A stretch of DNA of 44,566 bases from a virus. Below are positions 1-44,566 of the stretch, piece after piece (position 1 is the stretch's first letter; the number at the start of each line of letters is the position of its first letter). The notes beneath the pieces are model-generated. The model was not told where the DNA came from and searched no databases. It was given only the letters and a program-made list of their open reading frames with translations. The stretch covers positions 1-44,566 of the IMG/VR virus record IMGVR_UViG_3300025012_000161; one strand, given 5' to 3'. The position numbers and the translations under genes are program-made.

Positions 1-167
1 ATACGGCAATCACCAAGAGTATTATACTCATCAAACATCCATTCACACCCAGGCCATGAGCCTTTGATACTAAGGGTGTTAAAGTAACATACATAACAAG
101 TATAATCTGTTGGCTCCATGCATGGTTCACCTTCTAATCCAAATGTTTCCAAATACCAATCATCCAT
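1..167 (-). CDS. Small cysteine-rich protein, 5' part (gene crosses the contig joint)
   Basis: The start ATG at 165-167 follows AAAGGAGGATGTC, an excellent Shine-Dalgarno. The frame runs off the left edge and continues in the right copy of the terminal repeat to a TAA at 44427-44429, giving a 58-residue protein. It has cysteines at about 16, 24, 27, 41 and 53, including a C-x2-C pair, so zinc binding is likely. It is acidic and rich in aromatic residues. No family is recognised. The last four bases of the window on this side (1-4) differ from the right copy, so the right copy should be used for the C-terminus. Confidence 0.7.
   Translation of the reverse strand, partial: MDDWYLETFGLEGEPCMEPTDYTCYVCYFNTLSIKGSWPGCEWMFDEYNTLGDCR
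5..130. repeat. Left copy of the 126-bp terminal direct repeat
   Basis: Bases 5-130 match 44441-44566 exactly. The four bases before the repeat (1-4) do not match the bases before the right copy, so the repeat is exactly 126 bp. Such an overlap is typical of a circularly closed or terminally redundant phage contig. It lies inside a small minus-strand gene that is intact only when the ends are joined. Confidence 0.95.
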
Positions 168-191
168 GACATCCTCCTTTCCATTAGAGAG

Positions 192-238
192 CATAAAGCT
201 TGCATAAAAGCACTTTAAAACATCGACCTAAGGTTTCC
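192..238 (+). repeat. Non-coding repeat element E (shared with 38233-38290)
   Basis: The 19 bases CATAAAGCTTGCATAAAAG at 192-210 recur exactly, on the opposite strand, at 38272-38290. The GCTTGCATAAAAG core also occurs inverted at 26161-26173. Similarity to the 38.2 kb copy continues through a CGATG/CGACC region and a GGTTTCCTAT segment. The element lies between two small minus-strand genes and its 3' end overlaps the stop of the 228-377 gene. CATAAA occurs twice, 11 bp apart, which would suit a protein reading one face of the helix. Confidence 0.6.
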
Positions 239-377
239 TATGGATTGGTATACTTCGTCCTTCAAGTTTCTTCATCACCTTAGAAAAGATGACGAGAGTT
301 ATGCATACCGGACCATGCTTCTGTTTGATACTTTGAGAATTGGAGAGTATGCGGTTGCATCTGTTACATCGTACCAT
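228..377 (-). CDS. DUF6011-like small zinc-binding protein
   Basis: This is a 49-residue protein. The start ATG at 375-377 is preceded by AAAGGAG about 9 bases upstream; the stop is TAG at 228-230. Residues 3-25 hold C-x2-C, then a serine-rich turn and a HGPVC segment. This is the arrangement of the DUF6011 family (CxxC, 'S..K.GPvC'), small phage and bacterial zinc ribbons of unknown function. The C-terminal half is basic. The family assignment rests on motif memory only. It lies 14 bases downstream of the metalloprotease gene, so the two are probably co-transcribed. Confidence 0.65.
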   Translation of the reverse strand: MVRCNRCNRILSNSQSIKQKHGPVCITLVIFSKVMKKLEGRSIPIHRKP

Positions 378-391
378 GAGATGTTTCTCCT

Positions 392-706
392 TTACATTCT
401 GTTCTTTAGGTATTCAAAATACATCCAGAATCCTTGACAATGAGAACATTGCATATGTCTTCTACAGCTGGGAAATAACAAGTGGGCATATTCGTGGATT
501 ATCCATTCTCTTACTACCCAATAATCAAAGTCGGTGTAGTTCCAGGGTAGGAAGATAGTAGCTTCTCCATTGCAGGTATCAAGAGCAATGTAAGGTATGT
601 CGGTATTCTGTTCTTCGATCATCGGGTAGGGTATTCGTTGGTATCGACATTCTTGATTCAGATTCTTGATCAGTTTGTTTATGGCCCAAACCTTCTCTAA
701 TTGCAT
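392..706 (-). CDS. Minimal SprT/YgjP-like zinc metalloprotease
   Basis: This is a 104-residue protein. The start at 704-706 is chosen because GGAGG lies 6 bases upstream; an in-frame ATG at 728-730 lacks such a site. The clear feature is HEYAH at residues 71-75, the HExxH zinc-binding and catalytic motif. It is followed by a third histidine, H89, in an HxxxFW context. H-E-x-x-H followed by HxxxF is the pattern of SprT/WLM/YgjP-type metallopeptidases, some of which act on DNA-bound proteins. The N-terminal half would supply the few strands of the minimal fold. There is no signal peptide, so it should act in the cytoplasm. The substrate cannot be seen. Removal of DNA-protein crosslinks or cleavage of a host regulator are guesses. 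Confidence 0.75.
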   Translation of the reverse strand: MQLEKVWAINKLIKNLNQECRYQRIPYPMIEEQNTDIPYIALDTCNGEATIFLPWNYTDFDYWVVREWIIHEYAHLLFPSCRRHMQCSHCQGFWMYFEYLKNRM

Positions 707-771
707 GACATACCTCCATTTGATAGACATAATATATCAAAATCTACTCATTGTATACTAGGTTCTTCAGA

Positions 772-894
772 TTACAAGGTTAGGATGGAAGTAACGTAGG
801 GCCAACCGTAATTGAGATACCAGGACCATGTAGTTTTGATCTTCTTAAGTTGACCGGATTTGGTTCTTACCTCTACCAGAATGTAGGTATCCAT
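772..894 (-). CDS. Hypothetical 40-residue protein
   Basis: A short frame starts with ATG at 892-894, 6 bases after AAGGAG, and ends with TAA at 772-774. The protein is basic, with several Trp and Tyr residues in its C-terminal half, and resembles no family I know. The strong ribosome binding site and its place between the J-domain gene and the metalloprotease gene argue that it is translated. Confidence 0.5.
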   Translation of the reverse strand: MDTYILVEVRTKSGQLKKIKTTWSWYLNYGWPYVTSILTL

Positions 895-914
895 AACTAT
901 CTCCTTAGATAGAA

Positions 915-933
915 GGGAGGAATTTCACCTCCC
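915..933 (-). terminator. Weak hairpin after the J-domain gene
   Basis: GGGAGG (915-920) and CCTCCC (928-933) form a six-pair GC stem with a seven-base loop just after the stop of the 947-1381 gene. On the minus strand it is followed by TTCTAT rather than a real U-run. It may attenuate transcription or protect mRNA rather than fully terminate. Confidence 0.4.
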
Positions 934-946
934 CGATTCTGGTTGA

Positions 947-1381
947 TTACCGGCGGGATTTATTTACCTGATCCCAGAATTTGTTGATGATCTTCATAAT
1001 TTCTTCGTTGCCATTCTCAGTGTCGGGGTGGAACTTCTTGGAGAGTCTCCTGAACTCGGATTTCCAGTTGGATACGTCGGCTCCGAAGATGTCTCGTGGA
1101 GTCTTGGCCTTTTTGATCTTCTCGGCTTCGTCATCTTCCTTAGGTTCTTCTTTCTTCTCCTTTTTGGCCTTGGGCTCTTCCGTTTTGTCTTTCTTTACGC
1201 CTTTACCGGAAGTAGGTTTCTCGTCCACCATTCCACCTTGGGAAATGTAGTAGTTCATGGACCGGAGCTGCCTCCGGATTTTCTTGGCGGTCTTGGTGTC
1301 CTTCTCTGCGTTTGCTTTTGCCAGTTCGTCGAGTAAGTCTTCAATCGTGTTCATCTCTTCTTCGGTAAATTCCTTTTTCAT
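947..1381 (-). CDS. J-domain (DnaJ-like) protein with a lysine/glutamate-rich linker
   Basis: This is a 144-residue protein. The start ATG is 6 bases after AAGGAG, and the gene has its own promoter at 1422-1450. Residues 12-50 form a helical module ending in 'RRQLRSMNYYIS', which recurs in the 40740-41189 and 41298-41783 proteins. Residues 52-95 are a charged Lys/Glu linker. Residues 100-142 look like helices II-III of a J domain, with HPD at 118-120 in 'LSKKFHPDT' and a typical helix after it. J domains stimulate the ATPase of Hsp70 (DnaK). This one lacks the Gly/Phe, zinc-finger and C-terminal domains of DnaJ, so it would act as a specialised co-chaperone recruiting host DnaK, for example to replication or assembly. 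The target is unknown. Confidence 0.75.
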   Translation of the reverse strand: MKKEFTEEEMNTIEDLLDELAKANAEKDTKTAKKIRRQLRSMNYYISQGGMVDEKPTSGKGVKKDKTEEPKAKKEKKEEPKEDDEAEKIKKAKTPRDIFGADVSNWKSEFRRLSKKFHPDTENGNEEIMKIINKFWDQVNKSRR

Positions 1382-1421
1382 TTTCTTCTCCTTCTACTAT
1401 TTATTTACCTTCTATGCAAAC

Positions 1422-1450
1422 ATCTTATCAGAGGTAAAGTTGGTTGTAAA
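1422..1450 (-). promoter_or_regulatory. Promoter for the J-domain gene
   Basis: On the minus strand, TTTACA (1445-1450) is followed by a 17-bp spacer and TAAGAT (1422-1427). The -35 hexamer is the same as in the other promoters of this genome. It lies about 45 bp upstream of the start codon at 1381. Confidence 0.55.
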
Positions 1451-2157
1451 TGAAAAATCTTTTCTTTTGTGGATTTTCTTTATCTACCTGTAATCATTAA
1501 CAAATTATTAGACTCATACTGAGTCAGAGACAGAGTCAATTGGGGCTGAGTATCATGCTTAGGATATCTCTATAGCATTATAATTCTAGCTTCCTCTAAG
1601 TATCACTACTCTCTTCAGTTATACTCTAAACATTACAAGTAGATAGCTGTCTTACTTAACTAATATCTTCTTAGAGATGTACAGTGTGAGATAGCTGTAT
1701 CATTATGTTATAAGCTATTGTTATAAGCTAGTCTAATAATGCATTCTAAAAGAGTAAGCATGTAGTGTAATGCTAATGCTGTATTCAGTGCACCTACTCA
1801 GTCTTAAGAGTCCATTATATAAGGTAGTTTTCTGGGTAGTGAGAGAAATAGAATGTTGTGCTATGCCCACAACTCACCACCTACCCACCCCACCTGTCAG
1901 ATATTAGGATCTAGCCGAGAGTTTAGACTTTGGCCTGTTTCTGCTATCCATAGTACCAAGCCCATAGACTTTGTCTCATTTCTGTTATCCGTAGATTTCT
2001 TCTGTAAACATTTTCTGAATAGGAAAGAGCTACAGGGAGTAGTTGTATGCGATAGCAGACACCTCCACAAAAATTACACCCTGTATCTGAATAGGAACAC
2101 TGTTTTGTCTAGTAATCTGAGGAAGATCGTAGAGTTTCTTCAGTTTATTCCAAGATT
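1451..2157. other. Divergent non-coding region with short repeats
   Basis: No convincing gene lies here on either strand. It separates the leftward early block from the rightward late block. Visible structure: inverted repeat GACTC/GAGTC (1511-1525) with another GAGTC at 1533; AGATAGCTGT at 1641-1650 and 1689-1698; GTTATAAGCTA at 1707-1717 and 1720-1730; a 14/16-matching pair at 1938-1953 and 1979-1994; and CTGAATAGGAA at 2015-2025 and 2087-2097. The left part is very AT-rich. It may hold a replication origin, a packaging site or regulator-binding sites. No tRNA was seen. Confidence 0.5.
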
Positions 2158-2161
2158 TTTG

Positions 2162-2191
2162 TTTACAAGCCTGGAATTTCTGTGGTATAAT
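2162..2191 (+). promoter_or_regulatory. Late promoter ahead of the terminase genes
   Basis: TTTACA (2162-2167), an 18-bp spacer and TATAAT (2186-2191) with a TG extended -10 (TGG just upstream). The layout TTTACAAGC...TGTGGTATA is shared with the promoter at 6828-6857. It is about 30 bp upstream of the first late gene. Confidence 0.7.
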
Positions 2192-2221
2192 CTCCCTTAA
2201 TAACACAAGACGAGGACTAAC

Positions 2222-2548
2222 ATGGGAAAAAACACTGCCAAACAGAAGGAATTTGAAAAGGAACTCGATGAAACTAGGAGGGTTTCAGCTTCTGGCCTGT
2301 TAAAAGACCTTATGCAGATAGCACCTTCTGCCATTGACTTCAAGAAGAAGCTGATGAAGGACTTGACAGAACCCACTTACCTAAGGCTTGCTAATGCAAA
2401 TGACATCCTTGACAGAACACTACCGAAGCCTACACAACAGATTTCAATGAATGCACAAGTCTTACAAGCCAATATGTCGAGAAGAGAATTGAAAGAGATC
2501 TTGATGAACAGGCTTGCAAGGCATGGAATTGTCGGTGATCAGGAATGA
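2222..2548 (+). CDS. terS: Probable terminase small subunit
   Basis: This is a 108-residue, helical, charged protein that opens the late operon directly upstream of the large terminase. Residues 60-72 read 'ANDILDRTLPKPTQ', close to the ILDR-x-GKPxQ segment common in small-terminase and DUF5681-type DNA-recognition proteins of phages. A GAGG ribosome site precedes the ATG by about 6 bases. Small terminase subunits bind the packaging site and hand the DNA to the large subunit. The call rests on position plus this motif. No helix-turn-helix is obvious, so a generic packaging-associated protein is the alternative. Confidence 0.55.
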   Translation: MGKNTAKQKEFEKELDETRRVSASGLLKDLMQIAPSAIDFKKKLMKDLTEPTYLRLANANDILDRTLPKPTQQISMNAQVLQANMSRRELKEILMNRLARHGIVGDQE

Positions 2549-2823
2549 ATGAAACCCCCACCTACAAACCAGATGAACTAGCCGAAAGGAGAAGCAATCT
2601 GGCTAGTGATTGCAGACTATGGACACCTAAGGATGCTCTCCTGGCTTGTTTAAGAGACATCGAAAAAGGAGAAGCTAACCCTTCCAAGATCATAATCGGA
2701 TTTCAAGCTGCTGAAGGTGATGGAGGAGTAGGATACCACTACTATGCAGCTGGAGTAACAAACCTTGAACTTGCTGGTCTACTGGCAATACTCTCCGATA
2801 GAGTTACAGACAACAGACGATGA
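2545..2823 (+). CDS. Hypothetical protein between the terminase subunits
   Basis: This is a 92-residue protein. Its ATG overlaps the stop of the small-terminase gene by 4 bases, and its own stop overlaps the start of the large terminase gene (ATGA), which indicates translational coupling. Pattern: 'PKDALLACLRDIEKGE' followed by a hydrophobic strand 'PSKIIIGFQ', then a Tyr-rich strand and 'TNLELAGLLAIL'. Similar small proteins of unknown role occur near packaging and structural genes of other phages. No catalytic motif is visible. Confidence 0.7.
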   Translation: MNETPTYKPDELAERRSNLASDCRLWTPKDALLACLRDIEKGEANPSKIIIGFQAAEGDGGVGYHYYAAGVTNLELAGLLAILSDRVTDNRR

Positions 2824-4607
2824 CTAGACTCAATCCTAAATTGGAGAAAGCAGTCTTTGATGATCTGGCAGAAGAAGACTTTAAAGCCGGAGAAAAGAAG
2901 AGAAAGATCAAGGTTACCAGAAGAAAGAAGCAGGTTAGAGAAAAGGTAGCTCAAGGTGATCTTGACTTTGACAGTATGTCCAGAGAAGAAATCCTTGAAC
3001 TGCTTGACATATTGAATGACGATGTTGATGCTGAATCAGAAATTGAAGAATGCCGGCTTTATCTCTACAAACCAAGTCATGAAGTCGCTCTCCAGTTTCA
3101 TCTCTGCACAACGATCATTCAGCTGGTGGGGGGAGGTAATAGGTCTGGAAAGACGACAACTTCTATAGTTGATTCCCTGATAGCTCTAACAGGCATTGTT
3201 CCTAAAGCTCTGAAAGGGATATATCCCAAGGCCAAACTATTCCACCCCCAATTTCACAGGGTAGTATCAACTGACTTTCCTAACGGGATTGAGAAGGTTA
3301 TACTGCCAATGTTCCTCGGTCCTAAAGCTTGGTTCCCACAATCAATGATAGCTGGATGGGATAGCAAGAACAGGACAATGTACATCAGAAACATCAACGG
3401 TACCATATCATCAGTTGAGTTTATGTCTTACGACCAGGATGTCGAGAAGTTTCAAGGCACATCAAGACATAGAGTCCTGTACGATGAGGAACCTCCTGAA
3501 GCAATCAGAAAAGAATGTAAGATGAGGGTAATCGATGTAGACGGTGTTGAAATCTTCTCTATGACACCAACCAAGGGAATGTCTTGGACCTATGACGAGC
3601 TTTACGAAAAACGTGGTCGTGAGGTGGCATATGATGAAGAGACAGAACTCGAAGAAGGATGTCGATCTGATCCCTCTATTCTGGTTGGTGCTCCTGATTC
3701 CGATCTCTTGGTTCCTGATGGTGATATTGATATCACTTTCTTCAGTTTCTTCTCTACACATAATCCAAACATTAATCAGGAAAGGGTAAGCAAAGAAGCT
3801 GGTAAGATGAGTAAGGAAGAACGTTCAATGCGAATGTTCGGCCAATACATCTCCTTCACTGGTAAAGTCTTTGGCAGATATAAAGAGCCTATACATCTGG
3901 TTAAGGAAGTATTTGACATTCCTGAAGACTGGCCCAGGTATATGGCACTTGACCCTCACCCTCGAACACCTTGTGCAGTACTCTGGGTTGCAGTTGATTC
4001 AATGGGAAGGAAATGGGTATATGATGAGCTCTGGACACAAGAAAGCTGCACCACTGAAAGTTTGGTTAGGCAGATGCTTGAAAAGGAGTTTTATCAGTAT
4101 GGTGAAGATAGGCAGATTGATTTGGATGGTAATCGCCTTGTATTCAATCAGGACATCATACCACTCAAGAATGTCAATGGAATGTGGATGCTTACAGGAC
4201 CCCTTCCATTCAAACGGCCCTTTGTTGTAAAGAGGTTTATCGATCCCTCAGCAGAGATACAGAATCCCAGTACAGGAACAACATTGACCAACGATCTCTT
4301 AAGAATGGGAATTGGTCATTTCTTTTTGGGTTCAAAGGACTTGACTCGAGGTATCATGAGGGTTAACTCTGCTTTTGAAAACAACGAAGTCTTTATCTTT
4401 CCACACTTAATCAGAACAAGGTATGAATTCAAACGTTATGTCTGGGATGATTACAGCCAGAAGTCAGAACAAAGAAATGCTAAGCAAAAGCCTAAAGATA
4501 AAGATGATCACATGATGGAGAATTTGAGAAGGATAATCGTTGAGGAGCCGATGTATGTAGCTCGTGAATCATATGATGAAGATCTGGGAAACTGGAGACA
4601 ATATTGA
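2820..4607 (+). CDS. terL: Terminase large subunit (packaging ATPase/nuclease)
   Basis: This is a 595-residue protein. Walker A is 'GGGNRSGKTT' at residues 104-112. Walker B is 'VLYDEEP' around 219-225, with catalytic Glu after Asp222, and coupling motif 'FSMTPTKG' follows. The C-terminal RNase H-like nuclease begins with 'YMALDPHP' (Asp378) and contains the late 'DHMMENLRR' segment. The length is typical. The enzyme translocates DNA into the prohead through the portal and cuts it. It starts in a 4-base overlap with the upstream gene, and the portal gene begins 10 bases after its stop. Residues 20-60 are an unusually charged N-terminal extension before the ATPase. It resembles the Terminase_6-type enzymes of podoviruses more than T7 gp19. 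Confidence 0.95.
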   Translation: MTRLNPKLEKAVFDDLAEEDFKAGEKKRKIKVTRRKKQVREKVAQGDLDFDSMSREEILELLDILNDDVDAESEIEECRLYLYKPSHEVALQFHLCTTIIQLVGGGNRSGKTTTSIVDSLIALTGIVPKALKGIYPKAKLFHPQFHRVVSTDFPNGIEKVILPMFLGPKAWFPQSMIAGWDSKNRTMYIRNINGTISSVEFMSYDQDVEKFQGTSRHRVLYDEEPPEAIRKECKMRVIDVDGVEIFSMTPTKGMSWTYDELYEKRGREVAYDEETELEEGCRSDPSILVGAPDSDLLVPDGDIDITFFSFFSTHNPNINQERVSKEAGKMSKEERSMRMFGQYISFTGKVFGRYKEPIHLVKEVFDIPEDWPRYMALDPHPRTPCAVLWVAVDSMGRKWVYDELWTQESCTTESLVRQMLEKEFYQYGEDRQIDLDGNRLVFNQDIIPLKNVNGMWMLTGPLPFKRPFVVKRFIDPSAEIQNPSTGTTLTNDLLRMGIGHFFLGSKDLTRGIMRVNSAFENNEVFIFPHLIRTRYEFKRYVWDDYSQKSEQRNAKQKPKDKDDHMMENLRRIIVEEPMYVARESYDEDLGNWRQY

Positions 4608-4617
4608 AGGAGGGATT

Positions 4618-6549
4618 ATGTATCAACTAGACCCATCAAGTGCTGAATACAAGACGTTGCTTAGCTTGCTTAGGCAGTACATACAGGCTGGACAATCAGC
4701 TATCTCTTCAAGAACTTCAAAGTGGAATGAAGCTGAGAAGAATAGAAAAGCCTACATTAATCTGAAAGAAGTAGATAAGAAAAGACTTGAGGATGCTAAT
4801 TCAGGAAAAGCAGGTTATCCTGGGGTAGCTCCTATTGTTGTTCCTATCACATTTGCTATGAATATGACTACCCTTTCCTACCTAATGTCAATATTCACAG
4901 CAAGAATGCCTGTCATACCAATCATTGGTGGAGGAGATGATTCTGAAGCAGCACGTAAGATGGAATCAATTCTTCAATATCAATGCTCCATGATGAAGTA
5001 CATGTTAAAGCTGTACATTTGGTTCCAAGATGTTTTGGACTACGGTGTTGGTGTATCCTTCAACTACTGGAAAACTGAACATACCAAATACATTGCTGAT
5101 GCAAATCAAATGGGCATTATGGGTATGATTAACAAGCTTACAGGAAATCAACTTCCACCAAGGAAGATAATCCTGGAAGGTATCTCATATGAAGGAAATG
5201 ATTGTGATATAATCGATCCCTTCAATCTCATAGTCGACCCCAGGTATCCCCTATCTGATTATGAAAGAGGTGATTTCTTCGGTTACTCCTACACAGCTTC
5301 AATTATGGATATCAAACACAAGGGTACCAAAGGAGAACTGGTAAACACTGAAAAAGTGCAGAAGTCAAATGTACAAGCCAATAGCAGTAAACGTGATGAA
5401 GTGATGGGAGCAAGTAAGACAACAAACGTCGGAGGAAAAGGTGTAACACAAGTCCACAGATTGTTTGTCAAGATCATTCCTTCTGAATTTGGCCTGTCTG
5501 AAGATAATTCACCAGCACTTTGCGAGTTCAGAGTAACGTCAAATAATGTCATTATTTACGGTGATATGATATCAAACATCCATGGTAAGAAGCCTGTATC
5601 AATCCTTGAATTCAATCCTGATGGACATTCACTTTTCAATCTTGGTCAGAGCGAACTTCTTTCAGGACTACAGAATCACTTGTCTTGGCTATTCAACTCC
5701 CACATGGATAACGTTAGGAAGTCTCTCAATGACATGCTCATTGTCGATCCCTCACGAATCAACATGAAGGATTTGACAGATCCTGAGCCTGGGAAAGTAC
5801 TTCGTCTTTCAGCTAGTGCCATGGGTCAAGATGTTAGAAGTATTGTTCATCAGCTTCAGGTACAGGATGTCACTTCAGGTCACCTCAACAAAGCTTCTGT
5901 AGTTATTGACTTCATGCAAAGGATTTCGGCAGCTACCGACAACATGATGGGTATGCCTAACTTCGGTAGAAGAACAGCTACTGAGATTCAGAACATATCT
6001 GTTATGGCTGGCGGTAGAATGAAAACCTTTGCTGAGCTTTGTCATGTAATGGGTATTAAACCCCAGCATTACCAGTTCATAGCAAACACCCAGCAATATC
6101 TATCCCAAGCAAAAGCATATCAAATTGTTGGAGAGAATGGAGATTTTTCAAAAGTAGCACAGGTAAGTCCTGGAGAGATACTTGGAGAATTCCATATTCC
6201 TCCTGCAGATGGAACACTTCCTCCTGACAGGCTTGCTCTTGCACAAACATGGAAAGAGTTATTCAACATGATCATAGCAAGTCCAGCAGCTCCTGTTCTT
6301 ACACAAGTATTCAACCCTGTAGCTATCTTTGAAAACATAACCAACCTCATGGGTGCTAAAGACATAAAGAGATTCTTGAATGTAGCACCCCAAATGCAAC
6401 CTCCACAAGTAATGCCAAATGAACAAATTGATTCAGAAGTACAAGCTGGAAATATGGTTCCACTTTCTTCTATGCTTGGAGGAGGAATGAATCCAAACAG
6501 CTTAGTTGAAGATCAAGTTGAAGATCAATTTAGAGGAGCAATGTTATGA
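4618..6549 (+). CDS. Portal protein (head-tail connector)
   Basis: This is a 643-residue protein. The start at 4618 is chosen because AAGGAGGG lies just upstream and after the terminase stop; an in-frame ATG at 4564 lies inside terL without such a site. The sequence has the hallmarks of large podovirus portals: an N-terminal helical segment with 'SRTSKWNEAEKNRKAYI', a stretch rich in conserved Met and Tyr around the clip/wing region, and a C-terminal Gln/Met/Pro-rich tail. It would form the dodecameric ring through which DNA enters and leaves the head. Its place directly after terL supports the call. The last 4 bases overlap the next gene. Confidence 0.9.
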   Translation: MYQLDPSSAEYKTLLSLLRQYIQAGQSAISSRTSKWNEAEKNRKAYINLKEVDKKRLEDANSGKAGYPGVAPIVVPITFAMNMTTLSYLMSIFTARMPVIPIIGGGDDSEAARKMESILQYQCSMMKYMLKLYIWFQDVLDYGVGVSFNYWKTEHTKYIADANQMGIMGMINKLTGNQLPPRKIILEGISYEGNDCDIIDPFNLIVDPRYPLSDYERGDFFGYSYTASIMDIKHKGTKGELVNTEKVQKSNVQANSSKRDEVMGASKTTNVGGKGVTQVHRLFVKIIPSEFGLSEDNSPALCEFRVTSNNVIIYGDMISNIHGKKPVSILEFNPDGHSLFNLGQSELLSGLQNHLSWLFNSHMDNVRKSLNDMLIVDPSRINMKDLTDPEPGKVLRLSASAMGQDVRSIVHQLQVQDVTSGHLNKASVVIDFMQRISAATDNMMGMPNFGRRTATEIQNISVMAGGRMKTFAELCHVMGIKPQHYQFIANTQQYLSQAKAYQIVGENGDFSKVAQVSPGEILGEFHIPPADGTLPPDRLALAQTWKELFNMIIASPAAPVLTQVFNPVAIFENITNLMGAKDIKRFLNVAPQMQPPQVMPNEQIDSEVQAGNMVPLSSMLGGGMNPNSLVEDQVEDQFRGAML

Positions 6550-6812
6550 GAGAGCAATATCTAAGGGAAGAAGATGCTAAGATAGACAAATTACTTCTGT
6601 TGAAAGCAGAGTTAGAAAATCCTGGTGTCAAATACTTTATGGAGTTGATAGAAGAAAAGAAGGCAATGAATCAGAAGATGTATAGAGGTGCAAATGATTT
6701 ACAGGAGCTAGGAAAGATACAAGGGTATGATAATCTGGCAGAGGAACTCTTAACATTTATAAAATTTGTAGAATCAACATCTGAAGTAGATTTAAGAGAT
6801 AATCCAAAATAA
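6546..6812 (+). CDS. Hypothetical coiled-coil protein after the portal
   Basis: This is an 88-residue, strongly helical and charged protein. The start overlaps the portal stop (ATGA), with GAGGAG 7 bases upstream. 'EDAKIDKLLLLKAELENPGVKYFMELIEEKK' suggests a coiled coil. Small helical proteins of this kind often lie between portal and scaffold. Function is not recognisable. Confidence 0.75.
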   Translation: MREQYLREEDAKIDKLLLLKAELENPGVKYFMELIEEKKAMNQKMYRGANDLQELGKIQGYDNLAEELLTFIKFVESTSEVDLRDNPK

Positions 6813-6827
6813 TTCTTAAGATTTCTG

Positions 6828-6857
6828 TTTACAAGCACACTTTAAGTGTGGTATACT
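6828..6857 (+). promoter_or_regulatory. Promoter for scaffold and capsid genes
   Basis: TTTACA (6828-6833), 18 bp, TATACT (6852-6857) with a TGG extended -10. The spacer contains a perfect 7-bp inverted repeat, CACACTT-T-AAGTGTG (6836-6850), placed where a regulator could block or activate polymerase. It drives scaffold, the major capsid protein and the genes after them. Confidence 0.65.
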
Positions 6858-6881
6858 ACAAAATGAACGGAGGAACATGTT

Positions 6882-7628
6882 ATGTTTAAATTTCACAATC
6901 CTCACAAGCTTTGCATTCGAAGGAATACTCCTGGGGAAGATGGAGGCAATGGTGGTGGAACAGAGGGCCGTAACGGAGACAATCCAGCAGACGAAGGAAA
7001 CTCCAATTCGGACGACAAAGATCCACTGGAAGGTAAGTCTCCTGAAGAAATTGCTAATGCTTACAAAGAACTTCAAAAGCAATTTACTTCTGTTTCAACT
7101 CAAGCAGCTAAAGCTGATGAGCTGGAGCAACTTCTTTTTCAGGTTATGTCAGCTCTTCCACAAAATAAAGATGGTGAAGATGGAAAGAAAGAGGATTCTT
7201 TTGTAACCGAAGAAGAAGCCCTTAATCTTTTCAAGGACCCCAAAGGAACACTGGAGAACTTGTTCAAGAAGGTTTTGAGCACTGCTACTTCAAAAACCAA
7301 GGAAGAGTTAGATAAAGAAAATAAGGTTGCTGAACAGAGAGCAGAAATCAGGAAGACCTTCTATGATACAAACAAAGATCTGGTGGGTAAAGAGATCTTG
7401 GTAGGAGTTATTTCTGACATGGTGCAGAGAGCTAATCCTAACGTTCATCCAGCAAAGCTAATGCCCAAGATTGCTGAACTTACCAGGGAAGAAATCAAGA
7501 AATTGACTGGTACATCATCTTCAGCAAATAACAACTTAGGTTCAGAAACAAATGGTAGAAAGAATGATGAAGAATTACCAGCAAACCAAAAACAAATCAA
7601 CAGTCTGATAGCACGACACAGGAGGTAA
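6882..7628 (+). CDS. Probable capsid scaffolding protein
   Basis: This is a 248-residue, acidic, low-complexity protein lying immediately upstream of the major capsid gene. Residues 15-45 are Gly/Asn/Asp-rich and disordered. The middle is predicted helical, with heptad-like runs ('IANAYKELQKQF', 'KADELEQLLFQVM'). The C-terminus is basic ('INSLIARHRR'), as is usual for the capsid-binding end of scaffolds. GGAGG lies 8 bases before the ATG. Scaffolds template prohead assembly and are then lost. Position and composition support the call, with no family-level match claimed. Confidence 0.75.
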   Translation: MFKFHNPHKLCIRRNTPGEDGGNGGGTEGRNGDNPADEGNSNSDDKDPLEGKSPEEIANAYKELQKQFTSVSTQAAKADELEQLLFQVMSALPQNKDGEDGKKEDSFVTEEEALNLFKDPKGTLENLFKKVLSTATSKTKEELDKENKVAEQRAEIRKTFYDTNKDLVGKEILVGVISDMVQRANPNVHPAKLMPKIAELTREEIKKLTGTSSSANNNLGSETNGRKNDEELPANQKQINSLIARHRR

Positions 7629-7634
7629 CAAAAC

Positions 7635-8900
7635 ATGAAAAAGTATTTCCCCTCATTCTTGGTAGCGCTGCTTATTATGGCAGCATATTCTGTAGCTACC
7701 GCTTTTGGTTACAGCACTGACGGCCTCATGTTGGCAGCCGGTGTTACGACCCTCGGTCTCTTCGGTACAGGAGAATTTGAAACTGATGAAGACCCCAAGG
7801 ACTGGCGACAGACTATCCTCTATCTGTTCCCCAATGGGGATACCCCACTTACGGCTCTACTCTCCATGGCCAACAGCGAAGGCACTTCGTCATCTACCTT
7901 TAACTGGTGGGAAAAAGGTCTTGTAGCTTTTCAGACAACCATTACCGCAGCCGAGGCCAACGTAGCAGCAGTTGATCTTACCGTCGCTAATTCGGCAATG
8001 TTTGCTGGTGGACAACAGCTCTTCAACCCCCGTACCAATGAAGTTCTTCTGGTTGATGGTGACCCGGCCTCGGCTACTGCAGTTAAAGTTGTACGTGGAG
8101 CAGCTGGTTCATCGGCAGCAGCCATTCTTGAAGGAGACTTCCTCTTCGTCATCGGTACAGTATACGCCGAGGGCACGACCTCCGGTAAGGCCATCTATAC
8201 CGGACCCGGAAAGCAGTACAACTTCACTCAGATCTTCAAACGGTCTGTCGATATCACCAACTCCGCAGCGAAAGAAGAAACCCGCACTGGGGACAAATAC
8301 GAAGATATGAAGGAAGAAACTCTTCGTCAGTACTCCATCGACGTTGAAATGGCATACCTCTTTGGCCGTCGCTTTGAAGATACCGGATCAAATGGTAAGC
8401 CCCGCCGGTTCACTGGTGGTCTGGATACTCAGTTCATATCCACCAACCGCTTCGATGCCAATGGCATGATGACCAGGACCCTCTGGAACAACTGGATGGA
8501 GCAGCTCTTTGCTTATGGCAATGAGGAAAAACTCCTCTTGGCCGGCCGTACCTTCATTCGGTACATTCATGAGATGGTTCAGCAGAACACCCAGTATCAG
8601 ATTGCAGGTGAGACCGTTTATGGTGTACGCCTCCAACGTCTGATGACTCCTTATGGTGATCTTCTGCTCAAACGTCATCCCCTGTTCTCCGGTAACACCT
8701 ATCTCAGGACCTACGGTATTGCTCTTGATCTTCCCTACATCAAAGAGCGTATCTTCCGTGAGATGGATTTCAAAGAGAATGTCCAGGCAAATGACGCCGA
8801 TGAAAAGAAAGACCTCTTCATTGGTGAGCACGGCCTTGAGGTAAACCATGAGAATGTTCATGCAATCTTCGAAGGAATTTCCGACTTCCAGAACGTTTAA
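7635..8900 (+). CDS. Major capsid protein (DUF5309-like HK97 fold) with a leader-like N-terminus
   Basis: This is a 421-residue protein. GGAGG lies 9 bases before this ATG, which fixes the start. Residues 33-80 ('GLFGTGEFETDEDPKDW', then 'LFPNGDTPLTALLS' and 'FNWWEKG') match the start of DUF5309-type major capsid proteins, and the C-terminal two thirds ('EMAYLFGRRFED...') fit that family. Oddly, residues 1-26 look like a Sec signal peptide: Lys-Lys, a hydrophobic core 'FLVALLIMAA' and a 'VATAFG' end that could be a signal peptidase site. The codon choice is richer in GC than in neighbouring genes, as expected for the most highly expressed gene. The leader might instead be a delta-like segment removed during maturation. 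Confidence 0.9.
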   Translation: MKKYFPSFLVALLIMAAYSVATAFGYSTDGLMLAAGVTTLGLFGTGEFETDEDPKDWRQTILYLFPNGDTPLTALLSMANSEGTSSSTFNWWEKGLVAFQTTITAAEANVAAVDLTVANSAMFAGGQQLFNPRTNEVLLVDGDPASATAVKVVRGAAGSSAAAILEGDFLFVIGTVYAEGTTSGKAIYTGPGKQYNFTQIFKRSVDITNSAAKEETRTGDKYEDMKEETLRQYSIDVEMAYLFGRRFEDTGSNGKPRRFTGGLDTQFISTNRFDANGMMTRTLWNNWMEQLFAYGNEEKLLLAGRTFIRYIHEMVQQNTQYQIAGETVYGVRLQRLMTPYGDLLLKRHPLFSGNTYLRTYGIALDLPYIKERIFREMDFKENVQANDADEKKDLFIGEHGLEVNHENVHAIFEGISDFQNV

Positions 8901-8932
8901 TCAATAACCCATCAACTTTGGAGGTGATGCAA

Positions 8933-9331
8933 ATGAAATATATCTTGGCTTTCATTCTTTCTCTTGCCCTTACAGCTCCGGCTGTAGCAGGAGACTGGCG
9001 ATCGGTTGCTCTATTCAGTAAGTATTCCTCAGCCGATACCAATGCAGCATATTCAGCAGTAGTTAACACTACAGGCATGAAGCATAAGTCCTTTGTTGTC
9101 AATGGATACAACATGTCCACCCTGGCAGCGGATTCTCTTTCCGGTACAGCCCTCATTCAGTGTGGTCCTACTTCTTCCGGCCCCTGGTTCACTTGTGTTC
9201 AAGAGGACAGCACGGCAATATCCCTTACTGCAAACGGGGGGCTGCAATGGTCTGACATGTATCCTTTTGTAAGGGCATCTTGGGCAAAGACAGCCGGCCG
9301 AGCTTCAGTCTGGCTCTATTACGGTAACTAA
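8933..9331 (+). CDS. Small secreted-looking structural protein (possible capsid decoration or head protein)
   Basis: This is a 132-residue protein directly after the capsid gene. The start at 8933 sits 8 bases after GGAGG; upstream in-frame ATGs at 8918 and 8927 are too early or too close. Residues 1-20 are a textbook signal peptide with cleavage after 'APAVAG'. The mature part is rich in Ser/Thr/Ala with two cysteines ('IQCGPTSSGPWFTCV') and ends in a beta-type 'RASVWLYYGN'. Position suggests a head decoration or minor virion protein, but the leader is unexpected for a cytoplasmically assembled virion. Codon use is like that of the capsid gene, suggesting high expression. Confidence 0.7.
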   Translation: MKYILAFILSLALTAPAVAGDWRSVALFSKYSSADTNAAYSAVVNTTGMKHKSFVVNGYNMSTLAADSLSGTALIQCGPTSSGPWFTCVQEDSTAISLTANGGLQWSDMYPFVRASWAKTAGRASVWLYYGN

Positions 9332-9344
9332 CCACAACAAAAGA

Positions 9345-9383
9345 ACTCCTCTGAAATCTTAGGAAAGTAAGAGGAGTATTTCT
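9345..9383 (+). terminator. Hairpin after the small structural gene
   Basis: ACTCCTCT (9345-9352) pairs perfectly with AGAGGAGT (9370-9377), followed by ATTTCTC. The U-run is weak. It probably reduces read-through, so that capsid and the small protein are made in excess over later genes. Confidence 0.55.
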
Positions 9384-9396
9384 CTGGAGGAATGTT

Positions 9397-9732
9397 ATGA
9401 GCAAAGCAATAGCAGATATGTCAAGAGATGAACTCAAGGAACTCAACAAGGAAAAGGGCTTAGGAGTCAAGGTAAAGACTTCGATGTCCGATGAGGATTT
9501 ACGCAAGGTCGTACAAGAGGCGTTGGATAAAAATGCTTCTGAAGACGGTAAATCTGGCCCTGAATCGGCGGAAGACGAGTCCGATGAAGTCACTTTCTAT
9601 ACGAAATACCTTGGGCTGCACATTGGTCCTTGTATCTTCCGGCAAGGTGAGTACACTACCGATGATGCAGAGATGATCAAGCTGATCAAGAAATCCTCGA
9701 AGTTCGGAGTATCTGTCTTCGTTAAGAAGTAA
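9397..9732 (+). CDS. HeH/SAP-like small protein of the structural block
   Basis: This is a 111-residue protein. GGAGG lies 6 bases before the ATG. Residues 5-45 form a helix-extended-loop-helix module ('MSRDELKELNKEKG', then 'VKTSMSDEDLRKVV') resembling HeH/LEM, SAP and Rho-N small nucleic-acid-binding folds. Nearly the same module closes the phage SSB (31625-32650). Residues 47-65 are an acidic linker. The C-terminal half ('GLHIGPCIFRQGEYTTDDAE...') resembles small beta domains in phage structural regions. It is flanked by terminators on both sides. Its role is unknown; a DNA-binding head protein is possible. Confidence 0.7.
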   Translation: MSKAIADMSRDELKELNKEKGLGVKVKTSMSDEDLRKVVQEALDKNASEDGKSGPESAEDESDEVTFYTKYLGLHIGPCIFRQGEYTTDDAEMIKLIKKSSKFGVSVFVKK

Positions 9733-9757
9733 TAAGCATATCCTGCAACCCAAGATA

Positions 9758-9797
9758 AAAGGGAATATATTCTAGCATTGGGGTATATTCCCTTTTT
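9758..9797 (+). terminator. Strong intrinsic terminator before the fibre gene
   Basis: AAAGGGAATATA (9758-9769) pairs over 12 bases with TATATTCCCTTT (9784-9795), and the 3' arm runs into TTTTT. This is a classical rho-independent terminator separating the high-expression capsid genes from the fibre and tail genes. Confidence 0.85.
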
Positions 9798-9820
9798 AGT
9801 ATCTATAGAAGGGAGAAAGA

Positions 9821-12800
9821 ATGAGAAAGCTTAATAAATCGTATTACATTACTTTGGCTATAATTAGCCCGATCATAGTGCTTTTAGTTGCTCAGGCATT
9901 TGGTGGTCCAGCTATTCCTGTATATAAGAAAGCTACAGCTAATAAAGATGGACTTATGTCTAAGGAAGGATACAGAGACTTAAGTTCAGCTAAGCAGGAC
10001 ATAAAAGACCTTAAACAGCAGGGATATAGTACTTCTGGTATATCTCAGAGTGCCGCCGATTTAAGGTATCAATCTATTGAAAAACAATCATTATATTCTT
10101 CTGGACAAGCAGCAATTGATGCAGCACAGAATTCAAACATCAATGCACGAATGGCTACGTCCACAGCTAATGCTACTTTTGAAACAAAAGCAGATATGGC
10201 CACTTACACCTCCGCAGGCGGGGGGAGGGTTACGCAGGATGAGGTGGCGGCGGGGTATGCAACAAAGGTTCAGGCCGACAAACAGCCGGTGACTTATATT
10301 GGCATGGGCAACATTAAACTCCGCACTACTTCAGCATGGTTCAGCAACATATCATCGGCAACCGGAGATATAGGCACAGCCTTGGTAGCTACTACATCGA
10401 AGGTTTATAAAGCCCCTCCCGGCAAATTGAACTTAACCACCGAAATGACGCTTACCGGGCTTACCGGCAATGCTTTTACCTCTGCCGTGCAATACATTCG
10501 AACATGGATCAATCCGAACACTGGCACCATGTTTGTTATGCCGTTCGGCAACGCATCGGCAATGGATACGGGGGAATGTGGTTTATGGCGTAGTACCAAC
10601 GGATCATCTTTTGCGCGAGTTCTTTCCCCCTCAACTACCCCGGCAGTGTCTACTATTCAAGGCATTGTACAAATCGACTATGACAGTGACGGCAACCTGT
10701 ACGCTACCCGCTATTCAAAAGTGGACGGCAACAATAATACCGGCGTTTTTAAGTCTACCGATGATGGCGCAACATGGACGGACATAACGGCGGCAGCATA
10801 CGCCAGTGTCACCAACCAGCGCAACCACACCCACGGCATTTCTATCGACCGGACACAAACTCCCAACGTGATTTATGTGAACGTGGCAGAACGACAGGGA
10901 GTACCACTCTCCAACGGAGAAATAGCGGCAGTCAAATCGAACGATGGCGGGGCTAACTGGACGGCAGCATATACGACCAATACAACCACTTACCCACGTG
11001 ATGCCGTCTTGACCGCCCTTGTCGGCGTCTATGCCGGTGATGGGTATCGGCTCTACAGTGGGGAATGGCCCACGGCTGGCAACGGCGGCACTCCGGCAAC
11101 AGGCGGCACCCGCCGTATTCTTAGGACTACTGATGACAGTACCTTTACTGTGGTGCATGAGGAAGAGTTGGGCAACGGCAACCCTTGGGATTATACGTGG
11201 TCTTTTGTTCAAAACGGCAACGGCAATATCTACGCTCCATTCTCCCCTACCGGAACTTTGCTGGCATCTGCTGATGAAGGCTTGACGTGGCAGAAGATAC
11301 ACAGCCCCGCCGACATAATCGCAAGCCATGCGGGTAATTTGGTCAGCATGTCGAACTTTTATGACGATCAGGCGGTTCTTTCCTACAAGGCGAACAACGC
11401 CTCAACTGCCTTTGACAACGGCATCCTGATTACAGAAAGCACTTCTGCAAAGTTCGGTTTTAGCGGTATCGCTCTCGACAAGATCAGCCAAGGGAATGAC
11501 CACAACCATGCAAATGGCGGCGGGGCGGCTATTCCTTTCACCGCTGTAACGCTCACCGGAACCTGTAATGATACAACGTACGTGCGTGGGGATGGGGCGT
11601 GTGCGGCAGTAACAGGTGGGACGGGGACACCGGGCGGAAGTGATACTCAGGTTCAGTTTAATGATGGAGGCTCGTTTGGGGGCGAGGCTGGCTTTATTTA
11701 CGACAAGACCAACAAGTATTTTGGTATCAACGCCACGTCACTTGAAGGCCCGATTCACACCAAAACTGATTCCAATGGCTACTGGATACAGGAAAAGGCA
11801 TCGAGCCTCAACGCTGGCGCTGCTTCAGGTCTTATATTTAGACGATCACGTGGCACGATAGCATCTCCTGAGTCTATTCAGGCCAATGACGTAGTAACTT
11901 TATTCGCAGGTATGGGGTATGACGCAACGGCACCGGCAGGCCATAGGTATTTGGCGGCGGTACGAGTTGATGGGGAAGCTGCACCAAATGGGGCAAACGC
12001 ACATCCCGGTTTTCTCCAATTCATGACCGCAACGGGTGAAAGCTCATCAGGGGCGGCTGACGGGGATGCTTCATATACTGAAAAAATGCGCCTTACTTCT
12101 GCCGGGAATCTGTTGATCGGAAACACTGACGGCACAGACAAGCTCAGTGTAACGGGCACTGTTTCAGCAACTGCCTTTGTGGGCGACGGATCAGGGCTTA
12201 CTGGCGTTGGCGGAATGCAATACAGCGCGATAGTTTCCTATGGTGATGGGCAAAATCCAAGCATTAGTGACTTTGGCAAAGTAGTTATTTTTACAGCAGG
12301 GGCCACGCATACCGTACCTCAGTTGATAAGCACAGGGGCTACGTACACAACTAAACCCGCCCGTACCTTACTCGTCAACAACACTTCTTCAGACATGACC
12401 ATTGATAGTGCTTCAGCGGGTGACTATTTCAATATCAACGGCGTTCATAGTAATTCAGCATGGACTCTTGGCGCTTATAAAAGTGCGGCATTGACACCTC
12501 TCGATTCAAGCACTGGTTCATATCAGGTAGAGGATATTTTAAGTAGCACAGCCACCCCGACAGAAATTATAGTTGGCAATACGACAGCCACCGTAAGCGA
12601 CACCGGAACCGACGGCGCATTCACTGTATCTCCGGATGCAACCGGCATCATGAAAGCCACATCTGTAGGCGTCCGTATAGGCGACACAACCAGCCCAACA
12701 TTGAAATTTGAGGTTATAAACAATGGCGTAGCGGGGTCAGCTACCCGCACCAGCGCCGGAACTGGCCAAAATGGCGTGTTTAACTTCATTCACTCCAACA

Positions 12801-13108
12801 CTGCCACCGATGCCGGGGATACGTTTGGATCATCAATTTCGTTTGGGTTTACTGATTCAGGAGCTGCCAATTCACTTGTTGCGGATATTGGCGCGGTTAG
12901 GGACGGATCGGACACTACCGGGGCCATTGTTTTTTATCCTAGAGTGAGTGGGACGCGCACGGAAAAACTTCGCATATCATCGTCAGGCGCTGTTGTTATT
13001 CAAAGCGGCGGTTCAGTCAACAAAGCAATCTGCTGGAAGTCTGACGGTAAAACCCTTGGCTACTGTTCAACGGTTATTGCTGCTGACGGCAGCTGCACTT
13101 GTAATTAA
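9821..13108 (+). CDS. Receptor-binding fibre/spike with sialidase-type Asp-box propeller
   Basis: This is a 1095-residue protein. Residues 1-28 resemble a signal peptide ('ITLAIISPIIVLLVAQAFG'). Residues 30-150 are a coiled, Ala/Ser/Gln-rich stalk. Residues 190-530 hold several Asp-box-like repeats ('STDDGATW', 'SNDGGANW', 'SADEGLTW'), the mark of BNR/sialidase-type beta-propellers that bind or cut glycans. The C-terminal third has repeated beta-rich fibre modules, including 'GDGSGLTGVGG', typical of trimeric tail fibres, and a Cys-rich end. From about 10,200 to 13,108 the base composition is much richer in GC than the preceding part of the same gene and the next genes, so the receptor-binding portion was probably acquired by recombination. 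The likely job is attachment to a surface polysaccharide; enzymatic activity is unproven. Confidence 0.8.
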   Translation: MRKLNKSYYITLAIISPIIVLLVAQAFGGPAIPVYKKATANKDGLMSKEGYRDLSSAKQDIKDLKQQGYSTSGISQSAADLRYQSIEKQSLYSSGQAAIDAAQNSNINARMATSTANATFETKADMATYTSAGGGRVTQDEVAAGYATKVQADKQPVTYIGMGNIKLRTTSAWFSNISSATGDIGTALVATTSKVYKAPPGKLNLTTEMTLTGLTGNAFTSAVQYIRTWINPNTGTMFVMPFGNASAMDTGECGLWRSTNGSSFARVLSPSTTPAVSTIQGIVQIDYDSDGNLYATRYSKVDGNNNTGVFKSTDDGATWTDITAAAYASVTNQRNHTHGISIDRTQTPNVIYVNVAERQGVPLSNGEIAAVKSNDGGANWTAAYTTNTTTYPRDAVLTALVGVYAGDGYRLYSGEWPTAGNGGTPATGGTRRILRTTDDSTFTVVHEEELGNGNPWDYTWSFVQNGNGNIYAPFSPTGTLLASADEGLTWQKIHSPADIIASHAGNLVSMSNFYDDQAVLSYKANNASTAFDNGILITESTSAKFGFSGIALDKISQGNDHNHANGGGAAIPFTAVTLTGTCNDTTYVRGDGACAAVTGGTGTPGGSDTQVQFNDGGSFGGEAGFIYDKTNKYFGINATSLEGPIHTKTDSNGYWIQEKASSLNAGAASGLIFRRSRGTIASPESIQANDVVTLFAGMGYDATAPAGHRYLAAVRVDGEAAPNGANAHPGFLQFMTATGESSSGAADGDASYTEKMRLTSAGNLLIGNTDGTDKLSVTGTVSATAFVGDGSGLTGVGGMQYSAIVSYGDGQNPSISDFGKVVIFTAGATHTVPQLISTGATYTTKPARTLLVNNTSSDMTIDSASAGDYFNINGVHSNSAWTLGAYKSAALTPLDSSTGSYQVEDILSSTATPTEIIVGNTTATVSDTGTDGAFTVSPDATGIMKATSVGVRIGDTTSPTLKFEVINNGVAGSATRTSAGTGQNGVFNFIHSNTATDAGDTFGSSISFGFTDSGAANSLVADIGAVRDGSDTTGAIVFYPRVSGTRTEKLRISSSGAVVIQSGGSVNKAICWKSDGKTLGYCSTVIAADGSCTCN

Positions 13109-13110
13109 CA

Positions 13111-13145
13111 CCGCCACCATCACCGCCGAGGACGCATGGTGGCGG
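13111..13145 (+). terminator. GC-rich hairpin after the fibre gene
   Basis: CCGCCACCAT (13111-13120) pairs perfectly with ATGGTGGCGG (13136-13145). No U-run follows, so it may stabilise the 3' end or reduce read-through rather than act as a full terminator. Its composition matches the fibre gene, so it may have come with that DNA. Confidence 0.4.
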
Positions 13146-13179
13146 ATAACGACACTTCAAACACTGTGGAGGAGGATAT

Positions 13180-13761
13180 ATGAATAAATCTCATCGTTAT
13201 ACAATAGGACTTGGAAATGCTACAATATTTCTAAGAATAAGGAATTCAATTCGTGAATACTATAATTTCATCACCGGCGAATGGGATGCAGCAGAATCAG
13301 CTGACACTCAAAAATTCATGACTGAATATCCTGACTCCTCTCCACTAGATTCTGGATATGTAGTTGAATTCACAGCTCCTACCGGAGGACCTTTTGATGT
13401 AGAGATTGTAGACTCCACTGATTCAACAGTCATAGCTTTAACTGATACAACAAGTAGTTCTGCTTCGGGTTCTGGTTCAGAAATAGAAAGGGTAGTTATA
13501 GACCACAACTATGAAGGAGCTAATGCTCTTGCTTATAGGACTTCACTTGATGTCGGAGTACAAGGAGCAACAGTAACAGCTTATCTTAAATCAGATTACG
13601 ATGCAGATAGAAGAAGTTCAGAATATATTCAAGGAGTAACATTGACAGTAGCAGGAGGAGTTTGGAGTAATACAATGAGTCTTATTCCAGGTACCTATAC
13701 GTTGGTATTCAAGAAGATTGGATACTTTGGACCTGATACTACGGAGGTAACAGTGGCATGA
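13180..13761 (+). CDS. Hypothetical beta-rich structural protein
   Basis: This is a 193-residue protein. GGAGGAGG precedes the ATG by about 5 bases. The C-terminal half ('YRTSLDVGVQGATVTAYLKSD', then 'SLIPGTYTLVFKKIGY') looks like a carboxypeptidase-regulatory or Ig-like beta-sandwich: a repeated strand pattern ending in a peptide-like 'PGTYTLVFKK.GY.G' motif common on virion surfaces. The N-terminal half has 'YNFITGEWDAAES', a motif seen in tail-associated proteins. It returns to the AT-rich codon use of the genome after the GC-rich fibre. It overlaps the next gene by 4 bases. Confidence 0.65.
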   Translation: MNKSHRYTIGLGNATIFLRIRNSIREYYNFITGEWDAAESADTQKFMTEYPDSSPLDSGYVVEFTAPTGGPFDVEIVDSTDSTVIALTDTTSSSASGSGSEIERVVIDHNYEGANALAYRTSLDVGVQGATVTAYLKSDYDADRRSSEYIQGVTLTVAGGVWSNTMSLIPGTYTLVFKKIGYFGPDTTEVTVA

Positions 13762-14405
13762 GCATATTAGCTACTCCATCAACCCAACAGGTAACAAATA
13801 AAAATTCTCTAGCTCAATTGAGAGTAGATGTCCTTATAAAACTTAGAGAGGAAGTCGGTAATCCTACCTTCTGGACATTCGACGAGGTAGATGGATATTT
13901 AAACAAAGGATACAAATTACTTTGCAAGGACGGAGATTTTATTATTTCAGAGGGACTTTTAACTCTTCAGACTAGTGTATCCATATATGATTTACCATCG
14001 GATTTGGTTGAGGTATCGAAATTCTACCTTGATTGTTTGACCCAAAAGTCCAGACTCAGATTCTCAAAAGCATCAGGTACTCCACTCAATTGGGATTACT
14101 TTGGTGCAGGTAAGATAATGGTAGATCCTATACCAGCTGCTACAGATAGTGGAGATACAGCTGACTTTGAATATAGGGCTTATCCTGCTTTGCTTTCAGC
14201 TGATGCTGATGAAGTAATAAATATTCTTGACGTAAGAGAAGGTGTCTTTAACTACGCACTTTACGAAGCTCTTGATAAAGAAGGTGATGGACAAGATAAG
14301 AAGAGAGCTTTGTTTTACTACAATGAATATGAGAAGTACAAAGCAAAAGCATTACTTGTTATTGAGAATATGAAACCGGCTTATGTATTGGCTGGAGGAA
14401 GATAA
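13758..14405 (+). CDS. Head-tail adaptor/connector protein
   Basis: This is a 215-residue protein. 'FWTFDEVDGYLNKGYKLLCKDGDFI', read in parts as FWTFDEVDGYLNKG and the helix after it, is the usual opening of phage adaptor proteins (DUF6682-like; 'W...di..yLN.a...'). It is followed by beta strands with 'YDLPSDLVEVSKFYLD' and a C-terminal helical tail. In podoviruses such adaptors sit under the portal and connect it to the tail nozzle. It starts in a 4-base overlap with the gene before and ends in a TAATG overlap with the tail-fibre gene. Confidence 0.7.
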   Translation: MSILATPSTQQVTNKNSLAQLRVDVLIKLREEVGNPTFWTFDEVDGYLNKGYKLLCKDGDFIISEGLLTLQTSVSIYDLPSDLVEVSKFYLDCLTQKSRLRFSKASGTPLNWDYFGAGKIMVDPIPAATDSGDTADFEYRAYPALLSADADEVINILDVREGVFNYALYEALDKEGDGQDKKRALFYYNEYEKYKAKALLVIENMKPAYVLAGGR

Positions 14406-16006
14406 TGGGACTTCAAAGCGTTAACATAGATCCAAGGACTCAAGAATCACTTATTCTTTCCTTGTCAAATATTATTCAGGAGCTTTATAATGTCCTTGAT
14501 AATATGCATGGACTAGGTGATGAAGATGAGAGATATGTTAAGCTTGGAGAACTCAAGGCCCTTATCACCGATGAGATATCTGGAGATACAGATGGTACAT
14601 TAGTTGCTGAGATGGTAGCTGCCATATCAAGAGAATTCTTCATCAGTGAAATATATCAAGATCTGATAACCAGAATAGATTCAGAAGCAGTAATTGCTAA
14701 CATAAAGAATAACATTGAAGAAATAAATAACCTGTATGGTGATACAGTATCTGCCGCACAATCTGCTATAGCAGCTGGACTATCAGCTGAATCAGCGGCA
14801 ACATATGCAGAATCTGCAGCTACTTCTGAAACCAATGCGGGACTATCAGCTGATGCAGCAAACACTTCAGCAGGGATAGCTACAACAAAAGCAGGAGAGG
14901 CAGAATCTTCAGCCACAGCAGCATCAGTAGCAAAGACAGCAGCAGAAGCAGCAAATACTTCGGCAGGAACTTATGCTTCAGCAGCTTCAACACATGCAGA
15001 TACAGCGTCAGCTAAAGCTACTGAGGCAGGAGGATATGCAACAGCAGCAAGTGGATACGCTACTACAGCTACAACAAAAGCAAGTGAAGCAAGTGGCTAT
15101 GCTACCACTGCTGTAACAGCTTCTGGAAATGCAGCAACAAGTGAAACTAATGCAGGTAACTATGCAACCAATGCAAACAATTCAGCTGTGGCAGCATCTA
15201 ACTCTGCTATTACAGCTCAGACATACGCAGCTCAAGCAGAACAAGATTATACAGCTTTAAGTGAAACAGTATCTACTCACACAACAACTTTGGGGAATCA
15301 TACATCTTCAATTGAAACTCTTGAAGGTTCATATGATGGTATCAAAGTTAAGTATGGAGTTAAGCTGGATGTAAATGGAAGAGTTACTGGATTTGAAATC
15401 CTTGGTACTGGAGTAGAAACTACAGCAGCTTTTCTTGTAGATAAATTTATCATTGCTAATCCAGGATATTCTGATGTAGTTCCTTTTGCAATATACAATA
15501 ACAAAGTTGTAATGGATGGAGCTTACATAAAGGATTTGACTGTAGATACATTACAGATCAAAAACAATGCCACAACAAATGCTTTAAGTGCTAGCAGATA
15601 TACGACACAAGGAATAGCTTACGTGGATAGAACCTGGTTCTCAGGAGATTCAACTGCTTCTGTAACTCTAACCTGTACAGGTGCTCCTGTTATAATAACT
15701 GGTAATGTTAAATTTGGATGTAGTCTGGTGTCAGATGGGGTAACTCCAGGAATGGCTTATGTTGATATAATGATTGATTCTACTGTATTGATTTCTAAAT
15801 ATCTCTCCGGAGTTGGTGGAGCTATGAATCTTACACTATCAGGGGAGATATTAACAAGGACTACAATGAATACTCCTTCTGCTGGTTCTCATACTTTCAA
15901 ATTAAGGCTTAGAGGATTTGGTATGGCAGGTTCTGGATACAATGGAAATACTACAATGCTTTGGTTTGAAGAGGCGGATATCATTGTATTGGAGGTTAAA
16001 AAGTGA
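14405..16006 (+). CDS. Tail fibre with alanine-rich stalk and DUF1983 domain
   Basis: This is a 533-residue protein. Residues 115-290 are an extremely Ala/Ser/Thr-rich repeat with Ala-Glu-Ser-Ala units, typical of trimeric fibre shafts. Residues 315-395 ('KYGVKLDVNGRVTGFEIL', 'FLVDKFIIANP', 'PFAIYNNKVVMDGAYIKDLTV') match the DUF1983 domain at the C-terminus of lambda gpJ-type host-specificity proteins. The end is a beta-sandwich-like head. GGAGG lies 6 bases before the ATG. In a podovirus it would be an appendage or central tail fibre. The second fibre-like gene (9821-13108) suggests two kinds of adhesin. Confidence 0.8.
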   Translation: MGLQSVNIDPRTQESLILSLSNIIQELYNVLDNMHGLGDEDERYVKLGELKALITDEISGDTDGTLVAEMVAAISREFFISEIYQDLITRIDSEAVIANIKNNIEEINNLYGDTVSAAQSAIAAGLSAESAATYAESAATSETNAGLSADAANTSAGIATTKAGEAESSATAASVAKTAAEAANTSAGTYASAASTHADTASAKATEAGGYATAASGYATTATTKASEASGYATTAVTASGNAATSETNAGNYATNANNSAVAASNSAITAQTYAAQAEQDYTALSETVSTHTTTLGNHTSSIETLEGSYDGIKVKYGVKLDVNGRVTGFEILGTGVETTAAFLVDKFIIANPGYSDVVPFAIYNNKVVMDGAYIKDLTVDTLQIKNNATTNALSASRYTTQGIAYVDRTWFSGDSTASVTLTCTGAPVIITGNVKFGCSLVSDGVTPGMAYVDIMIDSTVLISKYLSGVGGAMNLTLSGEILTRTTMNTPSAGSHTFKLRLRGFGMAGSGYNGNTTMLWFEEADIIVLEVKK

Positions 16007-16518
16007 AAATAGCTATATATTCAAAAACTACAGGGGAGATATTAAGACATATAACTACTAATGTAGAAATAATAATAGATCAGGTAGGTGTTGATGAAGA
16101 ATTTTATCTTAATGCTCCATCCTACGCTACACACATAATAAATAACGAGCCAGTTATAATAACTCCTGATGTACCACTAGATGAACTTAAATTGCAAAAG
16201 CTTAAAACACTTAAGGATATAAGAGATAATAAAGAGGGAAATGGATTTGAATATCTTGGAAAAACTTTTGATTCAGATCCAATATCAATACAGAGAATAA
16301 CACTTGCTTCAATGGCTTCACAAATAGCTGGAATCTCAATTGATTGGACTTGTAAAGATGGTTCAGTAATAAAGCTAAGCCCACAGCAATTCAGTGGTAT
16401 GTTGATAGCAATGGTACAACGGGGAGATTCAATACATAAAAAATGGAGGCTTATTAAAGGGGCATTAATATCAGCACAAACAAAGGAAGAAGTTGAATCC
16501 ATAAACTGGAGTGAATAA
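16003..16518 (+). CDS. DUF4376 tail-fibre-associated protein
   Basis: This is a 171-residue protein starting with GTG at 16003, which overlaps the stop of the fibre gene; GGAGG lies 7 bases upstream. Residues 75-165 ('KDIRDNKEGNGFEYLGKTFDSD...IQRI') match the DUF4376 domain found in small tail and fibre proteins of many phages. Domain neighbours suggest a fibre-associated or chaperone-like role, but none is proven. It overlaps the next start by 1 base (TAATG). Confidence 0.75.
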   Translation: MKIAIYSKTTGEILRHITTNVEIIIDQVGVDEEFYLNAPSYATHIINNEPVIITPDVPLDELKLQKLKTLKDIRDNKEGNGFEYLGKTFDSDPISIQRITLASMASQIAGISIDWTCKDGSVIKLSPQQFSGMLIAMVQRGDSIHKKWRLIKGALISAQTKEEVESINWSE

Positions 16519-18905
16519 TGCGATCAGAACCCAAACCCATAGTATTTGGTTCACTCAATACATATAAAGCAGCCAACACAATTAATGAGAATGAAAGTAC
16601 TATAGCTAAGAATCTTAGCATAGACAAGTCATTGAATGAAGTCAAGCCTCTTGGACCATGGTCTAAGCTTACATATCCTGCATCTATAACATCCTTCTAC
16701 AAATGGGATGGACATCTTTATGTTCAATGTGGTGTTAATCTCTATAAAGATGGAGTTGGTGTATATGTTATTGATAATGCCAGTATGCTTTACTATCACC
16801 CTTTCACCAATGCAAATGGTATAGGATATCTTGTATTCTCTAACTCCGGAGGTAACTACAAGACTGATGGTACAACTTATTCAAAGCTAGGTGTTGACCC
16901 CATGGGTATTCCTCCTACACCCAATGCTGATATAGTTGACCCTGAATCAGAACTCTATAGGGTTTATCTTTCAGGATATTGGTCAGCTACATTTTCAAGC
17001 CCCTATAGAAGTTTGTTAGCCAATAAGAATGTAAAAGTACATACATATCCTCCTGAACCTTATTCTGGTGGTACAGCTACATATTCTCCAAGGTATATTG
17101 AGGTTGATAGGTATAACGACGGTAATAGTACAGTTGAGCTTATAACAGAAAAGAATATATGGGTAACATTTCCAGCTGATTCTCATTTGCCCCTATTCTA
17201 CTTAACATTGGATACGTTGGATATTTCATGGGCTAATATCACTAAGCTTTATTTAAGCATGAGCTCTAATATAAATTTTGCAGTAAATGAATTGGTGGTT
17301 GAGCTTATAACAGATGCATATAACCATACCATATTCCAGCCAGATAAAAATATATGGACCGCACAACAAGGAGCAGCCCACAATCAGGTACATTTCCCAG
17401 GAGCTTTTCCAAGGATACATGACTACCTACCCTATAATTCCGAAGTGGGTGAGGAGCTTACAACACTTCCTCTTAATGCAGTAATAAGAGTACCAATAGC
17501 TGAGATGATAAATAATGAAGAAAAGCTTTATGCTATTGATATCTCATCATTAACTACAGAACAAAAAGCAAGCATAAAGACTGTTGTACTTTCATTAAAT
17601 AAAGCTTCAGCAAGGGCATCAACTAAAACTGGGATAAACGTAAAACAGATGTTGACTCTTCCTGACATACAGATAAATCTTTACAGCATATACGTATCAA
17701 ATTCAACTGGAGTTGGAAGAATAAAAGGTGAAGCTTATTCCTATATAGTAACATATAAAAATGCAATTGGAACTGAGTCAGTAGCTTCACCGCCCAGTCC
17801 ATCTGTTAATCTTAATGATCAGAAGGTTAAGATACCAATAGAAGCTGCTGATGAAAGTGTAGAAAAGATTCTTATCTATCGTGTTGGTGGAGTACAAACA
17901 GAATACAGGTTGGTTGTAGAACTCACAAATGAAACACAAGTCTACATCGATGACAAGATTGATTCAGAACTTGGGGTTAAATACAGTGCATCACTTGACA
18001 AAGCACTCCCACCGCCGATAGGACTTAAAGGATTATTCGAACATCTTAACAGACTGTTTGGCTACAAAGACAATATACTTTACTATTCTGAAAAGAATAA
18101 CTTCGAAGCTTATGGAGATGGGCTATCAAACAAGATTGAGGTAGGAGATTCATCTGCTATTCTTGGTGGAGTATCACTTGGAAATGTAGCCATAGCAATA
18201 AAGGCTAATAACAAGATTTATGTTATATCACAATTAAGTGAAGGAATATTCAGCCCCAAGAGTATAATAATTCAGGATAGTCCAGTAACTGACAATGCTT
18301 TATTTCCAGATCAATCAGGAGTTACATTTCTGGGTAAAGAAGGTATATATGAATTCAATACTGTACAAGCTTTAGAAAAGGCTATGGAGGTAAAGAATAA
18401 ATTTGTAGGAGCAGCCGGTAGATTATTCAAGGCAGGAAATCGTATAGTCTGTACTAATCCTGGTTTGATAATTAACACTGTTCTTAATCTGATAACAGAA
18501 ACAGCATTTGGCAACACATTAACATATGCTGATGCAGTAGACAATAAGATTTACCTCGGGTTCAGCAATGGAGATATATACATAGAAGATGCAGCTGGTA
18601 CACTTTATCCTTTCAATATGGAGTATCAGACAAAACAATTTGAATATGAATTACCCCAGCTGTATAAATATGGAAGGGTATTCATGGCAACAGTCAATAT
18701 AGTTTCAGGAACATGCACTGCTAAATTTTATGCTGATGATGTTCTGATATATACTAAAGCTTTGAGCAATGGTAGGAATTACTTTAAACTTCCCCCATAC
18801 TATAAAGGAAAGAGACTTTGCACTAAAATAGAAGCTGTAGGTAATGTAACAATAAATAGTCCAGCACTAGTTATAGGAAATCTACCGGAAGAAAAATACA
18901 GATAA
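16518..18905 (+). CDS. Large tail protein, probably the nozzle/tail stabilisation protein
   Basis: This is a 795-residue, beta-rich protein with many short Gly/Asn/Tyr repeats suggestive of a propeller or fibre-like fold, e.g. 'LFEHLNRLFGYKDNILYYSE' and 'GGVSLGNVAIAIKANNKIYVISQ'. 'LYVQCGVNLYKDG' and 'KIYLGFSNGDIYIED' resemble strands of podovirus nozzle proteins (T7 gp12 / P22 gp10 types). Position between adaptor/fibre genes and the ejection block fits that role. A linker around 400-480 reads like an Ig/FnIII-type domain ('GEAYSYIVTYKNAIGTESVAS'). The exact family is not recognised. Confidence 0.6.
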   Translation: MRSEPKPIVFGSLNTYKAANTINENESTIAKNLSIDKSLNEVKPLGPWSKLTYPASITSFYKWDGHLYVQCGVNLYKDGVGVYVIDNASMLYYHPFTNANGIGYLVFSNSGGNYKTDGTTYSKLGVDPMGIPPTPNADIVDPESELYRVYLSGYWSATFSSPYRSLLANKNVKVHTYPPEPYSGGTATYSPRYIEVDRYNDGNSTVELITEKNIWVTFPADSHLPLFYLTLDTLDISWANITKLYLSMSSNINFAVNELVVELITDAYNHTIFQPDKNIWTAQQGAAHNQVHFPGAFPRIHDYLPYNSEVGEELTTLPLNAVIRVPIAEMINNEEKLYAIDISSLTTEQKASIKTVVLSLNKASARASTKTGINVKQMLTLPDIQINLYSIYVSNSTGVGRIKGEAYSYIVTYKNAIGTESVASPPSPSVNLNDQKVKIPIEAADESVEKILIYRVGGVQTEYRLVVELTNETQVYIDDKIDSELGVKYSASLDKALPPPIGLKGLFEHLNRLFGYKDNILYYSEKNNFEAYGDGLSNKIEVGDSSAILGGVSLGNVAIAIKANNKIYVISQLSEGIFSPKSIIIQDSPVTDNALFPDQSGVTFLGKEGIYEFNTVQALEKAMEVKNKFVGAAGRLFKAGNRIVCTNPGLIINTVLNLITETAFGNTLTYADAVDNKIYLGFSNGDIYIEDAAGTLYPFNMEYQTKQFEYELPQLYKYGRVFMATVNIVSGTCTAKFYADDVLIYTKALSNGRNYFKLPPYYKGKRLCTKIEAVGNVTINSPALVIGNLPEEKYR

Positions 18906-18917
18906 AGGAGAAAACAA

Positions 18918-19496
18918 ATGGCCGAAGACAGCACAGCACTTTGGGGAGCAGTTCCAATTCTTGGTGGATTATTCTCAGCTTTAGCTGCAGGTAAAGCAAA
19001 GCAGCCCACGGGAAATCAGACTACACTTTCTCCAGAACAACAGAAGATATGGAATGAAATACTTATTCCCGAGTTGATGCAGAGATATTCCAGCTATGGA
19101 AAGTTCAATCCTCAGCAAAGAAATTTGTATCTTTCTGATATTCTTGGTGGAGTAAACGATGGATACAGTGGTAATGTAGAAGCCGTAAATGGATTGAATA
19201 TAGATCCTGCTACAAGAAAAAGTCTTCTATTCCAAGTAGATAGAGACAAGGCTAAGAATACCGCAGCAGGCTATCGTAGCCTGGTTGATATGGAGAATCA
19301 GAGATACGATGACACATTCAATATAGCTCAGGGGCTTGGTACCACCAAAACCACCCAGTTCAATCCATATCCTCAAGACCCAGGAGGTGCTGCTATGTGG
19401 GGGAATCTATCAAACACATTGGGCTATCTTGGAGGTAACATGATGGGCTATAATGGAAATTATTTCAAGGATAAGATGGGTATTAATTTTGGCTAA
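18918..19496 (+). CDS. Probable internal virion/ejection protein (small)
   Basis: This is a 192-residue protein with AAGGAG 7 bases upstream. The N-terminus has a hydrophobic Gly/Ala segment ('WGAVPILGGLFSALAAG'), as in ejection proteins that form membrane channels (T7 gp14 / P22 gp7 type). 'LSPEQQKIWNEILIPELMQRYSS' resembles small virion-internal proteins, and the rest is Gly/Asn/Tyr-rich. It is the first of four consecutive genes between the nozzle and the lysis block that probably make the injected proteins. The family is uncertain. Confidence 0.6.
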   Translation: MAEDSTALWGAVPILGGLFSALAAGKAKQPTGNQTTLSPEQQKIWNEILIPELMQRYSSYGKFNPQQRNLYLSDILGGVNDGYSGNVEAVNGLNIDPATRKSLLFQVDRDKAKNTAAGYRSLVDMENQRYDDTFNIAQGLGTTKTTQFNPYPQDPGGAAMWGNLSNTLGYLGGNMMGYNGNYFKDKMGINFG

Positions 19497-19570
19497 TACG
19501 TTGGATATACTCATTAGTGTATTCATTAGTTCGTAAAATCAACGTATTCATACGACCAATATGAAACCGT
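19496..19570 (+). repeat. Non-coding repeat element A (stem plus conserved box)
   Basis: ATACGTTG (19496-19503) and CAACGTAT (19540-19547) are inverted, 36 bases apart. ATACGACCAATATGAAA (19550-19566) follows at once and is identical, base for base, to 27876-27892, where the same order of parts occurs. The short TTCAT/ATGAA arms around ACGACCA could make a second small hairpin. It fills the only substantial gap in the ejection gene block. Confidence 0.7.
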
Positions 19571-19595
19571 AATTTGACTAATATGGAGGAAAATC

Positions 19596-20594
19596 ATGGA
19601 TACTTCCGACGGACTTTTAAAATATATCCTCGGTGGATACAATGCTTCTAAACAAGATGCAGTTACTAAATCTGGGAATCTGTTACAGAGTCTTATGTAC
19701 TTTGGTGGAGCTCCCGATCAGACTCAGGCTGTAGACCTTAAGAATACTTTGGGGTTTGATTGGCCCAGAGAAATGATAACTCCTCCTTCAGTAAAGACTC
19801 CTTCTCTCTCGGGGATATTCAATGGAGCTGGAGGATTCAATCCTGGTATGCTTCCTGATACTTCTGTATCTGTGAATCCAGGAGAATATAAATACAAGCC
19901 TGCTATGGGGTCAGAAGCTCTTGAGCTGGTAAAGCTGTTAAGTAAGCAGAAAGAGACTCAGAAACTTCCTACTCCTAACAATGTCATAGGCAGTATCATG
20001 TCGAAGAGGTCACAAGGTCTTGATCTTTCAGACGAAGAATCAATGTTATATGATGAATATCGTACAGGAAAACTTCCCTGGTTCTCTGAGTATATGGGAG
20101 GAGATGAACTTGATTTAGCAGCTGGTGTAGCTGGAGGCTTACGTACTTCTGCTAACAAAGATGCTGACATTGAGATGGATATGAAAAAGCTTTCTCAGAA
20201 ATCAATGTATGATGAGAAACTGTTGAAGCTAAAACAGCAGGCAGAAAACAATCTCATGACAAGACATAAGCAGAATCTTATCAGCACAGATGAATTTCGT
20301 AAAGGTATGCTGAACTTGAAGAAGAAAGATAGTACAATTAAAAATCTGGTATTGACTAGTCTTCTTGAGGGCGAAGATTTACCTGATATAGACTTCAGTG
20401 CTTTCTACGGAGTTAAGCTTCCAGAGCAGGGTGGAATAACTGTTAACAAAGACCAAGCAGTTGCTGTAGTAAAAAGAATTAAAGCTTTCAAGGGTACAGA
20501 TGAAGAAAGAAAGAAGTTGGTAACAAAACTCTTAGGAGAATATACGCCTCCTGATCGTGAATTCATTTGGAATCTTTACAGCCAGGGTGAATAA
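19596..20594 (+). CDS. Internal virion/ejection-type protein
   Basis: This is a 332-residue protein with GGAGG 6 bases before the ATG. The N-terminal third is Gly/Pro/Asn-rich and probably disordered. Residues 185-260 are a long charged helix ('DADIEMDMKKLSQKSMYDEKLLKLKQQAENN' in outline), and the C-terminus is helical and basic. No family is recognised. Gene order (nozzle, small ejection protein, this, very large ejection protein) matches the mid-size ejection protein of other podoviruses. It is separated by only 2 bases from the next gene. Confidence 0.6.
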   Translation: MDTSDGLLKYILGGYNASKQDAVTKSGNLLQSLMYFGGAPDQTQAVDLKNTLGFDWPREMITPPSVKTPSLSGIFNGAGGFNPGMLPDTSVSVNPGEYKYKPAMGSEALELVKLLSKQKETQKLPTPNNVIGSIMSKRSQGLDLSDEESMLYDEYRTGKLPWFSEYMGGDELDLAAGVAGGLRTSANKDADIEMDMKKLSQKSMYDEKLLKLKQQAENNLMTRHKQNLISTDEFRKGMLNLKKKDSTIKNLVLTSLLEGEDLPDIDFSAFYGVKLPEQGGITVNKDQAVAVVKRIKAFKGTDEERKKLVTKLLGEYTPPDREFIWNLYSQGE

Positions 20595-20596
20595 TC

Positions 20597-23500
20597 ATGC
20601 CACTTTCTAAAGAAGATTTTCTCAGTGGACATATTACTTCTAAGCCTTTATCTGCAGCTGATTTTGGTATAGGTACTGGTAATGTCATGACTGTAACTCC
20701 TTCAGGAGTAGAGGGTGAAGAACCTTCACTTGCTGAGCTTATGTATAAAGCTGATGGTCTTGTTCCTATGGGGGTTAAAGATACTCCTTACAGAAGACAA
20801 ACCATTACTCAAGGAAACTTCACCAATTTTACTATTCCCAGAGATACAGCTATACTTAGCACAGTAGGTGTTGAACCCGAAACTCCTGATCAGCCTCATT
20901 CATTACTGCAGAAGATGTTTAAGGCCTTGGATTTTCCTGGCTCTAAGGTAAGAGAGTTGATGTCTGGTATGCCTGCTGAAGAAGGTAATAACTGGGCAAA
21001 GATACTTGAACAAAATCTCCTGCCTAAGCTTGGTGTTGATATCCTTGACTATGAAGAACCACAAGACTTGAAAGCTAAGATATATAAGAAGCTTCTGCAG
21101 AACAGCATGGAAAAGCAATACAACCCAATGGCAATTGATCCCAACATTCCAGATGTCATTCCTGGAACGAATGTAAAGAGAAGCTTTGTTGATCAGTTCA
21201 AAAGAATGATGTCGGATGTAACTAATCCTGCATGGCATCAGGAGAAAGCTATACAGAGCACTGGATTGGCTATGGATATATTAACAGATCCTATAGCTAC
21301 ACTAGGTCCTGGTATACTTGCTAAAGAATCAGCTACTGGCTCAAGAACTTTGTTGTCTTTGAGAACTCCTGAAGCTATGGGAATGAAGTCGCATTTCATC
21401 GACTTGACACCCAAGTTCATAAACACCAGAGTTAATTCAACACTTGCAGATGTAGGCAATACAATAGCAAAGACAAGAGTAGGACAGGTTATAGGCAAAG
21501 CTTTGATGCCGGGATTTGGGCTACCAAAAGATTACTACAACATGCATCAAGACCAGCTTGATAAGATTAACTACAATGTACAGAAGCTGTATGAACTTGC
21601 AGACCAGAAATTCAAACATCTTTCAGATGATGAACTAAAAGCTGTATCTCATTTTGTAGAAGGTAACACTGCTCCACTTGCTAGCCTTACTCCTGAAGGT
21701 AGGGTAAGAGTTCAGCAAGCAGCACAAGACTTTACTGTATTCAGAGATGACTTTGCAAATAAACTAGTTGCTAGTGGTGTATTGAAGACACAGCCGACCA
21801 ATGCAAACTATGTTCCACATATATATCCTGGACAGACCAAACAAGAATGGATTCGTACAGGACCTATGGGTAGTATAAAAGAAGGTAGTCCTTTCTTCAC
21901 TAAACAGAGAAAGTATACTACACTTGAAGAAGCAATGCTTACTGGAAAGGAACCTGTAGAAAAGATTGATGACATACTCAGATTCTACGGCAGTGCTGGT
22001 TACACTGAAATGGGCAAGAGAGAACTCATTGACAAGACTGTTAATCAGTTTGGAATAAAGGTACATAACATAATTCAGGCAGAAAAAGCTATGGCTAATT
22101 ATGGTCCTGACTTCGGTATCTTCGCTCCACGAGGAACAATGAGTTTTCACAAAGAAGCATATGTACCTAAGAACATTCTCAAGAGTCAGGGAAATCTTAT
22201 TCAGGTAGATGTTAATGATTTGAAGATGGGTAACATGTTATCAAAGAATGTTCCAGTATATATACTACCCAAATCAATAGCAGACAACCTCAATAGAGTG
22301 GAGAAAGTATTTGGAAATGATGAAGCTACAAAAGGTATTATAGGACTATATGACAGACTACTTCAATTCTGGAAGGGTAGAGTAACTGTTACATCTCCTG
22401 GCTTCCACCTCAGAAACTCCTATTCAAACGTAGCAAATGCCTACTTAGGAGGTCTTGAGGATTTCTCACGATATAAGACAGCCTATAATATTGCATCAGG
22501 CAAGCAGGGTACGTTTGCTGGCAAATCTTATGATACAATTCTTGATCTAGCCAAACGTCATGGTATATATTCACCAACAGCCGGACATTGGATGAAGGAT
22601 ATGTTTGGTCCAGAAATTCTTAAACCAGCTTCTGTACAACAACTTGTCAATCCTTTGTCTACAAGATTTGGACTAGTTGAGGGGGGAAGGAAGGTTGGTT
22701 CATCTGTTGAGAATAATGCAAGGCTAGCAATGTTCATAGACAGGTTAGCTAAAGGTGATACACCTATACAAGCTTCACTCCACACTAAGAAGTACCTGTT
22801 TGATTATTCTGAACTTACTTCATTCGAACAGAATGTAATGAAAAGAACCATCCCCTTCTATTGTGTTCCGGATGATTCTGAAGCCCTGACTAAAGAAGGA
22901 TGGAAGCTTAGAAAAGATCTTAAGGTTGGAGAGCTTATTCTTACTTACAATATTGAAAAGGATCTGCTTGAATGGAAGCCGATACAGGGTCTTGCCTCAT
23001 TTGAATACAATCAAGACATCAATGTTATAAGTAATGGGGCAAAGAAGTTTAGATGTACTTCAGAACACAAATGGCCTGTTCACAGAGTCTATAAAGATAC
23101 AAGAAGCCTAGTAAAGTTTGAAGATCTTAAGGCTGGACATAGACTTATAATGTCGGCTTCTTGTGAAGAAAATGTAGGCAGTATATTCACCCCTGAACAA
23201 GCAGCACTATATGGATGGATAATAACAGACGGTACCTGGAGATTCAGAGGTAATCATTGTGAATCAAGAATCTATCAGAAAGAAAAATTCCTTGACGAAA
23301 TTGAAAAGCTTGTTGAGAATAAGGGAAAATGTGTTAATGGGGTAAGAAGATATAGGGTTACCAAAGAAAAACTTAAGCCTTTGTATGAACACCTCAAGAA
23401 TTTTGATCCTGTGTCAATAGTATTGAAACTTGATAAAGCAGCAAGTCAGGCTATGTATGAAGCTATGTATATGGCAGAAGGTTCACAGACAACAGAGAAG

Positions 23501-24472
23501 ACAGGAAATAGTTATTTCTTTTCACAAACTGAAAAACATGAGAAGAACAAGAAGATAAAAGAAGCATTTCAAATACTATGCACACTGCTTGGTAAAACTA
23601 CAACATATACTAACAGGGGTATAAAGATAGTTAGAGGAAGTAGATACAAAAAAGTATGTGCTTCAGAAATATACACCGAACATTATTCAGGTGTAGTATG
23701 GTGTCCTAATACAGAAAACCAAACTTGGGTAATGAGACAAGAAGGGCAGATAGTACTAACGGGTAACACCTGGATGAGAAAGAACTTAGCCTTACAGGCA
23801 GAAGGTGTAATAACTTCTCCAAGAATGGCAGCCACAGTTGGTAAGATAACAGGTAATACTTATGGGAAGAATGATAAGCTTCCTCTTGAGGATATGCCGA
23901 TAGATTCTAGGACTCCATTGACAATAAATGTATCTGGAGGTAAGGCTCCTACAATTGCTAGACTTGATCTACCCATTGGAGATCTTCAAGGCGATAAAAT
24001 GGGATTCTCTCCTATCTTTAGTATTGCTAAGAACTTATACAGTATGGCAGCTAACAAAGATGAAGCAGATAAAGCAGCTCCTGAACTACTTCAAGTCATA
24101 CACGATAATCTTCCAGACGTAGCTAAGGAGACACTTGACATACCAACTATTAAACATAAACATACAGGGGAAGAAGTAATTGGTATGGACCCTAGGGTAT
24201 CAAATATCATGACACAGATTACCCCAGTTATGTCTAAGATATCCAGGCTGGTACCTACTGAGGGTAACTTAGCTGACCCAGGATATCAGAAAAGAATATC
24301 TTCATTCTTTGGAGGTATGTCAATTTCAACAGTTGATCTTAGACATAACAGAGCACTGAAGCAATTGGCTACTAAGGCAGCTATCAATAACACAATAAAG
24401 AATGCAGAAAGAGAAGGTACACTTAAGCCTGCAGCAGTTAACATACTTCGCAAATACTTTAAGCTTCAATAG
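20597..24472 (+). CDS. Very large ejection-type (polyvalent) protein interrupted by an intein
   Basis: This encodes 1291 residues. Residues 756-1057 are an intein, and the spliced protein would have 989 residues. The extein 'SELTSFEQNVMKRTIPFY' joined to 'TWMRKNL' restores a segment I recognise from phage large polyvalent proteins and internal virion proteins (LPD38-like, 'PFYTW.RKN'). 'KFKHLSDDELKAVSHFVEG' and 'NYVPHIYPG' are other conserved-looking patches. Such proteins are packaged in the head and ejected with the DNA. The ribosome site before the ATG is weak (GGGTGA), but the start lies 3 bases after the previous stop, so coupling is likely. Confidence 0.8.
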   Translation: MPLSKEDFLSGHITSKPLSAADFGIGTGNVMTVTPSGVEGEEPSLAELMYKADGLVPMGVKDTPYRRQTITQGNFTNFTIPRDTAILSTVGVEPETPDQPHSLLQKMFKALDFPGSKVRELMSGMPAEEGNNWAKILEQNLLPKLGVDILDYEEPQDLKAKIYKKLLQNSMEKQYNPMAIDPNIPDVIPGTNVKRSFVDQFKRMMSDVTNPAWHQEKAIQSTGLAMDILTDPIATLGPGILAKESATGSRTLLSLRTPEAMGMKSHFIDLTPKFINTRVNSTLADVGNTIAKTRVGQVIGKALMPGFGLPKDYYNMHQDQLDKINYNVQKLYELADQKFKHLSDDELKAVSHFVEGNTAPLASLTPEGRVRVQQAAQDFTVFRDDFANKLVASGVLKTQPTNANYVPHIYPGQTKQEWIRTGPMGSIKEGSPFFTKQRKYTTLEEAMLTGKEPVEKIDDILRFYGSAGYTEMGKRELIDKTVNQFGIKVHNIIQAEKAMANYGPDFGIFAPRGTMSFHKEAYVPKNILKSQGNLIQVDVNDLKMGNMLSKNVPVYILPKSIADNLNRVEKVFGNDEATKGIIGLYDRLLQFWKGRVTVTSPGFHLRNSYSNVANAYLGGLEDFSRYKTAYNIASGKQGTFAGKSYDTILDLAKRHGIYSPTAGHWMKDMFGPEILKPASVQQLVNPLSTRFGLVEGGRKVGSSVENNARLAMFIDRLAKGDTPIQASLHTKKYLFDYSELTSFEQNVMKRTIPFYCVPDDSEALTKEGWKLRKDLKVGELILTYNIEKDLLEWKPIQGLASFEYNQDINVISNGAKKFRCTSEHKWPVHRVYKDTRSLVKFEDLKAGHRLIMSASCEENVGSIFTPEQAALYGWIITDGTWRFRGNHCESRIYQKEKFLDEIEKLVENKGKCVNGVRRYRVTKEKLKPLYEHLKNFDPVSIVLKLDKAASQAMYEAMYMAEGSQTTEKTGNSYFFSQTEKHEKNKKIKEAFQILCTLLGKTTTYTNRGIKIVRGSRYKKVCASEIYTEHYSGVVWCPNTENQTWVMRQEGQIVLTGNTWMRKNLALQAEGVITSPRMAATVGKITGNTYGKNDKLPLEDMPIDSRTPLTINVSGGKAPTIARLDLPIGDLQGDKMGFSPIFSIAKNLYSMAANKDEADKAAPELLQVIHDNLPDVAKETLDIPTIKHKHTGEEVIGMDPRVSNIMTQITPVMSKISRLVPTEGNLADPGYQKRISSFFGGMSISTVDLRHNRALKQLATKAAINNTIKNAEREGTLKPAAVNILRKYFKLQ
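22862..23767 (+). other. LAGLIDADG intein (302 residues) inside the ejection protein
   Basis: This region codes for residues 756-1057 of the host protein. Block A begins at Cys756 ('CVPDDSEALTKEGWKL', then 'DLKVGELILTYN'). Block B is 'CTSEHKWPV' with the TxxH pair Thr821/His824. The endonuclease motifs are 'LYGWIITDG' (871-879, Asp878) and 'AMYMAEGS' (956-963, Glu961), so the homing nuclease may be intact. The C-terminal splice region is 'VVWCPNTENQTWVMRQEG', ending 'LTGN' at Asn1057, with Thr1058 as the +1 residue. A Gly replaces the usual penultimate His, as in other phage inteins ending TGN. Without it, the extein reads through in frame. Confidence 0.9.
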
Positions 24473-24482
24473 GAGGTGATTC

Positions 24483-26141
24483 TTGGACGCTAGAAGATTA
24501 TCATATTCAAATCCATTTGATTCAACAGGTTTCGATAAACTCTCTGATATACTTGGTTCTGTTAAAGCCTATATGAGGAATACTCCTCTTGGCCAAGGAC
24601 TTAACAAGTTCAATAACTTTACAGCAAGGACTATCGGTGCTGAGACTCCAGAAGAACTTGAGAGTCAGAAGCTACTACAGTTTGCACTTGAGAATATGAA
24701 TCCTGCGGTGATAGCTTCACTGAAAGACATATCTCCCATAGTCAAACCAGCTAGTGCCGAACTGTTGAGAAGGATAGCAAAGATAAAATCAGAAATACCT
24801 AATGCTAAGCCTTCACTTGTCAAAGCTTCTGTACCCCCACAGATGTTCAATAAGTATCAAGGTGAATTGAAAGATATTCTTGGAGGGGGTACAATAAAAG
24901 ATGAAGCTATTGCTAATGCAATGGGCAAAGTTGATGACAGATATAATATATCCACAAACAAGTTTCCTGAAGAATTTGAAGAATTACAACAAACTTTAAA
25001 TGCAGGAAGTGATCAAGATGTTATATTACTAAATGCAAATAAAAAGATTAATGAGCCTGATGTGTTCTATAGTGACCCCAAGACAGGTGAGACTAATATG
25101 TATGGGGCATTAGATGACCTTAACAGTGGAATGCATCCCCAAGTAAAAGGTGTAGGTGATGTAGAAGATATGATTAGTGACATAGAATATAGACTTGGTG
25201 AACTGGATGGAAAAGATTATGCTGATGAATTAGGTAAGTTAATAGAAAGATATGCACCACAATTAACAAATAAATACCTTTCAGCTACACGCTCAAAAGA
25301 TTATGAATCAACTATGGATAAGCTAAGTCAGCTTGAAGATTCACTTTATGAGTCATTATATAATGGAGATGTATCAATTGGGGGTGCTGGTAAATACAAT
25401 TTAGGGTGGATGAGAGGCGATCAGCTCGATGACTATAGATATAAGCTTACCGATCCTAATATATTACAGGACCCAAACAGGAAGTTCAAAGATTCCTATC
25501 TCATAGATGAAATACAATCTGACCTTGACACCTGGAAGAGGCCTAAGCGTAGAGATAGTTTACAGACATATTCACCCCAAGAAATTTTAAATTGGGCTGA
25601 AAAAGATCCAACTCTAGGACCTAGAAGTTTTAGTTATTTAATGGAAAAATCTAAAGGATATAATGATGCCTTAGATTTTGTAAACAGGATTGGTAATAAT
25701 GTTAAACCTAATCCCAATGAATATAATCCTAGAATGGACTACTGGAAATATATAGTGGATACATTTGTGGATAAACATGATGTACCCTATGGCCCTGACC
25801 TCAAATCATCACTTGGTCCTGTAGGATATGCATATTCAAATTGGGCAGACACCCTCATGACCAATGTAATACAACAAGCAGTAAAAGATCAAGCACCTGG
25901 AATATTTCTACACTCTCCTGAATCTATAAAGCTGAAAGGTGATGCTGCCGGTATGATAGATTCAGTAAATGAAAAATACTATGACAAGCTACCCAAGAGA
26001 TTTGGATTTGAATTGACACAAGATCACCCATTTGCTTTTAACAAGTCAATTAGTAGCAGAGACCCAAATTTTGATATAAACAATCTTCCCTCTGGTAAAG
26101 TCCCCATGTGGTACTTAGACCTTTCGGATATCCTACGATAA
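24483..26141 (+). CDS. Large ejection/polyvalent-type protein, TTG start
   Basis: This encodes 552 residues. It starts with TTG, preceded by a perfect AGGAGGTGA 5-6 bases upstream; no in-frame ATG nearby has a comparable site. The C-terminal part ('YLIDEIQSDLDTW', 'NWADTLMTNVIQQAVKDQ', 'SVNEKYYDKLPKRFGF') matches a domain in phage polyvalent proteins ('EEIQSD...W..l.lk..l..a...YDk.lpk'), of unknown enzymatic role. The N-terminal third is helical and Pro/Lys-rich. It is the last gene of the internal-protein block and is followed by repeat element B. Confidence 0.65.
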   Translation: MDARRLSYSNPFDSTGFDKLSDILGSVKAYMRNTPLGQGLNKFNNFTARTIGAETPEELESQKLLQFALENMNPAVIASLKDISPIVKPASAELLRRIAKIKSEIPNAKPSLVKASVPPQMFNKYQGELKDILGGGTIKDEAIANAMGKVDDRYNISTNKFPEEFEELQQTLNAGSDQDVILLNANKKINEPDVFYSDPKTGETNMYGALDDLNSGMHPQVKGVGDVEDMISDIEYRLGELDGKDYADELGKLIERYAPQLTNKYLSATRSKDYESTMDKLSQLEDSLYESLYNGDVSIGGAGKYNLGWMRGDQLDDYRYKLTDPNILQDPNRKFKDSYLIDEIQSDLDTWKRPKRRDSLQTYSPQEILNWAEKDPTLGPRSFSYLMEKSKGYNDALDFVNRIGNNVKPNPNEYNPRMDYWKYIVDTFVDKHDVPYGPDLKSSLGPVGYAYSNWADTLMTNVIQQAVKDQAPGIFLHSPESIKLKGDAAGMIDSVNEKYYDKLPKRFGFELTQDHPFAFNKSISSRDPNFDINNLPSGKVPMWYLDLSDILR

Positions 26142-26142
26142 G

Positions 26143-26173
26143 TACGTTGGTCCTATAATCCTTTTATGCAAGC
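26143..26173 (+). repeat. Non-coding repeat element B
   Basis: TACGTTGG (26143-26150), as in elements A and C, is followed by ATCCTTTTATGCAAGC (26158-26173), which is identical to 38269-38284 in element D. It therefore joins the two halves of the repeat family in a short form. It lies between the ejection genes and the lysis block, 34 bases before the next start codon. Confidence 0.6.
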
Positions 26174-26206
26174 AAATTGACAACTTATGGTAAGGAGGAT
26201 GTATCT

Positions 26207-26503
26207 ATGGAGGACCTAATCAAAGATCATGCTGCACTTGTAGTTGTATTGATATCTGCCCTAAGTTCAGGTCTCCTTGGATGCTTGATATATATCTTCA
26301 TCAGTCTCAGAGATGAGGTAAGGGAAGTCAGGACACTCCTTGAAAAGTTAACTGGCAATATATTCAAGAGACTTAACAGAGCAGAAAGAAGCCTTGATAG
26401 ACTCTGGGAAGCACATAGAATTCATATGCAAGAAGGTGGATGTATACAACCCCACCTAAACTTTGATAAGGAGGATGACGATGCCGATGAAAGTGAGTTC
26501 TAA
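26207..26503 (+). CDS. Small membrane protein of the lysis block (holin or inner-membrane spanin candidate)
   Basis: This is a 98-residue protein. The start at 26207 has GGAGG 9 bases upstream. Residues 8-33 ('AALVVVLISALSSGLLGCLIYIFI') are one transmembrane segment. A charged helical stretch follows ('RDEVREVRTLLEKLTGN'), likely a coiled coil, then an acidic tail. One membrane segment plus a coiled coil fits an i-spanin; being directly before lysozyme fits a holin. It overlaps the lysozyme gene by 23 bases. Confidence 0.6.
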   Translation: MEDLIKDHAALVVVLISALSSGLLGCLIYIFISLRDEVREVRTLLEKLTGNIFKRLNRAERSLDRLWEAHRIHMQEGGCIQPHLNFDKEDDDADESEF

Positions 26504-26963
26504 AGGACTGGAGTTTATTAAGAAAGAAGAAGGTATCAGGCTCAGAGAATACAAAGACCCAGCAGGACTACCAACAATAGGAGTAGGTCATCTACTTACA
26601 AAATCTGAACTTACATCTGGTAAGATCTGGATAAAAGGTACATCAGTAAGATACGGTAAAGGTATAACAGAACAACAGGCATTACAACTGCTTGATCAAG
26701 ACCTTGACTATGCAGAGAATGCAGTTAATCTGTATACCAAATCAATCCTTTATCAGTTCCAATTCGATGCTCTTGTATCATTTGTATTCAATGCAGGAGT
26801 AGGGGCTTTCAGAGGTAGTACACTTCTGAAGAAGATAAACAGCAATCAGTTTCAAGAAGTACCTAATCAATTGAGAAGATGGATATATTCTAGGGGTGAG
26901 ATCTGTGAAGTACTCATTGATCGTAGAGAAAGAGAAATCAAGCTATGGAATGATGATCTATGA
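26481..26963 (+). CDS. Endolysin, GH24 (T4-type) lysozyme
   Basis: This is a 160-residue protein. The start at 26481 is 6 bases after AAGGAGG. Residues 11-38 contain 'EEGIRLREYKDPAGLPTIGVGH', read as the E-G-x-R-L...Y-D...G...T-I-G-x-G-H signature of the GH24 muramidases. It carries the catalytic triad Glu17, Asp26 and Thr32. It cleaves the peptidoglycan glycan strand. No signal sequence or SAR segment is visible, so it needs a holin to reach the wall. It overlaps the lipase gene start by 4 bases. Confidence 0.93.
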   Translation: MPMKVSSKGLEFIKKEEGIRLREYKDPAGLPTIGVGHLLTKSELTSGKIWIKGTSVRYGKGITEQQALQLLDQDLDYAENAVNLYTKSILYQFQFDALVSFVFNAGVGAFRGSTLLKKINSNQFQEVPNQLRRWIYSRGEICEVLIDRREREIKLWNDDL

Positions 26964-27565
26964 CAATCGATAAAGCTTGTGCCATTCTTTGTAAATTGTC
27001 CTACGAAGATAATCCTGGTCCTGGCTTTAAAGATATCAAAGACATACGTTATGGAATCCACACAGTTCTTGGACATACAGTAATAACATTCAGAGGTACA
27101 GATAATTTCAGAAACATGTTAAGAGATGTATTCGTTGTACCCAAGAAGATAAATGGGGTCTTGATTCATGGTGGCGTAGCAGATGGATACAGGCTGGTAA
27201 GAGATCAACTCATGAAGGACATTGGTGAATTAGCAACAGGTCCAGTGATAGCAAATGGACATTCATATGGGGGAGGATTAGCCAAAGCTCTAGCAATAGA
27301 TATTGGCTGTGAACTTATTACCTTCGGTTGCTTGAGAACATTATTCAGATTTGGTAAGAAGCCTCAGCTCAAGCACAGAAGGATAATAAATAGTGATGAC
27401 CCAGTCCCAATGGTACCAAGAATATTTTATGTACATGACAGTAATGAGCCAGAAGTATTCCATGATTCAGACTTAAGCTTGATAGACTTTGAAGACCACC
27501 CGATGAATCTCTACCTGGCTAACATGTACAAGGAGAATGAAGATGATACGACTCTTGCTGCTTAG
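26960..27565 (+). CDS. Class 3 lipase (alpha/beta hydrolase) in the lysis block
   Basis: This is a 201-residue protein. 'VITFRGTDNF' (41-50) and 'GVLIHGGVADGYRLV' (66-80) match the strand, RGT and H-GF patterns of Lipase_3. The nucleophile elbow is 'GHSYGGGLAKALA' with Ser102, followed by 'LITFGCLR' (usual 'TFG.Pr'). 'INSDDPVPMVP' supplies the acidic residue (Asp146/147) and 'DHPMNLY' the likely His180. There is no signal peptide, so it would be released or exported with lysozyme through a holin. It sits between lysozyme and an outer-membrane-type lipoprotein, suggesting attack on membrane phospholipids or other esters during lysis. The substrate is unproven. Confidence 0.85.
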   Translation: MTIDKACAILCKLSYEDNPGPGFKDIKDIRYGIHTVLGHTVITFRGTDNFRNMLRDVFVVPKKINGVLIHGGVADGYRLVRDQLMKDIGELATGPVIANGHSYGGGLAKALAIDIGCELITFGCLRTLFRFGKKPQLKHRRIINSDDPVPMVPRIFYVHDSNEPEVFHDSDLSLIDFEDHPMNLYLANMYKENEDDTTLAA

Positions 27566-27821
27566 CTTATTACTTTCTGGATGTGCTACAATGGGAGTAA
27601 GAGAAAGCAGTGTTCTAAACAAAACTACAGGAGAGGAATGGATAGTTAGACTTCAGCATGATGGGAACCTAGATTTTCAGAAGGGTGAAGTAAAGATAAA
27701 GGTAGATAACAGAGGTAGAGCTTCTCTCCTGGAACAAGCATTACAAGCCCCTCTTGTTGGTATCATGGGGACTACCAGTAACTTGTTAAACAATTCTATA
27801 GAAAAGGCATCTGTCAAATAA
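27543..27821 (+). CDS. Lipoprotein of the lysis block (outer-membrane spanin candidate)
   Basis: This is a 92-residue protein. The start at 27543 is 7 bases after AAGGAG, which lies inside the lipase gene; the ATG at 27537 is too close to it. A short signal peptide ends in the lipobox 'LLSGC' with Cys14, and Ala at +2 favours sorting to the outer membrane. The mature part is 78 residues with a beta-type middle and an amphipathic end. Rz1-like o-spanins are lipoproteins at this place in lysis cassettes, but they are usually Pro-rich and shorter, so another outer-membrane lysis or exclusion role is possible. It overlaps the lipase gene by 23 bases. Confidence 0.7.
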   Translation: MIRLLLLSLLLSGCATMGVRESSVLNKTTGEEWIVRLQHDGNLDFQKGEVKIKVDNRGRASLLEQALQAPLVGIMGTTSNLLNNSIEKASVK

Positions 27822-27822
27822 A

Positions 27823-27908
27823 TACGTTGGTCTAGACGAATAGGAAGCCCTAGCTCGAATAAACCAACGTACCATATACGACCAATATGAAATCCAATTG
27901 TTATGCAA
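27823..27908 (+). repeat. Non-coding repeat element C (stem plus conserved box)
   Basis: TACGTTGG (27823-27830) and CCAACGTA (27864-27871) are a perfect 8-base inverted repeat. ATACGACCAATATGAAA (27876-27892) follows, identical to element A, and then ATCC and TTATGCAA (27901-27908), as in elements B and D. CATAT-ACGACCA-ATATG can form a second hairpin. It lies between the lysis block and the terminator. Confidence 0.7.
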
Positions 27909-27959
27909 TATCCGGTCTGTCCTATTCCTCCGGGGACATCAAAGGCCGGATAATTTTTT
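27909..27959 (+). terminator. Terminator at the end of the late operon
   Basis: TATCCGG (27909-27915) pairs with CCGGATA (27946-27952), with an inner TGTCC/GGACA stem, and ATTTTTT follows. It ends rightward transcription just before the convergent minus-strand genes. The U-run exists on the plus strand only. Confidence 0.75.
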
Positions 27960-27960
27960 G

Positions 27961-28248
27961 TTAGTCATCATCCACTACAACTTTCTTTTTCACACCCTTA
28001 CCCCTTAGCCTACCATTTCCTTTTGCCATAAAGGCTTTTATAGAGGCTAGGGAGAATTGCCTTTTAGCACCTATGCATACATATTTAGGATACATTTTCC
28101 CGTCGTTGGGATAGCCTCTCAATAGTTTATTGAAGGCCAACTTACACATGTTAAGCATTGCTACTACTTGGTAAGGTTCATAAAGAATACATTCATCTGG
28201 AAGTGGAATTTGAGAATTTGGTTTAGATGCTTTCCTACCGACACCCAT
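27961..28248 (-). CDS. Excisionase-like helix-turn-helix protein
   Basis: This is a 95-residue protein with AAGGAG 6 bases before the ATG. Residues 23-75 ('YEPYQVVAMLNMCKLAFNKLL', then 'KYVCIGAKRQFSLASIKAFMA') match the HTH_17/excisionase/AlpA layout: a helix-turn-helix, a short wing with 'iG.kr.f', and a final helix. The C-terminus is basic. It probably binds DNA and could regulate transcription or assist recombination. There is no integrase in the genome, so a lysogeny role is unlikely. It is the last gene of the long minus-strand unit. Confidence 0.65.
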   Translation of the reverse strand: MGVGRKASKPNSQIPLPDECILYEPYQVVAMLNMCKLAFNKLLRGYPNDGKMYPKYVCIGAKRQFSLASIKAFMAKGNGRLRGKGVKKKVVVDDD

Positions 28249-28250
28249 TG

Positions 28251-28703
28251 TTAACTCCTTTCAGTTAAGGTTATGTAGCATATGTCTCGGTGATGATTCA
28301 TTACTTTTTCTACTGTCAGCTTGAAGACCTGTGAATCATCTTCTATTATCAATCCCTTCATTGCATCCATTACAGCCTTCGGATTGTCCACATCCCGTCT
28401 CCTGTTGTCCGCGAAATACATTTTTATTCTGAGCTCGAGTTGAGTCGTACACAAGCTCGTCATTTTCGAAGAGCTTAAAAGCATCTGCATGAAATCCAAG
28501 AAAGCTACTGACTCCGGAGCAAGGTACTTCTGAGTGTGGACTTTCTTTTTCTTCGTTATCAATCCCCTGTACATGTAGTAATGGTTTATTGAGGGAATCA
28601 ATGTGGGTAGCTTTGGCTTCCTTCGCATTCGACATATCTTTGGATGTGTTGCAGCATACTCCTGCCATTCCTCCTTGGTGTACTTGAGCTTGATTGTTTT
28701 CAA
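28251..28703 (-). CDS. rusA: RusA-family Holliday junction resolvase
   Basis: This encodes 150 residues. The start is TTG at 28701-28703, 4 bases after AAGGAGG. The active-site block 'RRDVDNPKAVMDAMKGLI' (Asp104, Asp106, Lys109, Asp113), followed by 'EDDSQV' (Asp122/123), is the RusA signature. RusA dimers cut four-way junctions and would trim recombination or replication intermediates before packaging. The first 33 residues are a basic extension before the usual RusA start ('LPTLIPSINHYY'). Residues from about 1 to 123 are also covered, in another frame, by the upstream DUF6378 gene, an unusually long overlap. Confidence 0.85.
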   Translation of the reverse strand: MKTIKLKYTKEEWQEYAATHPKICRMRRKPKLPTLIPSINHYYMYRGLITKKKKVHTQKYLAPESVAFLDFMQMLLSSSKMTSLCTTQLELRIKMYFADNRRRDVDNPKAVMDAMKGLIIEDDSQVFKLTVEKVMNHHRDICYITLTERS

Positions 28704-29127
28704 TATGCCTCCTTATCTTTGCTATTATTTCTGTATATCCACAATCATCAACAAGGTTATCTCGTTTATGTGCTACCTTTTCCCGTCCGAGTTTGATGCA
28801 TTTGAGGACATAAGCTACACCTAGTGCTGTGAGTTTTCCTTGGGATGTGAATACTTCATCAGGAGCTATGAGATCGAATATCTTTGCATATCTTTCAAAG
28901 ACAATCTCAGGAGCTCCATACTTTCTGTTGGTAGCTTGTTCTCTACCATTGACTACATCTTCTGCTTCAATTAGAATGGAGGAAGGAGCTGTAGCTATTT
29001 GTTCCGGTATTTGACAAGCTAACAATAAAGCTCTTATAGCTATCAGATCATGTTTGCTCAACGTACAATCTGGATAAACTGTAAGATTTCTTATAAAACT
29101 ATCTACATCAATACATATATTTCTCAT
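28336..29127 (-). CDS. DUF6378-domain protein with a long tail overlapping rusA
   Basis: This is a 263-residue reading frame. Residues 50-140 ('ILIEAEDVVNGREQATNRKYG', 'FERYAKIFDLIAPD', 'VLKCIKLGREK', 'KRDNLVDDCGY', in order) match the DUF6378 family of small phage proteins of unknown function, which normally end soon after 'D..GYa'. In this gene that point is residue about 142, exactly where rusA starts; the last 120 residues then run out of frame through rusA and have no family character. Either the original stop was lost or the tail is a true dual-coding extension. The start is coupled to the dUTPase-like gene by TAATG. Confidence 0.6.
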   Translation of the reverse strand: MRNICIDVDSFIRNLTVYPDCTLSKHDLIAIRALLLACQIPEQIATAPSSILIEAEDVVNGREQATNRKYGAPEIVFERYAKIFDLIAPDEVFTSQGKLTALGVAYVLKCIKLGREKVAHKRDNLVDDCGYTEIIAKIRRHIENNQAQVHQGGMAGVCCNTSKDMSNAKEAKATHIDSLNKPLLHVQGIDNEEKESPHSEVPCSGVSSFLGFHADAFKLFENDELVYDSTRAQNKNVFRGQQETGCGQSEGCNGCNEGIDNRR

Positions 29128-29726
29128 TAGTAATTGCTCCTTTGCCGGAAGGAATTGACAGCCGCCTTTTTGAAGTACAGGATAAAGATTTCTCTGTTGT
29201 TAAGATTAGTGTGAAGGATTGACATGTACTCATACCAAGCATTAGTCAATCTCTTTCTGTATTGAATAGCATCGGTAAGCATATGAGTCTGCTTCCAAGG
29301 CTTATTCTTGAGGCAGTTCATAGCATTACCAAGTTCACGGATGAAGGGAACCAGTATGCTTTCTCCTTCCTTTCTTTTGTTTACATACATGTTAACTTCA
29401 TCATGTTGTATTCCAGAAAGAATCATTAGTTCAACAAGAAAGTGAAGACCATCAATCAATTCTTCAACATGATGTTCATATTCCATAGAGCAATCTAGAG
29501 CTTCTGCAATCTCCTCAACCACTCTCCAGGACATATCTTTAAGACGATGTTGGTCTCTCTTGTTGTCCAGGTTAAGGGGAATACCATCCCCAATATGAAA
29601 TCCATTCCTTGATTCTATTGGGTGGTACTTGTGAATCAACTCCAATTGCCTTTCAAAGATGAGTCTCAATTTCTCCTGATCACTGATAGGAACTTTGAAA
29701 TCTTCTGCTACATCGTTAATGTTCAT
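29127..29726 (-). CDS. Dimeric dUTPase / MazG-like nucleotide pyrophosphohydrolase
   Basis: This is a 199-residue, all-helical protein. 'LIFERQLELIHKY' near residues 22-34, 'WRVVEEIAEALD' (67-78, ExxE) and 'VEELIDGLHFLVELMI' (86-101, ExxD) give the metal-binding pattern of dUTPase_2 and related all-alpha NTP pyrophosphatases. It would turn dUTP (or dCTP) into the monophosphate plus pyrophosphate. That feeds the thymidylate-synthase-fold enzymes of this phage and keeps uracil out of DNA, which fits the neighbouring pyrimidine genes and UDG-polymerase. The precise nucleotide is not visible. GAGG lies 5 bases before the ATG. Confidence 0.75.
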   Translation of the reverse strand: MNINDVAEDFKVPISDQEKLRLIFERQLELIHKYHPIESRNGFHIGDGIPLNLDNKRDQHRLKDMSWRVVEEIAEALDCSMEYEHHVEELIDGLHFLVELMILSGIQHDEVNMYVNKRKEGESILVPFIRELGNAMNCLKNKPWKQTHMLTDAIQYRKRLTNAWYEYMSILHTNLNNREIFILYFKKAAVNSFRQRSNY

Positions 29727-30003
29727 AGCTTCCTCTCCTTAATTCAATTGGCCTTACTTCGATTACTCCTGTTGGTATGCATGTCTTTGTAGTCCTGAAT
29801 CCATCATACTCCATAAGGTTAGATGTTCTTAGCTTGAATACTTCATCACCTAACTTCTTGAAGAGTGCTGGAAATTTTGATTTCTCCTCTATCTCTTTCA
29901 GAAGAATCATCACATCTTGCTTGGTAGGAGCCTTCTCAAAGAGAGCTTCTATCTTCTTCTTAGGAGCGTAGGTAGAAATCTGTAGCAGATACAATGTCTT
30001 CAA
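29716..30003 (-). CDS. Hypothetical 95-residue protein, TTG start
   Basis: The start is TTG at 30001-30003 with AGGAGGTGA 4 bases before it. It is a helical N-terminus with basic and acidic residues and a beta-type C-terminal half ('TTKTCIPTGVIEVRPIEL'). No family is recognised. Its stop overlaps the start of the dUTPase-like gene, so the two are translationally coupled. Confidence 0.65.
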   Translation of the reverse strand: MKTLYLLQISTYAPKKKIEALFEKAPTKQDVMILLKEIEEKSKFPALFKKLGDEVFKLRTSNLMEYDGFRTTKTCIPTGVIEVRPIELRRGSYEH

Positions 30004-30015
30004 TCAATCACCTCC

Positions 30016-30204
30016 TCAATATTTTCTGAACATGTACTCCAGTTTCTTTTCTTGCTTAAGATTAAGAGAGTCTCCTTCAACATTCAATATAAAGTCCATA
30101 TCTCTAATGAATTGTTCATGGTCCTTGTCATCAATGTATTCCATAAGCTCCATCAACTTTCTAACCATCATTTTATTGGCACTTTGATTACGTTGGATTT
30201 CCAT
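30016..30204 (-). CDS. Hypothetical 62-residue helical protein
   Basis: The ATG at 30202-30204 directly follows the TAG stop of the upstream membrane-protein gene, and AAGGA lies upstream. The protein is charged and helical throughout ('MMVRKLMELMEYIDDKDHE'). No family or motif is visible. Confidence 0.55.
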   Translation of the reverse strand: MEIQRNQSANKMMVRKLMELMEYIDDKDHEQFIRDMDFILNVEGDSLNLKQEKKLEYMFRKY

Positions 30205-30399
30205 CTATGGTTTCCTTTGTGGCGTTGGTTTAAAATCCTTTCGTGGTACCATTATGCCGACAGGATTATTCATTATGCTATGGAACGATCGGAAAAATTG
30301 GAGGATATAATAAAATGGAATATAAAGCCAATATAATAATTTCCCAACAGCCCAAGTTAATATGACTGCTATCAATAGGAGGATGATTGACTTTATCAT
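30205..30399 (-). CDS. Small single-pass membrane protein
   Basis: This is a 64-residue protein. Residues 3-35 ('IILLLIAVILTWAVGKLLYW' and 'YIPFYYILQFF') form one long or two short membrane segments, followed by a basic tail. The start overlaps the stop of the 30396-30515 gene (ATGA). It could be an early membrane protein, for example for superinfection exclusion; nothing visible distinguishes that. Confidence 0.5.
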   Translation of the reverse strand: MIKSIILLLIAVILTWAVGKLLYWLYIPFYYILQFFRSFHSIMNNPVGIMVPRKDFKPTPQRKP

Positions 30400-30515
30400 T
30401 TCATTCTACCTTCCCACCACTCTCCTATGTCTATAAAGTTATCAGTCATCTGTTCATCTGCTGGGTGTAACTCTTGGCATATGGGACATGCATAGAAATC
30501 AATTTCATATTCCAT
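30396..30515 (-). CDS. Tiny CxxC protein (39 residues)
   Basis: The start ATG at 30513-30515 follows GGAGGTAGTC, a strong ribosome site that lies over the stop of the upstream nuclease gene. The stop overlaps the next ATG. The product has 'CPICQE' at 10-15, one half of a zinc knuckle, then an acidic Trp-rich end. It is too short for a domain but its signals are convincing. Confidence 0.6.
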   Translation of the reverse strand: MEYEIDFYACPICQELHPADEQMTDNFIDIGEWWEGRMK

Positions 30516-30517
30516 GA

Positions 30518-31570
30518 CTACCTCCTCTCAAATAAAATGATATGAATAAAAGGTTTCTCTTCTCTATCTGCAAGGTTGAATACTCGTGGAATATATTTCT
30601 CAGCTAACAATTCATTGATATGTTCCTGATACTCTTTGGGTACAAACCCAACATGAAGATTATTGACTACAACCTTTATAGCATTAGCATCAAAAGGATT
30701 GTCAGGTTCAGGAACAAGAGATACTGCCATATTCTTTTCAGGTACCTCCATCTCAATGAGCTGTCTAAGATCTGTCTTTCTGAATGTTACTCCTACTACA
30801 TTGAAATAGAAAGCTTTGAAGAGCTCTTCAGGATTAGCTTTCTTTCCTTTCTTGCATGCTACTTTGAACCGACAGAAGTGATTAGAGCAATCACAGCTGG
30901 GGAGTGTACCTTCCTGGAAATGCTTTACAGCTTCTGAACAATCCTGTAACATCTGCTTCATTACCTTGTCATCCCATTTAACTGGAAATGCCCTACATTC
31001 TCTTGTCTCTTTACATCTTACTATGAATAAGGCTTTCTCATATGGAAGTGGATCTACTAACTCCCGAAATGATTTTGATACTTTACCTTTCTTGTTATAT
31101 TCATTGGTTACTTCATAGAGCTTACCTTCATGAGATTTCTTATGGGCCCAGAGGTAAGCTTGAACCTGAGCTTTATATTTCAAAGGAAGTCTCTTCTGTG
31201 AGAAGTATTTCCTGAATGAATTCTTACCTACGTTCTTGACTTCAATGACTGTACCAACAGGATATACTTCACCATCATCATCGAACTCTTCAAGAAGTAC
31301 TGCGTCATTACTGCAGGTGATGAGAAAGTTTATTCCTGACTTAAGCTTAACTTCAAACTCAAGCCTATCCTCTTTAGCTTCGTGAGGTCTGTTGTACTTG
31401 ATATCATGAAGAACTTGTTTGATTGCTGGCTCTTCGAATTTGTTTCCATCATCGAATATCTTCTGTGTCTTTTCATCTATTGGGTCTTGTTGATATCCCA
31501 AGAGTTCCATTGCTATAGCTCTTGGACCAAGACCTGTTCGTGAGGCGTGGATAACTGGCATGTCCTTCAT
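30518..31570 (-). CDS. Cas4/RecB-like nuclease fused to a HIRAN domain
   Basis: This is a 350-residue protein. The start at 31570 has GGAGG 5 bases upstream; an ATG at 31612 in the same frame lies before a GC hairpin and has no such site. The N-terminal two thirds show PD-(D/E)xK motifs: Asp in 'CSNDAVLLEE', 'GTVIEVKNVG' (E-x-K) and 'YKAQVQAYLW' (QxxxY, RecB type). A Cys cluster 'CDCSNHFCRFKVAC' resembles the Fe-S cluster of Cas4. The last 95 residues, 'VVGVTFR...', 'LVPEPDNPFDANAIKV' and 'HVGFVPKEY', are a HIRAN domain, which binds DNA ends in other proteins. It probably processes DNA ends in recombination-dependent replication. Confidence 0.8.
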   Translation of the reverse strand: MKDMPVIHASRTGLGPRAIAMELLGYQQDPIDEKTQKIFDDGNKFEEPAIKQVLHDIKYNRPHEAKEDRLEFEVKLKSGINFLITCSNDAVLLEEFDDDGEVYPVGTVIEVKNVGKNSFRKYFSQKRLPLKYKAQVQAYLWAHKKSHEGKLYEVTNEYNKKGKVSKSFRELVDPLPYEKALFIVRCKETRECRAFPVKWDDKVMKQMLQDCSEAVKHFQEGTLPSCDCSNHFCRFKVACKKGKKANPEELFKAFYFNVVGVTFRKTDLRQLIEMEVPEKNMAVSLVPEPDNPFDANAIKVVVNNLHVGFVPKEYQEHINELLAEKYIPRVFNLADREEKPFIHIILFERR

Positions 31571-31589
31571 AATATCCTCCGGAGTAATA

Positions 31590-31609
31590 GGGGAGCCCGG
31601 AGACTCCCC
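31590..31609 (-). promoter_or_regulatory. GC hairpin ahead of the Cas4-HIRAN gene
   Basis: GGGGAG (31590-31595) pairs with CTCCCC (31604-31609) in the gap between SSB and the nuclease gene, about 20-40 bases upstream of the chosen start. There is no U-run. It may attenuate transcription, so that the nuclease is made at a lower level than SSB. Confidence 0.4.
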
Positions 31610-31624
31610 CATGATTGCAGATAA

Positions 31625-32650
31625 TTAATCTTCCTCTTCCCAGGGTACATCTTTCATTGCTTTCTCGATAGCTTCTCGAAGGTCATCGTCAGACATACTC
31701 TTCTTGACTTTGATTTCCAGATCATTATCAGCAATGAATTGTTTCAGTTCATCTCGATCGAGTTCATCAAGATCAACCTCTTCTTCAGTTTCTTCTTCCT
31801 CTTCCTTCTGCTTCTTCTTGTCCTGCTTTTTATCTTTCTTCTTGTCTTCCTCTTTGCTCTTCTTACTGGACTTCTTTGTTTCTTTTACTTCTTCTTCCTC
31901 GTCATCATCGTTGTCGTCGTCATCGTCATTCTCTTTGAATCCTTTGGGAGGATCAATGAGTTTGGTGAAGAGCTTACCGAATGCCTGCTTCATCTTTCCA
32001 TAAGCAGTAGCTTCATTCAGCTTATCGCAACATTCACCATCTGCAAAGATGTCAAACATATCTTCTTCCCAGTCTTCATATCCAATCTCCGAAGTCTTGG
32101 GTTTAACCTTTACTGCATACTTCGTGGAGAGACCTTCACCTTCTCTCTCAATGACAACATCATAACCTTCATCTGGGTCTGTGATATCTCCATAGTCTTC
32201 ATCAACCAGGTAGCCACGGATGATCTTCATGATCGACTTACTCATGGAGTACTTCTGAAGCTTGTTGGTTTTCCTGTTCAGTATGTTAACGAAGAATACT
32301 GTCTGAGGCCGGAGGACCTTGGCCATCTTCTGATCTTTCCCAGACTCGCTTTCTTTTAGAGCATTGATGAAGTTACAGATTGGACATTCACCATCAGCAT
32401 CAAAGCTCTTTACACATGCCAGACCCGTGCTTCTTCCGTCAAGTGGAATGCCCTTATGCATGATCTTCTTATTGAAAAAGATACCAGCATTAGGACCTTT
32501 GGTATGGTAAGCAGGAAGGATACGTATCTGATTCTTACCTTGCTGAGGCTTGAACCAAGCTCCTCCTTCCATTCCAGAAAGACCTTCTACTGCAGCTTCA
32601 AGATTTGTTCTACGTCCAGTCTTACCAGCTTTCTCTTTCTCTTTAGCCAT
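31625..32650 (-). CDS. gp32-like single-stranded DNA-binding protein with HeH-like tail
   Basis: This is a 341-residue protein. 'GKNQIRILPAY' opens the OB-type core, and the 'H...CVKSFDADGECPIC' pattern (a His and three Cys near residues 65-95) is the zinc site of T4 gp32-type SSBs. After the core comes a run of Asp, then alternating Lys- and Glu-rich low complexity (residues 240-295). A module 'LDRDELKQFIADND', then 'KVKKSMSDDDLREAI', matches the 9397-9732 protein. The protein ends with an acidic tail 'WEEED', as expected for SSB partner binding. GGAGG lies 9 bases before the ATG. Its first 8 bases overlap the polymerase gene end. Confidence 0.85.
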   Translation of the reverse strand: MAKEKEKAGKTGRRTNLEAAVEGLSGMEGGAWFKPQQGKNQIRILPAYHTKGPNAGIFFNKKIMHKGIPLDGRSTGLACVKSFDADGECPICNFINALKESESGKDQKMAKVLRPQTVFFVNILNRKTNKLQKYSMSKSIMKIIRGYLVDEDYGDITDPDEGYDVVIEREGEGLSTKYAVKVKPKTSEIGYEDWEEDMFDIFADGECCDKLNEATAYGKMKQAFGKLFTKLIDPPKGFKENDDDDDNDDDEEEEVKETKKSSKKSKEEDKKKDKKQDKKKQKEEEEETEEEVDLDELDRDELKQFIADNDLEIKVKKSMSDDDLREAIEKAMKDVPWEEED

Positions 32651-35126
32651 TGTTTTGTTCCTCCTCTATCTCTTTTGTTTCCATCAGGTTGGGACCTATT
32701 TCACTTGTGAATACAAATGGTACTGGGTACTTACTCAGAATCACATGTCCTTTCTTTGTAAATTTATCAATGACTTGTGATACCTCCTCCTTTTCTTTTG
32801 GATGAATATCTGTTACTATAGCATCGTGAATGTTACCAATAACACATGATTTGAATCCTCCTTTTATCAGGGCAAATGTTATCTTGGTCATTACATACTT
32901 TGTTAGTTCTGCTACTGGACCCTGAACTAGAAAGTTAACTCCTTCTCTTATCTTAGCTCTACCCATTGGTGTAGCTTGTGAAGCTCCAGGTAGATGTCTA
33001 ATTCTTCCAAATACGTTCCTGGCATTTCCATTCTTGATTATCTTACCTGCTTCTGTATCTCTCCATTTCCAACCTACCTTGAATCTCTTGGCATAGTTGT
33101 CCATGAATCCTTGCATCTCCTGTCTGGTAACATCCATCTTGACTGCCATTGTTTGTACACCAGAAAGATATATAACTCCGAAGTTCAATGTCTTGGCTGC
33201 CTTCCTTTGGAACTTGGTTACTTCTTCGAGCTTTATCTTGAATGCCTCAGCTGCAGCACCTTGGTGAATATCAATTCCATCCATGAATATGGCTATGAGA
33301 ATTGGGTCTCCTGAGAAATTAGCAAAGCCTCTCATCTCAGCTTGGTCAGCATCGTCTTGTCTTATCAATCCGCCTTTGAACCTGGAGATAATACACCTTT
33401 TAACATTCCAGTCATGAGGTATAGAAGTTGATATGAATTCAAATCCATACTTCTTCAGATTATCCTCCATTTCTTCTTCCATCGTTTGTTTCTCACGAGG
33501 TATGTTCATAAGGTTAGGATCTTTACACCCAAGCCTACCAGTTACTGTACCTCCCTCAGAATCTTTATCTCCAAGCTCAGACTTGGCCAAGGTATAAGTT
33601 TGATGTAGACAACCATCTGATCTAATCCTTGATCTCCATCCAGTTATGAAAGTGTTCCTTGTATTGACAAGAGATTTGTATCGTACTATTGTAGCAATAA
33701 GATTCCTTGTTTCATCATCCTCTACATCTTTCAATATCTCAAGAAGTATTTCTCTAGCTGTAGATAAGTTCTTCTTCCATGGTTTCTTTTTAGCTTTAGC
33801 ATTAACAATTGACTTCTTTGTCTTGTGAGTCTTCTTGTCTATATAGGCTTCATCAGGAATAGGTAGTCTGTGCTTATTATATATGAGGTCGGCTATCTGT
33901 TGTCCTGAATTAGGATTATCAACAGGTATCATCTTCTCGAGTCTTTTTATTTCCTTGAGGTATCTTACACTCAGATTCTTAAGCCTTACCTGATGCACTT
34001 TCATTCCGTTCAATTCTATCTCTGTAAGAGCTTTGAGAGTTTCCATATCCTGCATAAAGATCTTAGTTACTTGCTGCCGATTAAGCTCCGGTATGATCGT
34101 TTTAGCCAGAGACATATTATTAACTACGTCTAAAGCATTGTAAGTCTTTCTATCTGTATCGTAAAGATGTTTCCAAGCAGGAACTCCACACCACATTTGA
34201 CAAGAATGTTCAAGAGATTTGTTAGGATAGTTCTCATCAATATGTGATAGAGCCGTAAGGGTATCGAAGATCTTCATGTTTATGAATCTGATCTGATCAA
34301 GACCTGCTTTTCTCAAAGCCTTAAAGTCATACTTGTTATTATGTCCTACTACTGTAATCTTACCTTCACCTTTCTCAAGTAAGCGATTGGCAAAGGCTAC
34401 ACAGTTATCTTGTCCTTCAAGGTATACAACTTCATTCCTTTCATTTGTTACCGACATACATTCTATTTCAAAGTCATCATCGAAGGTATCGTAGAATCCT
34501 CCTTTGTCATCTTCGTTAGTCTCTATATCTAAACACATAAGAGGTGTAAGCCATTCACTCCACTTGATCTTCTTTATGAAAGTGAAAGGTATATTCTCTT
34601 CTGTGATATCACCTAAGGCAAACTTTATATCATCAGCTATCTCATTAGCAAAGGCTGGACCTTTATAGAAACAGATGGAAGGATTGTATGTAGCAAAGAC
34701 CTTGATTCCTTTATACTCAAACTCTTTTCTTCTGTTCTTATCTACACCTGAAAGACCAAGCAAAGCTTTGAGTGGTACAGCTCCAAGAGTTATTATTACT
34801 TCAGGCTTGATTCTTTCTATCTCATCTTCAAGATATAGCTTGCAAGTCTTAATTTCTTTTTGAGTAGGCTTACCATCGTTGAAGGGCCTACACTTAACTG
34901 CATTGGTTATGTATACATCATCACGAGTAAGTTCAAGATGATCTAGAATAATATCGAGGGTCTTACCTGGCTTACCTTGAAGAAGTCTACCAGAATCATC
35001 CTCCATCTTATCCACAGACTCAGCTATAAACATGAGCTTAGGATTCGTAGGTCCTTGCCCATACATACAAGGATTCTTGGAATTCTTATGGTTATCGCAT
35101 AGTATGCAGTCAGGATTATATAACAT
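32643..35126 (-). CDS. DNA polymerase I-type enzyme with N-terminal uracil-DNA glycosylase domain
   Basis: This is an 827-residue protein. Residues 1-175 are a type 4-like UDG domain with Fe-S cysteines C7, C10, C79 and C95 ('NAVKCRPF..GKPT'; 'TCKLYL'). Residues 197-370 are a 3'-5' exonuclease with 'LDIETNEDD' (Asp200, Glu202), 'HNNKYDF' and 'YNALD'. The rest is a family A polymerase with motif A 'DDADQAEMR', O-helix 'RKAAKTLNFGVIY' and motif C 'IHDAIVTDI'. In motif A the usual DYSQIELR is changed, and in motif C the Glu after HD is Ala. Such fusions are known, e.g. in SPO1-type phage polymerases. It replicates the phage genome; the UDG domain may detect uracil in the template or be a remnant. 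Confidence 0.93.
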   Translation of the reverse strand: MLYNPDCILCDNHKNSKNPCMYGQGPTNPKLMFIAESVDKMEDDSGRLLQGKPGKTLDIILDHLELTRDDVYITNAVKCRPFNDGKPTQKEIKTCKLYLEDEIERIKPEVIITLGAVPLKALLGLSGVDKNRRKEFEYKGIKVFATYNPSICFYKGPAFANEIADDIKFALGDITEENIPFTFIKKIKWSEWLTPLMCLDIETNEDDKGGFYDTFDDDFEIECMSVTNERNEVVYLEGQDNCVAFANRLLEKGEGKITVVGHNNKYDFKALRKAGLDQIRFINMKIFDTLTALSHIDENYPNKSLEHSCQMWCGVPAWKHLYDTDRKTYNALDVVNNMSLAKTIIPELNRQQVTKIFMQDMETLKALTEIELNGMKVHQVRLKNLSVRYLKEIKRLEKMIPVDNPNSGQQIADLIYNKHRLPIPDEAYIDKKTHKTKKSIVNAKAKKKPWKKNLSTAREILLEILKDVEDDETRNLIATIVRYKSLVNTRNTFITGWRSRIRSDGCLHQTYTLAKSELGDKDSEGGTVTGRLGCKDPNLMNIPREKQTMEEEMEDNLKKYGFEFISTSIPHDWNVKRCIISRFKGGLIRQDDADQAEMRGFANFSGDPILIAIFMDGIDIHQGAAAEAFKIKLEEVTKFQRKAAKTLNFGVIYLSGVQTMAVKMDVTRQEMQGFMDNYAKRFKVGWKWRDTEAGKIIKNGNARNVFGRIRHLPGASQATPMGRAKIREGVNFLVQGPVAELTKYVMTKITFALIKGGFKSCVIGNIHDAIVTDIHPKEKEEVSQVIDKFTKKGHVILSKYPVPFVFTSEIGPNLMETKEIEEEQNNG

Positions 35127-35302
35127 TATATCAATCCTCGCTTCTTGAGGAATTTAGTTAAGACTCTATGTAGCATAATTAATTGACTTGGCTTGAATGA
35201 TTGTACTGTCCACATCCACCCATTATTACTTATAGCAATATCAAACCTTCCTCGCCTGTTGTATTGGACATCTCTAGAAGGTCCTATCTTTATTTTCATC
35301 AT
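35126..35302 (-). CDS. Small hypothetical protein between dCMP deaminase and polymerase
   Basis: The start at 35302 overlaps the stop of the deaminase gene (ATGA), so a 58-residue product is likely; the earlier in-frame ATG at 35332 would give 68 residues. It is basic with beta-type segments ('GRFDIAISNNGWMWTVQSF') and a helix 'PSQLIMLHRVLTKFLKKRG'. Its stop overlaps the polymerase ATG (TAATG). No family is recognised. Confidence 0.55.
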   Translation of the reverse strand: MMKIKIGPSRDVQYNRRGRFDIAISNNGWMWTVQSFKPSQLIMLHRVLTKFLKKRGLI

Positions 35303-35742
35303 AGAGTTACCTGATTCATTGGAAGATTCCATTCATTTCTAAGCTTGTCTCTTACATCATCAGGATATTCTTTTATGTAGTAGATTATGGAGACACCATA
35401 TTGTTTCATTATCCTGTAGCAATGTCTGCATGATTGATGAGTACAGTACATAACTAATTCATCTGTTGGTTGGTGTTGTCCTTCCCTGGAAAGAATTGCA
35501 TTTACCTCAGCATGAATGGATATGGCACATCGTCCAAGTTCATCTGTTATACAACCACAAGCTGTATGAACTAATTTATCAATACAATGCTTAGTCCCTT
35601 TGGGTCCACCATTATATCCAACACCAACTATTCTATTATGGTTAGTAAGAATAGCTCCTACTTTCCCCCTTGAGCATGTGCTTCTTTCAGCTACCATCAA
35701 AGCCATCTTGAGATAGTAATCTATGCGGTGAGTTCTTTCCAT
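35299..35742 (-). CDS. Deoxycytidylate (dCMP) deaminase
   Basis: This is a 147-residue protein with GGAGG 5 bases before the ATG. The catalytic zinc site is complete: 'HAEVNAIL' (His ligand and proton-shuttle Glu) and 'SCRHC' (two Cys ligands). 'GYNGGPKGTKHC' is typical of dCMP deaminases of the ComEB/T4 cd type. It converts dCMP to dUMP, feeding the phage thymidylate-synthase-fold enzyme. It has a phage-type promoter just upstream. The usual 'PC' before the second Cys is here 'QSC'. Confidence 0.9.
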   Translation of the reverse strand: MERTHRIDYYLKMALMVAERSTCSRGKVGAILTNHNRIVGVGYNGGPKGTKHCIDKLVHTACGCITDELGRCAISIHAEVNAILSREGQHQPTDELVMYCTHQSCRHCYRIMKQYGVSIIYYIKEYPDDVRDKLRNEWNLPMNQVTL

Positions 35743-35763
35743 TGCATCCTCCGATTTGGTTAT

Positions 35764-35792
35764 AATATATCATATATAAATACACTTGTAAA
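35764..35792 (-). promoter_or_regulatory. Promoter for the deaminase-polymerase operon
   Basis: On the minus strand, TTTACA (35787-35792) is followed by 17 bp and TATATT (35764-35769), 20-30 bp upstream of the deaminase start. The same TTTACAAG block occurs at 44222-44227 and 2162-2167. Confidence 0.6.
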
Positions 35793-36539
35793 CTACTTTG
35801 TTATGATTTTATCAATGATCTTTTTCAATTCTTTATCTTGTTTATATCTACTCCTGAATATCTTGTTGGTGGTCTTCACTAGCCCGAATCCTTCCTTGTC
35901 ATTTGTAGTTATGTCTCTGAGGTTCTTGAAGACCATAGCTTCCATTTTCTTGTCTTCGAATTCGATAAACTCCAGATATTGATCAAGTACAGCGAACATA
36001 GGAAACTGTTTAGCATGAACATAACAACAGGTAAAATGAATTGTAATGGGAACATCATTCTTGATTTCCAAGAGAGGAAACAGATAGCTACTGAAGAAAA
36101 TAAGATCAGCGAGAAACTTACGAGATAGCTCAGAAGAACGATAAAAGATATGTGCATTAACTATCTCTCCTTTGATAAGGTTTACACCAATACCCCTAAT
36201 GCAATGATCTTTCTTGTTGTCTCCCTTGTATTCACCCACAGTTGAGAAGTATATGGAGGCTTGATCTTTTCCTTGTGCTTTCTTAAGTTCCCTTTTATAT
36301 TTCTCTATTTCCTGCACTGAAGAATAAAACTTAATCAGGTTGTTAAGCTTGGTCTTGGTATATCCCATGTCGGATAAGTCCCAAGGTAATTTACCAAGCT
36401 GACTTAGATATCCAATGAAGTTAAGATGAAGCTTTTGATATCCCCTGTAGTATATACAAGGTGCAGCTTCAATTGTGAATAAGGTTTCATTTGCCTTTAG
36501 GTAAAAGTCCTCAGCATTGTATGCAGATATTGTTAGCAT
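35793..36539 (-). CDS. Divergent thymidylate-synthase-fold protein (second copy)
   Basis: This is a 248-residue protein with AGGAG 5 bases before the ATG. Residues 110-180 ('HCIRGIGVNLIKG', 'IFYRSSELSRKFLADLIFF', 'IHFTCCYVHAKQFP') follow the thymidylate synthase order: a Cys (113), the phosphate-binding Arg-Ser-Ser (134-136) at the right spacing, Asp145 exactly 11 after Arg134, and a late segment where the family has 'GD.HiY'. The same R+11=Asp arrangement occurs in the 37450-38202 protein (Arg197, Asp208). It may be a base-modifying enzyme, a partner subunit or an inactive paralogue. The assignment is tentative. Confidence 0.5.
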   Translation of the reverse strand: MLTISAYNAEDFYLKANETLFTIEAAPCIYYRGYQKLHLNFIGYLSQLGKLPWDLSDMGYTKTKLNNLIKFYSSVQEIEKYKRELKKAQGKDQASIYFSTVGEYKGDNKKDHCIRGIGVNLIKGEIVNAHIFYRSSELSRKFLADLIFFSSYLFPLLEIKNDVPITIHFTCCYVHAKQFPMFAVLDQYLEFIEFEDKKMEAMVFKNLRDITTNDKEGFGLVKTTNKIFRSRYKQDKELKKIIDKIITK

Positions 36540-36547
36540 GTGTTCTC

Positions 36548-37450
36548 CTAGTAATCAGTCATATCAATTGGGTCTCTGAATCCCAAGAAGATTGGTATCC
36601 TTGGCTTATCTTTAGTTCCTATTTCCTGATACCGAAACTTAATAAGCTTACCAAGATAACAATCTCTATCTCTCCAGATAGTCTTTCTTAAATTCTCAGT
36701 AAGTCCTTTACCTGTACCACATCGGAGTACCTGTCCAGGCCATTCCTTACATTCAAGTAAGAATCCACCAAGAGTTCCTTTGGGAACCATACCTGCTTTA
36801 CAGTGTGATCTCTTATTCAATCCAGTCTCTACTGTCTTCTGTTCATTACAGTTCTTTTCCTGTTCATAGAATCCTACCACCTTACCTTCTGTATCTTTGA
36901 ATGGTTTTCTCTTAAGCAGGTATTGTTCCTTGAGTGTAGCCCTTCCATGTTTATATAGTCCCTGTGGATTACGAAGCATGATACCTTCATATCCTTTTCT
37001 TAAAGCTTCAGCTTCAAATTCCAGAACCTCATTGATGGTGTACAACATTCGTTGAGGTAGTACTCTTATGAAAGGATGATCAAGAAATTTCCTGGCTATA
37101 AGTTCATACCTCTTATCATAAGTAGTATCTGCAATCATAATATCGAATACATGGAAGAAGAACTTAGGCTCACCTTCAGCAGAACCTATACCACTTGATG
37201 TTCTGTTATATACATTGTGTGCATTCCTTGGGCCTACTGTAAGCTCACCATCAAGTCCCTCAAATTTTGTTTGGGATAATAGTTTCCTTACGTGTAGGTT
37301 TCTTATCAGCTTAAGCTTGCTGGATAAAGCTATTCCATTCTGTATAGAACACCTCCATCCATCAATCTTAACTGACCCCAACAGAGGAAACCTAAGTCGC
37401 TTCAGATCTTCGTAAGTATCTAAAGATTCAGCTTTCATTATCCGTTTCAT
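36548..37450 (-). CDS. ATP-dependent DNA ligase
   Basis: This is a 300-residue protein with start and stop coupled to its neighbours (TAATG overlap with the thymidylate-synthase-fold gene). The adenylation motif is 'SVKIDGWR' with Lys28 as the AMP acceptor. 'GLDGEL', 'FHVFDI', 'GYEGIMLRNP' and 'YLLKRKPF' are motifs III, IIIa, IV and V. The C-terminal OB part ends with 'GKLIKFRYQEIG'. The length is that of small phage ligases of the T7 type. It seals nicks in replication and recombination. Confidence 0.92.
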   Translation of the reverse strand: MKRIMKAESLDTYEDLKRLRFPLLGSVKIDGWRCSIQNGIALSSKLKLIRNLHVRKLLSQTKFEGLDGELTVGPRNAHNVYNRTSSGIGSAEGEPKFFFHVFDIMIADTTYDKRYELIARKFLDHPFIRVLPQRMLYTINEVLEFEAEALRKGYEGIMLRNPQGLYKHGRATLKEQYLLKRKPFKDTEGKVVGFYEQEKNCNEQKTVETGLNKRSHCKAGMVPKGTLGGFLLECKEWPGQVLRCGTGKGLTENLRKTIWRDRDCYLGKLIKFRYQEIGTKDKPRIPIFLGFRDPIDMTDY

Positions 37451-38202
37451 TAGAATACACCTCTGGTCTCATAGTCTTTCCTGTATGCATGGAATGAGCC
37501 GATCTGATGAATGAAGTCACCAAGCTCTATCTGTAATCTGTTAGCAATCAAAGCAGCTAACATCATAGTCATGACAACATCATTTATCCAGTGCAAGTAG
37601 AAGTCACATGATCTCATGTTGTATATGACTGAAAGTTTATTAACTCCATTAACATTCCTTACAAGAAACTGATAGTACATCGAGCAAGGAATTCTCAAGC
37701 CATTCATTCTGTTATGTACATCTTCCTGAATATCAAAGACAGATAGTACTGCCCTCCTACTTTCAAGGTTATTCTGTAGCTCCTCGATGACCATACCATA
37801 TTGATTGAACATGTGATATCGTTCTCCGTAGGTGTAATCAAATTTACCAAGCTCATTTAGGAACTCTTCCCATACCTCAGGAAATATCTTATGTGATAGT
37901 CCGGGATTAGGAGCATTGCATATCCTATCTCCTATCTCCTGAATACAATACTCAAAGAGTTTGTCAAAGTCCTTGTTAAGATACTCTGAAGTCTTCTTAA
38001 GCTTACCTGGATTGAAGTCTGGAAGTAGTATATTGAAAATTGGTATACTGTAACTATACCCCATCAACTCCTTGGTAGCAAAGCCAAGATCATCTGCTAC
38101 TGTCTTATTCTGCATTGTCTTAGAGTGAGAATAAATACCCATCTCAACAAGGTCTCTTTCAATTTCTCGTGTAGCTTCGTAAATGTCAGCATAGATTCTC
38201 AT
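37450..38202 (-). CDS. Thymidylate-synthase-family enzyme (possibly dCMP/dUMP-modifying)
   Basis: This is a 250-residue protein. The catalytic segment is 'IPCSMYYQFLVR' (Cys173), then 'MRSCDFYLHWIND' (Arg197) and 'GSFHAY' (His238/Tyr240), with 'FDYTYGERY' before. This is the order of thymidylate synthase. The residue corresponding to the uracil-selecting Asn (E. coli Asn177) is Asp208. An Asp there is known from dCMP-acting members of the family such as phage dCMP hydroxymethylases, so the substrate may be dCMP rather than dUMP. Methylation versus hydroxymethylation cannot be decided from sequence alone. AAGGAC lies 6 bases before the ATG. Confidence 0.8.
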   Translation of the reverse strand: MRIYADIYEATREIERDLVEMGIYSHSKTMQNKTVADDLGFATKELMGYSYSIPIFNILLPDFNPGKLKKTSEYLNKDFDKLFEYCIQEIGDRICNAPNPGLSHKIFPEVWEEFLNELGKFDYTYGERYHMFNQYGMVIEELQNNLESRRAVLSVFDIQEDVHNRMNGLRIPCSMYYQFLVRNVNGVNKLSVIYNMRSCDFYLHWINDVVMTMMLAALIANRLQIELGDFIHQIGSFHAYRKDYETRGVF

Positions 38203-38232
38203 TTGGTAGTCCTTTCGTAATGGATAAATTTA

Positions 38233-38290
38233 CAACGTACTAGGTTTCCTATAGGACGATGGAACAAAATCCTTTTATGCAAGCTTTATG
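38233..38290 (-). repeat. Non-coding repeat element D
   Basis: The gap between the helicase and thymidylate-synthase-fold genes contains CAACGTAC (38233-38240), the partial palindrome CCTATAGG, and ATCCTTTTATGCAAGC (38269-38284), shared exactly with element B. CTTTTATGCAAGCTTTATG (38272-38290) matches element E inverted. No clear promoter hexamers are visible, although this gap precedes an operon start. Confidence 0.65.
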
Positions 38291-38348
38291 GTCCTCCTGT
38301 TTGTATTTTTGTTAATAGCGCTTGATGGATTACAAGAGGAAATTTAAT

Positions 38349-39584
38349 TTATCGTTTGCCCCTCCTTACATTCTTTAATGATTCCATTACCTCTTCCTCA
38401 TCTGCATCTTCATCTGATAGGGATTGTCCTGACCTATCATATTTCAATGTAACACTATGTCCTGGACCACAAGGCCTTCTTGCTTTAGACAGGAATAGCC
38501 TTGCCATATCATGTTCTGATTCTTCTTCGGTCTGATTGATTGATATGATAACTGAAGCCTCACCAGCTTTAGCTACCTTATTCTCTGCCATATCAAACAT
38601 ACCCTTCTTAAGTTTGGTTTCAGATGCTGCTGTTGATTGAGTGGTGAGCCACATAGGAACAGGACCAGACTTCCTTCTTGATAATCTTCTGAGGGATTTA
38701 TATACTCTACCTAATCTCTGCCTCTCACCATCGTCACCTTTGTTTGAATCAATGAAATCATCTGTACCATCTGTTATGATTAGTCCAGGAGTACCATTCT
38801 GTTCAAGAAGTATTTGTAAGTCTGCTGTCCTGGCTCCATCGGAGAAATCTATTATGTGGATACGATTTGCCCAAGCTCTCTTACCCCTATATCTTGCAAG
38901 CTTGAGATCCATTCGTGTAGCTATATCTTTACCCATCTCATCAAGCGTAACAAACCAAACAACGAATCCATTGATTGCTGCAGCAAATGCCATGTTGATT
39001 GCTGTAAGAGTTTTACCTATTCCAGGATTAGCTTGTATGATACCAAGTTCACCAGGAAATAGTCCCCCTAACAATAACTCATTAAGCTTGTGTGAGAATG
39101 TTGGTACAGCTGAACCTTCAGACCAATCTCTTCTATCACAATCTTCAAGACTATGCAGTTCATATTTGGATGATGAAGTATCCTCTACTATTCTATTGAA
39201 GTCTTGTTTGAGTTGTGCTATATTGAGTGGAGCAGAGGAATCAAGCTGAGGAATTATGTTCTGAATGAATGTCTTGAGTTGTGACTTCTGGATTATATCT
39301 TGTACTATATCCTTCGAGAAGTCAACTGAAATTGAATCATCAGACAGAACCCTAAGGTATCTTCTAATCTTCTTCTTATCTTCTCCATCTTCAAACCTTT
39401 TGTACAAGAGAATCTTTAGTTCAGATAGAGCTAGTGCTTTATGTGCTGTTTCATTTAAGTTGGAGATACAGGAGAACATGAATCGTGTTATTTCATTTGT
39501 GAAGAAGTTCTTGTTCAGGTGCGTAAGGTACTTATTACCATCTTCTGTGAGCAGATACTTGATGGTTGTAAGTTCTACCGACAT
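38349..39584 (-). CDS. Replicative DNA helicase (DnaB-like)
   Basis: This is a 411-residue protein. GGGAGG lies 6-8 bases before the ATG. The N-terminal helical domain (1-140) is followed by a RecA-type motor with Walker A 'ANPGIGKT' (185-192), a Walker B region 'PGLIITDGTDD' near 266-276 and 'PMWLTTQS' (sensor H3-type). It most resembles the helicase core of DnaB/gp4-type proteins. The acidic C-terminus ends in a basic patch. It follows the separate primase gene by 12 bases, so the two probably act together at the fork. Confidence 0.85.
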   Translation of the reverse strand: MSVELTTIKYLLTEDGNKYLTHLNKNFFTNEITRFMFSCISNLNETAHKALALSELKILLYKRFEDGEDKKKIRRYLRVLSDDSISVDFSKDIVQDIIQKSQLKTFIQNIIPQLDSSAPLNIAQLKQDFNRIVEDTSSSKYELHSLEDCDRRDWSEGSAVPTFSHKLNELLLGGLFPGELGIIQANPGIGKTLTAINMAFAAAINGFVVWFVTLDEMGKDIATRMDLKLARYRGKRAWANRIHIIDFSDGARTADLQILLEQNGTPGLIITDGTDDFIDSNKGDDGERQRLGRVYKSLRRLSRRKSGPVPMWLTTQSTAASETKLKKGMFDMAENKVAKAGEASVIISINQTEEESEHDMARLFLSKARRPCGPGHSVTLKYDRSGQSLSDEDADEEEVMESLKNVRRGKR

Positions 39585-39596
39585 GGTGTTACCTCC

Positions 39597-40523
39597 CTAA
39601 CTTACTAATTGCATTAAATATTCTATAGAAGCTGAGCCTGGATCGCTTGCATGTTCCATGAATATAGGTCTGCACCTCTTAAGCCCTAAGTCTTTTATCT
39701 GATTGTAGATTATGTAAGTCTTATCAGTTTCATTTCTTATGGGTTTACCTTTCTCATTGAATTTTCTAGCCTTGGGTTTATCCAGAAGAATATCTATCTC
39801 CTCAAGTCCTCCATCAATTAAGTCACAGATGAATTCTATCTGAAGGTCAGATAAGCTAGAACCAAGAATGCCCCCAGCATGGCAAACAACTGAGGTATGA
39901 ATAGCATCCAAAGCACCTTCAACCAGAACCATCTTTCTCGGTATGCTATCAAGATAAAACGTGGTCCACAAGAAATCTTTAGTGTTTGTAGGATTAAGAT
40001 ATCTAGGGTCAGGAGTAATAACAGCACGAGCAACAAAGTATGTGGGATTAGCATCTTTATACCTCCTCCAATAAAGTATACCCCTTCCGAAGTAAGGATA
40101 TTCTGGTGATGATGAAAGTCCATACCTGATTAACTGATTAAGAGTATAACCTCTACCCAAGAAATATTCTACAATCGAGGAATCAATTAAATCTGGCTTG
40201 TAACTTCCGTTCCTATATCCTTTCTTAAGTATGGTATCAAATTCATATTTCTCAATGATGTCCTCTACTCTTAATGTAGTTATAGGGGCCTTAATTCCTT
40301 TATCTGTATCAAAGGAGAAAAGGGGCTTGTCCTTGTTCATAATGTTAAGTAATGGATCTACTAATCCTCCATCACCACATTTGAAACAATGCCATAAATT
40401 CTTCCTCCTATTTATCCGTAAGTGACCTCCAGAATCATCGCACAATGGGCAATCATAGATTTCCTCACTGGACGGTCCTGCTGGCCTTTTTGGCCTATCT
40501 ACTAATGCCAGAATATCTATCAT
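39597..40523 (-). CDS. DNA primase (zinc-finger + TOPRIM)
   Basis: This is a 308-residue protein. The N-terminal zinc finger 'CPLCDDSGG...WHCFKCGDGG' (from residue 24) is of the CHC2/T7 gp4 kind. The TOPRIM domain contains 'LVEGALDAIH' (Glu) and later 'IDILLDKPKA', where the usual DxD has become D-K. It synthesises RNA primers for the adjacent helicase and polymerase. Its start overlaps the stop of the upstream gene (ATGA); no ribosome site is needed if coupled. Confidence 0.85.
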   Translation of the reverse strand: MIDILALVDRPKRPAGPSSEEIYDCPLCDDSGGHLRINRRKNLWHCFKCGDGGLVDPLLNIMNKDKPLFSFDTDKGIKAPITTLRVEDIIEKYEFDTILKKGYRNGSYKPDLIDSSIVEYFLGRGYTLNQLIRYGLSSSPEYPYFGRGILYWRRYKDANPTYFVARAVITPDPRYLNPTNTKDFLWTTFYLDSIPRKMVLVEGALDAIHTSVVCHAGGILGSSLSDLQIEFICDLIDGGLEEIDILLDKPKARKFNEKGKPIRNETDKTYIIYNQIKDLGLKRCRPIFMEHASDPGSASIEYLMQLVS

Positions 40524-40726
40524 CTGTTTTTCTTTGGAGTGTTGAACTTCTTCTCCAGCTTGTTGGTATTGACTCTGTAGAATACCTTCTCCTTGGATTT
40601 ACAATCTACAGAGTAAGAACATCTGGTACAGGGACAACCTTTAGTTCCTTGATGAATCACCGTGAATCTTCTGTGGTCAACCATTACGCAGCCAGCTTTC
40701 CTGAACTCAATTTCTGTTGTTTCCAT
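40520..40726 (-). CDS. Small Cys-rich zinc protein upstream of primase
   Basis: This is a 68-residue protein. The start at 40726 follows GGAGG by 4 bases; the longer in-frame 5' extension would run into the upstream gene. 'KGCPCTRCSYSVDCKS' (residues 29-45) gives a C-x-C-x2-C-x5-C zinc-binding cluster, and the C-terminus is Lys-rich. It may bind nucleic acid. It is coupled to primase by a 4-base overlap. Confidence 0.6.
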   Translation of the reverse strand: METTEIEFRKAGCVMVDHRRFTVIHQGTKGCPCTRCSYSVDCKSKEKVFYRVNTNKLEKKFNTPKKNR

Positions 40727-40739
40727 ACTACCTCCTATT

Positions 40740-41189
40740 TCATTTAATCTTGGAAACGTATACGCCTTGTTTCCTAAGTTGTCTTCTGAGCCGAGCCTTA
40801 GCTTTCTTGTCTTTAGCACTATTCAGTTGTGAGATAATGGATACTTTGGAATCATCAGAAGTAGGTTCAGGCTCTGACCTTTCTTTTATAGGTTCAGACT
40901 TCCTACTTCTATTTGAACTGGAGGTGAGCAGTATGGTGGGGTCATTACTATATAAACACTCGAAGTACTTTCTATTGGAAGATCTCATACCTACTTCTGA
41001 AATCATCCATATAGGAGAACCTGGAGCACAGCTTTCACATCTAAGGAGAACCTTCCTGATCTTGCCATCAGGATATTTATACTTTGGGTTTTCATTGTTT
41101 CTGGTTAAGACTATTGAGTGGGAGTTCTTGGGTGAGTTGCATATGAAGCAGGTGGATATTCTCTTCGCCTTCTTTGATTTCTTAGCCAT
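40740..41189 (-). CDS. Zinc-ribbon protein with a shared R-L-R-x-x-G-x-Y-x-S tail
   Basis: This is a 149-residue protein with AAGGAG 10 bases before the ATG. Cysteines 'CFICNSPK' (14-21) and 'CESCAPG' (51-57) form a zinc ribbon. The C-terminal 35 residues ('LRRQLRKQGVYVS') repeat the module also found in the J-domain protein and in the 41298-41783 protein. The middle is Ser/Glu/Pro-rich. Function is unknown; DNA or RNA contact is plausible. Confidence 0.65.
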   Translation of the reverse strand: MAKKSKKAKRISTCFICNSPKNSHSIVLTRNNENPKYKYPDGKIRKVLLRCESCAPGSPIWMISEVGMRSSNRKYFECLYSNDPTILLTSSSNRSRKSEPIKERSEPEPTSDDSKVSIISQLNSAKDKKAKARLRRQLRKQGVYVSKIK

Positions 41190-41223
41190 GTTAACTAAGC
41201 TCCTTTTACTGTATATCTGTTAT

Positions 41224-41265
41224 ATAAAAAGACCCTGGGGGCAAGGAGGGCTCAACCCCCAGGGT
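41224..41265 (-). terminator. Strong intrinsic terminator on the minus strand
   Basis: ACCCTGGGGG (41232-41241) pairs with CCCCCAGGGT (41256-41265), and on the minus strand the stem runs into CTTTTTATA. It ends transcription from the single-gene unit 41298-41783. Confidence 0.85.
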
Positions 41266-41297
41266 ACCAAGCTAGCTCAGGATAGAGCTAACCAAAA

Positions 41298-41783
41298 TTA
41301 CTTCTTGCCCTTCTTACCTTTCTTCTTGGGGGCTTCCTCTTCTTCCTCTTCCTCTTCTTCCTCTTCTTCCTCAACCTCTTCCTCTTCTTCAGTTTCTTCT
41401 TCCTCTTCCTCCTCTACTTCTTCTTCTTTGTCCTTCTTGGATTTCTTGGAAGACTTCTTATCTTCTTTATCTTCCTTCTTGGAGGACTTCTTGACATCCT
41501 CAGTTACGAAGGGGTCTTCACCAGCTTCGAGCCTGGAAAGGTAGAAACCAGCAGAGCGAAGAGCCATGCGGCATTTACGTTGTGAGGTATCATCGCCTTC
41601 TTCACGAGCTTTCTCGAGGTCCTTGATCAGCTTGTAGATTTCCGGCTTCTTCTCTTTGATTTTCTTCAGAAGATCGGAAGGAATCTTTACCTTCTCTTTC
41701 GGAGTGAGGTTCTCAGCATTACCCCTTTTCTTGGGGGCTTCTTCTTCAACTACTTTCTTCTTGCTGTCTTTGTCTTTTGCCAT
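41298..41783 (-). CDS. Highly charged protein with the shared helical module
   Basis: This is a 161-residue protein. The start at 41783 has GGAGG 8 bases upstream (an earlier in-frame ATG lacks one). Residues 33-85 are helical and include 'RKCRMALRSAGFYLSRLE', the same R-LR-x-x-G-x-Y-x-S module as in two other phage proteins. The rest is Lys/Ser and then a long Glu tract followed by a Lys-rich end. The gene stands alone between its own promoter and a strong terminator, so strong expression is likely. An acidic tail could mimic nucleic acid, as in SSB tails. No function is known. Confidence 0.7.
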   Translation of the reverse strand: MAKDKDSKKKVVEEEAPKKRGNAENLTPKEKVKIPSDLLKKIKEKKPEIYKLIKDLEKAREEGDDTSQRKCRMALRSAGFYLSRLEAGEDPFVTEDVKKSSKKEDKEDKKSSKKSKKDKEEEVEEEEEEETEEEEEVEEEEEEEEEEEEEAPKKKGKKGKK

Positions 41784-41842
41784 TTGGTGTATCCTCCGTG
41801 TGTTGTTTTCCACCTTCATGGTGGTTGGTAAATTATGGGTTA

Positions 41843-41871
41843 ATAATATCATACTAATTTTGGTTTGTAAA
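41843..41871 (-). promoter_or_regulatory. Promoter of the 41298-41783 gene
   Basis: On the minus strand, TTTACA (41866-41871), 17 bp, then TATTAT (41843-41848), about 60 bp upstream of the start codon. It shares the TTTACA -35 box with the promoters at 1445, 35787 and 44222. Confidence 0.65.
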
Positions 41872-41907
41872 CTGAAAAATTTAATTTACTTGAGAAGCCT
41901 TTTCAAT

Positions 41908-42210
41908 TCACTGCATTTTTTCTTTGTCCTCCTTTGCCCAGATAGAATCTTCAAGTTCCAGTTGGTCAAGGAACTCACCAATGAACTTTAGAAGTAGATG
42001 CAATGAAAACTGGTCCTTATGCAACTGATAAGCCCTAAAGTTGTTCATGATGTTGGTGCATGTGGGATCACCGAAAGCTGCCCTCTTATGGATACTTCTT
42101 CCCAATCTCTCAAGGATAGCGTAAGCTACTTCAAAGTTGGGAATCTTGTACGTACCATCTGAGGTCATGAAATCCGATATGGTAATGCTGGTCTTCATAT
42201 TGATTTCCAT
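41908..42210 (-). CDS. Hypothetical 100-residue helical protein
   Basis: The start at 42210 is 8 bases after GGAGG; a GTG 9 bases earlier is the other option. The protein is helical ('VAYAILERLGRSIHKRAAFGD', then 'SLHLLLKFIGEFLDQLELE'). No motif is recognised. It overlaps no neighbour, but its ribosome site lies in the end of the 42216 gene. Confidence 0.65.
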   Translation of the reverse strand: MEINMKTSITISDFMTSDGTYKIPNFEVAYAILERLGRSIHKRAAFGDPTCTNIMNNFRAYQLHKDQFSLHLLLKFIGEFLDQLELEDSIWAKEDKEKMQ

Positions 42211-42215
42211 TACTA

Positions 42216-42398
42216 TCACCTCCCCTCATTCTGCTGTTTAAGATTCTCAAGCGTACAATCTTCTTTGCAATACGTACATCTGAGAATCATTGTCTCATCC
42301 TTTATTCTTATTCTGAAATTAGAACCAAGACATTCATGTCCAGATGTAGTTCTATTTCTGCATAGTAGAGGTAGATCATTGATGTTTATGTTCTCCAT
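42216..42398 (-). CDS. Small zinc-binding protein (60 residues)
   Basis: The start at 42398 follows GGAGG by 6 bases. It has a 'CRNRTTSGHEC' pair and, later, 'CTYCKEDC', the C-x2-C half of a zinc ribbon in a beta-type frame ('FRIRIKDETMILRC'). It is coupled to the upstream 34-residue gene by a TAATG overlap. Confidence 0.6.
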   Translation of the reverse strand: MENININDLPLLCRNRTTSGHECLGSNFRIRIKDETMILRCTYCKEDCTLENLKQQNEGR

Positions 42399-42502
42399 TA
42401 CCTTCCTCCACATTCTGGACATCTATTACCATTGTCATTCCATTCTGTTACATCTGATTCTGTTTGACAAGTATTACATTTCTTAAGTCTGACAGCTGCC
42501 AT
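42398..42502 (-). CDS. Minimal zinc ribbon (34 residues)
   Basis: The start ATG at 42500-42502 overlaps the previous stop (TAATG) and follows GGAGG by 8 bases. 'KKCNTCQTESDVTEWNDNG' then 'CPECGGR' gives the C-x2-C...C-x2-C of a complete zinc ribbon. The product is among the smallest possible zinc proteins. Translation is supported by the overlaps on both sides. Confidence 0.65.
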   Translation of the reverse strand: MAAVRLKKCNTCQTESDVTEWNDNGNRCPECGGR

Positions 42503-42831
42503 TACCATGACCTCCTGAAAGTTAATGTTGCATAGATTTCTGAGGGAATCTCCTCAACACAATCTTCACAATATGTTCTCTTTACTTTCTTACCATCATC
42601 TCTTACCCTTGAAAACTCAAACTTCGGAGCCGATCTTCTGATCTTCTTTTTACAGGAAAAACAGCTTGGTGGTACGTAAGGACTGTTTCTGATTGTAGCC
42701 TCATTCTTCTTAAGGTATGAGTCAATTTCAGATAACTCTTGGCTTCTATCTTGCAAGAATCTTCTGTCTTCATTGTCCATCTCCCTTGACCTCAGTATGA
42801 GTAGCTCCCTGAGATCTAAACTAGGATTCAT
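42502..42831 (-). CDS. Hypothetical zinc-binding protein (109 residues)
   Basis: The ATG is 6 bases after GGAGG. An acidic/basic N-terminal helix (1-45) is followed by 'CFSCKKKIRRSAPKFEF' and 'TYCEDCVEEIP', two C-x2-C pairs about 30 residues apart, which form a zinc knuckle resembling PARP/treble-clef fingers. The role is unknown. Confidence 0.65.
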   Translation of the reverse strand: MNPSLDLRELLILRSREMDNEDRRFLQDRSQELSEIDSYLKKNEATIRNSPYVPPSCFSCKKKIRRSAPKFEFSRVRDDGKKVKRTYCEDCVEEIPSEIYATLTFRRSW

Positions 42832-42843
42832 GGTTGGACCTCC

Positions 42844-42990
42844 TCAAAGCTTATCACATGAGATTATAGTGAAACCTTTTACTCTTCCGTAATATTTGGA
42901 GAACACCTTGCATCGGGCTTCAAGTTCATGATCTGCAGTTACCTTCATCTTATACTTCTTTCCTTCTTTCCAGTACTTGACAAGGAACAT
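42844..42990 (-). CDS. Tiny basic protein (48 residues)
   Basis: The start at 42990 follows AGGAG by 7 bases, and TGA at 42844-42846 lies just before the next gene's ribosome site. The sequence is basic with alternating strand and helix ('KYWKEGKKYKMKVTADHELEAR' in outline). No family is recognised. Close packing with neighbours supports it. Confidence 0.55.
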   Translation of the reverse strand: MFLVKYWKEGKKYKMKVTADHELEARCKVFSKYYGRVKGFTIISCDKL

Positions 42991-43000
42991 AACTATTCTC

Positions 43001-43738
43001 CTATATGTTAGTCAATGTGGATATGAAGGTAACTGCAGCTTGATATTCTGACAAAAATTTGCTGTCCCTGTGAGTTTTGTTAACTGCTTTTGTAAATTCA
43101 TCTACATTTCCAGTGAAACATCCAGTTCTTAATATAACTTGTTTATCAGTATGGAAGACCTGTAGATAGTCTGAGCGTGAGCCTATAGGACCTATACAGA
43201 AATACTTTATAAGCGCTTCTTCACCATACTTAGCACCTTCCAGATAAGCACCTTTCAGATTAGCATCTCTCAGATTAGCATCTCTCAGATTAGCATCTCT
43301 CAGATTAGCATCTCTCAGATAAGCACCTTCCAGATAAGCACCTTTCAGATTAGCATCTCTCAGATAAGCACCTTCCAGATAAGCACCTTCCAGATTAGCA
43401 CCTCTCAGATTAGCACCTCTCAGATTAGCACCTTTCAGATTAGCATCTCTCAGATAAGCACCTTCCAGATAAGCACCTTCCAGATTAGCACCTCTCAGAT
43501 TAGCACCTTCCAGATAAGCACCTTTCAGATTAGCATCTCTCAGATTAGCACCTCTCAGATTAGCACCTTCCAGATAAGCACCTCTCAGATTAGCACCTCT
43601 CAGATAAGCACCTTCCAGATAAGCACCTCTCAGATAAGCACCTCTCAGATTAGCACGTTCACCACCTTCTTCACCTAATCTCCATTTCTTATGCAGCTCA
43701 AGAATTTTATTCAGCTCTTCAACAGTATAAATTTTCAT
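43001..43738 (-). CDS. Pentapeptide-repeat protein
   Basis: This is a 245-residue protein with AGGAG 7 bases before the ATG. Residues 29-168 are 28 consecutive A(N/Y)L(R/E/K)(G/D) pentapeptides, forming a right-handed quadrilateral beta-helix about 7 coils long. Residues 1-28 are a helical cap and 170-245 a conserved-looking C-terminal domain with two Cys. Pentapeptide proteins such as MfpA and Qnr mimic DNA and affect gyrase; others are structural. Here an anti-host or gyrase-modulating role is possible, not shown. The repeat DNA itself is highly uniform. Confidence 0.9.
   Translation of the reverse strand: MKIYTVEELNKILELHKKWRLGEEGGERANLRGAYLRGAYLEGAYLRGANLRGAYLEGANLRGANLRDANLKGAYLEGANLRGANLEGAYLEGAYLRDANLKGANLRGANLRGANLEGAYLEGAYLRDANLKGAYLEGAYLRDANLRDANLRDANLRDANLKGAYLEGAKYGEEALIKYFCIGPIGSRSDYLQVFHTDKQVILRTGCFTGNVDEFTKAVNKTHRDSKFLSEYQAAVTFISTLTNI
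43235..43654 (-). repeat. 15-bp tandem repeats encoding the pentapeptides
   Basis: About 28 tandem 15-base units, differing mainly at 1-4 positions, e.g. forms of CAGATTAGCACCTCT and CAGATAAGCACCTTC (plus-strand view). The near-identity suggests recent expansion and makes copy number liable to slippage and to assembly error. Confidence 0.9.
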
Positions 43739-43748
43739 ATCTGTTCTC

Positions 43749-44033
43749 CTAGTGGATAGTTGGGCTTGGTGAAGATAAGACTACTTCTTTGAACTCTCTC
43801 ATATCAACAGGGGTTATTTCAATATCTTGGTCGTTAGGGGGACTGAAGACAATGTTTGAGACAAACTCGATTACTTGTTGGCCAAGATTCTTCTTTATCT
43901 CTTCATCTTCTTCATCAATGATCTTATCCAGGATTTCATTTATCTGATGCTTCATGAAAAGCTTTACTTCTCTTGCTGGAAGGGAACCTGTCTGGGCTTT
44001 CTCTGCGAACTCTGCACATATCGGACATTTCAT
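43749..44033 (-). CDS. Hypothetical 94-residue protein with CxxC
   Basis: The ATG overlaps the stop of the upstream 44-residue gene (ATGA), with AAGGAG 8 bases upstream. 'KCPICAEFAEKAQ' at the N-terminus suggests half of a zinc site, and the centre is helical and acidic ('EILDKIIDEEDEEIKKNLG'). No family is recognised. Confidence 0.65.
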   Translation of the reverse strand: MKCPICAEFAEKAQTGSLPAREVKLFMKHQINEILDKIIDEEDEEIKKNLGQQVIEFVSNIVFSPPNDQDIEITPVDMREFKEVVLSSPSPTIH

Positions 44034-44164
44034 TGCTTAACTCCTTTCTTCCGGAGATTTCTACTGATAAAAGACAGTAGACTTTCATGTACTACCTTAA
44101 CAGAATAACTCATGATCTTGGTAATCTTCTCCTTTGGATTAAGCATGTCCTTCATGATGTACAT
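44030..44164 (-). CDS. Tiny basic protein (44 residues)
   Basis: The start at 44164 has AAAGGAGG 8 bases upstream, and a good promoter is 35-60 bp further up. The sequence is basic and helical. It is coupled to the next gene by 4 bases. No family is visible, but it is the first gene of the transcription unit. Confidence 0.6.
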   Translation of the reverse strand: MYIMKDMLNPKEKITKIMSYSVKVVHESLLSFISRNLRKKGVKQ

Positions 44165-44198
44165 TGTGAGTTCCTCCTTTGGGGTTAATGTTGATTAC

Positions 44199-44227
44199 AT
44201 ACTACCATAAATAAAAGCACTTGTAAA
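44199..44227 (-). promoter_or_regulatory. Promoter of the small-gene early operon
   Basis: On the minus strand, TTTACA (44222-44227), 17 bp, then TAGTAT (44199-44204). The TTTACAAGTG start matches that at 35787, and TTTACAAG that at 2162, so the phage seems to use one promoter class. Confidence 0.65.
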
Positions 44228-44235
44228 CGGAAATT

Positions 44236-44415
44236 TTATTTTACTTGAGAATGCACTCTAGGATACATTTCTCTTACTGCACATACATCGCAATGAATAT
44301 CAAATGTCAGAGAATCAGCAGTCTTAAATTTCTGAATCATATGTTCTAGTTCTCCAACGCTGATTACTACCAGTCCGTTACATTTGTAGCATCTACAGTT
44401 TATTAACTTGTGCAT
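44236..44415 (-). CDS. Small zinc-ribbon protein (59 residues)
   Basis: The start ATG at 44413-44415 follows AAAGGAG by 6 bases and lies 12 bases after the stop of the joint-crossing gene. 'NCRCYKCNG' and, 30 residues later, 'HCDVCAVR' form a two-pair zinc ribbon. Function is unknown. It is a short gene of the kind that standard gene finders often miss. Confidence 0.65.
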   Translation of the reverse strand: MHKLINCRCYKCNGLVVISVGELEHMIQKFKTADSLTFDIHCDVCAVREMYPRVHSQVK

Positions 44416-44426
44416 GACAATCTCCT

Positions 44427-44566
44427 TTATTTTTCATCAAGGCAATCACCAAGAGTATTATACTCATCAAACATCCATTCACACCCAGGCCATGAGCCTT
44501 TGATACTAAGGGTGTTAAAGTAACATACATAACAAGTATAATCTGTTGGCTCCATGCATGGTTCAC
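44427..44566 (-). CDS. Small cysteine-rich protein, 3' part (gene crosses the contig joint)
   Basis: This is the C-terminal part of the 58-residue protein that starts at 167 in the left copy of the repeat. It ends with TAA at 44427-44429. Only the joined genome gives the full gene. Confidence 0.7.
   Translation of the reverse strand, partial: EPCMEPTDYTCYVCYFNTLSIKGSWPGCEWMFDEYNTLGDCLDEK
44441..44566. repeat. Right copy of the 126-bp terminal direct repeat
   Basis: This is identical to bases 5-130. Joining the two copies restores an open frame with a good ribosome binding site. That supports a real circular or permuted genome rather than two unrelated repeats. An assembler overlap artefact would look the same and implies the same circular unit of about 44,440 bp. 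Confidence 0.95.

Follow-up and report, generated by a model that had tools for sequence, protein, structure and literature searches.

The stretch of viral DNA analysed here (44,566 bases, referred to below as the window) is matched at 100% by a second IMG/VR record, IMGVR_UViG_3300025030_000286, which joins both ends of the window via a repeat of ~126 bases. Since the two ends are bridged in this way, we regard the window as a complete, circularly mapping genome. The capsid region is absent from the near-identical contig, so it provides no confirmation of the leaders described below. The head and tail module of a tailed phage extends from 2222 to 16006. Besides a terminase and an acidic scaffold-like protein, it encodes three proteins of SU10 type, namely the portal (PF23899), the capsid (PF17236) and the adaptor (PF24175). 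Going by relatives from the class of Geomonas edaphica, the apparent hosts are Geobacter-like bacteria. The features discussed in this work are as follows:

6882..7628, + strand: scaffold-like acidic protein (assigned from position and composition)
7620..7625, + strand: Shine-Dalgarno sequence AGGAGG of the capsid gene, within the last codons of the scaffold gene (SD score 7, spacing of 9 nt to the ATG at 7635)
7635..7739, + strand: leader-like N-terminal extension of the major capsid protein (MCP), residues 1-35 (MKKYFPSFLVALLIMAAYSVATAFGYSTDGLMLAA), absent from homologues (score 8.99; AlphaFold2)
7728..7730, + strand: in-frame ATG (Met32), a possible alternative start located four residues upstream of the canonical one (SD score 0; alignment of homologues)
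7740..8900, + strand: MCP core, SU10_MCP (PF17236) / DUF5309, HK97 fold (Pfam 9e-38, phmmer, Foldseek)
8933..8989, + strand: Sec leader of the post-capsid protein (MKYILAFILSLALTAPAVA|GDW; score 7.1; kept in eight of eight family members)
8990..9331, + strand: post-capsid small protein, mature part, with CGPTSSGPWxTC (match in phage G150, alignment)
9821..9898, + strand: Sec-type leader of the fibre (MRKLNKSYYITLAIISPIIVLLVAQA|FGG; score 3.1; every complete relative also starts with a leader)
9899..13108, + strand: fibre or spike-like protein, mature part, with a BNR-like region at about residues 290-385 (weak Pfam match to BNR_2, 0.008; identity to L172/L173)
13031..13105, + strand: four-cysteine C-terminal tail CWKSDGKTLGYCSTVIAADGSCTCN, common to exported proteins of Geobacterales genomes (pattern and genome searches)

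The N-termini were evaluated with a simple signal-peptide scorer that combines the h-region, the charge and a von Heijne-type cleavage matrix; the output of the matrix is used only as a score alongside controls (eight E. coli proteins). The positive controls OmpA, PhoA, MalE, LamB and Bla obtained scores of 8.7-14.7, and LacY, GapA and RecA were rejected. On the same scale the MCP scores 9.0 (8.99), the protein encoded at 8933 scores 7.1 and the fibre 3.1, and all three exhibit a charged n-region, an apolar h-region and a small-x-small c-region, albeit in a weaker form in the fibre. The preliminary description of this DNA had reported Sec-leader-like N-termini on these three structural-region proteins, and our analysis confirms it: an export-type N-terminus was found in 5 of the 49 called window proteins, and the only two passes beyond the trio are of kinds in which one is expected, namely the Rz1-like lipoprotein of lysis encoded at 27543 and a membrane protein of 64 aa. 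The three starts were also placed correctly, with AGGAGG ahead of the MCP ATG at 7635, GGAGGTGATG ahead of the ATG at 8933, and the weaker AGGGAG ahead of the fibre ATG at 9821. The proposed MCP cleavage site, ATAFG, is one possible site among several, and it is followed by a second apolar stretch (residues 30-42).

In related phage loci, 60 of 2252 distinct called proteins (2.7%) pass the same scorer; position by position, the passes amount to 0/85 for the MCP, 0/80 for the product of the preceding (scaffold) gene and 1/75 for that of the following gene, and composition-shuffled N-termini pass in 0.8% of cases. Given the overall rate, the positional values of 0/85 and 1/75 and the shuffles, three passes among four adjacent genes are not due to chance. 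The product of the gene between those of the post-capsid protein and the fibre (9397-9732) has no leader, and the window scaffold, whose N-terminus reads MFKFHNPHKLCIRRNTPGEDGG, has no hydrophobic leader either (maximum 9-residue Kyte-Doolittle mean of -0.2). The comparisons presented below reveal two separate phenomena, one comprising the leaders of the post-capsid protein and the fibre, and the other the leader of the capsid protein.

The post-capsid protein represents a family not named before, whose genes lie downstream of those for SU10-type capsids. It matches the post-capsid protein of the IMG/VR phage G150 over the full length, leader included (35% identity, E 8e-26), the latter being the product of the gene that follows an SU10-type capsid. 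L200, L202, L204-L208 and two genomes from the class of Geomonas edaphica, G106 and G123, also encode a member after an SU10-type capsid gene, and one more is present in G082. The window protein has no direct homologues in annotated phages, and a wider search of the phylum for the family returned one weak, stop-containing match, which we disregarded. All eight distinct members (35-55% identity) possess a canonical Sec leader, with scores from 7.0 to 17.1; its retention despite such divergence indicates that the leader is under selection. Most members also contain the motif CxPTSxGPWxxC. The structure model of the window protein (mean pLDDT 47) was too poor for a fold search.

The fibre family is defined by the last 25 residues, CWKSDGKTLGYCSTVIAADGSCTCN, with the consensus CWKxDGKxLGYC...CTCN, which were used in DNA pattern and genome searches; the C-terminus of the window protein is 74% identical to that of L172/L173. 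Complete members were found in the window, L172 (also L178, L179 and L186), L174/L196, G150 (L194), L187 (also L184 and L189), L190, and in three Geobacterales genomes, namely L175 (Geomonas edaphica), L182 and L183, the last three making up a third of the nine. No direct homologues were found in annotated phages. The bodies and the leaders differ greatly within the family, and a charged start with an apolar core is nevertheless present in all nine complete members (six by the automatic score, three called by eye). Carrying an export leader N-terminally and four conserved cysteines C-terminally, the fibre family looks exported and disulfide-bonded.

In both families the leader is a conserved trait, and like the capsid extension it follows a conserved ribosome site. 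One of the explanations put forward in the preliminary description, that a subset of these proteins is exported for another purpose, fits the post-capsid protein and the fibre well, as their leaders are conserved across diverged families, their cysteines are conserved, and leader-bearing relatives occur in bacterial genomes. Export of the two proteins via Sec is well supported by these sequence comparisons. Both would be made with a cleavable leader and sent to the periplasm as Sec substrates, where their conserved cysteines would become oxidised; the exported proteins may then act at the host envelope (e.g. by changing the host surface) or join the virions on lysis. Phage lysis proteins (signal-peptide endolysins, Rz1 lipoproteins, T4 RI) likewise use a cleavable leader and the Sec route, but the leaders in the window are located in the head and fibre region and not in the lysis cassette. 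The presence of two exported families in this region, one of which also occurs in genomes of bacteria, suggests that phage development includes a periplasmic stage, which, as far as the literature was searched, has not been described before.

The capsid protein presents a different picture. Its core belongs to the SU10_MCP (PF17236) family, with 130.9 bits against a curated cut-off of 24.1, and phmmer aligns it from residue 38 with the capsid of Vibrio phage VP1 (9in6) from residue 3 of the latter (4e-64). AlphaFold2 (46 sequences) predicts an HK97-type capsid with confidence for residues 78-419, and Foldseek matches this model best to 9in6 (E 4e-37) and also to the SU10 capsid chains (E 1.6e-10), in agreement with the HK97 fold. 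Residues 1-46 are modelled with pLDDT <50 outside the HK97 core, with a free helix at 8-23. The window shares with the systems of SU10 (gp9), VP1 and LUZ24 (gp62) the capsid family, the HK97 fold over residues 38-419 and the gene order portal - small protein - scaffold - capsid, but differs from them in the N-terminal leader. The window capsid was not found in a search of 141 genomes from the order of Geomonas.

The capsid leader is an insertion of ~35 codons, with a core of mean hydropathy 3.16, that separates the canonical start of the capsid protein from the conserved ribosome site. Eight annotated homologues, from phages of Vibrio, Microcystis, Roseobacter, Caulobacter, Desulfofustis and others, start just before the GLRGTG arm, as is typical of the VP1-like branch, and the window MCP has 35 residues more. 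The same canonical start is seen in ~80 IMG/VR relatives retrieved by means of an alignment query, nearly all with a ribosome site of their own (a few starts could not be placed). Alignment of DUF5309 homologues, suggested in the preliminary description as a check for conservation, therefore shows the leader not to be a feature of the family: it was found in none of the ~90 relatives nearest to the window's capsid, the window being a single case within its own branch, and capsid leaders are otherwise confined to L200 and L202, which are more distant. Homologues with a ribosome site and start of their own downstream of the leader had been named as evidence against it. Such homologues do exist, but they do not refute the leader, because in the window the ribosome site precedes it and no such site accompanies the downstream Met. 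A wrong start codon was rejected on the same grounds, i.e. the strong ribosome site at 7635 and its absence at Met32.

By searching outward from the post-capsid family we reached L200, in which an SU10-type capsid protein (Pfam 1.3e-84) carries MKAFFRKIFLFPFSILMG ahead of the canonical start, and the scaffold begins with MKRWLRMIFLFPFAVFMG. These two N-termini share a module, MKxxxRxIFLFPFxxxMG, and none of 20000 shuffles were as similar. L202 and L203 both stem from the data set that yielded the contig nearly identical to the window. In L202 the capsid leader reads MKFTAWLKKVALFPLSVLMG; L203 has the same ribosome site and lacks exactly those 57 nt after the ATG, and over the other 939 nt of the MCP gene the two are 94.6% identical. 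This exact in-frame indel demonstrates that the L202 leader is real and dispensable, and that forms of one gene with and without the leader both exist, so that in capsid genes the extension is an exact unit that is gained or lost. An assembly error is unlikely, as the exact indel of L202/L203 is an independent observation and the leader of L200 was found in a different data set. A further case is L215, a prophage scaffold in genome G123 with the N-terminus MNKWIKKIMLFPFWMMMG. The four modules (MCP and scaffold of L200, MCP of L202, scaffold of L215) exhibit mutual similarity beyond that of shuffles, and we define them here as the LFPF module of Desulfuromonadia phage head proteins, MxxWxxKIxLFPFxxLMG, starting a scaffold or capsid protein. 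The window capsid leader lacks this pattern and resembles the module no more than shuffles do, which does not support a common origin. Head proteins of this phage group have thus gained hydrophobic N-termini repeatedly, on the scaffold and on the capsid protein, which are the first to meet in prohead assembly.

Of the three explanations offered originally, removal of the leader by a prohead protease finds no support: no protease family, and hence no prohead protease near the capsid gene as in capsids of the HK97/T4 delta-domain type, was found among the searched window proteins, and a separate scaffold gene is present. For the MCP leader, membrane-associated prohead assembly is the best explanation left, supported by the likeness of the L200 scaffold and MCP modules. 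As a rare add-on, the capsid leader probably recruits shell assembly to the cell membrane: the extension would draw the capsid protein to the inner membrane and heads would nucleate there without export, the scaffold of relatives, a partner in the same assembly step, bearing the equivalent module. We prefer an anchor to full export since the latter would be self-defeating for a capsid protein. In favour of the anchor are the leader's exact placement between ribosome site and canonical start, the L202/L203 indel, the modules of L200 and of the L215 scaffold, the otherwise complete lack of leaders on scaffolds and MCPs (0/80 and 0/85), and the location of residues 1-46 outside the HK97 core. Against it, the window leader is unlike the LFPF module in sequence and resembles a cleavable signal more, its full use by Sec and signal peptidase would drain capsid protein into the periplasm, the scaffold of the window itself is leaderless, heads are built without a leader in nearly all relatives, and L203 shows the leader to be dispensable. 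The joint model, with Sec export of the post-capsid protein and the fibre and the capsid leader as a membrane anchor in head assembly, is put forward tentatively, as somewhat short of probable.

It is rather unlikely that the extension is retained as a structural element, i.e. a long hydrophobic N-arm packed inside or between capsomers with no role at the membrane. It does join the N-arm of an HK97-fold capsid, the VP1 homologue is matched from its residue 3, and the N-arms of the SU10 MCP differ between hexamers and pentamers (PMC9509320); however, the model has low confidence in this region and shows no packing, the charged start, highly apolar core and small-x-small end follow the pattern of a targeting peptide, and the L202/L203 pair indicates that the extension is not needed for the fold. 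We consider it unlikely that Sec and signal peptidase read the capsid leader and a fraction of the protein is exported on purpose (e.g. as a surface decoy). The cleavage-site score is near that of PhoA in the same test and two neighbours are predicted to be exported, but the LFPF modules of relatives have no usual cleavage site, losing shell protein is costly, and we know of no precedent for capsid export in tailed phages. Just as unlikely is a dual start, in which most capsid protein would be made leaderless from Met32 (7728) and the long form would be minor; a Met is similarly retained just ahead of the canonical start in L200 and L202, but the ribosome-site score of zero at 7728, compared with AGGAGG for 7635, suggests translation from the upstream site, and in L203 the ribosome site directly serves the leaderless start. 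The least likely reading is that a recent in-frame recombination with an adjacent leader gene left the capsid leader behind as a neutral or mildly deleterious remnant. This would agree with the rare, sporadic occurrence of the leader and its presence or absence between near relatives, but not with its appearance in two or more unrelated lineages of capsids and, as the same module, on scaffolds, nor with its GC3 (0.51), which fits the capsid core (0.53) and not the remaining head genes (~0.34).

The heads of tailed phages are taught to be cytoplasmic assemblies, and virion proteins made with a signal peptide are known from the filamentous phages (the coat proteins pVIII and pIII). The latter, however, assemble in the membrane while extruding, whereas the phage of the window is tailed and has a terminase, a portal and an HK97 capsid. 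In the literature searched (with partial coverage), a signal peptide was not reported for any tailed-phage capsid. A distant precedent for membrane anchoring is provided by T4, whose heads start on the portal (gp20, with gp40) bound to the inner membrane (PMC9958956); there the contact is made via the portal and a helper protein, whereas here it would be made by a peptide on the shell protein and, in relatives, on the scaffold. A broader scheme, in which some tailed phages of Geobacter-like hosts build their heads on the inner membrane via a shell or scaffold peptide, and finish their virions at lysis with exported proteins oxidised in the periplasm, is in our estimate unlikely. L202 and L203, near relatives with and without a membrane-type capsid leader, constitute a ready-made experiment on where and how the head is assembled, and the post-capsid and fibre families provide a marker set for phages of Geobacter-like bacteria.

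The N-terminal module MxxWxxKIxLFPFxxxMG is conserved between the head scaffold proteins of a bacterial prophage (L215) and a distant phage with an SU10-type capsid protein (L200), and it has the look of a distinct module with which phage scaffolds bind membranes. The proteins that carry it are:

L215 2455-3501, minus strand: head scaffold protein with the N-terminal module
L200 2067-2945: head scaffold protein with the N-terminal module

Further small proteins bearing leaders, i.e. export-type N-termini, are encoded in two phage loci with unrelated capsids (L187, 3534-4109; L196, 13164-13514), where their genes occupy the scaffold/capsid or the portal/scaffold interval. In L176 (5573-7078), an in-frame start upstream of the canonical one would give a head-tail stabilisation-type protein a lipoprotein-like N-terminus (MRYLLLLLILLAGCGQKDTND); the canonical start (MWQVFRQRDFTGGENL) possesses its own ribosome site.

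The four-cysteine tail common to phage fibres also forms the C-terminus of an exported, collagen-like protein of 1722 aa encoded in the Geomonas edaphica chromosome (L175, 973-6141), and phage fibres and surface proteins of the host may have exchanged sequence.

The window genome is complete and carries at its two ends (1-130 and 44441-44566) a directly repeated stretch of about 126 bases, which a near-identical second contig (L090) bridges. Its other features include:

26481-27821: lysis cassette comprising a phage lysozyme, a class 3 lipase-like protein and an overlapping Rz1-like lipoprotein
43001-43738, minus strand: pentapeptide-repeat protein

A 1291-aa protein (20597-24472), which has no match in Pfam or NCBIfam, contains an intein-like stretch (CVPDDSEALTKEGW ... 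GQIVLTGNTW), outside which its sequence is virion-like. The pentapeptide-repeat protein is built from an almost perfect array of 15-nt units.
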